A stretch of DNA of 64,000 bases from Alphaproteobacteria bacterium CG1_02_46_17 (GTDB taxonomy: Bacteria > Pseudomonadota > Alphaproteobacteria > Micavibrionales > Micavibrionaceae): contig MNUG01000009.1 of the NCBI GenBank assembly GCA_001871905.1, positions 62,001-126,000 of the forward strand. The letters are read 5' to 3'. The notes beneath the pieces were generated by a model. It saw only the letters and a list, made by a program, of their open reading frames with translations. It was not told where the DNA came from and searched no databases. Numbering within the stretch: position 1 is the stretch's first letter; each line of letters opens with the position of its first letter. Shown here in pieces: positions 1 to 64,000 of this stretch. The position numbers and the translations under genes are program-made.

Positions 1-23
1 TCTACCAATTCCGCCATGGCCGC
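1..23 (-). tRNA. tRNA-Leu, 5' end only (gene runs off the window)
   Basis: Read on the minus strand, these bases are the acceptor and D-arm start typical of bacterial tRNA-Leu (GCGGCCATGGCGGAATTGG followed by TAGA). The gene continues upstream of base 1, so the anticodon cannot be read. The identity rests on this characteristic 5' sequence alone. Confidence 0.7.
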
Positions 24-95
24 GAAAAGGTTCGCAGTTTCTATCAAATCGCCTAAGGAGTTGCAAGTGGAAAAGATTGGCATTACATCATCTTA

Positions 96-719
96 ATGGA
101 TTGGATTATTTCCCAAGAGCTGGTGGATTACCCCTATGCCGTTAGCGAGATGGAGCGACGGGTTGCAGGGATTCGTGATGGCAGTATGGACGAAGCGGTG
201 TGGTTGTTGGAACATCCCCCCCTTTATACGGCTGGAACCAGTGCCAGAGCCGAGGATTTGTTGAGCCCGCGCTTTCCGGTTTATGACACGGGGCGTGGCG
301 GGCAGTACACATATCATGGGCCCGGGCAGAGGGTTGGTTATGTGATTCTGGATTTGAAGAAACGCCAGCAAACCCCTGATATTAAAAAGTATGTTTGGCA
401 GCTTGAGGAATGGGTGATCCGGTCTTTGGCCGAGTTTAATGTCCAAGGGGAGCGGCGCGCGGGGCGGGTTGGAATCTGGGTTGATCTGGGAAATGGGCAG
501 GAAGCCAAGATTGCTGCGCTGGGGGTGCGTGTCCGGCATTGGGTGACGTTTCATGGTGTTTCGATCAATGTTGATCCGGATTTGAGCCATTTTAATGGAA
601 TTGTTCCCTGTGGCATCAAAGAGCATGGGGTAACGTCTTTGGCTCAATTGGAAAAAAATGTTTCACTGCAGGATATTGATCTGGCTTTGAAAAAGACTTT
701 CGATACGATCGGATTTTAA
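96..719 (+). CDS. lipB: Octanoyl-[ACP]:protein N-octanoyltransferase LipB
   Basis: LipB moves the octanoyl chain from acyl carrier protein onto lipoyl domains of 2-oxoacid dehydrogenases, the first step of endogenous lipoate synthesis in the cytoplasm. The 207-residue length is normal for the family. Recognisable motifs are [11 protein letters not shown] near residue 40, [13 protein letters not shown] near 70, the [10 protein letters not shown] stretch carrying the active-site lysine near 135, and GIVPCGI near 170 with the acyl-accepting cysteine. The ATG follows a poorly defined ribosome site. The stop codon overlaps the tail of the convergent amidohydrolase gene by four bases. No lipA is seen nearby. 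Confidence 0.95.
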
Positions 720-1600
720 TCTGCGGCTTGTGGGGAGGCTTGGCTGTGGGCGAGATGGGTGCAGAATTGAATCAATTTATCAATGTCACCTTTTAACCTA
801 TTGTAATCTGGTGTTATTGTTCCTGTCGATTCATTCAGGTACAAAGATTTATTGATTTCGATTTGAAGAGAGTTTCTGCCGCGTGCCGGAGCACCATAGC
901 GACGGACAATCTCCACACCTTTGTACGGGACATTCACAGCTATGCGATAGCCGAGATCAGCCAGAAAAAATTGAACTGCTCGCCGCAAAGTAATCGAACA
1001 ACTGGTTCCGTCCATATCCCCCAGTATAAAATCTGGCGGGTGACCCATATAGTGGTTGCGGAGGGCTGAGGAGGGCATAGAATGGCAGTTAATATGAAAA
1101 TACATGCCATGTCGGGAGACGCAGTCATCGAGCAGTGACTTTAGGGCCGCGTGATAAGGGTGGTAGTAGTCTTTCAGGCGTTTTTCAATTTCCCGGGCAG
1201 TTAATTTGCGGTCATAGACAGGGGTATGTTGTCCGATCGTCTCGCGGATTAACCCATGGCCAGCGTTGGAGCGTTGGGTTGGGTTGGGCAAGACTTCTAA
1301 ATTCTCGGGATCTGATAACAGGTCGGAATTGATATCTGCGGCATTTCGATTGACGTCAATATAGGTGCGTGGAAACAGAGCCTTGAGGAATCCGATATCG
1401 TGGGTTTTGGCGGTGTCTTCAAACAAGTTATCAACCAACTGGTCTTCGGCATGGCGGAGCTGGTCAATTGGGCATGAAAAATTGAAGTCTGGCGGATAGA
1501 TCGTCCCTGAATGGGGAGAGTCGAGAACAAGAGGGGAATCTCCATGTTTCGATGGGTGCATTTCATAGACATTTTTCAAGTGATGCGGTGTTTTTTCCAT
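716..1600 (-). CDS. N-formylglutamate amidohydrolase family protein
   Basis: The 294-residue product matches the N-formylglutamate amidohydrolase (FGase) family, which releases formate from N-formylglutamate in histidine degradation; many alphaproteobacterial paralogues have unproven substrates. Visible family features are LVLDSPHSG near residue 25, [13 protein letters not shown] near 80, HGLIRE near 115, the [10 protein letters not shown] segment near 170 and a C-terminal [11 protein letters not shown] block. It stands alone, transcribed towards lipB and divergent from serS, with no hut genes nearby, so its true substrate is open. The start at 1600 is the first ATG. Confidence 0.85.
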
Positions 1601-1671
1601 GATGCCAACTTGTTTCGGATTCCTATTTTATATAAGCTGTGGAACGAATTTTCATTACAGGAATCAAAGTT

Positions 1672-2952
1672 ATGCACGATCTTAAAGCTCTTCGGGACAA
1701 TCCGGAACAATTTGACCAAAACTGGGCCCGTCGCGGATTGGAACCTCAGACCCCGCCCATTCTGAAGCTGGATGAAGAGCGCAGGTCATTACAGACTGAA
1801 TTGCAGGCTTTGCAATCACGTCGCAATGAAGCGTCCAAGGAAATCGGTGCGGTGAAGTCCAAGGGCGGGGATGCCCAAGCCTTGATGGATGAAGTGGCTT
1901 CGATCAAGGACAAGATGACGTCTTTGGAAGAGCAGGAACGTGTTAAGGCTGATGAACTGACTGAGTTGCTGTCGTCTTTGCCGAATATGTTGGCGGAAGA
2001 TACACCTGATGGGCCGGATGAAGAGCATAATGTCGAAGTCCGCCGTCATGGTGAGCCGAAAGTGGGTTCTAATGCGGCCAAAGATCATGTGGAAATTGGT
2101 GAAGCGCTGGGGATGCTCGATTTTGAAACTGCGGCCAAGGTTGCAGGAGCCCGCTTTGTCATTGAAAAAGCCGGTATTGCACGTCTGGAGCGTGCTTTGG
2201 GCCAGTTTATGCTTGATACTCACACGACAGAACATGGCTATACCGAGATTAGTCCACCGTTGTTGGTGAGTGATGATGTCATGTATGGAACGACCCAGTT
2301 ACCGAAATTCCGTGATGACCAGTTTGGCACAACGGATGGGCGTTGGTTGATCCCGACGGCAGAAGTTGTTTTGACCAATATGGTGCGTGAACAAATTCTG
2401 GATGAGGGAGATTTCCCGATCCGTGTTTGTGCGCATACGCCGTGTTTTCGCAAAGAGGCTGGATCAGCAGGTAAAGATACACGCGGCATTATTCGCCAGC
2501 ACCAATTTTATAAGGTCGAGATGGTTAGTATTGTCAAACCGGAAGATTCCGAAGCAGAGCATCAGCGCATGACGCAATGCGCCGAAAATATCTTGAAAAA
2601 GCTCGGATTGCCATTCCGTACGATTGTTTTGTGTGGCGGGGATATCGGGTTTGCCGCACGCAAGACCTATGATCTGGAGATGTGGGTTCCGTCCCAGAAT
2701 AAATATCGCGAGATTTCGAGCTGTTCGAATTGTGGTGATATTCAATCACGCCGGATGAAGACTCGTTTCAAACGGGCGGGTGCCAAGGATACCGAATTTG
2801 TTCATACTTTGAACGGGTCAGGCGTTGCTGTTGGTCGTGCGTTGGTAGCAGTGATGGAAAATTATTATGATCCGGCCGATGGGGGAATCTGGGTTCCTGA
2901 AGTTTTGAAACCATATATGGGCGGTTTGGAAAAAATCGTTAAAGGGGCTTAG
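1672..2952 (+). CDS. serS: Seryl-tRNA synthetase
   Basis: Class II aminoacyl-tRNA synthetase that charges tRNA-Ser (and tRNA-Sec where present) in the cytoplasm. The 426-residue protein starts with the usual [15 protein letters not shown]; a GTG 33 bases upstream is in frame but adds residues foreign to the family, and an AGGA-like site precedes the ATG chosen. Residues about 30-110 form the long coiled-coil arm that holds the tRNA-Ser variable loop. Class II motif 2 ([14 protein letters not shown]) and motif 3 (ALVAVMENY near the C terminus) are intact. It is followed two bases later by surE, giving a serS-surE-pcm-nlpD run common in proteobacteria. Confidence 0.97.
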
Positions 2953-2954
2953 TT

Positions 2955-3749
2955 TTGGCGGGAATTTTGACAGACAAACCTGTTTCGGACTTTCATGTGC
3001 TTCTGGTCAATGACGACGGAATCGATGCGGAAGGGTTTTCTGTTCTGGAAGAATTTGCCCGCCAAAAATTCGGAGAAGTGTTTGTTACGGCTCCTGTTCA
3101 TGAGCATTCCGCCAAGGCACGTTCGATAACGCATCATAGGTCTTTTGATGTCGAAAAACGTGGTGAAAATCGTTATGCGGTTGATGGGACACCAACTGAT
3201 TGCGTCATATTTGGTCTGCACCATCTTTTTGAAGGAGGAAAGCCTGATCTGGTTTTATCGGGTGTCAATCATGGTGAAAATGTCGGGCATGCGATCACTT
3301 ATTCCGGCACTTTTGGTGCGGCATTTGAAGCCGGACTTCATAATGTTCCGGCAATCTCTTTCAGTCAGCTTTTTAGCAGCAAAGATAAACCGGATTTTAC
3401 TATTGCGCGGCAATGTTTGGGGCTGGTCTGTGATGAAATTTTTTCGAAAGACTGGCCTTCACATACGGTCATGAATGTCAATTTCCCAACCTATCTTCAT
3501 TCCCAAGTGGCTCGGTGTCATTGGGTTCCGGTTGAGCAACAGAGTATCATCGAAAGAATTAAGGTGGATCATAATGACTCCACAAAAATGAAGGTGCAGA
3601 CACAGTTTCGTCGTGATTATTCCCCGCATTCAAATGAGCATGTTACAGATGATCTGGATGTGTTGCGGCGGGGCGGGATTGCCGTAACGCCGGTCATGAC
3701 CAACTGGACTTGCCACACCAGTCTTAAAAAGATGATGGGAGTTGAGTAA
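2955..3749 (+). CDS. surE: 5'/3'-nucleotidase SurE
   Basis: SurE is a metal-dependent phosphatase of nucleoside 5' and 3' monophosphates linked to stationary-phase survival. The N-terminal VLLVNDDGIDAEG holds the two metal-binding aspartates, and LVLSGVNHGENVGHAITYSGT is the conserved substrate and metal loop. The start is TTG, with an AAGGGG ribosome site at a suitable distance inside the end of serS; no ATG lies before the NDDG motif. The 264-residue length is normal. It abuts serS and runs into pcm, the classic stress-survival pair. Confidence 0.95.
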   Translation: MAGILTDKPVSDFHVLLVNDDGIDAEGFSVLEEFARQKFGEVFVTAPVHEHSAKARSITHHRSFDVEKRGENRYAVDGTPTDCVIFGLHHLFEGGKPDLVLSGVNHGENVGHAITYSGTFGAAFEAGLHNVPAISFSQLFSSKDKPDFTIARQCLGLVCDEIFSKDWPSHTVMNVNFPTYLHSQVARCHWVPVEQQSIIERIKVDHNDSTKMKVQTQFRRDYSPHSNEHVTDDLDVLRRGGIAVTPVMTNWTCHTSLKKMMGVE

Positions 3750-3753
3750 TCTT

Positions 3754-4437
3754 ATGATCCCCGATGCATCTGTCATCCGATTGATTATCCATTTGCGCCA
3801 AGCCGGCATTACCAATACCGATGTGCTCAGTGCTATGGAGAGGACGCCGCGCGACTTTTTTATTCCGCCGCATTTTCAGGATCATGCCTATGAGGATCAG
3901 GCTGTTCCTATTGGTTTGGGGCAGACGATTTCCCAGCCTTATATCGTGGCCTATATGACTGATTGTTTGAAAGTTGAAAAAACACATACAGTCCTCGAGA
4001 TCGGAACGGGGTCGGGGTATCAGGCCGCAGTTCTGGCACAACTGGCGCGGCGGGTTTATACGATCGAACGGCATAAGCCCCTTTTGGAACTTGCTGAACA
4101 AAGATTTCATGAATTGAAGTTGCGTAACATTACAACATTGGCCGGAGACGGGTTAAAGGGGTGGCCGGGGGAGCAATCGTTTGACCGGATTATTGTGACG
4201 GCGGCTTGTGAGGGGGAGCCTCCGGTTGCTCTTTTGGCGCAGATGAAAATCGGTGGATTGATGATTATTCCGGTTGGGGCGCAGGGGCAGGCACAGACCT
4301 TGAAAATATATAAAAAAGAATCCGAAGATGTTTTCGGAGTTCAGAATTTATTACCAGTGCGCTTTGTTCCGTTATTGCCGGAGGTTCCAAGAAACAATTC
4401 ATATACAGAACATGATCTGGAGGAATTGACGGCGTGA
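3754..4437 (+). CDS. pcm: Protein-L-isoaspartate O-methyltransferase
   Basis: This cytoplasmic enzyme uses S-adenosylmethionine to methylate isoaspartyl residues that arise as proteins age, starting their repair. Of 227 residues, the N-terminal RTPRDFFIPP and QTISQPYIVAYM blocks and the SAM-binding VLEIGTGSGYQAAVLA (about residues 80-95) are diagnostic. ATG 3754 is preferred over TTG 3742 because the GGAG site around 3735 sits at a better distance. It starts four bases after surE ends and its stop overlaps the GTG of the NlpD-like gene. Confidence 0.95.
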   Translation: MIPDASVIRLIIHLRQAGITNTDVLSAMERTPRDFFIPPHFQDHAYEDQAVPIGLGQTISQPYIVAYMTDCLKVEKTHTVLEIGTGSGYQAAVLAQLARRVYTIERHKPLLELAEQRFHELKLRNITTLAGDGLKGWPGEQSFDRIIVTAACEGEPPVALLAQMKIGGLMIIPVGAQGQAQTLKIYKKESEDVFGVQNLLPVRFVPLLPEVPRNNSYTEHDLEELTA

Positions 4438-5405
4438 AGGTTCAGTTGAAAATTCTAGTTGCCGTTAGTTGTTGTGTGTTACTGACCGATTGTTCCCAAT
4501 CAGGTGGAGGAGTCCCTGTCCATCATTACGGAGAACAATCCAAAACAGCAAAAAGCCTAGGTATTCATACCATACAAGATGGCGAGACGTTATGGGGGAT
4601 ATCACAGGCCTATCGTGTTGAATTGCGTGATTTGCTCGATCTTAATCATTTGAACCCGCCTTATAACATTCGTACGGGCACACGGATTCGCATTCCTTCA
4701 CCCCACATCTATACAGTGAAAACCGGAGATACTTTATATCGTGTGTCCCGTATTTTTGATACGACGACAACCGAGTTGGCCCGATTGAACCATATTGGAA
4801 GGCCATATGTATTATCCAAAGGACAAGTGCTGCGTTTGTCAGGTTTGCACAGGTCTGTGGTGTCTCCTAAATCCTCTATTGAAGTGGTTCAAAAGGGGGT
4901 TGTCGCGCCGGTTCAATCTGTGCAGTCGGAAGTTCTGGCCAGCAAAGAACAGAAGAACTCTGTAACACCGCCTAAAAAAGTGACCAGTTTGAGCCATGTG
5001 ATTTCTGACCCCTCTCCAAGTCGGAGTGGTTCAGGATTTTTGTCTCCTGTGTCAGGGAAAGTTGTTTCCAATTTTGGCCCCAAGAAAGACGGGTTGCATA
5101 ATGATGGAATCAACATCAAGGCCGCGCGGGGAACGGCGGTGAGGGTCGCGGAAAATGGGACGGTTGTTTATGCGGGGAACGAGATTGCTGGGTATGGAAA
5201 TCTGGTTCTTGTCCGTCATAGCGGAGGGTATGTGACCGCTTATGCTCATTTGGACAAGACATTGGCTAAAAAAGGGGAGATCGTGAAGCGTGGGCAGACG
5301 ATTGCAACGGTCGGATTAAGTGGAAACGTAGATTCTCCACAGCTTCATTTTGAAATCCGCAAAGGCAAGAAGGCTATTAATCCCAGTGCCTTGATTAATT
5401 TATAA
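4434..5405 (+). CDS. nlpD: LysM/LytM lipoprotein, NlpD-like amidase activator
   Basis: A 323-residue outer-membrane lipoprotein candidate. A signal peptide ends in a lipobox (LLTDC, Cys20). Two LysM peptidoglycan-binding repeats follow (about residues 44-88 and 92-135), then a low-complexity linker and a C-terminal LytM/M23 domain (about 205-320). The M23 zinc ligands are degraded: the HxxxD motif reads NDGIN, and the HxH motif reads QLH. This fits NlpD, which does not cut the wall itself but activates an N-acetylmuramoyl-L-alanine amidase at division. The GTG start overlaps the pcm stop (GTGA), so the genes are probably translationally coupled. Confidence 0.88.
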   Translation: MKVQLKILVAVSCCVLLTDCSQSGGGVPVHHYGEQSKTAKSLGIHTIQDGETLWGISQAYRVELRDLLDLNHLNPPYNIRTGTRIRIPSPHIYTVKTGDTLYRVSRIFDTTTTELARLNHIGRPYVLSKGQVLRLSGLHRSVVSPKSSIEVVQKGVVAPVQSVQSEVLASKEQKNSVTPPKKVTSLSHVISDPSPSRSGSGFLSPVSGKVVSNFGPKKDGLHNDGINIKAARGTAVRVAENGTVVYAGNEIAGYGNLVLVRHSGGYVTAYAHLDKTLAKKGEIVKRGQTIATVGLSGNVDSPQLHFEIRKGKKAINPSALINL

Positions 5406-5410
5406 GACGT

Positions 5411-6331
5411 TTAGAAATCGTGCATCAGCTCACGCTGTTTTCTCTTTTCATCGCTTTCATTATACATTGCTTTTTCATCCAGGGCTTGTGCCAAAAATGT
5501 TTTGAAGAAATGCATTTTATCAACATAGCTTCTTGCAAAAAGCTCTATACGCGTTGATCTCATATAGCCATGCTCGTTGATGGAGAGCAGTTTCGAGGAT
5601 GCTCCCTTATAGTTTGTATAAATCATGAAGGTATCGAGTCCATCAAAATTTGTTTCGTCGCTTTCGACGTAGGTAAACCTATTTTTGGGGGCCCGTACGT
5701 CAATAAATGTACTGAGAAAAAGTGTGTATTTTTCTATTTCCTTTGGATCACTTACAACCCAGCTCGGATTTTCCAGAGCTGTGCTGCCGCGATAAATAAT
5801 AACAAGGCCGGGAGTATTGATCATGATATCCGAACTGTCAGTCTTTTGGCTAATTGATTTATTGTAGAGTAACTGGTCGTTCAGAAAGTCAAAAAACGTG
5901 TGCTTTTCATCATAGAACACTCTATCGACGGCCTTTCGTTGTACGCGGAGGATTGTACCGTGACCTGACATATATACATCTTCCCCAGAGATCTGGTCGG
6001 GGTTATTCTGGACAAAAATAATAACTTCCGGATCTTTTTCGATGATCGGGTTATATAAAGTAGGTTCAACTGGAAGGCTCTCAAAGCTGTAAAGAACTCT
6101 TTGCCATTGATATTTCTGGTCAACTGGCCATTGGGTGTCCAGGTCATAATCTTGTTTGTCGTCTTTAAGAACCAGATAGTTTCCTGTAATCGTGATGTCA
6201 GTGCTCACAACAAAGTTATTCTGTAACGAAGAGGAGGTCTGAGCATGAGCATAAGAACATGGGGAGGCAAGCAAGAGACAGAAGAACATGCCCTTAAGAG
6301 AAAATAATCTTTGATTACTCTTTAATTCCAT
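5411..6331 (-). CDS. Exported protein of unknown function
   Basis: A 306-residue product I do not recognise. From ATG 6331 (with an AGGGAG site 12 bases upstream) it opens with a standard signal peptide: basic start, hydrophobic run MFFCLLLASP and an AHA-Q cleavage site near residue 30. A longer frame starting at 6406 would add residues ahead of the signal peptide and is less likely. The mature part is acidic and tyrosine/phenylalanine rich, with no transmembrane segment or cysteine cluster, so a periplasmic or secreted location is likely. It converges on nlpD, with five bases between stops, and diverges from yajC. Function unknown. Confidence 0.7.
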   Translation of the reverse strand: MELKSNQRLFSLKGMFFCLLLASPCSYAHAQTSSSLQNNFVVSTDITITGNYLVLKDDKQDYDLDTQWPVDQKYQWQRVLYSFESLPVEPTLYNPIIEKDPEVIIFVQNNPDQISGEDVYMSGHGTILRVQRKAVDRVFYDEKHTFFDFLNDQLLYNKSISQKTDSSDIMINTPGLVIIYRGSTALENPSWVVSDPKEIEKYTLFLSTFIDVRAPKNRFTYVESDETNFDGLDTFMIYTNYKGASSKLLSINEHGYMRSTRIELFARSYVDKMHFFKTFLAQALDEKAMYNESDEKRKQRELMHDF

Positions 6332-6462
6332 AATACGAAGATCACTCCCTTTGAATGAAAGGCTCCAATTGATAAAGGCGAACTTCGCCTGATTCACTCT
6401 ATTCATATTAGTATAACATTAGAAAGAGTTACGGATAAACTACTCTTTTTTAGATTCTCAGC

Positions 6463-6490
6463 TTGTCATTCCTATATATGAAACTATAGT
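6463..6490 (+). promoter_or_regulatory. Sigma70-like promoter for yajC-secDF
   Basis: TTGTCA (6463-6468) and TATAGT (6485-6490) are separated by 16 bases, each one mismatch from the housekeeping consensus, about 45 bases before the yajC start. It is the clearest promoter seen in the window. The call comes from sequence match only. Confidence 0.55.
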
Positions 6491-6534
6491 CTGCCTGTTT
6501 CCAAATACCATTTTGAAGAAAAAGGATAAATCTG

Positions 6535-6972
6535 ATGATGTTTTTTACGCCTGCTTATGCCGCTGAGGAGACAATAAGTACAACAGCAGTGACAGAGGTT
6601 CCTGATTCTGGTGGGGTTATCGCTCCTCCGCCAAGTGAAACCGAGACGTTTATGATGAATATCGGGATGTTGCTGGTTCTCGGGGTTTTGTTCTACCTGT
6701 TGATGATCCGCCCCCAGCAAAAGCGTTTCAAAGAGCATGCTAATATGCTGCAGGCGATGGGGCCAGGCGTCAAAATTGTAACGCAAGGCGGTTTGATTGG
6801 TACAATTGATAAGGTTATTTCCGATCATGAAATTCAAGTTGATATCGGAAACGGGATCAAAGTCAGTATGATGCGGTCATACATCATCGGACGTTATGAA
6901 GATAATATTCCGTCTTCATCAAAAGTTGCCAACGATGACAAAAAAAATAAAAAGGATAAATCTGCAAAATGA
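6535..6972 (+). CDS. yajC: Preprotein translocase accessory subunit YajC
   Basis: YajC is a small inner-membrane partner of SecDF in the Sec translocon. The 145-residue protein has a short N-terminal leader, one transmembrane helix (MNIGMLLVLGVLFYLLM, about residues 40-56), the conserved IRPQQKR motif right after it, and a cytoplasmic domain with GVKIVTQGGLIGTI. The C terminus is strongly basic (lysine-rich). Its stop overlaps the secD start by four bases (ATGA), placing it first in a yajC-secD-secF operon. Confidence 0.95.
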   Translation: MMFFTPAYAAEETISTTAVTEVPDSGGVIAPPPSETETFMMNIGMLLVLGVLFYLLMIRPQQKRFKEHANMLQAMGPGVKIVTQGGLIGTIDKVISDHEIQVDIGNGIKVSMMRSYIIGRYEDNIPSSSKVANDDKKNKKDKSAK

Positions 6973-8513
6973 TGTTCATCCCACTTTGGAAAAGGGTGTT
7001 GGTGGTTGTCGCCGTCATTCTTTCTTTTGCGTATTGTCTGCCGAATTTTGTATCTCAGGATACGCGTGACGCGTGGGAGAAAAACCTGCCATCATGGATG
7101 CCCTCCAAATCAGTTTCTTTGGGGCTTGATTTGCAGGGTGGCTCGCATTTGTTATTACAAGCCGACATAGATAGCGTTATCAAAAAACATCTTGATGATG
7201 CTGAAAGTTTCGCCCGCGGCAAGATCAAAAGCGAGAATATTTCCTATAAAGATATCTCTGCCGATAATGAGAGTGTTTCTGTTGAACTGAAATCGGAAGA
7301 TGATGTTTCCGCTATGCGTAAAATTTTCCGTGAAGCCGACGAACTATTGATTATTGAGGCCGAAGGCATGGTTGTCAGTGCTTCGTATGACGAAAAAGGG
7401 CTGAAAACCATTACAGACCAGACACTTTCTCAGTCGATTGAAGTCGTCAGTCGTCGCGTTAATGGAACAGGAACCAAAGAGCCTATTATCCAGCGGCAGG
7501 GTGATGACCGGATTCTGGTTCAACTGCCGGGTATGAATGACCCGGGACGGGTTAAGGAACTATTGAATAAAACCGCCCAGCTCAGTTTCCATTTGGTAAG
7601 CATGACCGGAGAAGGTTTGAATGTCAGAACATTACCAATGCGTGAAGGTCAGGGACAAACCTTGCCAATCAACCGTCGCCCACTTTTGACCGGAGAGATG
7701 TTGACCAACGCTCAGCCGACTTTTCAGGATGGAGCACCGATTGTTAGTTTTCGTTTGAACTCGGCTGGAGCAAAGAAGTTTTGTGACGTAACGCGGGACA
7801 ATGTCGATAAACCGTTTGCGGTTGTCCTTGATGGTGAAATCATTACGGCTCCGCGTATTAATGAGGCAATTTGTGGCGGCAGTGCGGTGATTACCGGGCG
7901 GTTTACAATTCAGGAGGCAAATGATCTGGCTTTGCTGCTTCGTGCGGGGGCGTTGCCGACTTCACTCAGTATTGTTGAAGAGCGTTCTGTCGGGCCCTCT
8001 TTGGGAAGTGACTCGGTAGAAGCGGGTAAAATTGCAACGATGGTTGCCTTCTTGCTGATTGTTGCGTTTATGGTTTTTTCTTACAGCTTGTTTGGTGTGT
8101 TTGCCAGTGTGGCCTTGTTCATCAACATGGTGCTGATTATTGCTCTCCTTTCGATGTTGCAGGCGACCCTGACATTGCCAGGTATTGCCGGTATCGTGCT
8201 GACCATGGGGATGGCAGTTGATGCAAACGTTCTGATTTTCGAGCGTATCCGTGAAGAAATACGGTCTGGGCGTTCAATCATTTCTGCTATGGATACTGGA
8301 TACGAGAAAGCCATGGCATCGATTATTGACTCGAACCTGACCACATTGATCGCAGGGGTTATCCTGTATGCTGTTGGAACGGGGCCGATCAAAGGATTTG
8401 CGGTCACTATGTCTATCGGGATTGCTACCTCATTGTTTTCGGCCATCATGCTGACTCGTTTGATGCTGGTGGTTTGGCTCAGAACCAAAAAGCCAAAAGC
8501 GCTGCCGATATAA
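6969..8513 (+). CDS. secD: Protein translocase subunit SecD
   Basis: SecD works with SecF to pull exported proteins through SecYEG using the proton motive force. The 514-residue protein has an N-terminal transmembrane helix, the GLDLQGGSHLLL motif (about residue 53), a large periplasmic P1 domain to about residue 350, and a C-terminal RND-type block of five helices with GMAVDANVLIFERIREE. The LLRAGALPTSLSIVEERSVGPSLG motif precedes that block (split by the usual gap). Length is shorter than E. coli SecD but typical of alphaproteobacteria. Confidence 0.96.
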   Translation: MMFIPLWKRVLVVVAVILSFAYCLPNFVSQDTRDAWEKNLPSWMPSKSVSLGLDLQGGSHLLLQADIDSVIKKHLDDAESFARGKIKSENISYKDISADNESVSVELKSEDDVSAMRKIFREADELLIIEAEGMVVSASYDEKGLKTITDQTLSQSIEVVSRRVNGTGTKEPIIQRQGDDRILVQLPGMNDPGRVKELLNKTAQLSFHLVSMTGEGLNVRTLPMREGQGQTLPINRRPLLTGEMLTNAQPTFQDGAPIVSFRLNSAGAKKFCDVTRDNVDKPFAVVLDGEIITAPRINEAICGGSAVITGRFTIQEANDLALLLRAGALPTSLSIVEERSVGPSLGSDSVEAGKIATMVAFLLIVAFMVFSYSLFGVFASVALFINMVLIIALLSMLQATLTLPGIAGIVLTMGMAVDANVLIFERIREEIRSGRSIISAMDTGYEKAMASIIDSNLTTLIAGVILYAVGTGPIKGFAVTMSIGIATSLFSAIMLTRLMLVVWLRTKKPKALPI

Positions 8514-8540
8514 TCAAGAAAGATAAAAGGATAAAGCATT

Positions 8541-9506
8541 ATGCGTTTGTTTAGGTTTGCAGATGATTTGAAAATCGACTTTGTCAAAGGACGGTATCTC
8601 GCTTTTGTTGTAACCGGTATTATGGTTTTGGGGTCAATCGGGTTGCTGGTTGGTAAAGGGTTGAATTTCGGGATCGATTTTTCCGGTGGGATTATGATGG
8701 AAGTGCAAACTCCTGTCGCTCCCGATTTGACTAGAATGCGGACAGACCTGAATCATTTGGGGTTGGGGAATATCTCGATTCAGGAGTTTGGAACCGAGCG
8801 GGATGTATTGATCCGTGTGCCGGAACAAACAGGTGGTCAGGATGCCCAAAAACAGGCGATCGAGCAGATTAAGGCCACGATTGATGCTGAATATAAGGAC
8901 GTCGAGGGAAATGTTGAATATCGCCGGAGTGAGTATGTCGGGCCTCAGGTCGGGGATGAATTGAAAAAATCCGGCGCTTGGGCGTTTATACTGACTATCG
9001 TAGGGATCTTGGCATATGTATGGTTCCGGTTCGAATGGCAATTTGGTGTTGCTACCATTTTTACTCTGATTCACGATACCACGGCTGTGATTGGTTTGTT
9101 TTCGTTGATGTGGATGAACTTTGATTTAAGCACGTTGGCGGCTGTGTTGTTGGTTGCTGGTTATTCCACCAACGATACTGTGATTGTCTTTGACCGTATT
9201 CGTGAGAATCGTCGCAAGTTCAAAAAGATGCAGATGAAGGATGTGATCAATATGTCGTTGAACCAGACATTGGCGCGGACATTGAATACATCCTTTACGA
9301 CTTTATTGGCGTTGGGTGCGTTGTGGTTGTTTGGCGGTGAAGTGATCCGCGATTTTGCGAACGCCATGATTTTTGGGATTGTGATCGGAACTTATTCCTC
9401 GGTTTATGTTGCCTCGTCTTCCTTGTTGTATTTCAAATTCGATGATTCCAAAAAGCGCGGCGATGTCGATGCTGATGAGTCCGAAGAAGAAAGTGTGCCG
9501 GCTTAA
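8541..9506 (+). CDS. secF: Protein translocase subunit SecF
   Basis: Inner-membrane partner of SecD. The 321-residue protein carries the N-terminal helix followed by GLNFGIDFSGGIMMEV, a short periplasmic domain, a VGPQVGDELKKSG hinge near residue 135 and the RND helices with TNDTVIVFDRIRENRRK. The C terminus is acidic. A ribosome site (AAAGGA) lies about 10 bases before the ATG, 27 bases after secD. Its stop codon overlaps the ATG of the Mth938-domain gene (TAATG). Confidence 0.96.
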   Translation: MRLFRFADDLKIDFVKGRYLAFVVTGIMVLGSIGLLVGKGLNFGIDFSGGIMMEVQTPVAPDLTRMRTDLNHLGLGNISIQEFGTERDVLIRVPEQTGGQDAQKQAIEQIKATIDAEYKDVEGNVEYRRSEYVGPQVGDELKKSGAWAFILTIVGILAYVWFRFEWQFGVATIFTLIHDTTAVIGLFSLMWMNFDLSTLAAVLLVAGYSTNDTVIVFDRIRENRRKFKKMQMKDVINMSLNQTLARTLNTSFTTLLALGALWLFGGEVIRDFANAMIFGIVIGTYSSVYVASSSLLYFKFDDSKKRGDVDADESEEESVPA

Positions 9507-9868
9507 TGGATATTACTCCGCTTGTATCTGCTGATCTGAAGCTGGTTCAGTCTTATCGTTCTGGGCAGTTCAGGATTAACGGGCAAGTTTATTCCCATCC
9601 GGTTTTAATTTTTGGGTATTCTGTCGTCGCGTGGGACGTATCTGCTTTTGATGAGGTGAATGACCAAATTCGCAGCTTGGAAGGGCAGGTTGATGTCTTA
9701 CTGATCGGAGCGGGTGAAAGTTTTTCTGTGTTGCCGCCATCCAAGCGCGTTCAGTTTCAGGGTTTGGGCTTTACTGTTGATGTCATGGATACGCCTGCTG
9801 CGTGCCGGACTTATAATGTCCTTACAAGCGAAGGCCGCAGGGTTGCTGCGGCCTTAATTCCTGCTTAA
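9506..9868 (+). CDS. Mth938-domain protein (NDUFAF3-like)
   Basis: The 120-residue protein fits the Mth938/DUF498 fold: an IRSLEG stretch, VDVLLIGAGES near residue 68 and a C-terminal MDTPAACRTYNVLTSEGRRVAAALIPA pattern (key residues TP, ACRTYN, EGRRV). The human member NDUFAF3 is an assembly factor for respiratory complex I, so a role in membrane-complex assembly is an inference from the family. In alphaproteobacteria this gene commonly follows secF, and here its start overlaps the secF stop. Confidence 0.85.
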   Translation: MDITPLVSADLKLVQSYRSGQFRINGQVYSHPVLIFGYSVVAWDVSAFDEVNDQIRSLEGQVDVLLIGAGESFSVLPPSKRVQFQGLGFTVDVMDTPAACRTYNVLTSEGRRVAAALIPA

Positions 9869-9889
9869 TAGCTGCGTTTTTCTTGTTGA

Positions 9890-10513
9890 TCAGGCCGCGA
9901 TTTTGAGGGGGCCTTGTTCCAGCAATTTTGCGGCATGTTCCCAGTTGGCAAGGTTATCAATCCATGCTTCCAAGAATTTGGGGCGCGCGTTGCGGTAGTC
10001 GATATAGTAAGCATGTTCCCAGACATCGCAGGTCAAAAGCGGGGTTTTACCGTCTGTCAGTGGTGTTTCGGCGTTGCCTGTGCTGGTGACTTCGAGTTTG
10101 CCGGTGGCGTTGTCCAAAACCAGCCAAGCCCAACCAGAGCCAAACTGGGTGGTTCCTTTGTCCAGCAGAGCGGCGCGCAGGGCGTCATATCCGCCGATGT
10201 CTTCGGTAACTTTTTTCTCCAGATTTCCCGGCATTTTTGCGCCGCCGCCATTTGCTGCCATCGATTCCCAAAACAGATTGTGGTTATAAATCTGGCCGAT
10301 CTGGTTAAAAAGTTTCTGGTTCCCTGCTTTTTTAGCTGCGATGGCAGCCTCTTCAAGGCTCATCGATTCAAATTCGGTTCCGGCGGCCAGTTCATTGGCT
10401 TTATTAACATAGGCCTGATGGTGTTTGCCGTGGTGATATTCAAATGTTTCTGCCGACATGTAGGGAACAAGTGCGTCCATTGCGTAGGGCAGTTCGGGGA
10501 GTTTGAAAGCCAT
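9890..10513 (-). CDS. sodB: Superoxide dismutase, Fe/Mn family (probably iron)
   Basis: Converts superoxide to oxygen and hydrogen peroxide in the cytoplasm. The 207-residue protein begins MAFKLPELPYAMDAL and carries the metal ligands in EYHHGKHHQAYV (near residue 27), NHNLFW (near 79) and DVWEHAYYIDY (Asp and His near 165). The sequence around the QFGSGWAWL block resembles iron enzymes more than manganese enzymes, but metal choice cannot be settled by eye. It lies on the opposite strand inside an otherwise plus-strand block and is divergent from the phytoene-synthase-like gene, with 53 bases between starts. Confidence 0.95.
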   Translation of the reverse strand: MAFKLPELPYAMDALVPYMSAETFEYHHGKHHQAYVNKANELAAGTEFESMSLEEAAIAAKKAGNQKLFNQIGQIYNHNLFWESMAANGGGAKMPGNLEKKVTEDIGGYDALRAALLDKGTTQFGSGWAWLVLDNATGKLEVTSTGNAETPLTDGKTPLLTCDVWEHAYYIDYRNARPKFLEAWIDNLANWEHAAKLLEQGPLKIAA

Positions 10514-10566
10514 GATAAAATCTCCTTTTTCAATTTATATGAATTCTGGTTATAACCTATACGGAA

Positions 10567-11319
10567 ATGGAAAATAATCAACCGCACATCTTTTATCAAC
10601 TCAGAGAGCTCGATCCGGATCGGGCGTTTTTGTCGTTGTTTGCGCCCATTACAGTTAGGACAGCGGTGCAAATCCTTGATTTATGGAATGCCGAAATATC
10701 CCACATACGGGAAGAGGTGCGCGACCCACATATGGGGTTGATCCGGCTGCAATGGTGGCGGGACGAAATCAGGCGGATTTATGATAAGGGCAGGTCGGAT
10801 AACCATCCTGTTCTCTCTTTGTTGTCGGAAGTTATCCCGGCACATGGTCTTGCCTTTGAGGATTTTGATCGTATGCTCCATGCGCGTGAATTGGAATTCG
10901 AAGGGCGTGCGCCCGAGAGCTTTGATGAACTCCTCTCATATATAGATGGGACGCATGGGGTTTTGATGAAGATGAAAGGGCGGATACTTGATTGCGCCCC
11001 AGAGGATATTCAGAATGTTGCGCGTTTCTATAGTTTAATTGGTTTGGTGCGCTCCGTTCCGTTTCATGGAAGTCTAGGGCATGTGATGATGCCACAGATA
11101 AATGTTTCTGATGTTAAACCACATTCGGAGCGGTTGATAAATGTTGTTGGTGAAGGTTGTTCTGTCGGAAAACCTGACCACCCACAAACTAGATATTTGC
11201 GTGCGGTTCAGGCCTTGACACAATTATACCTGAAGCAGATTGAGCGTGCAGGGTTTGATCCGTTCCACATTCAGCCTGTGGTGTTTAAGGAATTGCGGGT
11301 TTGGATTAAAGCGTTTTAA
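10567..11319 (+). CDS. Squalene/phytoene synthase family protein (NDUFAF6-like)
   Basis: A 250-residue member of the trans-isoprenyl diphosphate synthase fold. It has LRLQWWRDE-like residues ([12 protein letters not shown], near 57), the family site where squalene/phytoene synthases carry a helix preceding DxxxD. The aspartate-rich catalytic motifs of true phytoene synthases are not obvious and no carotenoid or hopanoid genes are nearby. Short members next to secDF in alphaproteobacteria resemble mitochondrial NDUFAF6, a complex I assembly factor. Its 3' end overlaps trmFO, which runs the other way, by 14 bases. Enzymatic activity is doubtful. Confidence 0.75.
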
Positions 11320-12649
11320 TCCAACCTGCAAGATCAACAAGGGCGCGGTCGGAATAGAGTTTTTTTCGGTCACGGCCTTTGATTTTCTTAGGAGCGTCGA
11401 TGTCCGGAAACAGGCCGAAATTGACATTCATTGGTTGGAAGGTCTTTTCATTTGCTCCGCCTGTGATGTGCGAAATGATTGCCCCCAGTGCTGTGGTGGC
11501 AGGTGGCATAGTCATCGTTTTTCCTAGACGTTCTGAGGCTGCGAGACGTCCTGCGATCAAGCCAACGGCGGCACTTTCAACATAGCCTTCGCATCCGGTG
11601 ATTTGTCCCGCAAAGCGCAACCGTGGTTGGTTCTTGAGTTGTAGTTTTTCATTGAGGACGCGCGGGGAATTGATAAAGGTATTACGGTGAATCCCGCCAA
11701 GGCGTGCAAATTCAGCGTTTTCCAGTCCCGGAATCATTTTGAAAACTTCGGTTTGAGCGCCGTATTTCATTTTGGTCTGAAATCCCACGATATTATAAAG
11801 TGATCCGAGCGCGTTATCCTGACGAAGTTGAACAACAGCATAAGGTCGAGACATATCATGTTGGTTGGTCAGTCCTACCGGTTTCATCGGGCCGTAACGC
11901 AAGGTATCAACGCCGCGTGAGGCCATCACCTCGATTGGCATACAGCCCTCGAAATAGGGAGTGTCCTTTTCCCAGTCCTTGAATTCTGTGGTTTCGGCAT
12001 TGATCAGGGCATCATAGAACGTAAGATATTGTTCTTTGTTCATGCCGCAGTTGATATAGTCCTTGCCTGTCCCCGCAGGGCCTTCCTTGTCGTAGCGGGA
12101 TTGCAGCCATGCCACGTCCATATTGATTGAGTCAAAATAGACAATCGGGGCGATGGCATCAAAAAATGCAAGAGCGTCTTCATCGGTGATGCTTTTAATT
12201 GCAGTCGAGAGTGCCGGAGAGGTGAGGGGGCCTGTTGCAATAATTACCGAGTCCCAGTTTTCGGGCGGAAGGCCTGAGATTTCGCCGCGCTCAATCGTAA
12301 TGAGCGGATGGTCTTCCATTGTTTTTGTAATGTCTGCCGAATAACACTCACGATCAACGGCTAGCGCACCACCGGCAGGGACGGCGTGTGTGGCAGCGGT
12401 TTTCATCATCAGCGAGTTTAGCATCCGCATTTCTTCATGCAGCAGCCCAACCGCGTTATAGTCTTTATCGTCTGAACGAAAGGAATTCGAACATACCAGT
12501 TCACCCAGGCATTCGGTCTGGTGCGCAGGGGTTTTGGTGTGCGGGCGCATTTCATGCAGGATCACAGGCACACCCATGGAGACGGCTTGCCATGCTGCTT
12601 CTGTTCCGGCCATACCGCCGCCGATAATGTGGATTGGTTTATGTGTCAT
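11306..12649 (-). CDS. trmFO: Methylenetetrahydrofolate-tRNA-(uracil-5-)-methyltransferase TrmFO
   Basis: FAD- and folate-dependent enzyme that makes 5-methyluridine at position 54 of tRNA. The 447-residue protein has the N-terminal dinucleotide site [14 protein letters not shown], the family block [14 protein letters not shown] near residue 47 and [20 protein letters not shown] near 360. These separate it from the related MnmG/GidA. It begins four bases after the upstream BPL_N-like gene ends, so the two are probably co-transcribed. Confidence 0.95.
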
Positions 12650-12653
12650 GATT

Positions 12654-13406
12654 TTATCCTTGATTAGGGGCCAAATGTCTGCGGATCAGATTGGTTTTAT
12701 GTTGCAAGAAAATTTTCCGGCTTTCTTCTCGTCCGTGGTGAACAAATGGCAAGGCAGTAAAAGGCATGGCAGCATGAAAACTGAATGCCATGATGAGGCC
12801 CTGACCTCTTTCCTGAATAAGGCCGCATATAGGTTTTTTGGGCATTTCGGCATATTTGAATACTTCAGAAAAAGGAAGGTTATCTGAAGATGGGTAGAGA
12901 GCAGGGCCGTTCACATCCAACGCTTGATAGGGTAGATAATTTTTGCTGCTTTCAATGTCTGCTACGACATGATGTTTGAACTTACTGATAAATTTGTCAG
13001 AGGAGGGTGGATTGCTGTGTGTCATTTCAGCGAACGCAGGGCCGTCTGCTCTTCCTTTGAGTATTCCAAGGCCATAGCGTTCTTTTATATGATCGTTAGC
13101 GCCTGCAAATCTGTATTCTTCGAATAAATAATAGGTTGCGGCACATTCTGTCCAGAGGATCAGGCCATTGTTCTCGATCGCATTTTCCAACACATCTTTT
13201 TTTCTGGCAGGGAGTATGTTTGGGTAGGGGCTGTCTAGGCCATTGATACCCGGTAGGATTAATACGTCATATTGTGCCAACTCATGCGGGCATATATGTT
13301 TTGGTTGTACGCCTGTTATATCGGCATCTGGGAACATCAGAGGCAGGGCCAGTACTTTTATTTCGTAGCCAGCTATCTTTTGTGCTTCTAAAATCGCTAT
13401 TCTCAT
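12654..13406 (-). CDS. BPL_N / class I glutamine-amidotransferase-like protein
   Basis: The 250-residue protein resembles the N-terminal domain of eukaryotic biotin-protein ligase (BPL_N) and the wider DJ-1/class I glutamine-amidotransferase fold: [14 protein letters not shown] near residue 48, [13 protein letters not shown] near 80 with a cysteine at the nucleophile-elbow position, NGPALYP near 165 and [13 protein letters not shown] near 205. The function of stand-alone bacterial members is not known to me. It sits four bases ahead of trmFO on the same strand. Catalytic activity is unproven because only the cysteine position can be judged. Confidence 0.55.
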
Positions 13407-13477
13407 TGTTTCCCCTTTAGGCGAGGGAGACTAGCAACTCTGCTTGCGTTTGTCATCTGCTCGTGTATCTTATTGAT

Positions 13478-13576
13478 ATGGATAAGAAATTTATCATAAA
13501 GATCATTCTGACCAAGCTGGTGTTTCTGGCTGTGGTGGCGTTTTGTGTGTGGTATTTCTGGCCCACTCCACGCTAA
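13478..13576 (+). CDS. Possible 32-residue single-pass membrane peptide
   Basis: A short frame reading MDKKFIIKIILTKLVFLAVV then AFCVWYFWPTPR. It has a basic start, one hydrophobic helix and a WPTPR tail, the look of a small inner-membrane protein. No clear ribosome site precedes the ATG, so translation is uncertain. It lies in the 275-base gap between the divergent BPL_N-like gene and the 142-residue unknown gene. Confidence 0.4.
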   Translation: MDKKFIIKIILTKLVFLAVVAFCVWYFWPTPR

Positions 13577-13681
13577 TTTTCCTCTTATTCCGGTATTTTA
13601 AGTGATTTTTTTCTTGCGACATTCTGACGCAAGGAGTAGAAGTCCGGTATTCTGTTAACCCTAAAAAACGAGGTAGTAAAG

Positions 13682-14110
13682 ATGGGTGCTGTTCCTGTAG
13701 CTTTTATGAATTCAGGTGCATTTGATCTGACAAAGGTTGAAGCTGTAAGTAGAGGTTTTGTCGAGAACCTTGGAAAGAATGTGCGCGGCCTGTACGACTG
13801 GGCAGTTACAAATGTTGACGGCAAAAAAATGGAAGGTGCTTCCGAAGCTACATATAGAGCTTATCATGCTCTTACAAATAGTCAGGAACAAATTGTATCC
13901 GGATCTCCAGAAGAGGTTTATGTAGGACTGGCTCTGAAAGAGGCTTTCTTTACTGCTGCCATTTCCAATGATTCCGCGACTGTTGATGTTTTGGCAGAAC
14001 ATTTTCCTAAAGCCACAGGGTTTTCTGTTGAGGATATTGGGGAAATCGAGAAGTTGGGATTCGTCAACATTGCTAAAATTGCCAGACAAGCAGTTGCGCT
14101 GGAGCGTTAG
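13682..14110 (+). CDS. Unknown 142-residue cytoplasmic protein
   Basis: I do not recognise this protein. It has no signal peptide or membrane segment and appears mostly helical and mildly acidic. The gene is well formed: an ACGAGG ribosome site 9-10 bases before the ATG and a strong terminator 27 bases after the stop. It is therefore probably a real single-gene unit, possibly well expressed. No function can be assigned. Confidence 0.7.
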   Translation: MGAVPVAFMNSGAFDLTKVEAVSRGFVENLGKNVRGLYDWAVTNVDGKKMEGASEATYRAYHALTNSQEQIVSGSPEEVYVGLALKEAFFTAAISNDSATVDVLAEHFPKATGFSVEDIGEIEKLGFVNIAKIARQAVALER

Positions 14111-14136
14111 TTATTCTTTTGAGTATTAATACAAAG

Positions 14137-14164
14137 AAAGCCGGCTTTGTCCGGCTTTTTTGTT
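14137..14164 (+). terminator. Rho-independent terminator
   Basis: An 8-bp perfect stem (AAAGCCGG / CCGGCTTT) with a 6-base loop runs into a T-rich tract. It closes the 142-residue unknown gene. Confidence 0.85.
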
Positions 14165-14198
14165 GTTTGTCGGGAACTAATTTGATAAGTCCACTGTC

Positions 14199-16034
14199 AT
14201 GGCTGGAAATCGTGTTTTATTAAGTGTTCAGGATGCTCTCGTAACTTTTGGCGGAGCGCCGTTGTTCGAAGATTTGACCTTTCATATTCTGGAAGGGGAT
14301 CGCACCTGTCTGGTGGGCAAGAACGGAGCCGGAAAATCCACCATGATGAATATTATTCGCGGGCTCAAAGATATTGATCAGGGAGAGCGATGGGTTTTGG
14401 CCGGAACAACAATCGGTTATTTGCAGCAAGATATCGCCCTCAAAGTCGGACAGACGGTTAAAGATTTTATTCTGGAAGATTTACGCGAAGAAAACCAGAC
14501 GGACGCTTTTACATACCGGATGGAAATGGTGGCCGAGCCATTACATATTTCCCTTGATGACCGGATGGATCAATTATCGGGTGGACAAAAGCGACGTGCT
14601 GCGTTGGCGCGGGCTTTGGTTGAAGATCCAGACATCTTGTTATTGGACGAGCCAACCAACCACCTTGATCTGGATGTTATTATCTGGCTGGAACAATATT
14701 TGAGGTCCTATCGTGGGGCGTTTTTATGTATCAGCCACGACCGGAAATTTTTGGCGAATATTTCAGATAAGGTTTTCTGGCTGGATCGGGGGAATTTGCG
14801 CGTTTGCCCAAAAGGGTATGCCCAGTTTGATGACTGGTCGCAAATGATGATCGAGCAGGAAGAGCGAGAATTAAAAAACCGTGAGAAGTTATTGGATGTT
14901 GAAGTTGATTGGGCGTCGCGTGGCGTCAAGGCGCGCCGGAAGCGCAATGTCAGGCGCTTGGCACTGATGAAAGACGAACGCGACCGTTTGAGAGCCGACA
15001 AGTCTGCATTCAACAGGATGATGGCAAAAGTCGAGGTTGAAGGCGGGGCATATGAAGGGTCGTCCAAAATTGTTGCCGAGTTTATAAAAGTCCATAAAAG
15101 TTTCGAGGATAAAAAAATTCTGGATGGATTCTCGATCCGGATTACCAAAGGTGACCGGATCGGAATTTTAGGGAAAAACGGATCAGGGAAATCGACATTC
15201 CTCAAATTGCTGATTGGGGAATTAGAAGCGGATGCAGGGAAGGTCAAGCGTAACAAAGAGATCGAGTTTTCCTATTTTGACCAGAACCGGCAGGATTTGA
15301 AGCTGGACGAGTCCCTATGGACAAATCTGGTTCCTAGCGGTGGAGATTACATCAATGTCATGGGCAAGCAACGCCATGTGTGCGGATATCTGAAGGATTT
15401 TCTGTTTGACCCGTCGTCAGCGCGGCACTCTGTTTCAACTTTGTCAGGGGGACAAAAGAACCGTTTATTGCTTGCAAAAGTTTTAGCCGATCCGAAGTCA
15501 TTCCTTATTCTTGATGAGCCAACTAATGATCTGGATATGGATACGCTTGATGTTCTGGAAGAAATTTTAAGTGTGTATCAGGGAACTTTGATTATTGTTT
15601 CCCACGATCGTGATTTTCTGGATCAGACCGTATCAAAAATTCTGGCTTTTGAAGGAGATGGCGAGATCGAAGGATATATCGGCGGGTATAGCGATTATCT
15701 TGAGGCACGACAAAAACAAAATCAACCGCAGAGCACTTCTGAAGAGGAGCAGAACAAAGATAATAAATCTGCTATTTTGCCGATGCCCTCTGTGTCGAAG
15801 AAACTGTCTTATAAATTACAGTATGAGCTGGAGAATCTTCCGAAAAAGATCGCGGCGCTTGAGGCTGAAATTGCGGGTTTAGTTGTCGTTTTGCAGGATG
15901 CCGATCTTTATACAAGAGACGCTGACGCTTTCTTCAAATCTACCGAAAGGCTGGATGTCGCCAAGGTCGAGTTGGAAGAGGCGGAAATGCGGTGGTTGGA
16001 GCTGGAAGATCTGCGCGAGGCGTCTAGCTCATAA
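14199..16034 (+). CDS. uup: ABC-F ATPase, Uup-like
   Basis: A soluble 611-residue protein with two ATP-binding cassettes and no membrane domain, the ABC-F pattern of ribosome-associated ATPases. Cassette 1 has Walker A GKNGAGKST (near 40), signature LSGGQKRR and Walker B ILLLDEPTNHLD. Cassette 2 has GKNGSGKST (near 325), LSGGQKNR and FLILDEPTNDLD. The interdomain linker is rich in basic residues. A C-terminal coiled coil (about 525-605) is what marks Uup, which binds branched DNA or ribosomes in E. coli. The last 11 bases overlap the convergent antiporter gene. Confidence 0.9.
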   Translation: MAGNRVLLSVQDALVTFGGAPLFEDLTFHILEGDRTCLVGKNGAGKSTMMNIIRGLKDIDQGERWVLAGTTIGYLQQDIALKVGQTVKDFILEDLREENQTDAFTYRMEMVAEPLHISLDDRMDQLSGGQKRRAALARALVEDPDILLLDEPTNHLDLDVIIWLEQYLRSYRGAFLCISHDRKFLANISDKVFWLDRGNLRVCPKGYAQFDDWSQMMIEQEERELKNREKLLDVEVDWASRGVKARRKRNVRRLALMKDERDRLRADKSAFNRMMAKVEVEGGAYEGSSKIVAEFIKVHKSFEDKKILDGFSIRITKGDRIGILGKNGSGKSTFLKLLIGELEADAGKVKRNKEIEFSYFDQNRQDLKLDESLWTNLVPSGGDYINVMGKQRHVCGYLKDFLFDPSSARHSVSTLSGGQKNRLLLAKVLADPKSFLILDEPTNDLDMDTLDVLEEILSVYQGTLIIVSHDRDFLDQTVSKILAFEGDGEIEGYIGGYSDYLEARQKQNQPQSTSEEEQNKDNKSAILPMPSVSKKLSYKLQYELENLPKKIAALEAEIAGLVVVLQDADLYTRDADAFFKSTERLDVAKVELEEAEMRWLELEDLREASSS

Positions 16035-16980
16035 TGGCTATAGCGCCGATATAGGCAGCATAGGCTCCCAGTAGTACCCCACCTTCGACCCGCGAGATCT
16101 TTTTGCCTGAGTAGGCAAAAACAAGCAGGGCCAAAGTTGCTCCTATCACTACCCATAAATCAAAGTTCAAAATTTCTTCTGGTACAGCAATAGGTTTGAT
16201 TAGTGCCGTACTTCCCAAAATAAACAAAATGTTAAAGATGTTTGAGCCGATGACGTTGCCCAGCGCGACGTCGGATTGTTTTTTAATCGCCGCCATAACG
16301 GATGTCGCCAGTTCGGGAAGTGACGTCCCAACAGCAACAACGGTCAAGCCGATGATGGTGTCCGATACGCCTAGACCTTGCGCCATTTCGGTGGCGCCAC
16401 GCACCAGCATATTGGCACCCAAAACCAATAGCCCCATGCCACCACAGGTGATCAGGAGGTTTACCGGAGTTGATGCGAAAGGTGTGGGGCGGGCTTCGGC
16501 TTCATGTTCCAACATTTCTCCGGCTTTGCCTTTGCCACGTCTTTCAATGTAAAAAGTCATGGCCAGATAACAAAACAGCAGGACAACAAAAATTGCGCCA
16601 ATAACGCGGGAGATTTCTCCGTTAAAGCAGGCCAAAGCCAAAAGAATTGTGGCAATCCCCATGATAATACCATCACGCTGGACAGCTTCACGAGGACAGA
16701 CCATCGGAAACAGCATCGCCGATACACCGATAATCAACAAAATGTTCGCGATGTTTGATCCGACAACATTCCCGATGGCTATCCCCGGTGATCCTGAAAG
16801 GGCGGCTTGAATTGAGGTTACCAATTCTGGTGCTGATGTTCCGAAACCAACCAGTGTCAGTCCGATGACCAGTTTCGACACCCCCATTTTGCTGGCAATG
16901 GCAACTGAGCCGCGAACCAGAGCTTCTCCTCCGGCCAAAAGCAGAAGAAAGCCTGCGAGAACAAATAGGAGTGATGTCAT
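16024..16980 (-). CDS. Calcium/sodium antiporter (CaCA family, YrbG-like)
   Basis: A 318-residue inner-membrane cation/calcium exchanger. Two inverted alpha repeats are clear: GFGTSAPELVTS (near residue 45) with GNVVGSNIANILLI following, and AVGTSLPELATS (near 215) with GNVIGSNIFNILFI following. The acidic PE residues of both repeats, which bind Ca2+, are present. About ten hydrophobic segments are visible. It is monocistronic by layout, between uup (convergent) and the HI0933-type gene upstream, 35 bases away on the same strand. Confidence 0.92.
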   Translation of the reverse strand: MTSLLFVLAGFLLLLAGGEALVRGSVAIASKMGVSKLVIGLTLVGFGTSAPELVTSIQAALSGSPGIAIGNVVGSNIANILLIIGVSAMLFPMVCPREAVQRDGIIMGIATILLALACFNGEISRVIGAIFVVLLFCYLAMTFYIERRGKGKAGEMLEHEAEARPTPFASTPVNLLITCGGMGLLVLGANMLVRGATEMAQGLGVSDTIIGLTVVAVGTSLPELATSVMAAIKKQSDVALGNVIGSNIFNILFILGSTALIKPIAVPEEILNFDLWVVIGATLALLVFAYSGKKISRVEGGVLLGAYAAYIGAIAIMS

Positions 16981-17015
16981 TTTAGAACCTCTGTGATATA
17001 TAACTTCTATTGAAT

Positions 17016-18212
17016 TTATATATTGGCAGATTTCAAATATTTGTCCACCCCAAGAGCAACAAAAACCCCCATCGAGAGTGTAGCTTGCAGTAGATAGCCA
17101 CCGGTTGGTGCTTCCCAGTCCAACATTTCACCAATGGCAAAGACGGACGGGCATCTTTTTAGCATCAGGTTTTCATCAAGTTCAGAAAGTTTAATCCCTC
17201 CGGCTGAAGAAATAGCACGGCCAATCGGAAAAGTTTCCGAGAGTGGGATCATAATATTCTTGATCTGGTGGGCGAGGGGCTTGGTTTTATCCCCGCATTC
17301 ATAAAGCAGGTTAATGGCAACGGGGGAGAGACCTGTTTGCTTTCGAATAAAGTTGGTCTGGCTATCGCGTCCGCGAGATTTTATCAGACGGTCTTCCAGT
17401 TGTTGTTCGGTCAGGTCTGGCTTAAGGTCAATGTGGACAGTTGTCGTTCCGTGTTGTTCGATAGAAGTGCGAATGGATTTGGATAAGGCGTATATTCCCC
17501 CACCTTCGAGCCCATGTTGAGATATCATGATTTCGTTCGAGATCGTTATATCATTGTGTGTCAGTGCAATTGATTTGAGCGGCGTTCCGGAAAACTTTGA
17601 TTTGAAAACATCAGACCAGTTAACGTGAAACCCGCAGTTTGTTGGGCGGAAAGGGGATATTTCTACACCGCGTTTTTCAAGTTCGGTTGTCCATGACCCG
17701 TCAGAGCCAAGTTTGGGCCATGATGCTCCACCTAATGCAAGGATAGTGGCGTCGGGTTTGATTGTTTTGGTTTCAGGTGTTGTGAAGCTCAGTTCTCCTT
17801 GGTTATTCCATCCTGTCCAATGATGGCTTGCATGCAGTGTGATGTTCAGATCAGCCAAACGGCTCAGCCATGAGCGCAGAAGTGGAGAGGACTTGAAGCT
17901 TTGCGGGAAGACGCGGCCCGACGTGCCGACAAATGTTTCTTCACCAAGTTCCGCGCACCAGATGCGCAGGCTTTGCGGTGTAAAATATTCAATGATGGGG
18001 CGTAAGAAATCTTCAGACTCTCCGTATTTCTGGAGGAAGGTTTCTATCGGTTCGGAATGGGTGATGTTTAATCCACCACGTCCAGCCATTAGAAATTTTC
18101 TGGCAGGGGTTGGTTTGTGATCGTAAATATCGACTTTATATCCCTTTTTGGCCAAGTGCTCGGCGGCCATCAGACCGCCGGGCCCCGCACCAATGATGGC
18201 AATCGTTTTCAT
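17016..18212 (-). CDS. HI0933-family FAD-dependent oxidoreductase
   Basis: A 398-residue flavoprotein of the HI0933/BaiN-like family (the TIGR03862 type). Evidence: the N-terminal IAIIGAGPGGLMAAEHLA FAD site, KFLMAGRGGLNITHSE near residue 43, ALGGASWPKLGSDG near 158, and a C-terminal GGYLLQATLSMGVFVALG block. The physiological reaction of these proteins is unknown. Its ATG overlaps the thrS stop (ATGA), so it is probably translated together with thrS. Confidence 0.85.
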   Translation of the reverse strand: MKTIAIIGAGPGGLMAAEHLAKKGYKVDIYDHKPTPARKFLMAGRGGLNITHSEPIETFLQKYGESEDFLRPIIEYFTPQSLRIWCAELGEETFVGTSGRVFPQSFKSSPLLRSWLSRLADLNITLHASHHWTGWNNQGELSFTTPETKTIKPDATILALGGASWPKLGSDGSWTTELEKRGVEISPFRPTNCGFHVNWSDVFKSKFSGTPLKSIALTHNDITISNEIMISQHGLEGGGIYALSKSIRTSIEQHGTTTVHIDLKPDLTEQQLEDRLIKSRGRDSQTNFIRKQTGLSPVAINLLYECGDKTKPLAHQIKNIMIPLSETFPIGRAISSAGGIKLSELDENLMLKRCPSVFAIGEMLDWEAPTGGYLLQATLSMGVFVALGVDKYLKSANI

Positions 18213-20194
18213 TCGCTGTCTTTTGGAGTTGGCGGCAACGCACGGGTTTTAATTTCCTCTTTCATTTTTGTGAGGAATTCATCAACCGTGTAAGTCTCCT
18301 GTTCATTTACCCCAAGGCGACGGACGGTGATGGTCCCGTTTTCCTGTTCCTTGTTGCCGATGATCCCGACATAGGTGACTTTGGCATTCATGTGTTCGCG
18401 GACTTTGTAGGAAATTTTTTCATTCCGTCCGTCAAATTCAACCCGAATACCTTCGGCTTTGAATTTTTTCACCAGAGCTTCGGCGGTTGGGTTGTTGGCT
18501 TCGGTTACTCCCGAGATTACCAGTTGAGTTGGAGAAAGCCAGAACGGGAAAATTCCGGCAGTGCTTTCGATCAGGAGGCCGATAAAGCGTTCAAAAGAGC
18601 CGAACACAGCGCGGTGGATCATTACCGGGCGATAGCGTCCCCCGTCTGCACCCATATAGGATGCATCAAGGCGTTCTGGCAGCACAAAGTCCAACTGGCA
18701 GGTGCCGCATTGCCATGTCCGTCCAATAGAGTCAACCAGATGGAATTCATATTTCGGCCCGTAAAACGCGCCTTCACCCGGAGCATATTCGAAGTCCATA
18801 CCGAGATCATTCAAGGCATCGGCCATGGCTTTTTCGGCCTTGTCCCATGTTTCATCGGTTCCGGCACGTTTATCGGGGCGGGTTGCCAAAAGCAATTTGA
18901 TATTGGTGAATCCGAAATCGTTATAGACATCTTTGAATAGGGCCACAAAGCGTTTTACTTCTTCGCCGATTTGATCTTCGCGGCAGAAAATATGAGCGTC
19001 ATCCTGAGTCATTTGACGAACACGCATCAGACCGTGAAGAGCCCCATGAGCCTCGTTACGGTGACAGCACCCCATTTCCGCCATGCGGATTGGCAGGTCG
19101 CGGTAGCTTTTGATCCCGTGTTTGAAAATCTGAACGTGGGCAGGGCAGTTCATGGGTTTTAACGCCATAAATTCTTTTGGCTCTTCCTTGAAGACGGGGC
19201 CATTGAGTTCGATGTTTGGCACAACGTCTGGAACCACGAACATATTTTCACGGTATTTATCCCAGTGGCCCGAGGCTTCCCAGAATTTGGAATGCATTAA
19301 TTGCGGGGTTTTGACTTCGACATAGCCATCGGCATAAATCTTCTCGCGGATATAGGATTCGAGTTCGCGGTAAATCGTAAAACCGTGCGGGTGCCAGAAG
19401 ACCGACCCTTGGGCTTCTTCTTGCAAATGAAACAAATCCATTTCCTTGCCGATTTTTCGGTGGTCACGTTTTTCGGCTTCTTCAATCTGGTGCAGATATT
19501 TGTCGAGGTCTTCTTGCGTGCGCCAAGCCGTTCCATAGATACGGGTCAGCATTTCATTCTGGCTGTTGCCACGCCAGTAGGCTCCAGCGACCTTGGTCAG
19601 TTTGAAGGCACCAATTTTGCCCAGAGACGGCAGGTGGGGGCCACGGCATAGGTCGATGAAAGATGTTTCCCCTTGATGATAAATCTGGAATGCGTCTGAA
19701 TTTGGTGTGTCTTCAATGATTTTAACTTTGTAGTCTTCTCCACGATCCTTGAAGAGGGAAATCGCATCTGCGCGATTATAGACTTTCTTCTCGATCTTGT
19801 GGCCTTCTTTGATAATACGATGCATTTCCTTTTCGATCTTTTCAAGATCATCAAGGGAAATGTTTTCTTCAAAGGCGATGTCGTAATAAAAGCCGTCTTT
19901 AATGGTCGGGCCGATCGCCAAACGGGCAGAGGGGTAGAGGTTTTTAATAGCGCGTGCCAGAACCTGTGCCGCAATCGTGTGGCGCATAATATCAAGACCA
20001 TCGTCGTCATTGGAGGTCAGGATGGCCACTTCGGCATTGTCTGGTACTGGATCGGACAGGTCACGGAGTTCGCCATTCACACGAACAGCCACAGCAGCTT
20101 TCGAGAGACTGGTGCTGATGGTTTTCGCGACCTCAAGACCGTTTACTTCTGTCTCGAACTCTTTGAAAGACCCATCGGGCAGCATTACGCGCAT
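18209..20194 (-). CDS. thrS: Threonyl-tRNA synthetase
   Basis: Charges tRNA-Thr. I place the start at 20194 (661 residues): it begins MRVMLPDGSFKEF, the usual TGS-domain entry, and has an AGGAG site at the right distance. The open frame extends much further upstream but that part is not ThrS-like. Order: TGS (1-63), editing/SAD domain with HxxxH-type residues, class II core (MNCPAHVQIF, CHRNEAHGALHGLMRVR, QDDAHIFC supplying the zinc ligands Cys and His), and a C-terminal anticodon-binding domain. It is followed by the overlapping flavoprotein gene. Confidence 0.96.
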   Translation of the reverse strand: MRVMLPDGSFKEFETEVNGLEVAKTISTSLSKAAVAVRVNGELRDLSDPVPDNAEVAILTSNDDDGLDIMRHTIAAQVLARAIKNLYPSARLAIGPTIKDGFYYDIAFEENISLDDLEKIEKEMHRIIKEGHKIEKKVYNRADAISLFKDRGEDYKVKIIEDTPNSDAFQIYHQGETSFIDLCRGPHLPSLGKIGAFKLTKVAGAYWRGNSQNEMLTRIYGTAWRTQEDLDKYLHQIEEAEKRDHRKIGKEMDLFHLQEEAQGSVFWHPHGFTIYRELESYIREKIYADGYVEVKTPQLMHSKFWEASGHWDKYRENMFVVPDVVPNIELNGPVFKEEPKEFMALKPMNCPAHVQIFKHGIKSYRDLPIRMAEMGCCHRNEAHGALHGLMRVRQMTQDDAHIFCREDQIGEEVKRFVALFKDVYNDFGFTNIKLLLATRPDKRAGTDETWDKAEKAMADALNDLGMDFEYAPGEGAFYGPKYEFHLVDSIGRTWQCGTCQLDFVLPERLDASYMGADGGRYRPVMIHRAVFGSFERFIGLLIESTAGIFPFWLSPTQLVISGVTEANNPTAEALVKKFKAEGIRVEFDGRNEKISYKVREHMNAKVTYVGIIGNKEQENGTITVRRLGVNEQETYTVDEFLTKMKEEIKTRALPPTPKDSE

Positions 20195-20284
20195 GTGAAA
20201 AACTCCTGTAAAAGTTAAAAAATTCAGTGAAATCAATATGTAGCATGGGTTAAGGTGGCGGAGCAACACGGAAAAGGTGAGAAA

Positions 20285-20971
20285 ATGACGAATGCAGCGA
20301 TCAAATTGGATGAAAGCTGGCTTAATCAGGTCGGTGAGGAATTTGACAAGCCTTACATGCAGAATTTGAAGGAATTCTTGCGGCAAGAAAAGTCGTCTGG
20401 AAAAGTGATCTATCCGAAAGGAGACGAGATATTTAATGCACTGAATAGCACAGCCTTTGACGATGTCCGTGTCGTGATTTTGGGGCAAGACCCGTACCAT
20501 GGGCCAAATCAGGCGCATGGGCTTTCGTTTTCGGTGCAGGATGGGGTGAGATTCCCACCCAGTCTTCTGAATATCTACAAGGAAATTATCAATGAATTTG
20601 GTGGTGAGATGCCCAAGTCAGGCAATTTAACCTGTTGGGCCGAACAAGGAGTTTTGCTACTAAATGCCACTTTGACGGTTCAGCAGGCCATGGCTGGTTC
20701 CCATCAAAACAAGGGATGGGAAGAGTTTACGGATGCCATTGTGCGCGCGATTAATGATAAGCGTGAGCATGTGGTCTTTATGTTATGGGGATCATATGCC
20801 CAGAAGAAGGGCTCCTTTATTGACCGGAAGAGGCATCTGGTTCTGGCAGCACCGCACCCATCACCTTTGTCGGCACATCGCGGATTTTTGGGGTGTGGGC
20901 ATTTCAAAAGGGCAAATGAATATTTGGAAGAAAAGAGCTATGCACCGATTTTGTGGAGTCGGAAAATATAG
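20285..20971 (+). CDS. ung: Uracil-DNA glycosylase, family 1
   Basis: Removes uracil from DNA to start base-excision repair. Of 228 residues, [16 protein letters not shown] (near residue 65) contains the catalytic Asp and the water-activating loop, and [11 protein letters not shown] (near 190) is the minor-groove intercalation loop with the catalytic His. The ATG at 20285 follows an AAGGTGAG site; an in-frame GTG 30 bases earlier is less likely. It diverges from thrS. Confidence 0.96.
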
Positions 20972-21390
20972 ATATTCGTCTGATTTTTAGGAGCCACATT
21001 TTTATCCACAAATTTTTCCACAAGTTTTTTTGTTCCTTTTTCCTTCTTTGTCTCATGAAATGATCGGTAAAATAGTATTTTTCCAAGTATCGTTTTATAA
21101 AATCTAAAAGTAGCCCGTGATTTTCATGGCAGTGCTATTTTTACTTTTTGTTATTCGATAAGAAATCCAAAACATTTTTCGAATTATTGAATTTATATTC
21201 TGTGATTATGAATATTTTCTATGAGGTAGATGGCTTCATCGATCTGGGAAGTCTCCCAGAGGTTGTGGTTTCGAAACAGCTCGTCCAAAAATAGCTTGTC
21301 GGAAAAGATCTAATCGAATATGGCTGGGTCAGGTTTCGGATAATAGAGGGATAAAAATCAACAGACTACTTTTACCTTAGGGATGTAGCC
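20972..21390. other. 419-bp AT-rich intergenic region with two DnaA-box-like sites
   Basis: This is the longest gene-free stretch in the window. It holds a perfect DnaA-box consensus TTATCCACA (21002-21010) and a one-mismatch copy TTTTCCACA (21014-21022) in the same orientation, then a very AT-rich segment to about 21230. A small hairpin (CTGGGA / TCCCAG, 21244-21259) lies in the last third, followed by the long leader of the 802-residue gene. Nothing in it looks coding. It may carry the operon promoter, an upstream RNA leader, or a DnaA-responsive site; none of these is proven. Confidence 0.55.
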
Positions 21391-23799
21391 ATGATGAATA
21401 CAGGGAACCAACTGGCTGATGATTATCTGAGAGGAGAGTTTAGATTCTCTCCCGAGATTGCTTCTCATATTTCCGAAGACAGATTTCATGCCCTGCGTTA
21501 TCAATTTTCCCAAAAGTATGATCGTTTCTATCATCCATATTTTAAGGAAAAGGGCGATAAGGTTGCGGCGAATAAGGCTCTAATTCGGATCGCTTTTTCA
21601 TTGTTTCTTGAAACCTACGGGCATTTGCCGTTGGCTTATAAAAACTGCGCGATTTCCAGTGGTACAAGAGCCCATCTTGATGCAGTCGTGCGGAACTATC
21701 ACACAACAGACAGGCTTTCACGCGTAGTCGGTGGTGATTGGCACGGGCGGACAATTAAAGACAACAGTCAACGCAGCCTTGAGCGGGTTGCCTTGATTAA
21801 AGATTTAATGAACGAGTTCTTCTTTGTCGCGCCGACAATGTTCGAAGGAAGCACCCGCGCATTTGCAAGTGGATTTGGACGTCAGTTGACGTCCATTCCA
21901 CCTCAGGCCGAAGAATATATGGCGTTCTGGAACATGGTGATTGATCAGTGTGAAGGATTTGTACTGGATGATGTCCGCATTGATATGCCGTCAATTGAAC
22001 GTGTCGAGCGTGAAATCATTTTGGCCAAAGCCTATTCTTCACAAACACGCGAACAGGATCGTTTAAGAACATCAGATTGGGTGAATTCGAGAAATTCAAC
22101 CTATGAAATGGGGCGTGGGAATTATATCCGTTTTGGTCTTCACCCGCTGCGGCCTGATGCCCAAATGGATATGCGAATTTATGACGAGTCCACGCATAGC
22201 CTTTATAAAGCGCCATTGATTGATACGTTTAAGCCTTTAGTTCAAGCCGCTGTCCGATGGGGAACTCAAGGTATCTGGATTGACTCGGTTATTGAAGAGG
22301 CCGCAGCCCATATTGATCTGCACCGGATGAGGACTGACGAAGTTTATAATAGACGTCAGGCAGCGCCATTGTTGCTGGAAGGGTTGGATACGGTCATTGC
22401 GAAACCCACGCAAAAAGAATGTCATGAGATGGATCGGATTATCGATACATTCGAGCCAATTATGCTTGAGTATTTTGCCCACCTGGTTAAGCCTGAAGGA
22501 TTGCCGGAGGAGTATGCCAAAGCCAAAGAAAAGCATCCGGTTAAGGCGCATATGAAGGGCGCAGACTCCGTGAAGTGGCAAAGGGAGAATATCCCGATGC
22601 AAAAAATGCTCGATTTGTGGGAATTGGCAATGCCTGATGAGGTTAATCCGAAAAAAGCATGTAAGGTCAAGCCCGTGACACACGGGGTTTATATTCCTCC
22701 ACGCCGTTTGCATGATTTTGAAAACCAGCCATTTGCAAAGCAAGATGGAGAAATTTGGCCGGATCGCCCATTTGATAAGCTTGATCCGATGTTCCAGCAA
22801 TTGGCAAAGGCTCATATCGGAGTGTTGGAAATTGTAGCCCATAATAATGATGCACCTGAATTTAATGGTTTGATATGTGATTTGAAGCGCGGGGATGCAG
22901 CTTTGGATGTCGCTGCCCAGAATGGTGTTTTTGATTTGGCTCATTTGCCTGGGGCTCTGGGAAATAAATTTTCCAAACAGGTGCGGCAGGTAAATCTTGA
23001 ACAGGCAATACAAGATCTGGAGGATGCCCGTCAGTCTAAAATTGGCAAGAAGATTAAGAAAGTACCGGCCTTCGGAACGCCAATTATTGCCAACATCAAT
23101 AGTGTTATCAATGCGGAGCGGAAACATTTCAATGGCCCCGGGCCGCTATCTGTTCCGACAGAATATCGTCTGGCGTTGATGATGGAAATGCTCAAACGCA
23201 ATTTAACGACATTAAAGTTTAGTAAAAACTGGGAAGCATCAGAAGATGAATGTCGGTTGATGATGCTGGCAACCAAAATCGAATTTGGTAAGATTGAACG
23301 CTCTGCGGGGAATAATACCGAGATTAAAATTTTAGGCAAAGATTCGGAATATATTCCATTCGCCGAACGTATCGAGCGTATTTACACATATTTGTCCCGT
23401 TTGAAAGAAGATCCGAAGATCAAGCGGGCTGCTGAAACACGGGATCCGTCAGTCTTGGAAGGATATGGGATTCGCCATATCAGTCTGACCTTGGCGCGAT
23501 TGATTGAGATTTATGACTGCATGAATGACGAGCAGTATAATGGTTGCCGTTTTGAAAAACGGCGTATTGAAAACCTGCGTGAATTTTCAACAGAGATGGA
23601 AAATATTGCGCAGATCCGTCGCACCGCTTTGCAGGAGTTACAAAGTGAATGGTGCTGGCTTTGGGCTGAAGAAGATTTCAGCGATTTAAGGCAGGAATAT
23701 AAAGATGCATGGATACGTGTTCATGGGCGACAAGCCCAGAATGTGGGAATTGATGAACATTTTGATAAAGGAGTTAGGAGTAGATACGGCCCCCAATAA
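21391..23799 (+). CDS. Unrecognised 802-residue protein, first gene of the RNase J-like/ExoI-like operon
   Basis: I do not recognise this protein. It has no signal peptide or membrane helix and looks soluble, charged and largely helical. Segments with strong composition include a basic-acidic helical stretch near residues 535-560 and a C-terminal block rich in Arg, Glu and Trp (about 700-802). No Walker, HNH, PD-(D/E)XK or zinc-finger motif was found by eye. The ATG is preceded by an AGGGA site. It sits 62 bases ahead of the RNase J-like gene and opens a five-gene same-strand run, so a role alongside the two nucleases, for example as a scaffold or substrate-binding subunit, is an inference. 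Confidence 0.75.
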   Translation: MMNTGNQLADDYLRGEFRFSPEIASHISEDRFHALRYQFSQKYDRFYHPYFKEKGDKVAANKALIRIAFSLFLETYGHLPLAYKNCAISSGTRAHLDAVVRNYHTTDRLSRVVGGDWHGRTIKDNSQRSLERVALIKDLMNEFFFVAPTMFEGSTRAFASGFGRQLTSIPPQAEEYMAFWNMVIDQCEGFVLDDVRIDMPSIERVEREIILAKAYSSQTREQDRLRTSDWVNSRNSTYEMGRGNYIRFGLHPLRPDAQMDMRIYDESTHSLYKAPLIDTFKPLVQAAVRWGTQGIWIDSVIEEAAAHIDLHRMRTDEVYNRRQAAPLLLEGLDTVIAKPTQKECHEMDRIIDTFEPIMLEYFAHLVKPEGLPEEYAKAKEKHPVKAHMKGADSVKWQRENIPMQKMLDLWELAMPDEVNPKKACKVKPVTHGVYIPPRRLHDFENQPFAKQDGEIWPDRPFDKLDPMFQQLAKAHIGVLEIVAHNNDAPEFNGLICDLKRGDAALDVAAQNGVFDLAHLPGALGNKFSKQVRQVNLEQAIQDLEDARQSKIGKKIKKVPAFGTPIIANINSVINAERKHFNGPGPLSVPTEYRLALMMEMLKRNLTTLKFSKNWEASEDECRLMMLATKIEFGKIERSAGNNTEIKILGKDSEYIPFAERIERIYTYLSRLKEDPKIKRAAETRDPSVLEGYGIRHISLTLARLIEIYDCMNDEQYNGCRFEKRRIENLREFSTEMENIAQIRRTALQELQSEWCWLWAEEDFSDLRQEYKDAWIRVHGRQAQNVGIDEHFDKGVRSRYGPQ

Positions 23800-23861
23800 G
23801 TTGGGTTGGTTTTTAGATCTGATTTCAAAAAAAATAAAAAGTTGAACAGGGAGAACTCCGA

Positions 23862-26800
23862 ATGGAGCTTAACAAGCAAGACTTGTTAGAGGATCTTGGA
23901 CTAGCGCAACAAAATCATAAGCCATATGGCAAAAAAACATTGCACATTGATAAAGGGGAAATTGATCCCAAAAGTCATGGTGGTGTTGCCATGTTGTCGT
24001 TGGGTGATTTTGATGCGGAAGGATTCTTACAGGCGCTCGACGTCAAATATTGGGCTGTCCATCCTGATGGTCGGTATGAAGTGCAGCATCTATTTCAGAT
24101 GGAGTTGCAACGGCGTCCTTTTAACCGTGTCAAGATTACATCTCTGACTGTTCTTGGTCGTGAAATTTCTTTGAGTGACAGTCGTTCTGTTGATACGGTT
24201 ATCGAGGCAATTCGCCGTATCCACGTCAACTTACGTGATCGGGAACCTGAATTGCCAGATGTTGCCGGAATTTTCAAGGACTGCAATATTGAAGATATTG
24301 TCGGAGAATCCTTGCCTCTTCCCGGATTTCATTCCAAATCCAGATTGTATTTTCCGATCTCTCCGAATTTTAATTTTTCGGCAGCTTTTATTGCAAAACC
24401 AGAATTGATTTTGCCGCTTGAGGCTGTTCGCCCTTTGATGGGTATTCGAAAAAATACGATTGATACCGATCATTCTTATGTCGAAACAAACCGGTTGCGG
24501 GTGCGTGGCGTGCCTAATCCGAAGAACAGACGTAAATTTGAAATGGTTTCGGAACTTCTCAAACATAAGACTGATACGAATGAACGTCATCTGAAAATAT
24601 CGCAGCAGGAGCTGGATGTTCCGGTTTCGGGGGCGCGCAGAAAACCGTTATTGGAAGCCACTTGGTCTGTTATTAAAAGTAAAAACGGGAATGAAGACAG
24701 TGTTGCCAAACTGACAGGGTTAAATGTTCGGTCCCAGAACATCATGATGAAGGGGTTTCGAGGCGTTATGGGTATGATCGGAGTTATCAACCGTACCCAT
24801 GCAGATATGTTGAAGCTGAGAAACTATCCAAGTATGCGAGATTATCTGGCGGAATTCGGGCATCTTGAGACCATGTCTTCTTCTAGTGCTGCGCCATCTT
24901 TTGAAGGGCGGCTGGTTCTGGTGTCTCGTGGCGGGAATAACCTGCGTGAAATATATCCGGGCATTGGTGAAGATATTGGTGGAAACTGCAAAGTTGTCCG
25001 CACCGAGTGGATGGATCGCAAAACAAAATCCATTCGTCGTTTGGGCGTTATCATGGATTTGGGTGCATATATTATCCGTAAAAAGTCCAAATGGACAGGT
25101 GGCGGGCCAGACATTGTAGAGGATCTGGAATATTGCAAGGATATCTTCATTTCGCACCATCACCTTGATCACCTTGATTTTATTATTCCGTATATTAAGC
25201 GGGCGATTATCAAGCCTCATCATTGTCTGCACATGACTCCCGAAGTCTTCGAGATGGCCAAAGACAAGTTGAGCAAATGGGGGATCAAGCTGGATGATTC
25301 CCGGATGCCGAAAATAAATTTACTGGAAGGTGCCGGTGTTCTGGATTTGAAAGATGATGATGGTGTTCTCCGGATGTCGGTGGCTTATGGAGTTGATGCC
25401 GTTCCTCACTCGGCAAAGGACACACCTTTTATTGCTTACGGGCGTCATGGCAAGAAAATTCTTGGGTCTTACATGTATCTTGGGGATATGCGGTATGACG
25501 AGGATTGGTTTGCCGATCATGACAGCCCGTTTTGGAACCCTGTTTCATTGATGCTGAAACATGACCCGACGCTAAAGGGGCAAGAAGAAAACCTGATTCC
25601 GACTTATACCGAACAAGATGGGACGTCGGTCAAGCGGCATGGGCGTGGTGCTCGTGAAAGTGAAGTTGAAGATAATCTGGTTAATTTGATAAATAATTGT
25701 CTATTCGACAAGCATGTTTTGATTTCGATGATTGGAACAAACGATGGTCGGCGCGAAACCGGATTGAGAATTGCCAACCGAACGCAACGCAAGACAACAG
25801 CTTTTGGGGCTGCCGTTGAAAAGATTTTTGCCGTTGCCAATAAGCTTGGAGTTAATCCGTATCGTTGCCCGCGCCCTGACCCTGATAAATATACGGGGGT
25901 TAAAGATTATCTGAAATGGAATGCCGAACAGCTAGATATTCCGTCGACTGAGTTCTCCGGTCGTACATCTGATACGACAAAAGAATGGTTCGAGACACAA
26001 AAACCCGGTGGGATTCTGGCGTTTCTGTCCGGATCACAAGGAACAGATATCGAGCAAGATTCTGTTACATATAAATTATCATTGGGAACCTCCTATTTTG
26101 ATGCTGATCCAGAAACTTCTCCGACGGCACGTCCTCTCGATATGAAGGATTGCGCGATTATTGTTTCGCAAAGTGCTATTCCGGGAAATCAAGGGAAACA
26201 ACGCCAAATGATCGAGCGTTTAGCTAGACGCGGCGCCATTGTCTTTGAGGCCATCGGGGATGGATTCCGTGTGCATAATGCCGGTAAACTCGAAAAGAGA
26301 ATTACCGAGTATCTGGCAACAATCGGGCATACACCAACTCGTGAAGCCAATACGATCGCTTTTGAAAATTTTGCAATTCACTCATCCGGTCATGGCCGAA
26401 ACGGTGATTTTCGGTTGTGGTTGCATAAGTTGAAAGCGAAATTTTTTGGCGTTCACCACACAGATGATATGGAGTCGGTTCATGATGCATATGACACGAT
26501 TTTGGAGGAAGGAAAACTGCATCCGGGTGGAATTTTTGAAAACGCCGAGGAGGTTGATATTGGAAATGACTTTGTTCGGGCGATTGGTCGATCCCATACC
26601 TCGGTTGTTTTGACGGAAGAAATTGCCGAAGAAGGCAAGCATTATAACAAGCGTTTAAATACCCAACGTGTAATCAATTTTGATAGGTCTCCCCATGATG
26701 ATCTGGGGCTGAGTGGTAGGTCGGGAGGATTTGCCGAGGTCAGTTTTGGTCAGGAAGATATTGAAGATATTTATGCTGCCAATGATCCGTCTGTCGGGCA

Positions 26801-26903
26801 GGATGTCCGTTCGGATAAATGCCACGCCAAGCCCCAACGCCCATTCTTACGTCCTGTTGCCTCTGTGCCTGAATGGAAACCTTTGGATATGAAGGTGGCA
26901 TGA
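23862..26903 (+). CDS. Large RNase J-like metallo-beta-lactamase/beta-CASP protein
   Basis: A 1013-residue protein whose C-terminal two thirds follow the ribonuclease J plan. From about residue 345: RLVLVSRGGNN entry strand, VIMDLGAYI (motif 1 Asp), HHHLDH at 432-437 (motif 2 HxHxDH), PHSAKDT (motif 3 His), YLGDMRYD (motif 4 Asp), SGSQG at 723-727, SAIPGNQG, HSSGHG at 840-845 and FFGVHHTDD (beta-CASP C-region His). Catalytic residues look intact, so zinc-dependent 5'-3' exo- or endonuclease activity on RNA is likely. Canonical RNase J is about 550 residues. The first 345 residues are an extension I cannot assign. The stop overlaps the next start (ATGA). Confidence 0.8.
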   Translation: MELNKQDLLEDLGLAQQNHKPYGKKTLHIDKGEIDPKSHGGVAMLSLGDFDAEGFLQALDVKYWAVHPDGRYEVQHLFQMELQRRPFNRVKITSLTVLGREISLSDSRSVDTVIEAIRRIHVNLRDREPELPDVAGIFKDCNIEDIVGESLPLPGFHSKSRLYFPISPNFNFSAAFIAKPELILPLEAVRPLMGIRKNTIDTDHSYVETNRLRVRGVPNPKNRRKFEMVSELLKHKTDTNERHLKISQQELDVPVSGARRKPLLEATWSVIKSKNGNEDSVAKLTGLNVRSQNIMMKGFRGVMGMIGVINRTHADMLKLRNYPSMRDYLAEFGHLETMSSSSAAPSFEGRLVLVSRGGNNLREIYPGIGEDIGGNCKVVRTEWMDRKTKSIRRLGVIMDLGAYIIRKKSKWTGGGPDIVEDLEYCKDIFISHHHLDHLDFIIPYIKRAIIKPHHCLHMTPEVFEMAKDKLSKWGIKLDDSRMPKINLLEGAGVLDLKDDDGVLRMSVAYGVDAVPHSAKDTPFIAYGRHGKKILGSYMYLGDMRYDEDWFADHDSPFWNPVSLMLKHDPTLKGQEENLIPTYTEQDGTSVKRHGRGARESEVEDNLVNLINNCLFDKHVLISMIGTNDGRRETGLRIANRTQRKTTAFGAAVEKIFAVANKLGVNPYRCPRPDPDKYTGVKDYLKWNAEQLDIPSTEFSGRTSDTTKEWFETQKPGGILAFLSGSQGTDIEQDSVTYKLSLGTSYFDADPETSPTARPLDMKDCAIIVSQSAIPGNQGKQRQMIERLARRGAIVFEAIGDGFRVHNAGKLEKRITEYLATIGHTPTREANTIAFENFAIHSSGHGRNGDFRLWLHKLKAKFFGVHHTDDMESVHDAYDTILEEGKLHPGGIFENAEEVDIGNDFVRAIGRSHTSVVLTEEIAEEGKHYNKRLNTQRVINFDRSPHDDLGLSGRSGGFAEVSFGQEDIEDIYAANDPSVGQDVRSDKCHAKPQRPFLRPVASVPEWKPLDMKVA

Positions 26904-29900
26904 TGAAACATGATGCAAAACAGGATGATTTGATGAATCGGGATACGGGAAAGAAATTGGTTGTCCGTAAAGATGAGACTTTGTTTGATCTTCTCGATAT
27001 GGGGCTTTTGTTTTCAACTGTCTATGACACCGAGACAACCGATCTGGATAAACGGTTTGCAGAGATTACCCAGTTTGGCGGGTGTATTACCGATCTTGCA
27101 GGAAATATTCTGCACAAGGTTGACTATCGCGCAAAAATCTCCCCGCACACTGTTATTTCCCCCATGGCTTGGGTTGTCCAGCGTATGCGTCTTGATGATC
27201 TGCAACGCGGCGATCCAAAGGCAATCTTTATGGGCAAGGTTATGAAATTCTTTGAATATTCATCATCTCTGGATAAGGCTCCCTATATCGAAAAGTTTCT
27301 GGAGGGCTGTCGAGAAGGTGTTTACAAGGATGCAGAAAACAGAAAAGAAAAAAAATATTATGCTTATCCTGTGCAGAATGAAGATGGATCAACTGATTGG
27401 GACTTTATCCGTATTCATGAGAATCTAAGAAAATTTTATTTCAAGAACAAAAGCGGGCAATGGGTTAAGCGAGATATCAAGTCTTTATCTGTCGGCTATA
27501 ATAATGTGAATGCCGATGATCAGTGGCTCTGGACTGCGGCTCATATGTCTGGAGCCGAGAATATCTTTATGACCCATTTGGCACAGATGGGGAAGTTGCG
27601 TTTTGATGCCTTGCGCGCAGTTGAATCCGCATTTGTTATTGGCTCTGCGGGTGAGAATGGCCTAAAGGCAATGGAGAAAGAGAATCCACTGACAGGTGAG
27701 AAATACTTGTCATTTAGTCAGGGCAGTATTCTTGAGGTCAATACACGGCATTCAAGTGAGTTGAGGGATATTGTAGAAGGGATCGTTGATGAGGATGGCG
27801 CTCATATTGACTTGTCCCAGTTGCATGGGGCTCTATCTGACTCGCTTGCTCTTCTGGCGCTGGTTCGCTATATCCGCAAGGTTCATCCTAACGTTTTTCG
27901 CCAAATGGTAAAAAATTCAGATTGGAAATATGTCGTCAATAAAATGTCAGAAATATATGGGGAGTTTGGTAATAATCCGCCTCTGGCATATGTTGATAAA
28001 TGCTTTCCCGTTGTTGACGGGAAGATGGTATCCCTGATTGGAACTGACCAGTTCCGAAATGCCCCGAAAGTTGCGGTCGTCTGGAACTTGAATATTGACC
28101 CAAGCACTTATACGCACAATGAAAAGAAATCCATTAAAAAAATGACTGCGGTCGATTGGAAGCAGATATTGATTGATGCTTCGCATAATCCGAATTCACC
28201 ATTAAAAGTTATTCGCGCGCATAAGTCGCCACGTTTGTTTGATGCAGAGGTCGGATATCGGGCAGGTTTTAATCTTGATATGAATCGTCAGGAGATACAC
28301 CGTCGTATCAGCTTTGTTCGGGATGCAAAAATATCCGATGCAGTTATGGAGGGGTTACGTCTTGCTTTTCCACGATTGCATGGTGTTGATCGTATAGTTC
28401 TGCCTCAACCAGAAGAAGAGCTATTTACGTTTTCAACTCTGGAACTGTTTGATGCGGCTGCGGGCGAGGATGTACAGGTTCATTTCAGGGTAAAGAACAA
28501 AGTTGAGGAGATTGCTCAAAAATCTCGTCAAAATATTATGCAGATCAAATCATTATGGATGAAAGCTATACAATTTGATGAAGATATCCTTTTGGGATTT
28601 GCAGAAAATCCTGATGCGATGTTGGGCAAGATTGAAGAGCTGAATAAAAAACTCGGGAAAAAAGGTGGGGTTCGTATCCCTCAACCTGATGGGCCGGTTA
28701 CTGATTTTGATAGTGCCATGGCTTACAAAATAAAAATTCTTTACATAGCACGCTTTCATTTTTCTCGTGGAGATATTAAGGATATCGGTCACCATTTCTG
28801 GTTCGAGGACAAAGACGGGATTCGTTATTCTGATCAGGAAATTATGGGCTGGCCCATGGATAAAATCGATGACGCCAGAAAGAGCGGAAATTTGATTATT
28901 CGTCATGAAGTGGCTAACACAATGCCGTTGGTGCTTGACCGGATGATTGAATCATTGGGGTACGGTCATATTCTAGGAGAACAAGCACAGATTCAGCTTA
29001 GAGCCTATACAACCTTGCGCCAAAGAGGCATGCCACACCACCATGGACATGAGGACAGGTGGTACACAAAGGGGCGAGGGCAACGAGATTTGTCGAAGCT
29101 CAAGAATAATGAGATGACAAGGGAAGATTTGAAGGGAATTGAAAAATATATTCCTGGAGGATGGGAAGACTTTATTGAGCACCAGCATGATAGCCTGGCA
29201 AGTCTTTCTGAATACGAAGAGTATCTCAAAAGCATACAGCCGGAAGAGTTTACACCGGAATTGTTGTACTGGGCCGGTGTTGATCCGGATATCGGATATC
29301 CGATCCGTAATCATAATTTTGCGGTTGATCGGGAACGTTCGGTCGTTGTGGATGTACCGGATAGGTATTTGCAAAGTCCGGTTATTGAACCTGTGACTGG
29401 TCGTAATTTGTGGATTTTGCCATGTAGCGAACATTTTAATAAAGCATCGATGATCCATGACAAAGATCTTTTGTTTAGGGCAGAAAAATCTGGAAGAATA
29501 TATCATCTTCCGAATGCAAAGATGGTGGATGTTCCAAAGTCCGGCGGACTGCATGAAGACTTCTACCGTCAGGTTGAGACTGCATATTTGGCGACGGGGT
29601 TTAATATACCATCATTCAAAGACCGGATCGCAGTTATCGGTTCGGGTCCATACCCGTTATTTGATTTGCGCCAGCCTAATCAAAAAGCACAAAGTCTGAA
29701 TGTTGAAACACATGTTTTTGAGGGATTGGTTTCACCGGAATTGGCTGGGTATAAATATCCTATTTCTGGGGTCATCTTGCGGGATGACCATTTGAAAATT
29801 TCTGATGGAGCTATTCGTATTCGAGAGCAGGCTGATGGTCAATCAACCGGATGGGAGTTCGAGACAGAAGTTTTGCAGGCAAAGTATATTACTTTGAAGG

Positions 29901-30148
29901 ATGTAGAAAGCTTTACCGAAGAAGAGGTCTTGAGCTTTGGATTTCTAACGCATGAACAGGCCATAGATTATTTTAGCGCTCTGTTTTCGAAACAGAAAAA
30001 GGACCCAAGAAAGTTAGAAAATAAGGCGTTGGCAATTTCTTTTGCGGAAGTTAATGCCTTTGATGTCCAAAAGGGGATGATGTATTTCAAGCCAGATTCT
30101 CAGGTTCAGTCCTGTGTGGCTAAGAATTTTGTAAATAACTTATGTTGA
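26900..30148 (+). CDS. Large exonuclease I (SbcB)-like DEDDh exonuclease
   Basis: A 1082-residue protein whose N-terminal half resembles E. coli exonuclease I, a 3'-5' single-strand DNA exonuclease of about 475 residues. Matches: VYDTETTD (Asp43, Glu45), the GYNNVNADD motif at 199-207 (ExoI has GYNNVRFDD), and HGALSD at 309-314 followed by a helix ending HPNVF (ExoI HDAMAD). All five DEDDh catalytic residues are present. A later ExoI SH3-like block is suggested by KVAVVWNLNIDP near 395. The last 400 or so residues have no recognised partner. The start at 26900 overlaps the upstream stop, with AAGG six bases before it. Confidence 0.75.
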   Translation: MMKHDAKQDDLMNRDTGKKLVVRKDETLFDLLDMGLLFSTVYDTETTDLDKRFAEITQFGGCITDLAGNILHKVDYRAKISPHTVISPMAWVVQRMRLDDLQRGDPKAIFMGKVMKFFEYSSSLDKAPYIEKFLEGCREGVYKDAENRKEKKYYAYPVQNEDGSTDWDFIRIHENLRKFYFKNKSGQWVKRDIKSLSVGYNNVNADDQWLWTAAHMSGAENIFMTHLAQMGKLRFDALRAVESAFVIGSAGENGLKAMEKENPLTGEKYLSFSQGSILEVNTRHSSELRDIVEGIVDEDGAHIDLSQLHGALSDSLALLALVRYIRKVHPNVFRQMVKNSDWKYVVNKMSEIYGEFGNNPPLAYVDKCFPVVDGKMVSLIGTDQFRNAPKVAVVWNLNIDPSTYTHNEKKSIKKMTAVDWKQILIDASHNPNSPLKVIRAHKSPRLFDAEVGYRAGFNLDMNRQEIHRRISFVRDAKISDAVMEGLRLAFPRLHGVDRIVLPQPEEELFTFSTLELFDAAAGEDVQVHFRVKNKVEEIAQKSRQNIMQIKSLWMKAIQFDEDILLGFAENPDAMLGKIEELNKKLGKKGGVRIPQPDGPVTDFDSAMAYKIKILYIARFHFSRGDIKDIGHHFWFEDKDGIRYSDQEIMGWPMDKIDDARKSGNLIIRHEVANTMPLVLDRMIESLGYGHILGEQAQIQLRAYTTLRQRGMPHHHGHEDRWYTKGRGQRDLSKLKNNEMTREDLKGIEKYIPGGWEDFIEHQHDSLASLSEYEEYLKSIQPEEFTPELLYWAGVDPDIGYPIRNHNFAVDRERSVVVDVPDRYLQSPVIEPVTGRNLWILPCSEHFNKASMIHDKDLLFRAEKSGRIYHLPNAKMVDVPKSGGLHEDFYRQVETAYLATGFNIPSFKDRIAVIGSGPYPLFDLRQPNQKAQSLNVETHVFEGLVSPELAGYKYPISGVILRDDHLKISDGAIRIREQADGQSTGWEFETEVLQAKYITLKDVESFTEEEVLSFGFLTHEQAIDYFSALFSKQKKDPRKLENKALAISFAEVNAFDVQKGMMYFKPDSQVQSCVAKNFVNNLC

Positions 30149-30162
30149 GCGTGGAGAAAGTA

Positions 30163-31029
30163 ATGAACACTAAATCTTTTATTCTTGATGATAAATTGCA
30201 AAGGCTGGTTAATCTTGCAAAAAATCAGAAAGTCCCGAACTTGTCTGACAGTAGAATGGTTTTGGGGTGTACTGATCTGACATCTTTAACGGGACAGGAA
30301 ACCGAGATGTTAATTGAGATGTTATGTGCCAAGGCGGCAATACTCCATACAGGGTCTGTTTGTGTGTTTCCCGAATTTGTAAAATCCTCGTATAATTATC
30401 TGCAGGGAACCGGTGTTAATACAGCGACAGTCATTAACTTTCCCGATGGTCATCACCGAACGAGAATCAACGAAATTGCAACGCCTGAATCTGTTGAAAT
30501 TGATGTTAAGCGAGCTATCGAAATGCGAGCAGGTCAAGTTGATATTGTTCTCGATTATGAACATATGGCTGGCGGACATGCCAAAAAGCTGCTGAAAGCT
30601 GCGCGGAAAGCTTGTCCGGAAGATGTAACATTAATGGTGATTGTCGAGAGTGCATCGTATAAGACGGCGGAGGATCTTAGCGCGGCCTGTAGTCTTGCCA
30701 TTTCTGCAGGAGTTGATTTCCTTAAGACCTCGACAGGAAAACATTCATCGGGTGGGGCCACACCGGAAGCGGTTGCGGTTATGTTGCAAGCGATTAAAGA
30801 TTCCAAACGGGATGTCGGGATTAAAATTACAGGGGGGGTTAAGGATTTATCTGATTGTCTTCCCTATATGTATATGTTCCGTCATTTCTTTGGTTGGGAC
30901 AGTATTCGTTTTGACAGGTTCCGCATAGGAGCAAGTGGCATGGTAGATAATATCATTCGTAATAAATTGAATCTGGTTCCCGCTAATTCAATTACCCCGA
31001 ATGATCCGGCCATGCAGGCTTATTCGTGA
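30163..31029 (+). CDS. deoC: Deoxyribose-phosphate aldolase
   Basis: Splits 2-deoxyribose 5-phosphate into glyceraldehyde 3-phosphate and acetaldehyde, feeding DNA-derived sugar into glycolysis. The 288-residue class I aldolase shows CTDLTSL near residue 36, VCVFPEFV near 68, VINFPDGHH near 90, DIVLDYE near 130, FLKTSTGKHSSGGATPE near 185 with the Schiff-base lysine, and GIKITGGV near 220 with the second lysine. ATG 30163 with GGAG upstream is preferred over the ATG at 30142 that overlaps the exonuclease gene. No deoA, deoB or deoD lies nearby; its partners here are the two nuclease-like genes. Confidence 0.93.
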   Translation: MNTKSFILDDKLQRLVNLAKNQKVPNLSDSRMVLGCTDLTSLTGQETEMLIEMLCAKAAILHTGSVCVFPEFVKSSYNYLQGTGVNTATVINFPDGHHRTRINEIATPESVEIDVKRAIEMRAGQVDIVLDYEHMAGGHAKKLLKAARKACPEDVTLMVIVESASYKTAEDLSAACSLAISAGVDFLKTSTGKHSSGGATPEAVAVMLQAIKDSKRDVGIKITGGVKDLSDCLPYMYMFRHFFGWDSIRFDRFRIGASGMVDNIIRNKLNLVPANSITPNDPAMQAYS

Positions 31030-31038
31030 GGGTTGATT

Positions 31039-31785
31039 ATGGCTGCTGCACATATAGAGATCTCTAAAGAATTTGGAAAATGTTTGGAACGTGTATTTTT
31101 TCCCGATTTCGATAGCTATTTGATGGCTTTTGACCGGAAAAGGATAGGGATTGAAGGGGGCGAGCGGTTTGCTCTGATTTGGAAACCGCGCAAGACTATA
31201 GAAGATGTTCCTAAAACACACATAGAGGCAGTTGGACCTGAATGGAAATCCCTGCGTTTGAAATTTTTGAATGCTTGTATAAATTTTGAACCAAATTCAC
31301 ATCCTTATATTGGAAAAGTTATTGATGCAGATGTCCAGCGCCAAGATGCATATGATTGGGAGGATAGTTTTCTTGTACCATGGGATAGGAATCTAGGACT
31401 TGGAGAAGCGCGCGATCTGGTCCGCAAGATTGCCTATCACCACAATATCAATCCATTGCCAAAAGTATCAAAAGGGAAGGGGGAGGTTGATGAGAATGGA
31501 AAGGTTTACTCCGAATATGTTGATGGCAACATCCATTTATCGCATTTAACCTTAATGCATACGATTCATGAGTCTGCTCACATGGTGATTGCCAATGGTG
31601 AAAACGGAGACGAGTTGTATACCTCACATGGGCCAGTGTTTGTTTGGAAGCTCATATCTCTTTATCATCACTACGCCAACATCCCATTGGATTACATGAT
31701 TTCAACTGCAGAAGACCATAATCTATTAGGGGATTCTTCTTATCGCAAAATGAGCGGTTCAAAATCCATGGTTCGCAATCCATAG
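31039..31785 (+). CDS. HExxH zincin-like protein of unknown function
   Basis: The 248-residue protein contains MHTIHESAHMVIA with an HExxH zinc motif (His177, Glu178, His181) and a likely third ligand in TSHGPVFVWKL (His197). This spacing of HExxH followed by a short loop and HGP is seen in SprT/Wss1-like and related small metalloproteases. There is no signal peptide, so it should act in the cytoplasm. A TTG start six bases earlier is possible. It begins 10 bases after deoC and closes the operon. Its substrate is unknown; DNA-protein crosslink repair by SprT-type enzymes suggests one possibility but is only an analogy. Confidence 0.65.
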   Translation: MAAAHIEISKEFGKCLERVFFPDFDSYLMAFDRKRIGIEGGERFALIWKPRKTIEDVPKTHIEAVGPEWKSLRLKFLNACINFEPNSHPYIGKVIDADVQRQDAYDWEDSFLVPWDRNLGLGEARDLVRKIAYHHNINPLPKVSKGKGEVDENGKVYSEYVDGNIHLSHLTLMHTIHESAHMVIANGENGDELYTSHGPVFVWKLISLYHHYANIPLDYMISTAEDHNLLGDSSYRKMSGSKSMVRNP

Positions 31786-31854
31786 AATATTCTTTTATTT
31801 TCAGTTAGTTATTTTCAACCCTTGAGGGGGGTGAGATTTTTCCTTGTGCTTTTT

Positions 31855-31872
31855 GTTCTATTGTGATAGAAC
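31855..31872. promoter_or_regulatory. Palindromic operator candidate for the TrpR-family regulator
   Basis: A perfect inverted repeat, GTTCTAT-TGTG-ATAGAAC, lies 40 bases before the regulator start. It overlaps a possible promoter with TTGTGC at 31844-31849 and TAGAAC at 31867-31872 (17-base spacing). This is where a repressor would block transcription. Its size and symmetry resemble operators of TrpR-fold proteins. Confidence 0.6.
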
Positions 31873-31912
31873 ATTAAAACATAGTCTTCGGCATATAAAA
31901 GTTGGATAAAAA

Positions 31913-32221
31913 ATGAAAAAGCAAACAGTGACAAGGAACGGTAATCGAAAAGCTTTGGAAAATGCGTTGTATGACGCCGTTTTGTCCTTGGCTGATAAAA
32001 GAGAATGCCGTGCATTTTTCGAGGATATTTGTACGCCCGCAGAGATTGAGGCGATGGTTGATCGGTGGCAGGTTGCACAAATGTTGGATGAAGGAATTCC
32101 TTATCGCACAGTTTCAGAAAAAGCAGCGGTGAGTCTGGCAACGGTTACCCGTGTTGCGAGGTTTCTTCATAATGGGAATAGCGGGTATCGAACAATTATA
32201 GATCGGATGAAGAGTAGATGA
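31913..32221 (+). CDS. TrpR/YerC-family transcriptional regulator, candidate histidine repressor
   Basis: A 102-residue protein of the TrpR superfamily YerC/YecD branch: LADKRECRAFFEDICTP near residue 28, then a helix-turn-helix in TPAEIEAMVDRW and GIPYRTVSEKAAVSLATVTRV. TrpR uses the same fold to bind tryptophan and DNA; YerC homologues have been proposed as histidine-biosynthesis regulators (HisR) in Gram-positive bacteria. Its ATG lies 128 bases after the zincin gene and its stop overlaps hisG (ATGA), so it is coupled to the histidine operon and a matching palindrome sits in its own promoter. The effector (histidine or another) is inferred. Confidence 0.85.
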   Translation: MKKQTVTRNGNRKALENALYDAVLSLADKRECRAFFEDICTPAEIEAMVDRWQVAQMLDEGIPYRTVSEKAAVSLATVTRVARFLHNGNSGYRTIIDRMKSR

Positions 32222-33123
32222 ATGATGAATTAAAAAATAATGCCAGATTAAAGCTGGCGGTTCAAAAATCTGGTCGGTTGGCTGATGATTCCCGCGCATT
32301 ATTAGAAAAATGTGGCATTCGTTTTACCAAAAGCAAGGATCAGCTATTTTGTACTGCTCAGGACTTTCCCCTCGATCTTTTTTTTGTTCGGGATGATGAT
32401 ATTCCTGCGTTTGTGGCCTCAGGCGTTTGTCAGATTGGAATTGTCGGGCAGAATGTTTTGAGTGAAGAGAAATTACTGTCAAAAAATAAAAAGCTACAAG
32501 ATGTTGAAGAAGTTCTTCCCTTGGGATTCGGAAAATGCCGCTTGTCAATTGCGATCCCATATGGGTTTGAATATGAGAATGCGCAATCATTACAAGGCAA
32601 AGTTATTGCCACGTCATATGAAGGATTGTTGTCAGAATTTCTGATGCTGAATAATGTTGAGGCTGAGATCGTGGATATGCGCGGGGCTGTTGAGATTGCA
32701 CCACGGGTTGGTATGGCGGATGCGATCTGTGATCTGGTGTCAACGGGGGCTACTTTGGCAGTAAATGGTTTGCAAGAAGCAGAAGTCATTTTCAAAAGCC
32801 AGTCTGTTTTAATTAAAGGAACAGAGATCTCTGATGATCAACAGAAGATTCTTGATCGTTTATTGATGCGTATTCGTGGCGTTTTGCAAGCCGAGAATAG
32901 CAAATATATTATGTTTCATGCGCCGATCCAGTCTCTTGATGAATTGCGGAATGTCATTCCGGGATCTGATGCCCCAACTGTTCTGGAATTGCAGGGGCGG
33001 ACAGATAAAGTTGCTGTTCATGCTGTTTGTAATGAAGATGTTTTCTGGGACACGATGGAAGATTTACGGAGCAAAGGGGCAACAGATATTCTGGTTGTTC
33101 CAATTGAGAAGATGCTGGAGTAA
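32218..33123 (+). CDS. hisG: ATP phosphoribosyltransferase HisG (long form)
   Basis: First enzyme of histidine synthesis: joins ATP and PRPP to give phosphoribosyl-ATP. The 301-residue length, with a C-terminal regulatory domain after about residue 225 (the region LELQGRTDKVAVHAV), marks the long form that is inhibited by histidine and does not need HisZ. KLAVQKSGRL near the N terminus and the DLVSTGATLAVNGL PRPP-loop block near 170 are diagnostic. It overlaps the regulator stop by four bases and is followed three bases later by hisCB. Confidence 0.95.
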   Translation: MNDELKNNARLKLAVQKSGRLADDSRALLEKCGIRFTKSKDQLFCTAQDFPLDLFFVRDDDIPAFVASGVCQIGIVGQNVLSEEKLLSKNKKLQDVEEVLPLGFGKCRLSIAIPYGFEYENAQSLQGKVIATSYEGLLSEFLMLNNVEAEIVDMRGAVEIAPRVGMADAICDLVSTGATLAVNGLQEAEVIFKSQSVLIKGTEISDDQQKILDRLLMRIRGVLQAENSKYIMFHAPIQSLDELRNVIPGSDAPTVLELQGRTDKVAVHAVCNEDVFWDTMEDLRSKGATDILVVPIEKMLE

Positions 33124-33126
33124 AGC

Positions 33127-34797
33127 ATGATGCAGCAAAACATGATTTTATCACGCGCGCGGCCATCTGTTCTGGCTATGAAAGCTTATTCTTCGGCGCG
33201 TTCTTTGTATAAGGCTGGGGATGGGTATATTTTTCTGGATGCCAATGAATGTTCCTATGAACCTTATGTGGGGGCGCAGAATTTGAACAGATATGCCGGA
33301 CAACAACCGCGCGAAGCTATTGAGGCTCTCTGCCGTTTATATGATGTTTCCAGCAGAAATTTAGTTCTGACCAGAGGGGCTGACGAAGCTATTGATGTTC
33401 TTGTCCGTAGTTTTTGTGAGGGAGGACAAGATTCTATCCTGATTTGTCCCCCAACTTTTCCAATGTATGGACAAGCAGCAACATTGCAAGGTGCAGAAAT
33501 TATAGAGGTTCCATTAAACATTGGAAATAATTTTTCCATTGATGTAGAAGAAATTGAATCTGCGATTCGACCCAATACCAAGATTGTTTTTCTGTGTTCT
33601 CCCAATAATCCAACGGGAAATTTGATCCCTTTGGAACAGATTGAACAAATTTGTCGTTTTTGTGATGGACAGGCTTTGGTTGTTGTTGATGAGACTTATA
33701 TTGAGTTTTCTGGGCAAAAAAGCTGCCTTGATATTATATCTGCATATTCAAATCTGGTGGTGTTGCGGACTTTATCCAAGGCTTATGCTGCGGCGGGGCT
33801 GCGTGCCGGTGTGGCGATTGCCAATGCAGATGTCATCTCGTTATTGAGAAAAGTTCTTGCGCCTTATCCAGTGGCGCAAAATGTCGCGCAGGAAATTGTC
33901 AGGATTACTGATCCCAATAATATTAAAAGATTGAGTGCCAAAATGGCAGATACGATTGATCGCCGGGAAGAATTTGCACAGCGTTTGGCAGGGTTCGATT
34001 TTGTAGAAAAAATATTTCCGTCCTCGGCAAATTTCCTTCTGATTCAAGTTCGGGATGCTGATCTTTTTGTTCAAAATTGTCTGGATGGCGGCATTATTGT
34101 TCGCAATCAATCTCATTTGCAGGGCATACAAAATTGCGTGCGAATTTCTATTGGATTTAAAGAGGATATGTCACGTTTGTTGGATGTATTGTCTGGTAAT
34201 ACTCCGCAGGCAACAAGTGCTGGACGAACCGCGCGGGTTGTTCGTAAAACGACAGAAACGGCGATTGATCTCAGCCTCAATCTTGATCAGAAAGATCTTG
34301 TTAATATTAATACGGGGGTTCGTTTTTACGATCACATGTTAGAGCAGGTCGCCAAACATGCAGGATTTTCTATCCAAATAGAATGTGTCGGGGATGTTGA
34401 TGTTGATGCACACCACAGCATTGAAGATTGTGCAATTGCCTTGGGTGTGGCGATCAAGCAGGCTTTGGGTGATAAGCGTGGTATCGGGAGATATGGGTTT
34501 ACTGTGCCGATGGATGAGTCCTTATGTGATGTTGCAATTGATCTGTCTGGCCGTTTTTATCTGAATTTTGATGGCGAGTTTCCGGATCGACATGTCTCGG
34601 ATATGCCGTGTGATATGGTCGAGCATGTGTTCCGGTCATTGGCGGAGAATATGGGGTGTAACCTTCATATTAAAGTGCGTGGAGAGAATTCTCACCATAT
34701 GGTCGAGGCTTGTTTTAAGGCGTTCGGGCGTGCGTTGGGTATGGCCATACGCTGTCAGGATGGAGATTCTTTGCCGAGTACAAAAGGGGTCTTATGA
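33127..34797 (+). CDS. hisCB: HisC-HisB fusion: histidinol-phosphate aminotransferase and imidazoleglycerol-phosphate dehydratase
   Basis: One uninterrupted 556-residue frame encodes two histidine enzymes. Residues 1 to about 358 are a class II PLP aminotransferase (HisC): YIFLDANECSYEP, CSPNNPTGNLIP, VVVDETYIEF and TLSKAYAAAGLRAG with the PLP lysine at 218. Residues about 365-556 are imidazoleglycerol-phosphate dehydratase (HisB): VRFYDHMLEQVAKHAGF and the two manganese motifs DAHHSIED and GENSHHMVEACFKA. HisC normally acts just after HisB, so the fusion joins neighbouring steps. The phosphatase domain found at the HisB N terminus in enterobacteria is absent; no histidinol-phosphatase is in the window. 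Confidence 0.93.
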   Translation: MMQQNMILSRARPSVLAMKAYSSARSLYKAGDGYIFLDANECSYEPYVGAQNLNRYAGQQPREAIEALCRLYDVSSRNLVLTRGADEAIDVLVRSFCEGGQDSILICPPTFPMYGQAATLQGAEIIEVPLNIGNNFSIDVEEIESAIRPNTKIVFLCSPNNPTGNLIPLEQIEQICRFCDGQALVVVDETYIEFSGQKSCLDIISAYSNLVVLRTLSKAYAAAGLRAGVAIANADVISLLRKVLAPYPVAQNVAQEIVRITDPNNIKRLSAKMADTIDRREEFAQRLAGFDFVEKIFPSSANFLLIQVRDADLFVQNCLDGGIIVRNQSHLQGIQNCVRISIGFKEDMSRLLDVLSGNTPQATSAGRTARVVRKTTETAIDLSLNLDQKDLVNINTGVRFYDHMLEQVAKHAGFSIQIECVGDVDVDAHHSIEDCAIALGVAIKQALGDKRGIGRYGFTVPMDESLCDVAIDLSGRFYLNFDGEFPDRHVSDMPCDMVEHVFRSLAENMGCNLHIKVRGENSHHMVEACFKAFGRALGMAIRCQDGDSLPSTKGVL

Positions 34798-35387
34798 TTA
34801 CGATTGTTGAAAGTGGTGGGGCCAATATCGCATCAATCCGCTTCGCTCTGGAGCGGCTGAACGTCAGTGCCGAATGGACTTCCGATGTCGATAAAATTTC
34901 AAAGGCCAGCCGTGTGATGTTGCCGGGGGTTGGGGCTGCTGGTGATGCAATGCAGAAATTGCGCGCCAAAGAACTTGATGAATGTGTTAAATCCCTAACC
35001 TGTCCGGTTTTGGGAATTTGTCTGGGGATGCAGATGTTGTTTTCAACGTCTGCGGAAGGGCAAACAGATATGCTGGATATTATCAAAGCCCCCGTCGTAC
35101 GATTGACAGAAGAAGTAGGGAAAACCATTCCTCATATGGGGTGGAATGATGTCATGATCGAACAAAAAGATCACCCTTTGATGCAAGGACTGGTAGAGAA
35201 GGAGTTTTTTTATTTTGTGCATAGTTACTATGCTCCGCTTGGGAGTTATACCGTTGGAAGATGCGATTATTTTTTCAATAGTTTCTCGGCGATTGTGATA
35301 CAGGATAATTTTATGGGATGCCAGTTTCACCCTGAACGATCCGGCGCTGCAGGAAGTCGTGTATTGGAAAATTTTATAAGGATGTAG
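34794..35387 (+). CDS. hisH: Imidazole glycerol phosphate synthase subunit HisH
   Basis: Glutamine amidotransferase subunit that feeds ammonia to HisF. Of 197 residues, VMLPGVGAAGDAM, LGICLGMQMLF (nucleophile Cys near 80) and GCQFHPERSG (His and Glu of the triad near the C terminus) are clear. The ATG overlaps the hisCB stop, and hisA follows three bases after its stop. Confidence 0.95.
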   Translation: MITIVESGGANIASIRFALERLNVSAEWTSDVDKISKASRVMLPGVGAAGDAMQKLRAKELDECVKSLTCPVLGICLGMQMLFSTSAEGQTDMLDIIKAPVVRLTEEVGKTIPHMGWNDVMIEQKDHPLMQGLVEKEFFYFVHSYYAPLGSYTVGRCDYFFNSFSAIVIQDNFMGCQFHPERSGAAGSRVLENFIRM

Positions 35388-35390
35388 TTT

Positions 35391-36128
35391 ATGATTATTT
35401 ATCCGGCCATTGATCTGCTTAACGGGTCTTGTGTGCGCCTTTATAAGGGGCAGTTTGATTGTGCTACGTCTTATGATGTTTCTCCCACAGATGTGGCGCT
35501 TGAGTATCAGAAGCAAGGGGCAAATTGGGTGCATGTCGTTGATTTGGACGGGGCGCGGAGTACACTGAATCGGCAGAGCGATTTGATCAAAGATATCGTA
35601 TCAGTTGAAGGAATTAAAGTTCAGACTGGTGGCGGTGTGCGTGCGATATCAGATGTAGAAAAATTATTGGATATTGGTGCGGCGCGGGTGGTGATCGGGT
35701 CATTGGCAGTTAAGGAGCCTGACAGTGTGAGGGACTGTTTCAGGTCTTTTGGCGCCGATAAAATTTGTTTGGCGATTGATGTCATTCCCTATGCCGAACA
35801 GTTTCAGGTCGCTGTATCAGGTTGGCAGGAAAATAGCGGTGTTTACTTGTCTGCTGTTCTCGAGATGTATCTGGATTATGGTTTGCGCCATGTTTTATGT
35901 ACCGATATTTCCAGAGATGGAACTTTGGAAGGATGTAATCTTGGGTTATATGCCAGTTTGGTGACGCAATATCCTTCATTGGATATTCAAGCCTCTGGTG
36001 GGGTTCGGGGGATCGAAGATATTCAAGAACTTTGTAAACTGAATGTTGGTGGCGTGGTGATCGGGAAAGCCCTTTATGAAAGAAAGATTGATCTGGTTAG
36101 TGCGGTAAAGGCGGCTTCATCATGCTAA
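35391..36128 (+). CDS. hisA: Phosphoribosylformimino-5-aminoimidazole carboxamide ribotide isomerase HisA
   Basis: Isomerises ProFAR to PRFAR in a TIM barrel. The 245-residue protein has [21 protein letters not shown] with the first catalytic aspartate near residue 8, [19 protein letters not shown] and [10 protein letters not shown] with the second aspartate. Its stop codon overlaps hisF by seven bases. Confidence 0.95.
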
Positions 36129-36889
36129 CAAAACGAATTATCGCGTGCCTTGATGTTAAGGATGATGTGGTTGTCAAAGGTGTCCAGTTTCGCAATCATG
36201 TTGTGATGGGGGATATTGTCAATCTGGCGCAGCGATACCGTGATGATGGCGTTGATGAGCTGGTTTTTTATGATATTACGGCCAGCAGCGATCAGCGTGT
36301 TGTTGATAAATCATGGGTCAGTAAGGTTGCGCGCGTTCTGGATGTTCCATTTTGTGTGGCGGGCGGTATTCGTACGATTGAAGATGCCAAGCGTATTTTG
36401 AATGAAGGGGCGGATAAAATTTCGATTAATTCCCCTGCATTGGAACGACCCCAATTCATTACGGAGCTTGCTCAAATTTTTGGTGTGCAATCTATTGTGG
36501 TTGGTGTGGATTCTCGTGAAGAGGGCAATGAATGGGTTGTTTATCAATATACAGGTGACGAGACACGCACCATAAAATCAAAACACAAAATGACTGACTG
36601 GCTTTCTATGGTGCAATCAATGGGGGCGGGAGAAATTGTCTTGAATTGCATGGCGCAAGATGGTGTTCGCCGTGGCTATAATCTGGCGCAACTATCTGCG
36701 GCGCGGGATGTGCTAACCATTCCTCTGGTGGCGTCCGGTGGAGCAGGAGAGATGGAGCATTTCTATGATGTCTTTACAAAATCAAAGGTAGATGGGGCGT
36801 TGGCGGCATCTGTCTTTCATACAGGGCATTTGCATATCGGGGGATTAAAGACTTATCTCGCACAACAAGGATTAAGCATTAGAAAGTAA
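36122..36889 (+). CDS. hisF: Imidazole glycerol phosphate synthase subunit HisF
   Basis: Cyclase subunit that makes imidazole glycerol phosphate and AICAR using ammonia from HisH. The 255-residue TIM barrel begins [20 protein letters not shown] (Asp11) and carries [43 protein letters not shown] (second catalytic Asp) and [10 protein letters not shown]. It partly overlaps hisA and precedes hisIE by four bases. Confidence 0.95.
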
Positions 36890-36893
36890 GAAA

Positions 36894-37514
36894 ATGAAGT
36901 TACAAATTAATATTGAAGAACTGGATTGGAAAAAAGTTGACGGAATGATGCCTGCGATTGTGCAGGATTATATGTCCCGTCAGGTTTTGATGTTGGGATA
37001 TATGTCCCGTGACGCATTGGAAAAAACTCTGCAAACCGGGAAAATAACCTTTTTCAGCCGAACACGGAAAAGTTTATGGACGAAAGGTGAAGCGTCAGGG
37101 AATTTTCTGGGTTTGAAATCGATTTTTATTGATTGTGATAAGGATACGTTGCTTGTATTAGCTGATCCAATTGGGCCAACCTGTCACATGGGAACTGTCA
37201 GTTGTTTTGAAGGAGACACCATTCCTGCGACGTCCTTTCTGAATGAATTGGCTGCGCTGATTCATGACCGGAATATCACGCGCCCCAAAGACAGTTATAC
37301 AACTTCTCTGTTTGAAGCCGGAAAGTCTCGCGTGGCGCAAAAGGTTGGTGAGGAGGGAGTGGAGCTGGCTTTGGCACATATGGAGGGAGAAAAAGAGCAT
37401 ATCGTTAATGAAGCTGCCGATTTGATTTATCATTCCATAGTGTTGTTAGAACATGCCGGTATTCCATTTGAAGATGTTTGCCAGACCCTTAAAAATCGTC
37501 ACACTAAGAAATAG
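36894..37514 (+). CDS. hisIE: Bifunctional HisIE: phosphoribosyl-AMP cyclohydrolase and phosphoribosyl-ATP pyrophosphohydrolase
   Basis: Steps two and three of the pathway in one 206-residue protein. The HisI part (1 to about 110) shows VLMLGYMSRDAL, TFFSRTRKSLWTKGE and DCDKDTLLV zinc/magnesium-site motifs. The HisE part (about 115-206) shows SYTTSLFEAG, AQKVGEEGVELALA and ADLIYHSIVLL, the MazG-like acidic active site. The fused form is common in gammaproteobacteria and others, while many alphaproteobacteria have separate genes. Confidence 0.95.
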   Translation: MKLQINIEELDWKKVDGMMPAIVQDYMSRQVLMLGYMSRDALEKTLQTGKITFFSRTRKSLWTKGEASGNFLGLKSIFIDCDKDTLLVLADPIGPTCHMGTVSCFEGDTIPATSFLNELAALIHDRNITRPKDSYTTSLFEAGKSRVAQKVGEEGVELALAHMEGEKEHIVNEAADLIYHSIVLLEHAGIPFEDVCQTLKNRHTKK

Positions 37515-37525
37515 GAAATTTAATC

Positions 37526-38812
37526 ATGTTATTTTTTGAAACCAATGGCCGAGAAGAATTTGCCAGTGAATTCGTCCGTCTATCTCGGAAGAATGTTTTT
37601 GACCAAAAAATTTCTACGGATGTTGCAGAGATAATTTCTACGGTTCGGGAGCGGGGGAATTCCGCAATTATTGAATATGCCAAAAAATTTGACCATATTG
37701 ATCTGACTCCCGACCAGTTTTATTTTGATCTTGATGGTCTGGATGAAGAGACTTTGCCGTTATCCGAAGAAGAGAAGAGTGCAATCCGCTTTGCTTATAA
37801 CCGGATTTATGATTTCGCGCTGCAAACCAAACCCCAGAGTTCGGAACGTGGACGTGAAGGGTATGTCGTGCAAAAATATGTCCCGTTTGATTCCGTTGCC
37901 TGTTATGTTCCATCAGGATCATTTCCGTTGGTATCAACCACTATTCACACTTGCGCTTTTGCTAGGGCAGCCGGGGTCGAAGATATTACGATTATCACAT
38001 CACCTAAGGAAAATGGTGTGCATCCTGCAATTTTATATGCGGCCAAGATTGTTGGTGCGCGGCGTATTCTGCAATTGGGTGGTGTTTATGGCGTTGCGGC
38101 GGCGGCCTATGGCACAGATACGGTTGATCCTGTTCAGTTTATTGCGGGGCCGGGGAATGCTTATGTCACTGAAGCAAAAAAACAGGTTTTCGGAGTGGTT
38201 GGCATTGATATGCTGGCAGGCCCAAGTGAAATTATGGTGATTGTGGACGAGAGTGCTAACCCATCTTATGTCGCGGCTGATTTGCTTTCCCAAGCAGAGC
38301 ATGGATCGGGCAGGGAGCAGGCTGTCCTTGTGACAAACTCCCAAGTTCTGGTTGATGTGATTGAAGGTGAGGTCGCCAAGCAACGCAGCCGATTGCCCGA
38401 AAGTCAGGCGATGGATTTGGTCATTGAGAAGAGTATCTTTGTTATCAAGGTCGAGAATATTCAAGAAGTGGTCGCAATTTGCAATGAATATGCGCCGGAG
38501 CATGTCGAGATTTTGACCAAGAGTCCGGAGCTGATCGAGCCCTTGATTACTTCTGCCGGAGCGATCATGATGGGGGAATGGACACCAGAACCCATCGGTG
38601 ACTTTGTTGCAGGTTCCAGTCACGTTTTGCCGACAGGTGGCTCCGCACGTATTTTTTCCGGCCTAAACACAGGTCATTTCATGAAAAAAATTAGTGTCCA
38701 GAATTTTTCCAGAAAGATGTTGGAAGAGACACGGAGTGCTGCTGAAATGTTTGCTAAAATGGAAAGCCTGCCTGCGCACGGACGATCAGTATCTATCAGA
38801 TTTGATGAGTGA
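37526..38812 (+). CDS. hisD: Histidinol dehydrogenase
   Basis: Last enzyme of histidine synthesis: oxidises histidinol to histidine with two NAD+. The 428-residue protein has YVPSGSFPLVSTTIH near residue 130, QFIAGPGNAYVTEAKKQVFG near 210, DMLAGPSEIMVIVDE near 230, DLLSQAEHGSGREQ (zinc and catalytic ligands) near 255 and the late SSHVLPTGGSAR block. It stands last in the operon, whereas in enterobacteria hisD is second. Confidence 0.96.
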   Translation: MLFFETNGREEFASEFVRLSRKNVFDQKISTDVAEIISTVRERGNSAIIEYAKKFDHIDLTPDQFYFDLDGLDEETLPLSEEEKSAIRFAYNRIYDFALQTKPQSSERGREGYVVQKYVPFDSVACYVPSGSFPLVSTTIHTCAFARAAGVEDITIITSPKENGVHPAILYAAKIVGARRILQLGGVYGVAAAAYGTDTVDPVQFIAGPGNAYVTEAKKQVFGVVGIDMLAGPSEIMVIVDESANPSYVAADLLSQAEHGSGREQAVLVTNSQVLVDVIEGEVAKQRSRLPESQAMDLVIEKSIFVIKVENIQEVVAICNEYAPEHVEILTKSPELIEPLITSAGAIMMGEWTPEPIGDFVAGSSHVLPTGGSARIFSGLNTGHFMKKISVQNFSRKMLEETRSAAEMFAKMESLPAHGRSVSIRFDE

Positions 38813-38903
38813 GGAATTTTGGACTTTCACATCAATTTGAACAGGAGTACTCTGTTTCATAATTAGAAATTACCCCGATTTTCGGGAATGGAACGGAATA
38901 AAA

Positions 38904-40274
38904 ATGAAGCTGTCTTTCTTGGGCGCGGCCCATACGGTTACGGGGTCAAAATATCTTCTGGAATCCGGAACTCAAAAAATTCTGGTTGATTGCGGCTTGT
39001 TTCAAGGGATGAAGGATTTACGCCTTTTGAATTGGAAGGAGATGCCCGTCCACCCTGTGGATATTGATGCAATTTTATTGACACATGCCCATCTGGATCA
39101 TAGCGGTTATATCCCGAAACTTGTCAAAGACGGATTTCGCGGGAAGATATATTGTTCCGAGGCCACGCGTGATCTGGCCGAAATTATTTTGACAGATAGT
39201 GGCCATATTCAGGAAGACGATGCTGAACGTGCCAATAGATATGGGTACACCAAACACCAACCGGCTTTGGCATTATATACCGAGAGGGATGCCAAACATG
39301 CGATGGAACAGTTTGTGACTGTTACTTTTGGTGAAAAAATCGAAGTTCCGGGTGGGGAGTTTTCTTTCTCACTCCATCGGGCAGGACATATCCTTGGCGC
39401 GGCGTCTATTCGTGTTGAATTTGATGGCGGAACATCCATCTTATTCTCTGGAGATCTGGGACGGGAAAATGATCCGCTGATGAAGGCGCCTGTGCATATT
39501 CAGCAATCAGATTATATCGTTGTCGAGTCCACTTACGGGGATCGGCTGCATGATACAACCGACCCAGCCGATCTATTGGAAGATATTATTAACCGGACAG
39601 TTCAGCGTGGCGGGAGTGTTGTTATTCCTGCGTTTGCTGTGGGACGAGCCCAGAGCCTTCTATATTATGTTCATCAATTAAAGAAAGAGGGGAGGATTCA
39701 TGCCTCCTTGCCAATCTATCTTGATAGTCCGATGGCTGTTAGCGCGACTGAGCTCCTTTGCAAACACTCCGGAGATCATCGTTTATCACAGGGATTGTGT
39801 CAGGAGGTTTGCGAAGCGGCAAAATATGTGCGGACCCGTGATGAGTCAAAAGCACTGGATGGCAATCATAACGGAGTGCCGAAAGTTATTATTTCGGCCA
39901 GTGGTATGGCAACAGGCGGGCGGGTTTTGCACCATCTGGCTCATTATCTGGGTGATTACCGTTCGACTGTTGTTCTGGCGGGATTTCAGGCTTCTGGGAC
40001 TCGCGGCGATCGTTTGGCTCGAGGTGAAAAAACCATCAAGATTCATGGTCAATATTGGGATGTGGCGGCGGAGATTATCAAGCTGGATAATATGTCTGCC
40101 CATGGTGATTATGCCGAAATAATGAAGTGGCTGAAGACCCAGCAAAAGGAGCCGCGCAAAGTCTTTGTAACGCATGGGGAATCCTCCGCTGCTGTTGCCA
40201 TGTGCGAACGTATTAAGAGAGATCTGGGTTGGGATGCTTTGGTTCCAGAATATGGGTATCAGGAAGATTTGTAA
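38904..40274 (+). CDS. MBL-fold beta-CASP RNA-processing nuclease
   Basis: A 456-residue metallo-beta-lactamase/beta-CASP protein of the type related to TTHA0252 and archaeal/eukaryotic CPSF73-like nucleases. Visible: MKLSFLGAAHTVTGSKYL, ILVDCGLFQG (motif 1), LLTHAHLDHSGYIPKL (HxHxDH), HRAGHILGAASI (motif 3), LFSGDLGREND (motif 4), VVESTYGDR (motif A), ISASGMATGGRVLHHLAHY (motif B) and VFVTHGESSA (motif C, RMMBL). It is shorter than and distinct from the RNase J-like protein upstream. It follows hisD after 91 bases. Confidence 0.92.
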   Translation: MKLSFLGAAHTVTGSKYLLESGTQKILVDCGLFQGMKDLRLLNWKEMPVHPVDIDAILLTHAHLDHSGYIPKLVKDGFRGKIYCSEATRDLAEIILTDSGHIQEDDAERANRYGYTKHQPALALYTERDAKHAMEQFVTVTFGEKIEVPGGEFSFSLHRAGHILGAASIRVEFDGGTSILFSGDLGRENDPLMKAPVHIQQSDYIVVESTYGDRLHDTTDPADLLEDIINRTVQRGGSVVIPAFAVGRAQSLLYYVHQLKKEGRIHASLPIYLDSPMAVSATELLCKHSGDHRLSQGLCQEVCEAAKYVRTRDESKALDGNHNGVPKVIISASGMATGGRVLHHLAHYLGDYRSTVVLAGFQASGTRGDRLARGEKTIKIHGQYWDVAAEIIKLDNMSAHGDYAEIMKWLKTQQKEPRKVFVTHGESSAAVAMCERIKRDLGWDALVPEYGYQEDL

Positions 40275-40459
40275 GGGGGAGGGGCTTTGACCTATGTGGC
40301 TCAAAACCCCAATATTTTCATATTGCAAATCAATTTGGGTGGTTCAAAAGGGTTTCTTTCCTTCTCTTTCAAGAATTATTGGGATTTTGCCATTGATTTT
40401 TATGAAATTTACCCGTAGAAATCATGTCTCGATTTGACCAAAATTGTTTTTGATATCGA

Positions 40460-40551
40460 GGATCGGTGGCCGAGTGGCTTAAGGCAACGGTTTGCTAAAC
40501 CGTCGTACTACGTAAGTTGTACCGAGGGTTCGAATCCCTCCCGATCCGCCA
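40460..40551 (+). tRNA. tRNA-Ser(GCU)
   Basis: The acceptor arms GGATCGG (40460-40466) and CCGATCC (40541-40547) pair fully, followed by G and encoded CCA. The anticodon arm ACGGT-TTGCTAA-ACCGT gives anticodon GCU (serine, codons AGU/AGC). A long variable arm and the T arm GAGGGTTCGAATCCCTC complete a class II tRNA of 92 bases. Confidence 0.95.
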
Positions 40552-40554
40552 TTT
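40533..40554. repeat. Direct repeat copy 1: 3' end of tRNA-Ser
   Basis: Twenty-two bases spanning the end of the T arm, the acceptor 3' side, CCA and three following T's are identical to bases 41278-41299. Looser similarity (pyrimidine-rich then CGAG) continues another 15 bases. Such repeats of a tRNA 3' end are left by site-specific integration. Confidence 0.85.
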
Positions 40555-40582
40555 CCTTTCTTTCTCCCGAGAATTATATTTT

Positions 40583-41215
40583 ATACAGTGGCTTACGCTT
40601 ATTGCTGTTTTTTCAATTGCGGTCATTTCTCCCGGCCCTGATTTCGTTATGGCCGTAAGAAATTCAATTGTATATTCGAGGCGCGCAGGTATTTTCACGG
40701 CTATCGGTTTCGGGCTTGGCGTGCTTGTTCATGTTACCTATACGATTTTTGGCATCTCAGCGATAATTGCCAAGTCGATTCTCCTATTTAACATTATCAA
40801 ATGGGCAGGCGCTGTGTATCTCGTATATATCGGCATTCAGGCGTTGCGCTCGAAGGGGATGGGGCAAGCTGCTGTTGAAAATGCGACATCAGAAGCGCCG
40901 CCGTCTGCATCCTTGCCGGATTTCAAAGCCCTGTGGTCAGGCTTCCTAACGAATGCTCTCAATCCGAAAGCAACTTTGTTCTTTCTGGCTATTTTTAGTC
41001 AGATCATAAGTCCGTCAACACCGTTCATATGGCAGGCGATTTATGGCCTGACTTGTGCGGTAATGGCTATACTATGGTTTTCTTTGGTTTCTCTGGTTTT
41101 AAGCCAAGGTACGGTCAAAGCGTTTTTTCTGCGAGCAACGAAGTGGATCGACCGTGTTTGTGGCGCTTTGTTGATTACTCTTGGCATTAAAGTTGCTCTG
41201 ACCTCTGCCAAGTAG
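40583..41215 (+). CDS. LysE/RhtB-family amino-acid exporter, no canonical start codon
   Basis: The 210-residue reading from 40583 is a complete LysE-type exporter: IQWLTLIAVFSIAVISPGPD at the start, the SPGPDFVMAVRNS family signature, six hydrophobic segments, and GFLTNALNPKATLFFLAIF near 125. Family members export amino acids such as homoserine or lysine. The place where ATG belongs reads ATA (40583). The only upstream start, TTG 40517, lies inside tRNA-Ser and would give an odd 22-residue extension. The gene therefore uses a rare start, or lost its start and is dead; the body shows no frameshift. It is bounded by the two tRNA-end repeats. Confidence 0.7.
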   Translation: MQWLTLIAVFSIAVISPGPDFVMAVRNSIVYSRRAGIFTAIGFGLGVLVHVTYTIFGISAIIAKSILLFNIIKWAGAVYLVYIGIQALRSKGMGQAAVENATSEAPPSASLPDFKALWSGFLTNALNPKATLFFLAIFSQIISPSTPFIWQAIYGLTCAVMAILWFSLVSLVLSQGTVKAFFLRATKWIDRVCGALLITLGIKVALTSAK

Positions 41216-41277
41216 AGACTTGCTCCCCTTGTTGCTCTTTGCAACTTTGATAGGGAGCATCGCGACCATATCAAAGT

Positions 41278-41299
41278 AATCCCTCCCGATCCGCCATTT
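41278..41299. repeat. Direct repeat copy 2: displaced tRNA-Ser 3' end
   Basis: Identical to 40533-40554 but with no tRNA body before it. It lies 63 bases after the LysE gene and ends 10 bases before the AHSA1-family stop codon. Confidence 0.85.
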
Positions 41300-41308
41300 T
41301 CTTCTTTC

Positions 41309-41761
41309 TTACGAGTACTGAGATGCAATTTCAGGTTCGACCAGTTTGGCCAGTTGGTCGAGAGATTCCTGCCAACCTAGATAACAGGCTTCGAGCGGTA
41401 TTACATCCGGCAGGCCGTCTTGTATGATTGTGAGTTCTGTTCCGACTGAGACTTTTTTGAATGTCACGGTTACTGTGATCGTGCCGGGGATGTTCGGGTC
41501 TTCGAATTCGTCGGTATAATGAAGGCGTTCGTTTGGGGTGATTTCCAAATAAGTCCCGCCGAAATTATGTTCCATGCCATTTGAAAAGTTGGTGAAGGAC
41601 ATTTTGAATGTGCCGCCGACTTTGACATCCATTGAGAAGACCTTGCCGATCCAGCCATAGGGAGGCATCCAACGGGCAATGGCGGTTGGTTCGGTGAAGG
41701 CGCGGAATACTCTTTCCGGTGGGGACTTTAAGACACGGTGCAGTTTTGCTGTGTTGGGCAT
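41309..41761 (-). CDS. AHSA1-like SRPBCC-domain protein
   Basis: The 150-residue protein is a START/SRPBCC fold of the AHSA1 type: PPERVFRAFTEPTAIARWMPP near residue 15 split by the usual loop, VGGTFKMSF, YLEITPNERLHYT, ELTIIQDGLPD and a C-terminal YLGWQESLDQLAKLVE. These proteins often bind hydrophobic ligands or act as toxin/stress proteins of unknown role. The start at 41761 is chosen because a strong GGAGG site precedes it; the open frame runs further upstream without support. Confidence 0.85.
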   Translation of the reverse strand: MPNTAKLHRVLKSPPERVFRAFTEPTAIARWMPPYGWIGKVFSMDVKVGGTFKMSFTNFSNGMEHNFGGTYLEITPNERLHYTDEFEDPNIPGTITVTVTFKKVSVGTELTIIQDGLPDVIPLEACYLGWQESLDQLAKLVEPEIASQYS

Positions 41762-41771
41762 GGTGGCCTCC

Positions 41772-42458
41772 TTATTTATATCCGACATTGATAATATAGG
41801 CGTTTTGGCTTGCTTGTAAATGCGCGAATTGCCAGATTTTGGCGCAACTGTAGGGGCAAGACGGGTAAGGCGGCAGCGTGATTGCTGGGTGATGGAATTT
41901 TTCGGGAGCATGAATGATTTTTGCGCGACCACAATCACCGACATGTTTTACCGGAGATACGGCGATGATGTCCGTTTCGGGAAACGCAAGGCAAGCTGCG
42001 CGTGCCAGAACACCGCTTAAGGCCGAGAGCCAGATTTGGTTTGGTGGATCGGGAATTAGTTCCTTGAGCGTTTGGGCCGTATAATTAATGAAAGAGGGAT
42101 CATCAAATCCCAATGGAAGCATATGAAGGTCAGGGTGGGATTGTTCAATGTCTGATTTGATCTGTTCAACGGGGGTTGGGTTACACCAGACAAGTTCGCA
42201 TGAGTGTGGGGTGAGGTCATTGACCCAATCGGGTGTGTGTTTGGATTTGGCGATAAAGAGTGTGCATTTGTACCCCAGTTCTTCGCAGGCTGTGGCCAGT
42301 GCCCAGCCGCCTGAACCGAAGACCGTTCCGGCATAGGCAAAGTGCGTGTGATTTTGTTCGGGGAGATATTTGAGCAAGGGAAGTTTTTTAAGTCCACCAC
42401 GGATCAAGTCGCCGCGGAGGATTGTAAAGCCATGCATTTTTCTTATAGGAGACAACAC
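41772..42458 (-). CDS. Small PLP-dependent lyase/thiolase-like protein
   Basis: A 228-residue protein resembling the N-terminal half of tryptophan-synthase-beta/ACC-deaminase-type PLP enzymes: RGDLIRGGLKKLPLL near residue 15 (a lysine at 24 or 25 where the family binds PLP), a GxGG-like FGSGGWALATACEELGYKC stretch, and WLSALSGVLARA near 140 as a possible phosphate loop. It also has a proline/cysteine-rich end (LPPYPSCPYSC). Similar short proteins occur in phages and scattered bacteria; their reaction is unknown. The 42458 ATG is favoured by an AAAGGA site, although the shorter ATG at 42437 begins the family-like part. It ends 10 bases upstream of the AHSA1 start. Confidence 0.55.
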   Translation of the reverse strand: MLSPIRKMHGFTILRGDLIRGGLKKLPLLKYLPEQNHTHFAYAGTVFGSGGWALATACEELGYKCTLFIAKSKHTPDWVNDLTPHSCELVWCNPTPVEQIKSDIEQSHPDLHMLPLGFDDPSFINYTAQTLKELIPDPPNQIWLSALSGVLARAACLAFPETDIIAVSPVKHVGDCGRAKIIHAPEKFHHPAITLPPYPSCPYSCAKIWQFAHLQASQNAYIINVGYK

Positions 42459-42547
42459 ATTCTTATCCTTTAATATTTGTCATATTTTATTGCAAATTTT
42501 TTTAATATATTGTTTTATTAACGTCTGGATTTTTAGGAGTGCGTTTT

Positions 42548-42820
42548 ATGATCTTAACATATGTCATTTCCCGTTCGACAGGATTAAGTGAAGATGAAAT
42601 CTATAGCCGTATGAGAAACGAGATGAAAGACCAGTTTTCCTACGTCTCGATTGCGGGTGTAGCAACAAATATTGGTGGCTGCGTCGAGGAAATTAAGGGC
42701 GTTGGTGATGATAAAATCTTGGCATTGATGAATTTGTCGTCAAATATCTTGCGAGCCAAAGATCGTGGTAATCTGAGGATTGCACCAGATGTTTGTACGG
42801 TTGGTGCAATCCCACATTAG
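42548..42820 (+). CDS. Unknown 90-residue protein
   Basis: I do not recognise this protein. It begins MILTYVISRSTGLSEDEIYS, has no membrane segment or signal peptide, and contains two cysteines. An AGGAG ribosome site lies eight bases before the ATG, and a symmetric hairpin follows the stop, so it is likely real. It stands alone between the divergent PLP-like gene and convergent gatB. Confidence 0.6.
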   Translation: MILTYVISRSTGLSEDEIYSRMRNEMKDQFSYVSIAGVATNIGGCVEEIKGVGDDKILALMNLSSNILRAKDRGNLRIAPDVCTVGAIPH

Positions 42821-42837
42821 ATGTTTGATTATAACTA

Positions 42838-42859
42838 TATAGGGAAATGCTTCCCTATA
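42838..42859. terminator. Symmetric hairpin between convergent genes
   Basis: A 9-bp perfect stem (TATAGGGAA / TTCCCTATA) with an ATGC loop lies between the 90-residue gene and gatB. It could act on both strands, though the flanking T-runs are short. Confidence 0.5.
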
Positions 42860-42860
42860 C

Positions 42861-44315
42861 TTATTGATCCAGCTTCTGCTTTAACAGTTCATTGACCATA
42901 TCGGGGTTAGCTTTGCCGCCCGATTTTTTAAGAACTTGACCAACAAAGAAGCCGAATAGTTTGTCTTTGCCGCCTTTATAGGCTGCAACGTTATCCGGAT
43001 TTTCTGCGATAACTTCATCGACAATCTTTTCAATCGCGCCAGTGTCGGTAACTTGTTTCAGGCCTTTTTCGTCAACGATTGCGGCTGGATTTTTACCCGA
43101 GGCCATCATTTCGGCAAAGACATCCTTGGCTATTTTCCCAGAAATGGTTTTGTCGGAAATGAGTCCGACAAGTTCACCCAGCTGTTTTGCCGATACTGGA
43201 CTTTCATCCAGAGTTTTTCCGTCTTTATTCAGTCCGCCTAGAAGTTCGTTAATCACCCAGTTTGCCGTGATTTTTGGATCGCGATTTTGTGCGGCTTCCT
43301 CATAATAGTCTGCACGCGAACGCTCCATAATCAGAACGGTTGCGTCGTAAATTCCAAGGCCATAAGACTCCATAAAGCGGTGTTTCTTCTGGTCAGGAAG
43401 TTCAGGCAAGGTTTGTTTGAGTTGATCTACAAAACTTTGTTCGATAATCAGAGGTAACAAGTCAGGATCGGGGAAGTAGCGATAGTCATGAGCTTCTTCT
43501 TTCGAGCGCATGGAACGTGTTTCGCCTTTGGCGTTGTCCCACAGGCGGGTTTCCTGTTTGACCTTTCCACCATTTTCGATCAGTTCGACTTGACGGACTG
43601 ATTCATATTCGATTGCCATTTGAACGGCTTTGATCGAGTTGACGTTCTTGATTTCGCAACGTGTGCCAAGTTCATCCCCCGGTTTTCTAACTGAGACGTT
43701 TACATCGGCGCGCATCGAACCTTCTTCCAGATTGCCGTCACAGGTTTCCAAGTAGCGCAAAATCATGCGGAGTTTTGTCAGGTAGGCGCAGGCTTCTTCA
43801 GGGCCGCGCAGATCAGGTTCTGACACGATTTCCATCAGCGCACAGCCGGAGCGGTTAAGGTCAACAAAACTTTTGGTCGGGTGTTGGTCATGGATAGACT
43901 TTCCTGCGTCTTGCTCCATATGCAGGCGGGTAATTCCGATTTCTTTGGTTTCTCCATTGGGCAGGTCAATCTCGATTATGCCTTTGCCGATGATCGGGTG
44001 CAGGAATTGCGAGATTTGATAGCCTTGAGGCAAATCAGGATAGAAATAGTTTTTGCGTTCGAAAACGGAATGCAAGTTAACTTGCGCGTTCAGGCCAAGA
44101 CCAGTGCGGACAGCCTGTTCGACGCAATATTCGTTGAGGACTGGCAACATGCCGGGCATGGCTGCATCGACAAGAGAAACTTGTGAGTTTGGGGCAGATC
44201 CGAAATCCGTGGCGGCGCCAGAAAAAAGTTTTGATTGGGCTGTGATTTGGGCATGAACTTCCATCCCGATTACAATTTCCCAATCACCTGTTTCACCTTT
44301 AATAATTGCTGACAT
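42861..44315 (-). CDS. gatB: Asp-tRNA(Asn)/Glu-tRNA(Gln) amidotransferase subunit B
   Basis: GatB binds the misacylated tRNA and activates its carboxyl group with ATP so GatA-supplied ammonia can amidate it. The 484-residue protein shows [16 protein letters not shown] near residue 20, [19 protein letters not shown]-like [22 protein letters not shown] near 155 and a C-terminal YqeY-like tail ending in a helix. It is last of the gatC-gatA-X-Y-gatB run, with 25 bases to the preceding cysteine-rich gene. Confidence 0.97.
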
Positions 44316-44340
44316 TATTTATGTTCCTTTAGTATTGAAA

Positions 44341-44895
44341 TTAGAATCCTGATGATGCGGCACAGCCATATGTTATTTGCTTTTCTGCATTTTTATATTC
44401 CGACGTGTTCATCAATTCACCCATTGGGTCGTATATGTTCGGATTTGTGGCCAGAATATTTTTCATCATGTCCTGAGTTTGGGATGAGAGGCTTTCTGAG
44501 ATACCGCTGGCCAGACATTCGCAAATGGCGTGTTTTTTTACTTCTGTCATACACTTGCCGTACACCTTGTCATGCAATGGGATATGCATACAAGGGCCGT
44601 TTACATCTGTTATGACTTTGTTGATGGCATCGCGAGCAGCCTGATCTTGTCCTTGCATGGAGACCAGTTCTTCAACAATCATATTTTTTTGCATATGTTG
44701 GGCGGTGCAGGTGCAAAAAGACTTTTGAGATTCCACTGTCATCGTGCCGTCTTCTTGTGAGTTTACAAGGCACTGCTGGTAATATTTCTGCGCCATTTCT
44801 CCCGTAATAGGGGTTGATGCGTGGGCGTTGAAGCCAATGATAGCTGTCGCCAGAAAAAAGAATACTAGCAGTATGGATTTTGAATTTGTGTTCAT
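44341..44895 (-). CDS. Exported cysteine-rich protein, paralogue of the next gene, inside the gat operon
   Basis: A 184-residue protein of unknown function. A signal peptide (VFFFLATAIIGFNAHA) is followed by a mature part with a repeated cysteine layout: YYQQCL, SFCTC, GPCMHIP, YGKCMTE, ICECL and GCAAS. The order C...CxC...CxxxP...C...CxC is shared with the neighbouring 238-residue protein, so the two arose by duplication. Periplasmic disulfide-bonded structure is likely. It lies between gatA and gatB with gaps of 25-27 bases. Confidence 0.7.
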   Translation of the reverse strand: MNTNSKSILLVFFFLATAIIGFNAHASTPITGEMAQKYYQQCLVNSQEDGTMTVESQKSFCTCTAQHMQKNMIVEELVSMQGQDQAARDAINKVITDVNGPCMHIPLHDKVYGKCMTEVKKHAICECLASGISESLSSQTQDMMKNILATNPNIYDPMGELMNTSEYKNAEKQITYGCAASSGF

Positions 44896-44922
44896 GATGA
44901 TCTCAATTCTTTTCTGATGTTT

Positions 44923-45639
44923 TTATTGGCGGCCCAAATAATCTTTTTTCATGTAACTGCCAAGGCACTGTTCACTATATTGCTTTTTGTAACGGTTATA
45001 TGTGCCACTGTTCCATAAAGCATCTAGAGGTGAGAGGTAGAATTTAGTCTGATCTCCCCATTCAATCATCATTTCTGATTCCCCCATCTCGATGACGTGC
45101 TTTTTCATGAGTTTGCTGACACACTGGCAGTATTGGGGAACACGGCTGACGCGCCAGTCATTGCCGCGATAGGAAACACAAGAGACATACTCCATATCAT
45201 CAACCGGCATGTCGATGCAGGGCATAACAACTTCGTGAACATATTTTTCAAATGGTTTATTACCCAGTTTCCAGTTCTTACGGTTCTGGAGTTCTTTTAA
45301 TTCACTCATTTTGATGGTTGCCTCGGTCGCTGCGGCAGAGCATGTGCAATAATATTGGTGAGCGTCAGGCGTAAACCGGGGCGGCACTTTAGATATGCAC
45401 TGGTCATAAATTTTATTGACGGTTGATTTCGAAATGCGATCCAGTGGAGCAGCCTCAAGAACATCGTTGGGTAATATGGGCATGATATTCGACGCCACAT
45501 TTCTGGCGGCCTGTGGATTAAAAACCGGCTTTGAGTTTTTATAATTTTGTGGCGAGAGTTCGCTTTGAGCATGGGCGACAGAAGGCGTCATGCAAATCAA
45601 CAAGATACAAGACAGCAGTGTAAAAAACATATGTTTCAT
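44923..45639 (-). CDS. Exported cysteine-rich protein inside the gat operon
   Basis: A 238-residue protein of unknown function with a signal peptide (ILLICMTPSVAHA, cleavage near residue 24). The cysteine pattern YDQCIS, YYCTCS, MPCIDMP, YVSCVS, YCQCVS and SEQCLG matches that of the 184-residue neighbour, giving about seven mature cysteines. There is no lipobox, so it is probably free in the periplasm. It starts 39 bases after gatA ends. Its link to tRNA amidation is unclear. Confidence 0.7.
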   Translation of the reverse strand: MKHMFFTLLSCILLICMTPSVAHAQSELSPQNYKNSKPVFNPQAARNVASNIMPILPNDVLEAAPLDRISKSTVNKIYDQCISKVPPRFTPDAHQYYCTCSAAATEATIKMSELKELQNRKNWKLGNKPFEKYVHEVVMPCIDMPVDDMEYVSCVSYRGNDWRVSRVPQYCQCVSKLMKKHVIEMGESEMMIEWGDQTKFYLSPLDALWNSGTYNRYKKQYSEQCLGSYMKKDYLGRQ

Positions 45640-45678
45640 TTCGTGCCCTTTCGGATGTTCAGGATAAGCAACTATTGG

Positions 45679-47166
45679 TTACGCAACACTTTTAATCAAT
45701 TGTGGTTGTGCAGAAAACGCAGCAGCCTGTTCCAACGCAAAAGCAGTGCGGAACATAGTGACTTCATCCCATGCTCGGCCAATAATCTGCAATCCCAATG
45801 GTAATCCCTGATCGTCCAGACCTGCAGGGACTGAGATTCCTGGGAGTCCAGCTAAAGAAGCAGGGATGGTAAAAACATCACCCAGATACATTTTAATTGG
45901 GTCGTCGGCATTCTCGCCAATCGCGAAAGCAGAAGATGGTGCGGTTGGGGTGAGAATTGCGTCACATTTTTCAAATGCAGCGGTGAAGTCATTGGAAATA
46001 AGACGGCGGATCTTTTGTGCTTTGGTATAATAAGCATCATAATAACCTGCAGACAGACAGTATGTTCCGATCATAATGCGGCGTTTAACTTCTGCACCAA
46101 ATCCTTCGGCGCGCGAGCTTTCGTACATATCTTGCAGATCTTTTCCTTCTACGCGCAGACCATAACGAACGCCATCGTAACGTGCTAAATTCGATGAAGC
46201 TTCGGCAGGGGCCACAATATAATAAGTTGGAACTGCGTATTTGGTGTGGGGCAGGGAAATGTCAACTATCTGTGCGCCGGCATCTTTGAGCATGGCTGCC
46301 CCTTTTTCCCAGATGTCGATAATGTCTTGTGGCATTCCATCAACACGGTATTCTTTGGGGATACCAATGCGTAGTCCTTTGATATCTTGTTTCAACAGTG
46401 TGGCAAAGTCCGGGACTTTCTTATTGGCCGATGTCGAGTCTTTGGCGTCATGTCCTGCCATTGTGCCCAGCATTAGAGCAGCGTCTTCTACACTGCGAGC
46501 AAAAGCACCAGCTTGGTCAAGTGAGGATGCAAACGCGATAATGCCCCAACGGGAACAGCGTCCATAAGTTGGTTTGACGCCGACAATACCACAAAAACTG
46601 GCAGGTTGGCGGGTTGATCCTCCGGTATCGGTTCCGGTTGCTAGCATGGTCATGCCCGAGGCGACAGCGGCGGCTGATCCTCCTGATGATCCACCGGGAA
46701 CCAGTTTTTTGTCCGGATGGGTTGTGCTTTTCCATGGATTCTCTACGGGGCCGAAATAGCTAGTGGTGTTGGAGCCGCCCATAGCAAATTCATCCAGATT
46801 GGCTTTGCCGATCGAGATTGTTCCGGCATCTTTCAATTTCTGGCTGACTGTTGATTCATAGGGAGGTATAAAATTTTCGAGGATGTGGCTTCCTGCCGTG
46901 GTGCGGATATCTTTGGTACAGAATAAGTCTTTCATGGCCATCGGAATAGCTTCGAGTGGACGCATTTCGCCCTTGGCGATGCGGGCGTCCGATTCTGCGG
47001 CTTGAGCGAGGGCTTGTTCCGGCAATTCGGTAATCATGGCGTTGAGGTTCCGACAGGATTCCATTTGGGCGATATGATCTTTAATCAACTCGGTTGCCGA
47101 AAAATCCTTATTTTTCAAACCTGCCAATGTTTCGGTGACGGACATGGAAATCAGTTTACTGGTCAT
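45679..47166 (-). CDS. gatA: Asp-tRNA(Asn)/Glu-tRNA(Gln) amidotransferase subunit A
   Basis: Glutaminase/amidase-signature subunit that releases ammonia for the transamidation. Of 495 residues, [11 protein letters not shown] (catalytic Lys near 80), [16 protein letters not shown] (cis-Ser near 155) and [16 protein letters not shown] (nucleophile Ser near 180) form the Ser-cisSer-Lys triad. With gatC and gatB it lets the cell make Gln-tRNA or Asn-tRNA by the indirect route. Confidence 0.97.
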
Positions 47167-47187
47167 TTTATTTCTCTATCAAAAAAT

Positions 47188-47475
47188 CTATTCAACAATT
47201 TTGGTCACGACGAAGAATCCTTCGACAGATTCTGGTGCGTTTTTCAGAATGGCGGGCTGAATATTGCCATCTGTCACTTTGTCTTCCCGCAAGGTCAAAG
47301 CAATTTCGGATACATTGGCCAGTGGTTCAACGCCAGTTGTATCAACTTCCTGAAGCTGGTCGGCCCAATCCAGAATATTCTGGAGCTGAGGGGCATAGTA
47401 GTCGAGATCCTGATCAGTAACCTTGATGCGGGCAAGGGACGCGATTTTGGATACAGTTGTTTTATCAATGGACAT
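47188..47475 (-). CDS. gatC: Asp-tRNA(Asn)/Glu-tRNA(Gln) amidotransferase subunit C
   Basis: Small 95-residue subunit that wraps around GatA and GatB. It begins MSIDKTTVSKIASLARIKVT and has LDWADQLQEVDTTGVEP near the middle and APESVEGFFVVTKIVE at the end, all typical. The ATG at 47475 is chosen over a longer frame because it matches the family start. It is first in the gat operon, 21 bases before gatA. Confidence 0.95.
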   Translation of the reverse strand: MSIDKTTVSKIASLARIKVTDQDLDYYAPQLQNILDWADQLQEVDTTGVEPLANVSEIALTLREDKVTDGNIQPAILKNAPESVEGFFVVTKIVE

Positions 47476-47540
47476 TGTTTTTCTCTCTTCGATAATATAT
47501 TCCAAAGACTTAACATCCTAGAAGGCGCGCTGCAACAAGA

Positions 47541-48029
47541 ATGGGCATTGTCACACTCGAAGAATTCAAGAAAATCCTGCCGGATCGCGTGCGGCTTCTG
47601 GGGCTGGATATTGGCACCAAAACCATAGGGGTCGCCAGCGCAACTTTGCCGGTAGGAATTTCGAGCCCGATAGATGTCATAAACCGGAAAAAAATGGCGG
47701 TGGATGGGGCTCAACTCTCAGGTTTTATGCGCGAATATGATTGCAAAGCACTGGTTGTTGGTTGGCCATTGAATGTTGATGGAACCGAGGGCCCGCGATG
47801 TCAGGGGGTGCGAGATGTCATGCTGGAATTGTTCAAGCATATTCCGGATGTTCCTGCTGTCTTTTATGACGAGAGGTTTTCAACCCACAAGGCCGAGAAG
47901 TTCATGATTGATGCTGTGGATTATTCACGGGCCAAGCGGGGCAAGATTGTGGATAAAATGGCGGCCCAGATTATTCTTCAGGAATTTCTTGAGGCTGAGA
48001 TGGGTGTTTCCCGTACCTACCCAGATTAA
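47541..48029 (+). CDS. ruvX: YqgF/RuvX RNase H-fold protein (pre-16S rRNA nuclease)
   Basis: A 162-residue RNase H-fold nuclease linked to 16S rRNA 5' maturation and, historically, Holliday-junction resolution. Motifs: LLGLDIGTKTIGVA near residue 20 (first Asp), LVVGWPLNVDGTEG near 70, FYDERFSTHKAEK near 110 and VDKMAAQIILQEFL near 145. It diverges from gatC. Its last 59 bases overlap the convergent YgjP-like gene, a long overlap for two conserved genes. Confidence 0.93.
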   Translation: MGIVTLEEFKKILPDRVRLLGLDIGTKTIGVASATLPVGISSPIDVINRKKMAVDGAQLSGFMREYDCKALVVGWPLNVDGTEGPRCQGVRDVMLELFKHIPDVPAVFYDERFSTHKAEKFMIDAVDYSRAKRGKIVDKMAAQIILQEFLEAEMGVSRTYPD

Positions 48030-48693
48030 CACCGTTAAGACGCATCCATTCTTTGCCTGTGGAGTAGTCTGTGGATAGTTCTTCACATAATTCCCAGAAT
48101 TTACGGGCGTGGTTGGCGTGAATCAGGTGAGCAGATTCGTGTGACACCACATAATCTATCGCACACATTGGGGCAAAGATTAATCTCCATGCAAGTGTCA
48201 TCCGACCATCGGTTGAACAACTCCCCCAGCGACTTTTCATATCACGGACACAAAAGGAGCTGAGCTTTTTTTCCAAAATGTCGGCTTTGGCGTCGGACAA
48301 TTTTTTTAATTCGGCCTCGGCAAACTTTCTCAAGACTCTGGTGATGCGCGTGGAAGGATCTGCTTGTTGCGTCCTTACATGAATTTTGCCATTCAATATA
48401 TTGATTTCAGTATATTTTTTGTCAGATTTTTCAATCTCGATAATGTGATCGACCCCCATAATTGGAATAATTTGTCCATGGGCAAAAGGGACAGGGCGAG
48501 GGAGGGCTCCGATTTTGTCTTCGATCCAGCCTTGATTTGATTCTGCAAATTCATAAGCCGTTTTCATGCTGGCTTTTGATGGAATAACCAGATTGATGCA
48601 ACCGGCATGGGCATCCAGTCTCAAGGCAAGCCGTTTGGCTTTCGGTGAGATTCGGACGTTTAGATGTGGAGAGATGGTAGAGAAATCAACCAT
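47971..48693 (-). CDS. YgjP-like M48-type metallopeptidase
   Basis: The 240-residue protein is a DUF45/YgjP zincin. VSHESAHLIHANHARKFWEL near residue 175 (first His within HESAH) holds HExxH plus the downstream His. MKSRWGSCSTDGRMTLAWRLIFAP just before it is the other family hallmark (key residues RWGSC, NWRL-like AWRL). The substrate is unknown. The C-terminal 20 residues overlap the ruvX coding region on the other strand. Confidence 0.9.
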   Translation of the reverse strand: MVDFSTISPHLNVRISPKAKRLALRLDAHAGCINLVIPSKASMKTAYEFAESNQGWIEDKIGALPRPVPFAHGQIIPIMGVDHIIEIEKSDKKYTEINILNGKIHVRTQQADPSTRITRVLRKFAEAELKKLSDAKADILEKKLSSFCVRDMKSRWGSCSTDGRMTLAWRLIFAPMCAIDYVVSHESAHLIHANHARKFWELCEELSTDYSTGKEWMRLNGVNLGRYGKHPSQPQEIPEE

Positions 48694-48753
48694 ATAGCCA
48701 TTGTGCGCTTATTTAGTTAATATTCAAGCCCTAATTATTTTTCGTAATTTTTG

Positions 48754-49896
48754 TTAGTAATGCAGGCCGGAGGCAGCCAGTTCGGCAACAGCGTGATCTT
48801 TTGGACGGTATGTAGATTCGCTCCCGAGGTGGTCACGATTTTCAATAAGCCACTTCTTGGCAGCAACACGTCCGGCTTCATATAAAGCATCAATAAATTT
48901 GGGTGAGGCATTTAACTTGCTGGTGTCATTCAAATGCCAACCATTAATGGCGCCATCAGACATTTCAATCTGGATGGCATGAATTCGAATTAGATTTGAG
49001 TCATGTAAGGTCAGACGTGCAAGGTCGGTATGGATTTCACGGTCATACATTTTATCCAAGGCAAGGGAAGGGTCTGCTTCTGGTGCTGTGTGATCATGAA
49101 GGATAATCATAATAATGTCGGTAGGGTTTGCATCGATTAATGGTTCAAGCGGTGGATTCTGGATATATCCACCATCACGGTAAATATATTGAGGGCCCCT
49201 CATGTTTGGATTGTCCCAAATCTGGTGGTTCCCCATGCGTTTGAGGGCAGCAGAGGCTGTGATGCCATCCGGCGTCAGGTCACGGCCAGTCAAAATCAAA
49301 TGATCTGTTTGTCCTGTAAGAACATGTTCCTGAACTGTGTTAACAGCGCATTTTACTCGGCCTTCCTGAACAGATTGCCAATCGGGAATCGATGTTTTGA
49401 CCAGATTGGACAAGTATTGAGGAACACCAGTGACCAGTAATGGGTTCGCGGCCTGAAAGGCTGTCATCAAACTTAGATATTGGCCCGGAATATTCGGCCA
49501 ACGGTCTTTACTGGGGAGCATAAAATCCATATTGCAGGGAGCAACCAGATGGTTGACCAGATACCCGACACCTTTGACACGATCCCAGACGGCTTTCAGG
49601 CGCCGGACAGCTTCGTGTGCCCCTTTGTCGTTTAGTCCACTGGTTGCTACGGCTCCGTTGATTGCCCCTGCGCTGGTTCCCGAGATGATTTTAATATCGC
49701 CAATGGAATCAAGAACGGGGAGCAGGACTTCGAGCGCTCCAGCGGTAAAGGCTCCCCATGATCCACCACCCATCAGGCCTAGCCCGAAACTGGGGCGGGA
49801 GGTAGGATCAATCTGGCTTATAGCGGAGTCACTGCTCCTCGCGGATTTGTGGGGAGGAAAATAATGTCGGAGTTTTTTATTACGATTGTCGTCCAC
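48754..49896 (-). CDS. Patatin-like phospholipase
   Basis: A 380-residue patatin-family lipid acyl hydrolase. It has the oxyanion motif GLGLMGGGSWGAFTAG near residue 37, the GxSxG nucleophile elbow ISGTSAGAING near 74 and the catalytic Asp in YRDGGYIQNPPLEPL near 228. No signal peptide, so it acts on internal lipids or storage granules. It lies downstream of phaZ on the same strand but beyond that gene's terminator. A role in polyhydroxybutyrate granule or membrane turnover is only suggested by position. Confidence 0.88.
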   Translation of the reverse strand: MDDNRNKKLRHYFPPHKSARSSDSAISQIDPTSRPSFGLGLMGGGSWGAFTAGALEVLLPVLDSIGDIKIISGTSAGAINGAVATSGLNDKGAHEAVRRLKAVWDRVKGVGYLVNHLVAPCNMDFMLPSKDRWPNIPGQYLSLMTAFQAANPLLVTGVPQYLSNLVKTSIPDWQSVQEGRVKCAVNTVQEHVLTGQTDHLILTGRDLTPDGITASAALKRMGNHQIWDNPNMRGPQYIYRDGGYIQNPPLEPLIDANPTDIIMIILHDHTAPEADPSLALDKMYDREIHTDLARLTLHDSNLIRIHAIQIEMSDGAINGWHLNDTSKLNASPKFIDALYEAGRVAAKKWLIENRDHLGSESTYRPKDHAVAELAASGLHY

Positions 49897-49976
49897 GAAG
49901 AAGTAAAACCTGACCCTGTTTTTAATATTTCGGCCAGATTGTCGCAGATTCTCTTTATAAATGCATCTTGCGGTGC

Positions 49977-50000
49977 AAAAACAGGCCGTATCCGGCCTGT
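49977..50000 (-). terminator. Rho-independent terminator of phaZ
   Basis: An 8-bp perfect stem (ACAGGCCG / CGGCCTGT, 49981-50000) with a four-base loop is followed on the minus strand by TTTT, 26 bases after the phaZ stop. Confidence 0.75.
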
Positions 50001-50025
50001 CTTAAATACGGTTTGAAAGGTGGGG

Positions 50026-51411
50026 CTAACCCGTAATGCGGTCATCCTTTACGCGCTTGTCGCGCTCTGTCAGCCAGCGACGGATTGCGACGACGCCGTG
50101 CTTATCGCGGTCATAACGGTCAGGAACCAGATCGGGGATTTCTTTCAGGTCGATCTCGGGGATTGCGTCACATCCTTTATCAAGGTCGCGGATAAAGTGA
50201 CGAATGCGCGGCATGATCTGGGTGCGCCATTTGCCGCCGTTGAAAATCCCGTAATGTCCACATCCCAGTTGGAAATGGTGGAATTGTTTTGATTGTGGCA
50301 GGGAATAACATAGATCATGGGCGGCTGTTGTTTGTCCGCGTGCCGAGATATCATCCAGTTCGCCTTCGATTGTGAGAAGGGCGGTATGTTTGATTTTATT
50401 CGGCAAAACATCATAGAGGTGCTCTGTCAGCGGATCGCGCCATTTCATAAGGCCTTTGGGCAACAAGTGACGTTGGAAAACAACATCAACAGTTTGCAGA
50501 TAAAATTCGGCAGGCAAATCCATCACAGCATTATATTCGTTATAGAATTTCCGGTGGAATTCAGCTGACTCACCGTCACCTGTCACCAGATGTTTGTAGA
50601 AATCAAGATGTTTTCCAACGTGCTTATCCAAGTTCATCGACATAAAGCCGCCGAGTTGGAGGAACCCCGGATAAACTTTGCGGTAGGCTCCCGGATAATA
50701 GAACGGAACAGCGTTAATTACTGAACGTTTGAACCAAGACAGGGGGCGTTCTTCTGCGGTTTGGGTCACTTGTGTTTTGGATACGCGCGTATCAATCGGG
50801 CCACCCATCAGGATCATTCCCAGAGGTTGGTTCGGATCATTTTCAGCGGCCATTAACGAGACGGCAGCCAGTACTGGAACAGCAGGCTGGCACACGGCAA
50901 TAACGGATGTGTTTGGCCCAAGTAAACTTAAAAACTGACGCACATAGTTGATGTAGTCATCAAGATTGAATTGTCCTTCTGAGAGAGGGATCATGCGGGT
51001 GTCCACCCAGTCCGTGATATAGACATCATGGTGGGGAAGAAGTGCCTCGACAGTTCCGCGTAACAGTGTTGCAAAGTGACCGGACATCGGGGCAACAATT
51101 AAAACTTTTGGGTCTTTGCGTTTTGTGTCCCGTTTGAAATGTAACAAGTTGCAAAACGGTTTTTCGACGATGAATTCTTCGGTTACCAGAACTGCTTTAC
51201 CGCCTATCATCGTATGGGGAAGCTCAAAAGATGGTTTGCCGAAATGCCGTGTCATGCGCTCAAACATTTCTGCCGTAGCTGAAACAGTGCGTCCTAGCGG
51301 TGTATAAGATGCTGGGTTGACGGGGCTTTGAAAGGCCATTTTCACCACTTCGGCGCCTAGTCTGGCTGGGGTGAGCATGGCGTGCTGCAAGTCATAAAGA
51401 TGGTAAAGCAC
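50026..51411 (-). CDS. phaZ: Intracellular polyhydroxybutyrate depolymerase PhaZ
   Basis: Breaks down stored poly(3-hydroxybutyrate). The 461-residue protein begins MLYHLYDLQHAMLTPARLGA and contains KVLIVAPMSGHFATLLRGTVE near 100, the lipase-like VYITDWVDTRMIPL, and VIAVCQPAVPVLAAV near 165 in which Cys replaces the usual serine nucleophile, as known for this family. TIEGELDDISARGQT and GCGHYGIFNGGKWR supply the Asp and His. It implies the organism stores PHB, though no phaC or phaB is in the window. Confidence 0.93.
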   Translation of the reverse strand: MLYHLYDLQHAMLTPARLGAEVVKMAFQSPVNPASYTPLGRTVSATAEMFERMTRHFGKPSFELPHTMIGGKAVLVTEEFIVEKPFCNLLHFKRDTKRKDPKVLIVAPMSGHFATLLRGTVEALLPHHDVYITDWVDTRMIPLSEGQFNLDDYINYVRQFLSLLGPNTSVIAVCQPAVPVLAAVSLMAAENDPNQPLGMILMGGPIDTRVSKTQVTQTAEERPLSWFKRSVINAVPFYYPGAYRKVYPGFLQLGGFMSMNLDKHVGKHLDFYKHLVTGDGESAEFHRKFYNEYNAVMDLPAEFYLQTVDVVFQRHLLPKGLMKWRDPLTEHLYDVLPNKIKHTALLTIEGELDDISARGQTTAAHDLCYSLPQSKQFHHFQLGCGHYGIFNGGKWRTQIMPRIRHFIRDLDKGCDAIPEIDLKEIPDLVPDRYDRDKHGVVAIRRWLTERDKRVKDDRITG

Positions 51412-51575
51412 TGTAAAATCCTGAATTTATTGTGGTTGCGGTGATATTAAATGTAAGTCAAATGTGTTAAAATACAATTAGAACGCAGTGGTGACGCAGG
51501 CTGGGAGTCTGGCTACGCTAGAAATGCTGCAATGCGTAAACAGTGTACACCATTTTTACCCTTTGGTCATCGGCG

Positions 51576-52595
51576 ATGTTTGATATCACTATTTTTCATA
51601 TTTTTTCTCCCGATCGGTTAAATTCGGTTCTCGTTGCATTGTTGATGGTGTCACTGCTTGGGATGATGATCGGGCCGGCCTGGGGGAATACCAATCCGTT
51701 GTTGTGGGGATTCCTTGATAAGGTCTGCGGAGGTTTGGTAACCAAGACTTATAATCGTGATCGTACCTTGAAGTCTTTGCATTTCCGTGGCGCCATTCTT
51801 TTGGCGCTTTATTTGTTGATTACCGGAATTGTTGCCGCCATTGCCTTGTTGATCGAACGGCGTTTTTCTTTGTCTGGTTTTATGGATCCTCTTTTGCTGT
51901 CTTTTACATTGAGCGGCGGGGCAACGTGGTCGGCTCTGATTAAATTGCATCATGCGTTGCGTGGCAAGAACGGATTAAGCAAAGGAAGTTACTATCAGGT
52001 TGCGGTGTCCACACGAACCAATTTGAATTCGACAGATGATCATGGAATTATTCGGGTGGGAATTGGGTTGGTTGCTTGCAATTTTGATAAAGGACTTATC
52101 GCACCTTTATTCTGGTATCTGATTGGCGGATTGCCTGCGGCCTATATTTATTGCGGGATTGCCGCGGCAAGATGGAGTTTGTCGAAAGATGGGTTCTCCA
52201 AAGGAATTGGTACATTGGCTTTGAAGTTGGAGAAATTTTTCGGTGTGGTTCCTCAAATAGTGGCGTCTTTTTTTATTGCGCTGGGGGCATTGGCAACTCC
52301 AAATGCCGGAATGTTGAGAACCTTAAAAGGATTGTTGAGGGGAAAGGGACATTCGCCTTATGCCGAAGGTGGGCTGGCTATGACAGCGATGGCTTATGCA
52401 ATGGGCATTTCGCTGGGGGGGCCTGTTGAAGATATTGGCGGAAGTGTTTTGAAGAGGGCTTGGGTTGGCTCTTCTAGCAGTACGGCGCGTGTTGAACGGC
52501 GTCATTTGCGACAGGCTATCTACCTCGGCATCATGAGCTTTGTGTGGGTCAGTCTGGTTATTATTCTGAGTATGGCGGCTTATAAAATCGCATAA
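51576..52595 (+). CDS. CobD/CbiB-family protein (adenosylcobinamide-phosphate synthase-like)
   Basis: A 339-residue membrane protein related to CobD/CbiB, which attaches the aminopropanol arm of cobalamin. The matching part is the C-terminal two thirds: VACNFDKGLIAPLFWYLIGGLPAAYIY near residue 167 (family: ENTSDGVVAPLFW), SPYAEGGLAMTAMAYAMGISLGGP near 265. The SVAEN-type residues usual before DG are altered to GLVACNFDKG, so catalysis may be changed. No other cobalamin gene and no cobalamin riboswitch was seen. The start at 51576 lacks a strong ribosome site. Confidence 0.7.
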   Translation: MFDITIFHIFSPDRLNSVLVALLMVSLLGMMIGPAWGNTNPLLWGFLDKVCGGLVTKTYNRDRTLKSLHFRGAILLALYLLITGIVAAIALLIERRFSLSGFMDPLLLSFTLSGGATWSALIKLHHALRGKNGLSKGSYYQVAVSTRTNLNSTDDHGIIRVGIGLVACNFDKGLIAPLFWYLIGGLPAAYIYCGIAAARWSLSKDGFSKGIGTLALKLEKFFGVVPQIVASFFIALGALATPNAGMLRTLKGLLRGKGHSPYAEGGLAMTAMAYAMGISLGGPVEDIGGSVLKRAWVGSSSSTARVERRHLRQAIYLGIMSFVWVSLVIILSMAAYKIA

Positions 52596-52610
52596 GGTTT
52601 GACTAACAAA

Positions 52611-52643
52611 AAAAGCCCTCCGGTGTGCGGAGGGCTTTTGGCA
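52611..52643 (+). terminator. Strong terminator after the cobD-like gene
   Basis: A 12-bp stem AAAAGCCCTCCG / CGGAGGGCTTTT with a five-base GTGTG loop, starting 15 bases after the stop. The A-run ahead of it makes it able to work on both strands. Confidence 0.9.
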
Positions 52644-52783
52644 TCTTAAATATTAGAAAATACCCCCGATAGGCAACGTTTTTTTTGTGCTTAATTTAAT
52701 GAATCGAGTTGCCACCTTGAAAGTAAAATGCTCTAGTCACGTTAGAGTTAAATGTTGTTAGTAAGTAATTTTGAGGTTTGAAA

Positions 52784-53224
52784 ATGAAAAAGTATTTGGT
52801 TTTGGGTTGCATGACAATGCTTTTAACATCCTGCATGACGGCGCAAGAGCACGCACAGCAAGTAAATGCTGCTCAGGGTGAAAATTTGACGGTTGGCAAA
52901 GTGCAAAGCCAAATCAGAAAAGGAATGTCTGGGGCGGAAGTTGCTGAAGTTCTGGGGTCACCTAATGTGGTTTCTACCGATGAAAATGGTAGAGAGGTGT
53001 GGATATACGACAAAATATCTACGCTGAGAGTGGTTTCAGCTAGCAGTGGCGGGCTTATTTTAGGGGCTGCAGGTGCAGGCGGGGCCGTGGCCGGACTTGG
53101 CGGAGGTGGATTTGATTCGGCAGCAGGAGCTAGTTCTACTTCACAACGAACGCTTACAGTTATCATAAAATTTGATGGTAATCACAAAGTCAGAGACTAC
53201 GCATACCACTCATCCAGCTTCTAA
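52784..53224 (+). CDS. Lipoprotein with SmpA/BamE-like domain
   Basis: A 146-residue lipoprotein: signal peptide with lipobox MLLTSC (Cys near 18), then VGKVQSQIRKGMSGAEVAEVLGSP, the pattern of the SmpA/OmlA (BamE) fold, and VWIYDK. A glycine/alanine-rich hydrophobic stretch (near residues 90-115) follows, unlike BamE itself, and could insert in a membrane. It is first of three lipoprotein genes in a row; no aspartate at position +2 marks inner-membrane retention (the residue after Cys is Met). Confidence 0.75.
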   Translation: MKKYLVLGCMTMLLTSCMTAQEHAQQVNAAQGENLTVGKVQSQIRKGMSGAEVAEVLGSPNVVSTDENGREVWIYDKISTLRVVSASSGGLILGAAGAGGAVAGLGGGGFDSAAGASSTSQRTLTVIIKFDGNHKVRDYAYHSSSF

Positions 53225-53243
53225 ATTAAAGGAATTAAATAGT

Positions 53244-53780
53244 ATGAAGGTTCAAGGTTTTCGAGTCATATCCTTGCTGTCTCTTTGCGCGATTTTGTTA
53301 TCGGCATGTGTGCAGACAGTGCCCAAGGATGCTCTTACATTTACACCTGAAAGTCTTAAGAACAGACAGCTTCAGACCAAGAGATTTGAAACGGGCAATG
53401 AGAGAAAATTACTTTCGGCAGGGGCACAGGTTTTGCAGGATATGGGCTTCACAATCGAAGAGAGTGAAATGAAGCTTGGGGCTATCGTAGGGTCCAAGGA
53501 TGCTGATGCTACAAATGCAGGGCAGGTTGCAGGAGCCATACTGATTGCAGCACTTGGTGGAGGGAGCGTCCCTATAGACGACAAACAGAAAATTAGAGTC
53601 TCTGTTGTTACTAAGCCCACCTCTGGCAAAACGACTAATTTGCGTGTGACGTTCCAAAGAATTGTCTGGAATACAAATGGACAAGTTAGTCGGTTGGAAT
53701 TTGTGAATGATGAAGAAATTTACAAAGGCTTCTTTGATAAATTATCAAAGTCCGTCTTCTTAACAGCAAATGAAATATAG
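53244..53780 (+). CDS. Lipoprotein of unknown function, paralogue of the next gene
   Basis: A 178-residue lipoprotein (lipobox LLSAC). The start at 53244 follows an AAAGGA site; a longer frame has no support. The mature part shares RQLQTKRFETGNERKLLSAG, QDMGFTIEESEMKLGAIV and a final SKSVFLTAN with the 142-residue neighbour (RQIQSRAFDTTNRTKML, QDLGFVIDKADDELGTVS, EKAIFLTAH). It carries an extra glycine-rich hydrophobic insert near residue 95 (AGQVAGAILIAALGGGS). Confidence 0.72.
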   Translation: MKVQGFRVISLLSLCAILLSACVQTVPKDALTFTPESLKNRQLQTKRFETGNERKLLSAGAQVLQDMGFTIEESEMKLGAIVGSKDADATNAGQVAGAILIAALGGGSVPIDDKQKIRVSVVTKPTSGKTTNLRVTFQRIVWNTNGQVSRLEFVNDEEIYKGFFDKLSKSVFLTANEI

Positions 53781-53799
53781 AAGAGTAAAAGGAAAGAAT

Positions 53800-54228
53800 A
53801 TGAGAAAAGTTTTATTATCCTGCATGATTGGCATGTCTTTAGTTCAGCTAACAGCTTGCAATGCAACAGGGTCAGCTAGAGAGGCTCTGACAACGGATAT
53901 GTCTCAGGTACAGTTGAGACAGATTCAGTCTAGGGCATTTGATACAACAAATCGTACCAAGATGTTGAGAACAATTATTTCGACTCTCCAAGACCTTGGT
54001 TTTGTGATTGATAAAGCGGATGATGAGCTGGGAACAGTAAGCGCCACCAAGCTGAATGGTTATCAATTAAGAATGACAGTAACTGTAAGGCCAAAAGGAT
54101 CAAAACAACTTTTGGTGCGTGCTAACGCGCAATATATGGTAACTACAGTTGAAGACCCGTTGCCATACCAACAGTTCTTTACATCACTTGAGAAGGCAAT
54201 ATTCTTAACAGCGCATCAAGTTGAATAG
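53800..54228 (+). CDS. Lipoprotein of unknown function, shorter paralogue
   Basis: A 142-residue lipoprotein (lipobox QLTAC near residue 18) that repeats the core of the preceding protein without its hydrophobic insert. It likely arose by tandem duplication. The ATG at 53800 follows AAAGGA. A strong terminator ends the three-gene lipoprotein unit. Confidence 0.72.
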   Translation: MRKVLLSCMIGMSLVQLTACNATGSAREALTTDMSQVQLRQIQSRAFDTTNRTKMLRTIISTLQDLGFVIDKADDELGTVSATKLNGYQLRMTVTVRPKGSKQLLVRANAQYMVTTVEDPLPYQQFFTSLEKAIFLTAHQVE

Positions 54229-54247
54229 TAAATTTTATAGTATAAAA

Positions 54248-54287
54248 GAAAACGCTCTCCAAAATAATTGGAGAGCGTTTTCTTTTA
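54248..54287 (+). terminator. Strong terminator after the lipoprotein unit
   Basis: A 15-bp stem (GAAAACGCTCTCCAA / TTGGAGAGCGTTTTC) with a five-base loop followed by TTTT. It also fits the convergent cyclophilin gene from the other side. Confidence 0.88.
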
Positions 54288-54297
54288 AGAGGATCTA

Positions 54298-54879
54298 TTA
54301 TTGAGCTACTGCATCTTTTGCTGGAGCTTCTTCTGTTTTTGCTTCGTCTGCGGCTACTGTCATTTTGACAATTTTATCAGGATTGGCTGGTGGTTCACCG
54401 CGTTTGATCTGGTCAACGAATTGCATACCTTCCATGACTTGTCCCCAAACGGTGTATTGTTTGTTGAGGAAACTGCAATCATCAAAGCAGATGAAGAATT
54501 GCGAGTTTGCAGAGTTAGGGCTTGCAGAGCGCGCCATACCGATGGTTCCGCGTCCAAAATTGGTGCTGTTAAATTCGGCCTTCAGATTGGGGTATTCCGA
54601 TCCGCTCATGCCTGTTCCAGTAGGGTCGCCGGTTTGCGCCATAAATCCTTCAATCACACGGTGGAAAATAATTCCGTCATAAAACCCTTCACGGGTCAGT
54701 TTTTTGATGCGATCAACGTGTTCTGGTGCAACATCGGGCATCAGTTTGATGACAACGCGGCCATAGGTCAGGTCAAGATAGATGGTGTTTTCCGGATCGA
54801 TTTTCAAATCGTCGGCATTTGATGGTGTGGATGTGGTCATTAAAATCAAGCTCCCGAGTAAAAGTAAAAGACTGCGCAT
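54298..54879 (-). CDS. Exported cyclophilin-type peptidyl-prolyl isomerase, first of a tandem pair
   Basis: A 193-residue periplasmic proline isomerase that helps fold exported proteins. A signal peptide ends near residue 21 (STPSNA-DDL). The cyclophilin core has IIFHRVIEGFMAQTGDPTGTG with the catalytic Arg, NSANSQFFICFDDCSFL and YTVWGQVMEGMQFVDQI. The C terminus adds an alanine/glutamate-rich tail. The start at 54879 has an AAGGAA site. It lies 100 bases downstream of a second cyclophilin. Confidence 0.92.
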   Translation of the reverse strand: MRSLLLLLGSLILMTTSTPSNADDLKIDPENTIYLDLTYGRVVIKLMPDVAPEHVDRIKKLTREGFYDGIIFHRVIEGFMAQTGDPTGTGMSGSEYPNLKAEFNSTNFGRGTIGMARSASPNSANSQFFICFDDCSFLNKQYTVWGQVMEGMQFVDQIKRGEPPANPDKIVKMTVAADEAKTEEAPAKDAVAQ

Positions 54880-54979
54880 GAATGAATTCCTTTCGAACAG
54901 ACTTAAATATAGGCGCACAGATTATGATCTGTTTGTCTCAAAGGCAACAGTTTATGTGATCTTTATTTGTTATAACGTC

Positions 54980-55522
54980 TTATTTTAGGTCTGCGGCTAT
55001 GGCCATTTTGATGGTTTTGTCGGGATTTTTTGGTGGTGTGCCGATTTTAATCTGATCCACAAGGCCCATTCCATCGGTGACTTGTCCCCAAGCTGTATAG
55101 TGTCCGGTTAAGTCTTTGCACATTTCATCGCTCAGGCAGATAAAAAATTGAGAGTTTGCAGAGTTGGGAGCATCAGATTTTCCCATGCCCACTGTGCCGC
55201 GCTTGAATTTGTATTTCGAAAATTCGTCAGGCAAATCCGGTAGGGTGGATTTGCCTCCGGTTCCTTTGCTTTTATCAAGCGGATATCCGGTCTGGGCTAC
55301 AAAGTCCTTGATAACACGGAACCATTCCAGATTATCATAGAACCCTTGGCGGACGAGTGTTCTGACTTGCTCGACATGTTTTGGTGCGATTTCGGGCATC
55401 ATCTGGATGGTCACCTGACCTTGGGGCAGCATGATATAGAGTGTATTGCCCTCGGAGGCTTGTGCGGTATGTGTTATGGAGGTTGCCACTAAAATGACGG
55501 TAAGAAACAGAGTTTTTATCAT
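54980..55522 (-). CDS. Exported cyclophilin-type peptidyl-prolyl isomerase, second of a tandem pair
   Basis: A 180-residue exported cyclophilin with signal peptide ending near HTAQA-SEG. The catalytic segment reads LEWFRVIKDFVAQTGYP, keeping the arginine but with Phe where FHR has His. NSANSQFFICLSDEMC and YTAWGQVTDGMGLVDQI complete the core. It differs enough from its neighbour to be an old duplication. Confidence 0.92.
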   Translation of the reverse strand: MIKTLFLTVILVATSITHTAQASEGNTLYIMLPQGQVTIQMMPEIAPKHVEQVRTLVRQGFYDNLEWFRVIKDFVAQTGYPLDKSKGTGGKSTLPDLPDEFSKYKFKRGTVGMGKSDAPNSANSQFFICLSDEMCKDLTGHYTAWGQVTDGMGLVDQIKIGTPPKNPDKTIKMAIAADLK

Positions 55523-55595
55523 GCGGGGTTGTCCTTTGGTTGGTTTCTATCGTACTGTGTAGCAGATTTTTTTAGTTTGAAAAACGGGAGTTGTA

Positions 55596-56762
55596 ATGCG
55601 CGTTTCATTGATGATGGGTTTAATGGTTGGTGTTTCTGTTTTGGGATTTGCTCCCATGACCATGGCAGCGGGCGAGGCAACCAAGATTGAGCAGTATTCT
55701 AAAGCTGTTGAAGCACCAAAGCTGGAGAAAGTGGCCGAACTTGAGGGCCGTCCTGCCAATCTGGCTGTGTCGGTTGATGGTCAGATCGTTGTGTCGATGC
55801 ATCCGTTTGATAAGCCAGCTACGAAAATGATCCTGATAAAAAAAGATGGCACGACCGAACCGTTTCCCAGTGTTAAATGGAATGAAGGTGATGGGCCGGA
55901 TGCCAATGGTATTGGTTTTACCAATGTGATGGGAGTGAGGGCGTCCACTAACGGGACAGTGGTTGTTCTCGATATGGGGGATAAAGATCATGCACCGCGA
56001 CTTGTGGAACTCAATCTACGCGGTCAGGTGATTGTCGGTGTGCGTTATATACCCCGCGACTTTACAACAGAGCAATCGTTCTTGCAGGACTTTGCCTATG
56101 ATTGGGATAAAGGGCATATCTATATTGCCGATATGGGGCAGGCAGATTTAACTAAACCTGCAAAACCTGCCATCATTGACGTTGATATGCGCGGAGGATG
56201 GATTCACCGTACCTTTACCAACTTCCCCGGCATTATGCCACCGGAAGAGCCTGTCAAGGTGAATGGCAAGGTTCTGACTATTGATAAAGATGGCAAGGAA
56301 GTTCCGGTACATGCTGCGCTCAACTCTATTACGATTGATGTGTTGCAGGATTATTTGTATTTCGCGCCGATGGGGGCGGGGAAGATGTACCGTGTCCCGT
56401 TGTCCCGCTTGTCTGATATTGCGTTTTCTGAAGAGGATGTCATTAAGCGTGTCGAGGTGATTGGCGATAAGCCTGAAAGTGACGGAATTACCGTGGACTC
56501 TGCTGGCAATATCTATATTGCGGCATTTGGCAAAGGCGAGATCGGTGTGATGTCACCGGACGGTGTTTATAAAACCTATATCAAGGATGATCGCCTGCAA
56601 TGGGCAGACGGGTTCTCCTTTGCACCGGACGGATATATTTATGTGACGATCTCCCGTTTGAACGAAGCTCCGATCTTTAATCATGGCAAAGAACTGGCCG
56701 AGAAGAAACCATATCTGATTGCGCGCTTCAAGCCGATTACTGATGGCGGGATAGGAAGATAG
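55596..56762 (+). CDS. Secreted MRJP/yellow-family beta-propeller protein
   Basis: A 388-residue protein with a signal peptide (PMTMAAG cleavage near residue 24) and a six-bladed beta-propeller pattern of the major-royal-jelly/yellow type, related to SMP-30/gluconolactonases: LEGRPANLAVSVDGQIVVSMHP, VVVLDMGDKDHAPRLVELNL, HIYIADMG, SDGITVDSAGNIYIAAFGKG and WADGFSFAPDGYIYVTIS. Its substrate is unknown. It diverges from the cyclophilin pair and converges with purB. Confidence 0.85.
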   Translation: MRVSLMMGLMVGVSVLGFAPMTMAAGEATKIEQYSKAVEAPKLEKVAELEGRPANLAVSVDGQIVVSMHPFDKPATKMILIKKDGTTEPFPSVKWNEGDGPDANGIGFTNVMGVRASTNGTVVVLDMGDKDHAPRLVELNLRGQVIVGVRYIPRDFTTEQSFLQDFAYDWDKGHIYIADMGQADLTKPAKPAIIDVDMRGGWIHRTFTNFPGIMPPEEPVKVNGKVLTIDKDGKEVPVHAALNSITIDVLQDYLYFAPMGAGKMYRVPLSRLSDIAFSEEDVIKRVEVIGDKPESDGITVDSAGNIYIAAFGKGEIGVMSPDGVYKTYIKDDRLQWADGFSFAPDGYIYVTISRLNEAPIFNHGKELAEKKPYLIARFKPITDGGIGR

Positions 56763-56775
56763 GAATCCTACCTTC

Positions 56776-58077
56776 CTATTTTTCCAGAGCGCGGTTGATG
56801 ATTGTTCCTGCGTGTTTGGTGTAGGCCGAATAATCAAAGATTTTATCCAGCGCCGCTTTGTCAAGTTTTCCAGAGATTTCGGCATCTTGTTCGATCAAGT
56901 CACGCAAGGTGATTTTTCCATCAGATTCCCAGACCTTCATCGCGTTGCGTTGAACAAGGCTGTAGGAATTCTCGCGGGATATTCCTGCTTGTGTGAGGGC
57001 CAGCAAAGTGCGTTGGGAGAAAACAAGTCCGCCCATCCGTTCCAGATTTGCCATCATGCGTTCTGGATAAATCAACAGATTTTCAATGACATTCGCCAGA
57101 CGGTTCAATGCGAAATCAAGGGCAACGCAAGTATCTGGTGCAATAAAGCGTTCAACGGAAGAATGCGAGATGTCGCGTTCATGCCACAAGGCGACATTTT
57201 CCATGGCCGGAATAACAGCGGCACGGATGACACGCGCTTGACCAGTCAGGTTTTCAGTCAGGATCGGGTTGCGCTTGTGGGGCATCGCGCTTGATCCTTT
57301 TTGGCCTTTCGAGAAAAATTCTTCGGCCTCGCGAACTTCGGTGCGTTGCAGGTGACGAATTTCAATTGCCAGATTTTCAATGGACGAGGCAATGACACCC
57401 ATCACAGCAAAGAACATGGCGTGACGGTCGCGCGGGATAACCTGAGTCGAAACCGTTTCCGGTTCAAGACCGAGTTTATCGGCGACATAGGCCTCGACGT
57501 TCGGGTCAACCGTTGCGAATGTACCGACAGCGCCGGAGATTGCGCACACGGAAATTTCCTGCTTGGCGACTTCAAGGCGTTTTTTCGCGCGGGCAAAGGC
57601 TGCGTAATGTCCGGCGAGTTTAACGCCGAAAGTTGTTGGCTCTGCGTGGATGCCATGACTGCGGCCTATGCAAAGTGTGTCCTTGTGTTCGAGGATGCGT
57701 TTTTTCAGGGCAGCAAGGACTTTATCCAGATCGGTGATAAGAAGTTCCGCAGATTGTTTCAGTTGAACAGCAAAGGTGGTGTCCAGAACATCTGAAGACG
57801 TCATACCCTGATGCATAAAACGGGCTTCTTCGCCGACATATTCTGCGACGTTGGTCAGAAAGGCGATGACGTCATGTTTAACCTCGCGTTCAATCTCATC
57901 AATGCGGTCAGCATTAAAATTCCCCCGTTCGCGTAGAGCTTTCGAGACGCCTTGTGGAATGATGCCGCTTTGTTCCATGGCTTCTGCGGCGAGAGTCTCT
58001 ACTTCCAACATAATGCGGAATTTATTATCGACTTCCCAAATAGCAGCCATTTCAGGGCGGGTGTAACGTGGTATCAT
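56776..58077 (-). CDS. purB: Adenylosuccinate lyase
   Basis: Acts twice in purine synthesis, releasing fumarate from SAICAR and adenylosuccinate. The 433-residue protein starts MIPRYTRPEMAAIWEVDNKF and has THGMTSSDV-like MHQGMTSSDVLDT, GRSHGIHAEPTTFG and the signature GSSAMPHKRNPI near 265. It begins three bases after radC ends on the same strand. Confidence 0.97.
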   Translation of the reverse strand: MIPRYTRPEMAAIWEVDNKFRIMLEVETLAAEAMEQSGIIPQGVSKALRERGNFNADRIDEIEREVKHDVIAFLTNVAEYVGEEARFMHQGMTSSDVLDTTFAVQLKQSAELLITDLDKVLAALKKRILEHKDTLCIGRSHGIHAEPTTFGVKLAGHYAAFARAKKRLEVAKQEISVCAISGAVGTFATVDPNVEAYVADKLGLEPETVSTQVIPRDRHAMFFAVMGVIASSIENLAIEIRHLQRTEVREAEEFFSKGQKGSSAMPHKRNPILTENLTGQARVIRAAVIPAMENVALWHERDISHSSVERFIAPDTCVALDFALNRLANVIENLLIYPERMMANLERMGGLVFSQRTLLALTQAGISRENSYSLVQRNAMKVWESDGKITLRDLIEQDAEISGKLDKAALDKIFDYSAYTKHAGTIINRALEK

Positions 58078-58080
58078 GTT

Positions 58081-58782
58081 TTATATCAATCCTTTGTTGC
58101 GCATCGAAGTTGTGCCGTTCTTTGATACTATTAGATGGTCATGGATAACAATGCCTAATGGTTTGGCGGCGGCAATAATTTGTGAGGTCAAGTCGATGTC
58201 TGTCTGGCTTGGGGTCGGGTCGCCGCTCGGGTGGTTGTGGATCAGGATAACCGCGGTTGCAGAATGCTCCAAGGCCCGTTTGACGATTTCGCGCGGATAT
58301 GCGGGGGTATGATCGACCGTTCCGGTTTGCTGGATTTCATCAGCAATCAATTCGTTTTTCTTGTTGAGGAACAGAATACGGAAATTTTCTTTCTTTTCAT
58401 GCGCCATGGTGGCTTGCACATAATTCATCAGTTTTGACCAACTGCCCAGAACCTCTTTCTTCATTATGTCGCCTTTCATGAATTGAAAGGAAGCAGCTTG
58501 AACGATTTTGAGTGTGGTGATGCTGGGATCTGTTAAGCCGAATTTACGCAGATCATCAGCAGAGGCGTGAAAAATTGATGTGAAGGAGCCAAAATGGCTG
58601 AGAAGGGATTTGGCCAAGGGTTTAACATCCCGTCGGGGGATTGCAGTGAATAGCAACAGTTCAATCAGTTCATAATCCGCCAAAGCTTCGACCCCACCTT
58701 TGAGGAATCTTTCACGCAAACGATCGCGATGCCCTGTGTAATGCGGTTGTGTGGTTTGCTGTGTTTCGCCATGATCTTGCAT
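58081..58782 (-). CDS. radC: RadC/MPN-domain protein
   Basis: A 233-residue RadC-family protein: an N-terminal helix-hairpin-helix-like region (HRDRLRERFLKGG, DYELIELLL) and a C-terminal MPN/JAMM domain with LIHNHPSGDPTPSQTD as zinc-binding motif. The role of RadC in DNA repair is disputed, and the protein may be a metalloprotease or nuclease. A longer frame adds a lysine-rich tract and is not preferred. Confidence 0.92.
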   Translation of the reverse strand: MQDHGETQQTTQPHYTGHRDRLRERFLKGGVEALADYELIELLLFTAIPRRDVKPLAKSLLSHFGSFTSIFHASADDLRKFGLTDPSITTLKIVQAASFQFMKGDIMKKEVLGSWSKLMNYVQATMAHEKKENFRILFLNKKNELIADEIQQTGTVDHTPAYPREIVKRALEHSATAVILIHNHPSGDPTPSQTDIDLTSQIIAAAKPLGIVIHDHLIVSKNGTTSMRNKGLI

Positions 58783-58913
58783 AACAATATGTTTTATTTG
58801 TTTTTTTGTGCGCCACAAGATGTTTTTTTCTTTTTTTTTGAGCAAGCCTTCCTATATAGTTTTTTAAGTAGTTTGAAATTTTAATAATTCTACAGCTTAA
58901 CAGGGGAAATATA

Positions 58914-59423
58914 ATGACAATTTCAGCAGGTGTTCTGACAAAACAAGGTTGGATTCGTCAGTCTGACAACCTTCATAGTGATATAGATGACATCACTGCA
59001 GATGTGTCAGCCTTATCCTTTGACCATCATATTCCGAATTGGCACATGTATTTTATCCAAGATCCATTGGTAAAGGCCCACGTATTCCCTAATTACGTCA
59101 AACACCATTGCCGGATGTTGATCGTCTTTGCGGTTGATACTGTGGCATGGGGGAAGCCTCACCCCGATTTATGGGATAGGGTCGGTTTTGAAGATCGCGA
59201 AGCCTATCTGGATGACATGTTCTCGATTATGCGCGGAGATGAAAACCTACAGCGTGATCGCGCGATGCAGTCTGTTGGAATGGCTGCAGGCTTGGCTGCT
59301 GCTTCTGCACGCCGTCTGGATTATGAGGTCGAGATTATAAACCGCCTTGATGCTGCAAAATTGGCAAACGCGATCAAGATTCCGGAAACCCATGAAATTG
59401 CGATGGTTCTATCTTTGCGATAG
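58914..59423 (+). CDS. Unknown 169-residue protein, faintly nitroreductase-like
   Basis: I cannot assign this protein with confidence. Its last third (RAMQSVGMAAGLAAASARRL then EIINRLDAAKLANAIKIPE) recalls the C-terminal half of nitroreductases, where a helix precedes a lightly conserved lobe and an end such as AMVLSLR. The N-terminal part does not match. An AGGGGAAA site lies before the ATG, and the gene is divergent from radC and convergent with map. Likely cytoplasmic. Confidence 0.55.
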   Translation: MTISAGVLTKQGWIRQSDNLHSDIDDITADVSALSFDHHIPNWHMYFIQDPLVKAHVFPNYVKHHCRMLIVFAVDTVAWGKPHPDLWDRVGFEDREAYLDDMFSIMRGDENLQRDRAMQSVGMAAGLAAASARRLDYEVEIINRLDAAKLANAIKIPETHEIAMVLSLR

Positions 59424-59432
59424 TCCCGTTTA

Positions 59433-60245
59433 TCAATAAGGCGGTCTCGTATATCCCTTGGGCGAGAGGGTGAAAATTTCGACACCCGTTTCGGTAACCC
59501 CCATTGAATGCTCGAACTGGGCTGACAGGCCTTTGTCTCGCGTTACAGCTGTCCAGCCATCTTGCAAGACTTTGGTTTCATAGGTTCCAGTATTAATCAT
59601 TGGTTCGATCGTAAAAAACATTCCGGGCTGGAGGACGGTCTGGTCTGACATCGGTGTGTAGTAATGCAAGATTTGTGGGTCACAGTGGAAAGTCTGACCC
59701 AATCCGTGGCCACAGAAATCGCGGACGACCGAAAAACGGTTGGCGTGGGCAATTTCTTCGATGGCACGTCCAATATCACCGAGGGTTGCCCCGGGTTTAA
59801 CTGCTTCGATCCCTTTCATCATGCAGTCATAGGTTACATCAATCAGCTTTTTGGCTTTGATGTTTGTATTTCCTGCTATGTACATCCGGCTTGTGTCGCC
59901 GTACCAGCTATCCAGAATGACGGTGACGTCAATATTGAGGATGTCTCCGTTCATCAGCTTTTTGGGGCCGGGGATACCGTGGCAAACGACGTGGTTAATG
60001 GATGTACAGATGGATTTCGGAAAACCATGATAATTGAGCGGGGCGGGAATGGCTCCGTTTTTAATAATAAAGTCATGGCATAGGGTATTGAGCTCTTCGG
60101 TTGTAACTCCAACTTGCACATGCTCGGTAATCATATCGAGCGTTTGCGCCGCCAATTTTCCTGCGGCGCGCATGCCTTCGAAATCGGATTCCGTGTGGAG
60201 TTCAATTCCTTGTGAAAATTTGTTTTTAGTTAAAGGTTCTCTCAC
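59433..60245 (-). CDS. map: Methionine aminopeptidase, type I
   Basis: Removes the initiator methionine from new proteins. The 270-residue protein has the pita-bread fold motifs HGFPKSICTSINHVVCHGIP near 90, LNIDVTVILDSWYGDTSRMY (two metal Asp residues), FCGHGLGQTFHCDPQI with a metal His, and GMFFTIEPMI then TAVTRDKGLSAQFEHSMGV supplying the two glutamates. It is divergent from the CinA-like gene. Confidence 0.96.
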   Translation of the reverse strand: MREPLTKNKFSQGIELHTESDFEGMRAAGKLAAQTLDMITEHVQVGVTTEELNTLCHDFIIKNGAIPAPLNYHGFPKSICTSINHVVCHGIPGPKKLMNGDILNIDVTVILDSWYGDTSRMYIAGNTNIKAKKLIDVTYDCMMKGIEAVKPGATLGDIGRAIEEIAHANRFSVVRDFCGHGLGQTFHCDPQILHYYTPMSDQTVLQPGMFFTIEPMINTGTYETKVLQDGWTAVTRDKGLSAQFEHSMGVTETGVEIFTLSPKGYTRPPY

Positions 60246-60320
60246 TTGACCTTTCTCCTGTCGCTTCGTACTTATATAAGAGATTCAAGTTTAACCCAAT
60301 CAGACTGGTTTGGCAATAAA

Positions 60321-61085
60321 ATGACGGAACAACACTCGGCGGCTCTTTTGATTATAGGAAATGAGATTTTGTCGGGGCGGACACAGGATATTAATACGCC
60401 GTGGATTGCGGCAAAGCTTGCCGAACGTGGAATTCGTCTGGTCGAGGTGCGTGTTGTCCCAGATATTGAAGCGCGGATTGTTGAGGCCATTCACGACTTG
60501 CAACCCAAGGCGAATTACCTGTTCACAACAGGGGGAATTGGTCCCACCCATGATGATATTACGACTGAATCTGTGGCTAAGGCGGTCGGTGTTCCTGTCG
60601 TTCTGGATGATGAGGCACGAAATATATTGCTGTCCTATTACAAAAGTGAAGATCAACTGACCGAGGCCAGATTAAAAATGGCGTATATTCCACAAAGTGC
60701 GGTATTGATTGCCAATCCGGTTTCCGGTGCGCCGGGGTACCGGATCAATAATATTTTTGTTATGGCGGGAGTCCCCATGATCATGCAGGCGATGCTCGAT
60801 CATATTTTACCTGATCTGGTGTCCGGGGTTCCTATCTTATCCAATACTGTGACATGTGATTTACCTGAAAGCATGATTGCTATTCAACTGGCCGCGATAC
60901 AAAAGGCTTATCCGAATATCGAGATCGGTAGTTATCCGCATTTCAGAGCAGGGGAGTTGGGATTGTCCGTTGTTCTGAGGTCGATAGATAAAGAATTATT
61001 GAATGAAGCCACGGAAAAAGTTATCGACCTGATCAAGAAAAGTGGTGGCCGGATGCAAGCACTTAGTTTGAAATCCCAGTCTTGA
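60321..61085 (+). CDS. CinA-type molybdopterin-binding domain protein
   Basis: A 254-residue protein with the MoaB/CinA N-terminal domain: ALLIIGNEILSGRTQDINTP, FTTGGIGPTHDDITTESVAKAVG near 75 and the AYIPQSAVLI region. The CinA C-terminal amidohydrolase domain is absent, as in many alphaproteobacterial short forms. These are annotated as nicotinamide-nucleotide or ADP-ribose-processing proteins; the reaction here is uncertain. The start at 60321 matches the family; the upstream frame is not supported. Confidence 0.88.
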   Translation: MTEQHSAALLIIGNEILSGRTQDINTPWIAAKLAERGIRLVEVRVVPDIEARIVEAIHDLQPKANYLFTTGGIGPTHDDITTESVAKAVGVPVVLDDEARNILLSYYKSEDQLTEARLKMAYIPQSAVLIANPVSGAPGYRINNIFVMAGVPMIMQAMLDHILPDLVSGVPILSNTVTCDLPESMIAIQLAAIQKAYPNIEIGSYPHFRAGELGLSVVLRSIDKELLNEATEKVIDLIKKSGGRMQALSLKSQS

Positions 61086-61106
61086 TAAATGTTCTTGAAA
61101 TAAATA

Positions 61107-61136
61107 AGGGGGATTTGTTTCCCCCTATATTTTATC
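61107..61136 (+). terminator. Terminator after the CinA-like gene
   Basis: A 7-bp G/C stem (AGGGGGA / TCCCCCT) with a six-base loop is followed by an AT-rich tract containing TTTT, 22 bases after the stop. Confidence 0.75.
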
Positions 61137-61150
61137 TATCAGCGGTTACT

Positions 61151-62629
61151 CTATACCGATTTTACTTTTCTCAAGAAATCCTCAACGGCAAAACGAATGC
61201 GGCTCGTCCACTCTAGAATTTCTCCGGATGAATCGAGAACATTTTGAGATGCATTTTTGGTGTTTTCTGCAGAATCTGCAACGACATTGATACTCTGATT
61301 AATTTCGTCAACAGCGGTCTCCGTGGTGTTGGTGACTTGCTGGATCATATTGATCTGTTGGGTAATATCTTCTGTGGCCTGCGCGGTCTGGTTTGCCAGA
61401 ACCTTAACTTCGTTGGCCACGACACTGAACCCTTTTCCGGCATCTCCCGCGCGGGCAGCTTCAATTGTTGCGTTGAGTGCCAACAGGTTCGTTTTCGATG
61501 TGATTGAGTTAATCAATTTTGTGATCTCGCCAATTTTATGCGCCGACGTAACAAGATCGGAAACTGTGTTCATGGTCGTGTCAACTTTTTGTGTGGCTTC
61601 TGCGATGGCTTCTTGCGTTCTTAAAACATATTGGTTCACTTCATTGATAGATGAATTCAGATTGGTGGATGTAATGCCATCCGAGATGGTATCTGTTGAG
61701 AATTCATTCAACAAAGCATGAATGCGCGCGTTGAAGTCAGTAATAATTTCGTCCATACGTTTTGATTTTTCCTGCTTATCAAAATCGGCACGTCTCTCCT
61801 TTTCTGCTAACTCTGCTTGTTTCATCAATGAGGCGCGAAATGTCTGCAATGTTCTGGCCATGGTGCCGATTTCATCTTGCCGGTCTATGCCGCTGATTTC
61901 AACCGAGGTATCGCCATTGGATAGTGCTTCCATGGTCTTTGCTGTTTGCAGGATCGGCTGACGAATATCGCGGGTAATCTTCAGGTTGAAGAAAATCATA
62001 AGCCCCATAATGATCAAAAGCTTGGGCATAATTCCTGAAAGAACATCCAGAATTCTTTCATTTACATCATGAATATAGATACCGCTCCCGATGACCCATC
62101 CCCATGGTTTGAATAATTTAACAAATGAAATTTTCTTAATAGGAGGCTCTTCCTTTGAAGCCCCTGGTGCGGGCCACATATAATCGGAAAACCCCTCAGC
62201 CTCGGGGGTTGAGGAAACAACTTTGACAAAATCGATAAACAGAGCCTTTCCTGTCGGGTCTTTGAAATTGGTCAGGTCTTTGCCATTCAATTCAGGTTTA
62301 TAAGGATGCATGATCATGCGCGGAGATGTATCGTTGATCCAGAAATATTCTTTTTCGCTGTATCTGAGTTTTGAAATTGTTTCCAAGGCTTGTTTCTGGG
62401 CCTCTTCGACAGCGATTATTCCACCACCATCCGTCGAGATATTGTGAAAATGCTCGATGATGCCGTATGTGACTTCGACCAATTCTTTGGTTTTTGCATA
62501 GCGGTCAGCCAGCATATGGCTTTTCATATCCAGAAATTGTAGGGCGGGGAGTGTCAGGGCAAGCACTATTGACACAAGCAGAATTACATTGAGCTTGGTC
62601 GATATTTTTAAATTTGACAGGCTTTTCAT
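61151..62629 (-). CDS. Methyl-accepting chemotaxis protein with a Cache sensor domain
   Basis: A 492-residue chemoreceptor. An N-terminal helix (about 10-33) anchors a periplasmic single-Cache domain: [20 protein letters not shown] near residue 92 and [17 protein letters not shown] near 168 are typical of sCache_2. A second membrane helix (near 200-220), a HAMP stretch ([18 protein letters not shown]) and a signalling domain with [27 protein letters not shown] complete it. The ligand cannot be told. No che genes are nearby. Confidence 0.93.
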
Positions 62630-62829
62630 TTTAGCTGACGCTCCCGCAGAAATTTATTGTTTCAAGTGGTTTTACGCAGAAATGTCCGAGATGTTTCGGG
62701 GATTATATCCCAGATTGAATTAAAAGGGTTAAATCTTATTAAAACAAAGGGAATGGCCTTTGTAAAACACACAGTTGCGCATAAATGTCGCAATTTATTA
62801 AGACTTGGAGGGGGGCGAGGACTATTAAG

Positions 62830-63960
62830 TTAGCGGATAAGCCATATATAGTATTTTTCAAACATAATTTTTACCCAGTGTAAGAGCCAGCTAGAAATTA
62901 CAACTGAATGTTTTTGTGTTCTATATACAAGAGTTCCTCCGTCCAATGTATCGATAATACAGGCGAGTTCCCAATTAAATGTATGTAATCCTATCTCTCC
63001 GTTAAGATCAGATAGGCAGTTGAGTGCAGCTGCTTTGCCTTGGATGTCCGCCATATGAGCTTGTTTTGGAGCCCAATCTGGGGCATCGTAACTTGCACAA
63101 TCACCTATAGCATAGGTTTTTTGAAAGCCTAACACGCGCGCGTGCTTGTCTGCCAATATCATGCCCCCTTCCGATAGGGGAAGGTTTGTACTTTTAAGCC
63201 AATCTGGCCCTGTTAAGCCAGGCATAAAAATGGTCAAGTCAGAAAGGAATTTTGTTTTTTCTGTTACGACCTCATTCGCGCTAAACTCCACTAATTTTGC
63301 GCCAAGGCTGGCAATTTCGATCCCTTTTTCTTTGATGGATTGTATCAGTCCGTTATAAGCCTTTTCCCCTAATCTTATGCCCGGCTTTTCTGCAGGGGAG
63401 AAGAACTTTAATGTGAATTTATTTCTGTCTTTGTGTCCTCGAAGGTATGTATCCACACCAAACATAAGTTCAAAAATCGGCCCTCCGCGCAAAGCTGTTA
63501 TTTCCTTTGGATTTCCAGAAAAACCGAAGGAAATAACGCCGCTGTCTAGACTATCCAGTTTCCTTGATATGGCCTCAGCAGATCCTAGGCCTTCACATAA
63601 AGTGTATGTGTTTTCTATCCCGCTGATGCTTTTTATGAATTTGGCTCCCGTGGCTATGATCAGGGCGTCGTTTTCTATGGCTGTATTGTCTTCCAATATT
63701 ACCTGCCGGCCACCGTTGGAAATTGTGGAGACATTGCCACGAACAAATTTTACGTTATTTTTTCTTAAAAAGTTTGAAAGCGAGAAGGTGAGGTCTTTTC
63801 CTTTTCTTAGCTTTGTAGGAATCCAGATTAGGCTAGGATAATAAAGAAAGTCGCTAGATGCTGATATCAGCGTGATTTGAAGGTCTTTATCATGCTTTCT
63901 GAGATGCTTAATTGCCGAGATTGCTGCAAATCCAGCTCCAATAATGCATATGTTTTTCAT
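62830..63960 (-). CDS. SQR-like FAD/NAD(P)-dependent oxidoreductase
   Basis: A 376-residue pyridine-nucleotide disulfide-type flavoprotein resembling sulfide:quinone reductase and type II NADH dehydrogenase: ICIIGAGFAAISAIKHLR (FAD site), FLYYPSLIWIPTKLRKGKDL near residue 45, ALIIATGAKF near 105, and YAIGDCASYDAPDWAPKQAHMADIQGKAA near 290. The two catalytic cysteines expected of SQR are not evident, so the substrate is open. The start at 63960 precedes the FAD motif; upstream frame is an extension without support. The C terminus ends in a hydrophobic segment (SWLLHWVKIMF) suited to membrane contact. Confidence 0.82.
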   Translation of the reverse strand: MKNICIIGAGFAAISAIKHLRKHDKDLQITLISASSDFLYYPSLIWIPTKLRKGKDLTFSLSNFLRKNNVKFVRGNVSTISNGGRQVILEDNTAIENDALIIATGAKFIKSISGIENTYTLCEGLGSAEAISRKLDSLDSGVISFGFSGNPKEITALRGGPIFELMFGVDTYLRGHKDRNKFTLKFFSPAEKPGIRLGEKAYNGLIQSIKEKGIEIASLGAKLVEFSANEVVTEKTKFLSDLTIFMPGLTGPDWLKSTNLPLSEGGMILADKHARVLGFQKTYAIGDCASYDAPDWAPKQAHMADIQGKAAALNCLSDLNGEIGLHTFNWELACIIDTLDGGTLVYRTQKHSVVISSWLLHWVKIMFEKYYIWLIR

Positions 63961-64000
63961 TTTTTGTCTTTCTTCAAAAATCTTTAATGGCAAGAGCAGG

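What the first reader, a model, noticed from the sequence alone, without database searches (positions are those of the whole stretch)
21391..31785. Five-gene operon pairing an RNase J-like and an ExoI-like enzyme with deoxyribose aldolase
Seen: five same-strand genes with gaps of 62, -4, 14 and 9 bases, of which the first three are unusually long (802, 1013 and 1082 residues). Known: RNase J degrades RNA; exonuclease I degrades single-stranded DNA to nucleotides; DeoC catabolises deoxyribose 5-phosphate. Inference: the cluster may be a machine that breaks down foreign or spent nucleic acid and feeds deoxyribose to metabolism, for instance scavenging of DNA from prey or environment, or a defence against invading nucleic acid with salvage. 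I know of no described system with this makeup.
Basis: partly seen in the sequence, partly recalled or inferred. Interest (0 to 1): 0.85.

Follow-up and report, generated by a model that had tools for sequence, protein, structure and literature searches.

The report
Conserved nucleic-acid-digesting operon in Micavibrio relatives
A set of three very large bacterial genes, two of them nucleases that probably attack opposite ends of a nucleic-acid strand, is kept together across relatives of the predator Micavibrio and travels with enzymes that dismantle nucleotides and deoxyribose, which points to an undescribed machine for breaking down DNA inside the cell.

Summary
The five genes are real and under purifying selection. 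Three large ones form the core: g1 (802 aa, no known family, two related halves), g2 (1013 aa, RNase J-like), g3 (1082-1091 aa, exonuclease I-like). g2 and g3 stand together in 21 of 142 Micavibrionales genomes, with g1 beside them in 17, and all three in two further families of the class, once in another order. No genome showed both. Active sites are kept, with few exceptions. The small genes are exchangeable partners: DeoC, a HAD nucleotidase, or (fused form) a 5'-nucleotidase. In family f1, 12 of 13 deoC genomes have the nuclease; 16 of 17 with the zincin do; 16 of 18 with the nucleotidase outside family f3 have the fused form; order-wide, deoC is not linked. Best reading: a cytoplasmic line that digests single strands, mainly DNA, and feeds the products to catabolism. 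The source of the substrate (prey, phage, own damage) and g1's role are unknown.

The parts
21391..23799 (+). g1: 802-aa protein of a new family, two homologous halves
   Evidence: No Pfam/NCBIfam/PHROGs hit; in 16 members of alignment A4 (window included) no Pfam hit better than E 0.013; halves 70-300 and 455-690 align by hhalign, probability 94.8, E 4.8e-8; AlphaFold2 mean pLDDT 84.5, no significant PDB fold match
23862..26903 (+). g2: RNase J-like metallo-beta-lactamase/beta-CASP nuclease with a ~340-aa N-terminal extension made of two related beta-rich units
   Evidence: Profile to RNase J1 4.8e-13; model pLDDT 84, Foldseek to RNase J 2.6e-23; H432 H434 D436 H437 H516 D542 H844 H866 invariant in the 19 sequences of A5; N-terminal repeat hhalign probability 89
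26873..30148 (+). g3: giant exonuclease I-like (DEDD) protein; start 26873 (1091 aa) or 26900 (1082 aa)
   Evidence: Profile to ExoI structures 1.4e-7; DxE, D, HxxxxD residues invariant in the 20 sequences of A6 (D32, E34, D195, H298, D303 in A6 numbers, add 20 for the 1091-aa form)
30142..31029 (+). g4: DeoC, deoxyribose-phosphate aldolase; the only deoC found in this genome
   Evidence: TIGR00126 138 bits, cut-off 117.3; single match in G000; D and both K of the aldolase site kept (site recalled)
31033..31785 (+). g5: zincin (HExxH) protease, SprT-like by weak similarity of relatives; TTG start at 31033 or ATG at 31039
   Evidence: HExxH; PF10263 SprT-like below cut-off in 5 of 8 zincins scanned, best E 0.0016, not in the window's own
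31818..31832 (+). terminator-like hairpin after g5
   Evidence: Consensus scan only; 14 found versus 10.4 +/- 3.3 in shuffles, so weak
20255..20971 (+). ung, left neighbour of the inserted cassette (not part of it)
   Evidence: NCBIfam ung; in G003 thrS, an ung-like ORF, a short ORF and hisG are contiguous without g1-g5 (L158)
32218..33123 (+). hisG, right neighbour of the inserted cassette (not part of it)
   Evidence: NCBIfam hisG; empty site in L158

Best explanation
A cytoplasmic nucleic-acid digestion line. Core: an RNase J-like and an ExoI-like nuclease, either as two neighbouring genes with g1 or fused in one protein, shred single-stranded nucleic acid from opposite ends to 5'-mononucleotides (shown: both enzyme classes, their kept active sites, their genetic coupling; inferred from the families: polarity, product, single strands). 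Partner enzymes then dismantle the products: 5'-nucleotidases take off phosphate, DeoC splits deoxyribose 5-phosphate, which marks DNA as at least part of the substrate (shown: genetic linkage and co-occurrence; inferred: flux). The SprT-like zincin would clear proteins from the strand (inferred). g1 would be a scaffold, loader or nucleotide-handling subunit of the two-gene form (inferred; the fused loci examined have none next to them). The most likely purpose is recovery of carbon, phosphate and bases from DNA that reaches the cytoplasm, for example from prey.
For: g2 and g3 together in 21 of 142 genomes of the order, with g1 in 17, and the three in 2 genomes outside it, once as g1-x-g2-g3 and once as g2-g3-g1. 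The same two nuclease parts fused in 20 of 142, none of them with the split form. Both active sites kept. Adjacent catabolic enzymes: DeoC downstream of g3 in 4 of 21, divergent DeoC-like upstream of g1 in 3 of 21 with aldolase residues kept, HAD nucleotidase-like in 2 of 21, PF06189 nucleotidase directly downstream of the fused gene in 6 of 20. Co-occurrence: deoC in f1 12 of 13, zincin 16 of 17, PF06189 outside f3 16 of 18 with the fused form; within-genus permutations p 0.0022, 0.0029, 0.00025. No clear export signal by a crude hydropathy scan.
Against: No activity, expression or complex has been shown. DeoC is not linked to the nuclease over the whole order (14 of 40 deoC genomes; p 0.21), because families f3 and f5 have deoC anyway; 11 f3 genomes have PF06189 without either nuclease form; PF06189 is not linked to the three-gene form (1 of 18; p 0.97). 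101 of 142 genomes showed neither form. 12 of 21 three-gene loci show no such catabolic neighbour (contig ends hide one or both sides in some, such as L082 and L090). deoB is over its cut-off in 1 of 142 genomes, so how deoxyribose 5-phosphate would arise is open. ARL-13 is reported to make nucleotides itself and to have no known nucleotide transporter (PMC3189940, passage). No unrelated patchy family was run as a control for the co-occurrence.
Confidence: 0.45

Rival explanations
1. A DNA repair or DNA-clearing machine: nucleases of both polarities plus a SprT-like protease remove damaged or protein-blocked single strands from the cell's own chromosome, and DeoC/nucleotidases tidy up.
For: Zincin relatives weakly resemble SprT-like, a family whose member SPRTN removes DNA-protein crosslinks (search listing). 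The Haloferax RecJ3/4-aRNase J complex joins RNase J to a DNA exonuclease and acts in DNA-damage survival (abstract and passages). ung lies next door in the window, but an ung-like gene is also there at the empty site, so this says little.
Against: Patchy presence (41 of 142); partners are catabolic enzymes of monomers; by eye, no repair gene recurs beside the core in the loci listed (listing 37 was cut).
Confidence: 0.2
2. Anti-phage defence: the system degrades invading nucleic acid and depletes nucleotides.
For: Patchy, whole-cassette presence or absence at a site that is otherwise housekeeping; different sites in G000 and G010; ExoI part resembles RTasSbcB of DRT systems (E 4.3e-8 for g3, 3.6e-18 for a fused protein); one decayed g1 (L086).
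Against: No defence-family hit better than E 0.038 for g1, g2, g4, g5. Flanks read by eye are mostly housekeeping genes. Among the flanking proteins scanned the ATPase at 14199-16034 matched mad3 at 1.1e-58 and several other ATPase models, but the same gene stands beside the empty site in G003, G006 and G010, so it is not part of the cassette; a PLP enzyme and an FAD enzyme gave weak matches. No match in phages or plasmids for g1 or g2. deoC and 5'-nucleotidase are not usual defence genes (recalled).
Confidence: 0.18
3. A specialised RNA-processing or RNA-turnover complex; DeoC and the zincin are chance or regulatory passengers.
For: RNase J is an RNA enzyme, and Hvo-aRNase J prefers RNA to ssDNA (passages); the N-terminal extension of g2 could be an RNA-binding part (inference).
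Against: ExoI is a DNA enzyme by family (recalled); DeoC recurs in two arrangements and several genera; a canonical-length RNase J-like frame is present besides (G000:C12, 565 aa).
Confidence: 0.12
4. Neighbourhood without functional unity.
For: deoC and the zincin are absent from many core loci.
Against: g2-g3 kept together in 14 genera of the order at identities to the window protein down to 18%, and fused elsewhere; co-occurrence statistics.
Confidence: 0.05

Closest known systems
RecJ3/4-aRNase J complex of Haloferax volcanii (PMC10470531)
   Same: An RNase J partnered with an unrelated exonuclease that works on RNA and single-stranded DNA
   Different: The partner there is RecJ, not ExoI; archaeal; role in DNA-damage survival; nothing like g1, deoC or a nucleotidase in the passages I saw
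Bacterial RNase J
   Same: g2 shares fold and metal-site residues
   Different: g2 is about twice as long, with a repeated N-terminal extension, scores far below the RNase J cut-off, and exists beside an RNase J of ordinary length
Exonuclease I (SbcB)
   Same: g3 keeps the DxE/D/HxxxxD residues and part of the C-terminal domain
   Different: More than twice as long; below family cut-offs; coupled to or fused with an RNase J-like part
deo operon (DeoC with DeoB and nucleoside phosphorylases; recalled)
   Same: DeoC
   Different: DeoB not found in G000 and over its cut-off in only 1 of 142 genomes; DeoC sits after nucleases
Secreted nucleases of Bdellovibrio (PMC7925074, abstract and outline only)
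   Same: Predator nucleases that could feed on prey DNA
   Different: Those are secreted; these look cytoplasmic

Membership tests
RNase J | MBL/beta-CASP fold with HxHxDH and further metal ligands | tested here: met
   Fold: Foldseek 2.6e-23 to RNase J. Residues H432, H434, D436, H437, H516, D542, H844, H866 invariant in A5; ligand roles are recalled
RNase J | Score above the curated RNase J family cut-off | tested here: not met
   39.3 bits against 820 (RnjA) and 18.2 against 400: RNase J-like, not a member
Exonuclease I (SbcB) | DEDD residues DxE, D, HxxxxD | tested here: met
   Invariant in the 20 g3 sequences aligned and in the 19 fused ones; residue roles recalled
Exonuclease I (SbcB) | Score above the curated ExoI cut-off | tested here: not met
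   37.7 bits against 260; Pfam C-terminal domain 17.3 against 27
Deoxyribose-phosphate aldolase (DeoC) | Equivalog score and Schiff-base lysine | tested here: met
   138.1 bits over 117.3; KTSTG and second lysine present. Holds for g4; the three divergent DeoC-like proteins score only 20-26 bits
SprT-like protease | HExxH with third His and family score | tested here: inconclusive
   Motif present; PF10263 in 5 of 8 zincins scanned, all below the 25.6-bit cut-off, best 18.7; the window's own zincin has no hit to it
Nucleoside 2-deoxyribosyltransferase fold (for g1) | Profile similarity to PF05014 proteins | tested here: inconclusive
   hhalign probability 0.4 against 8 NDT sequences, while the control NDT versus YtoQ-like gave 65; order of strands and an S-R-x4-E motif looked similar by eye; no structure search of the domain alone was possible
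DRT (defence-associated reverse transcriptase) | Reverse transcriptase in the operon | tested here: not met
   No reverse transcriptase among the hits of the five proteins
RecJ-aRNase J complex | DHH-family RecJ subunit | tested here: not met
   No DHH family among the hits of the five proteins

The most novel reading that the evidence does not exclude
Predatory Micavibrio-type bacteria carry an intracellular DNA digestion line: prey DNA is taken in as single strands, a SprT-like protease clears bound protein, a giant two-ended nuclease (RNase J-like plus ExoI-like, held together by the new protein g1 or by fusion) reduces it to nucleotides, and nucleotidase and DeoC pass phosphate, bases and deoxyribose carbon to metabolism. 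It would be a new class of nucleic-acid degrading machine, with g1 a new protein family that either clamps the two nucleases or strips bases from the nucleotides.
Probability: 0.3. Interest if true: 0.85.

Novelty: categorically new. Interest (0 to 1): 0.68.

Why it matters
It ties together two nucleases of opposite expected polarity, a new large protein family and monomer-catabolising enzymes in one conserved unit, found as operon and as natural fusion. If it is defence or repair instead, it is still a system I find undescribed. I call the system new because its make-up has no counterpart in the listings of my ten paper searches; its enzymes belong to known superfamilies.

Tried and rejected
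g1 as nucleoside deoxyribosyltransferase / dNMP N-hydrolase: attractive because it would make deoxyribose 5-phosphate for DeoC in genomes without DeoB, but profile comparison gave no support (where my NDT set held wrong frames, cleaned set) and a PDB sequence search with the N-terminal half gave only chance syntaxin matches. Kept only as a possibility.

g1 fold: Foldseek best E 0.25, VIA-align best Z 5.6, both within noise for helical models.

Mobile-element origin: no g1 or g2 match in phages or plasmids; a viral-contig scan gave no g2 relative. g3 was not searched in those collections. G+C of the cassette (0.41-0.46 in 2-kb windows; flanks 0.43-0.49) does not stand out clearly. In BFVD the g2 model matched one phage 'putative exonuclease' at 3.3e-11, which shows only the shared nuclease fold.

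Wider distribution: samples of 385 genomes of the class and 398 of the phylum at E 1e-12 found 2 and 0 further carriers outside the order; this threshold misses the fused form (G062, a fused-form genome, read as negative). I did not search for g1 or g3 alone.

Left out of counts or alignments: L084 and L090 are not in A5, L082 is not in A6, and the two carriers outside the order are in neither; G114, whose fused gene is split between two contig ends, is counted as fused but is not in the alignment of 19. Zincin counts use E <= 0.001 and include weak matches (G027 7.8e-4, G083 8.1e-5, G123 1.4e-6 on a short frame).

Literature: searches listed no paper that by title or abstract start describes such a system; only open-licence PMC text is held. 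Papers opened: PMC3189940 (outline, sections 10 and 14, passages), PMC10470531 (passages), PMC7925074 (abstract, outline).
Full report
WHERE IT IS. The window is part of a 2.07-Mb genome (G000:C37). A contig of Micavibrio sp. UBA6212 carries g2 at 100% in the best segment, and G004, of the same genus, carries all five genes at 90-99.6% protein identity. NCBI taxonomy files UBA6212 under Bdellovibrionota; 'Micavibrionales, Alphaproteobacteria' is my recall.

THE GENES. g1-g5 lie at 21391-31785 on the plus strand. All five evolve under purifying selection against G004 (Ka/Ks 0.015-0.17). g2 is RNase J-like: profile 4.8e-13 to RNase J1, predicted model pLDDT 84 with Foldseek 2.6e-23 to RNase J. 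Its first ~340 residues contain a repeat of a beta-rich unit (hhalign probability 89). g3 is ExoI-like. Both stay below curated family cut-offs, so they are distant variants. The metal-site residues of g2 and the DEDD-type residues of g3 (roles recalled) are invariant in the 19 and 20 sequences aligned, the window's included. g1 has no family in Pfam, NCBIfam or PHROGs, is predicted with confidence (pLDDT 84.5), matches no PDB fold significantly, and consists of two related halves (hhalign probability 94.8, E 4.8e-8). In 18 sequences G91, W180, S233, R234, E239 and G249 are invariant (numbers converted to g1), all in the first half.

DO THEY TRAVEL TOGETHER? A g2 profile in 142 genomes of the order, followed by reading the loci, shows the long g2 in 21 genomes of 14 genera. 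g3 is adjacent in 20 and one gene away in L030. g1 lies on the other side in 17 (in L084 only its end is on the contig), is broken into pieces in one (L086, G077), and cannot be judged in three (L024, L082, L090), where the contig ends. Identities to the window proteins fall to 14% for g1 and 18% for g2 and g3. In a sample of 385 genomes of the class two carriers lie outside the order: G358 with g1, a 142-aa gene, g2, g3, and G447 with g2-g3-g1. A sample of 398 genomes of the phylum gave none but the own genome.

THE FUSED FORM. Searches with g2 and with one fused protein led to 20 of 142 genomes with a single protein that matches g2 in its first part and g3 in its last: 19 were read in full (1,539-1,610 residues); in G114 it is split between two contig ends and was counted. 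In the alignment of the 19, the ExoI residues D999, E1001, H1188, D1193 (L070 numbers) are invariant, as are H438, H441, H551, D572, H818 and H846 of the MBL part; the first His of HxHxDH is Glu in two, and one sequence has an undetermined letter there. No genome showed both forms; the chance of no overlap is 0.03 without correction for kinship. A gene fusion joining the same two enzymes in other genomes is the strongest sign that they work together. G081 carries the fused form; its single contig of 2,481,983 bases has the exact size published for M. aeruginosavorus ARL-13 (PMC3189940, passage).

PARTNERS. DeoC follows g3 in window, G004, G010 and G108 (4 of 21). Divergent DeoC-like genes of 390-399 residues, far below the DeoC cut-off but with the aspartate and both lysines of the aldolase site, lie upstream of g1 in G066, G016 and G087 (3 of 21). 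HAD proteins resembling pyrimidine 5'-nucleotidase, below that model's cut-off but over Pfam's Hydrolase cut-off, lie beside g3 in G043 and G090 (2 of 21). The other 12 of 21 show none of these beside the core, contig ends hiding part of the flanks in some. A PF06189 5'-nucleotidase lies directly downstream of the fused gene in 6 of 20 (L031, L066, L070, L072 confirmed by Pfam; G073 and G106 by position). Zincins related to g5 occur in 17 of 142 genomes at E <= 0.001, some weakly, 16 of them with a nuclease form, 3 of these next to it; in G031 and G081 two stand in tandem about 12-13 kb from the fused gene.

STATISTICS. In family f1 (104 genomes) deoC over the cut-off: 12 of 13 have the nuclease (Fisher 4.8e-6). 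Over the whole order this is not significant (14 of 40; p 0.21). PF06189 outside family f3: 16 of 18 have the fused form (1.3e-14); it is not linked to the three-gene form (1 of 18; p 0.97), and 11 f3 genomes have it without either. Zincin: 16 of 17 (2.6e-9). Fisher ignores kinship; shuffles within genera gave p 0.0022 (deoC in f1, 3 informative genera), 0.00025 (PF06189 and fused form, 5) and 0.0029 (zincin, 2). Some of these are adjacent genes, so linkage and co-occurrence are not independent. No control family was tested.

SITE. In G003 thrS, an ung-like ORF, a short ORF and hisG are contiguous (L158) where the window and G004 carry g1-g5; in G010 this site has no cassette (L162) and g2-g5 lie on another contig (L024). 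The set is therefore gained, lost or moved as a unit.

MECHANISM. From the families (recalled): RNase J degrades 5' to 3', ExoI 3' to 5', both to 5'-mononucleotides; nucleotidases and DeoC act downstream. DeoC speaks for DNA. DeoB is over its cut-off in 1 of 142 genomes and not found in this one, which leaves the source of deoxyribose 5-phosphate open. The zincin's likeness to SprT (5 of 8 scanned, below cut-off) suggests, no more, removal of proteins from DNA. No protein shows a clear export signal by a crude hydropathy scan.

VERDICT. Observation confirmed; interpretation partly supported: the conserved unit is three genes, not five, and it is most likely a nucleic-acid breakdown system with exchangeable partners. 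Prey, phage or self as the substrate source is undecided.

Noticed in passing
window 33127-34797: One gene encodes histidinol-phosphate transaminase (HisC, residues 12-355) fused to imidazoleglycerol-phosphate dehydratase (HisB, from residue 363-367 to 556).
   Followed up: no
window 38904-40274: A second beta-CASP metallo-beta-lactamase (PF10996, PF07521) lies about 7 kb past the operon; its kinship to the CPSF/Ysh1 kind is recalled.
   Followed up: partly
L086:12168-14737 (G077): g1 is broken into several frames while g2 and g3 beside it are intact.
   Followed up: partly
L093, L094, L098, L100, L102: Genomes of family f3 and G046 carry an extra ~530-580-aa RNase J-like protein; in some loci the neighbours look like flagellar hook-associated genes by eye.
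   Followed up: no
L026:2434-3588, L079:15269-16423, L080:191-1348: A membrane adenylate/guanylate cyclase-like gene faces the end of g3 in three genomes of genus g9 (domain confirmed for L026 only).
   Followed up: partly
order-wide: deoC is over the cut-off in 40 of 142 genomes but deoB in only 1.
   Followed up: partly
L064:905-1543, L092:8168-8734: A ~190-210-aa gene with a shared WP-x-x-GW motif precedes the fused nuclease in these two loci (by eye).
   Followed up: no
L111:7509-7937, L112:6830-7795, L112:5392-6447: Unknown genes stand inside or before the core in the two carriers outside the order, without a Pfam hit; in L112 a HAD hydrolase (PF00702) stands one gene further upstream.
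   Followed up: partly
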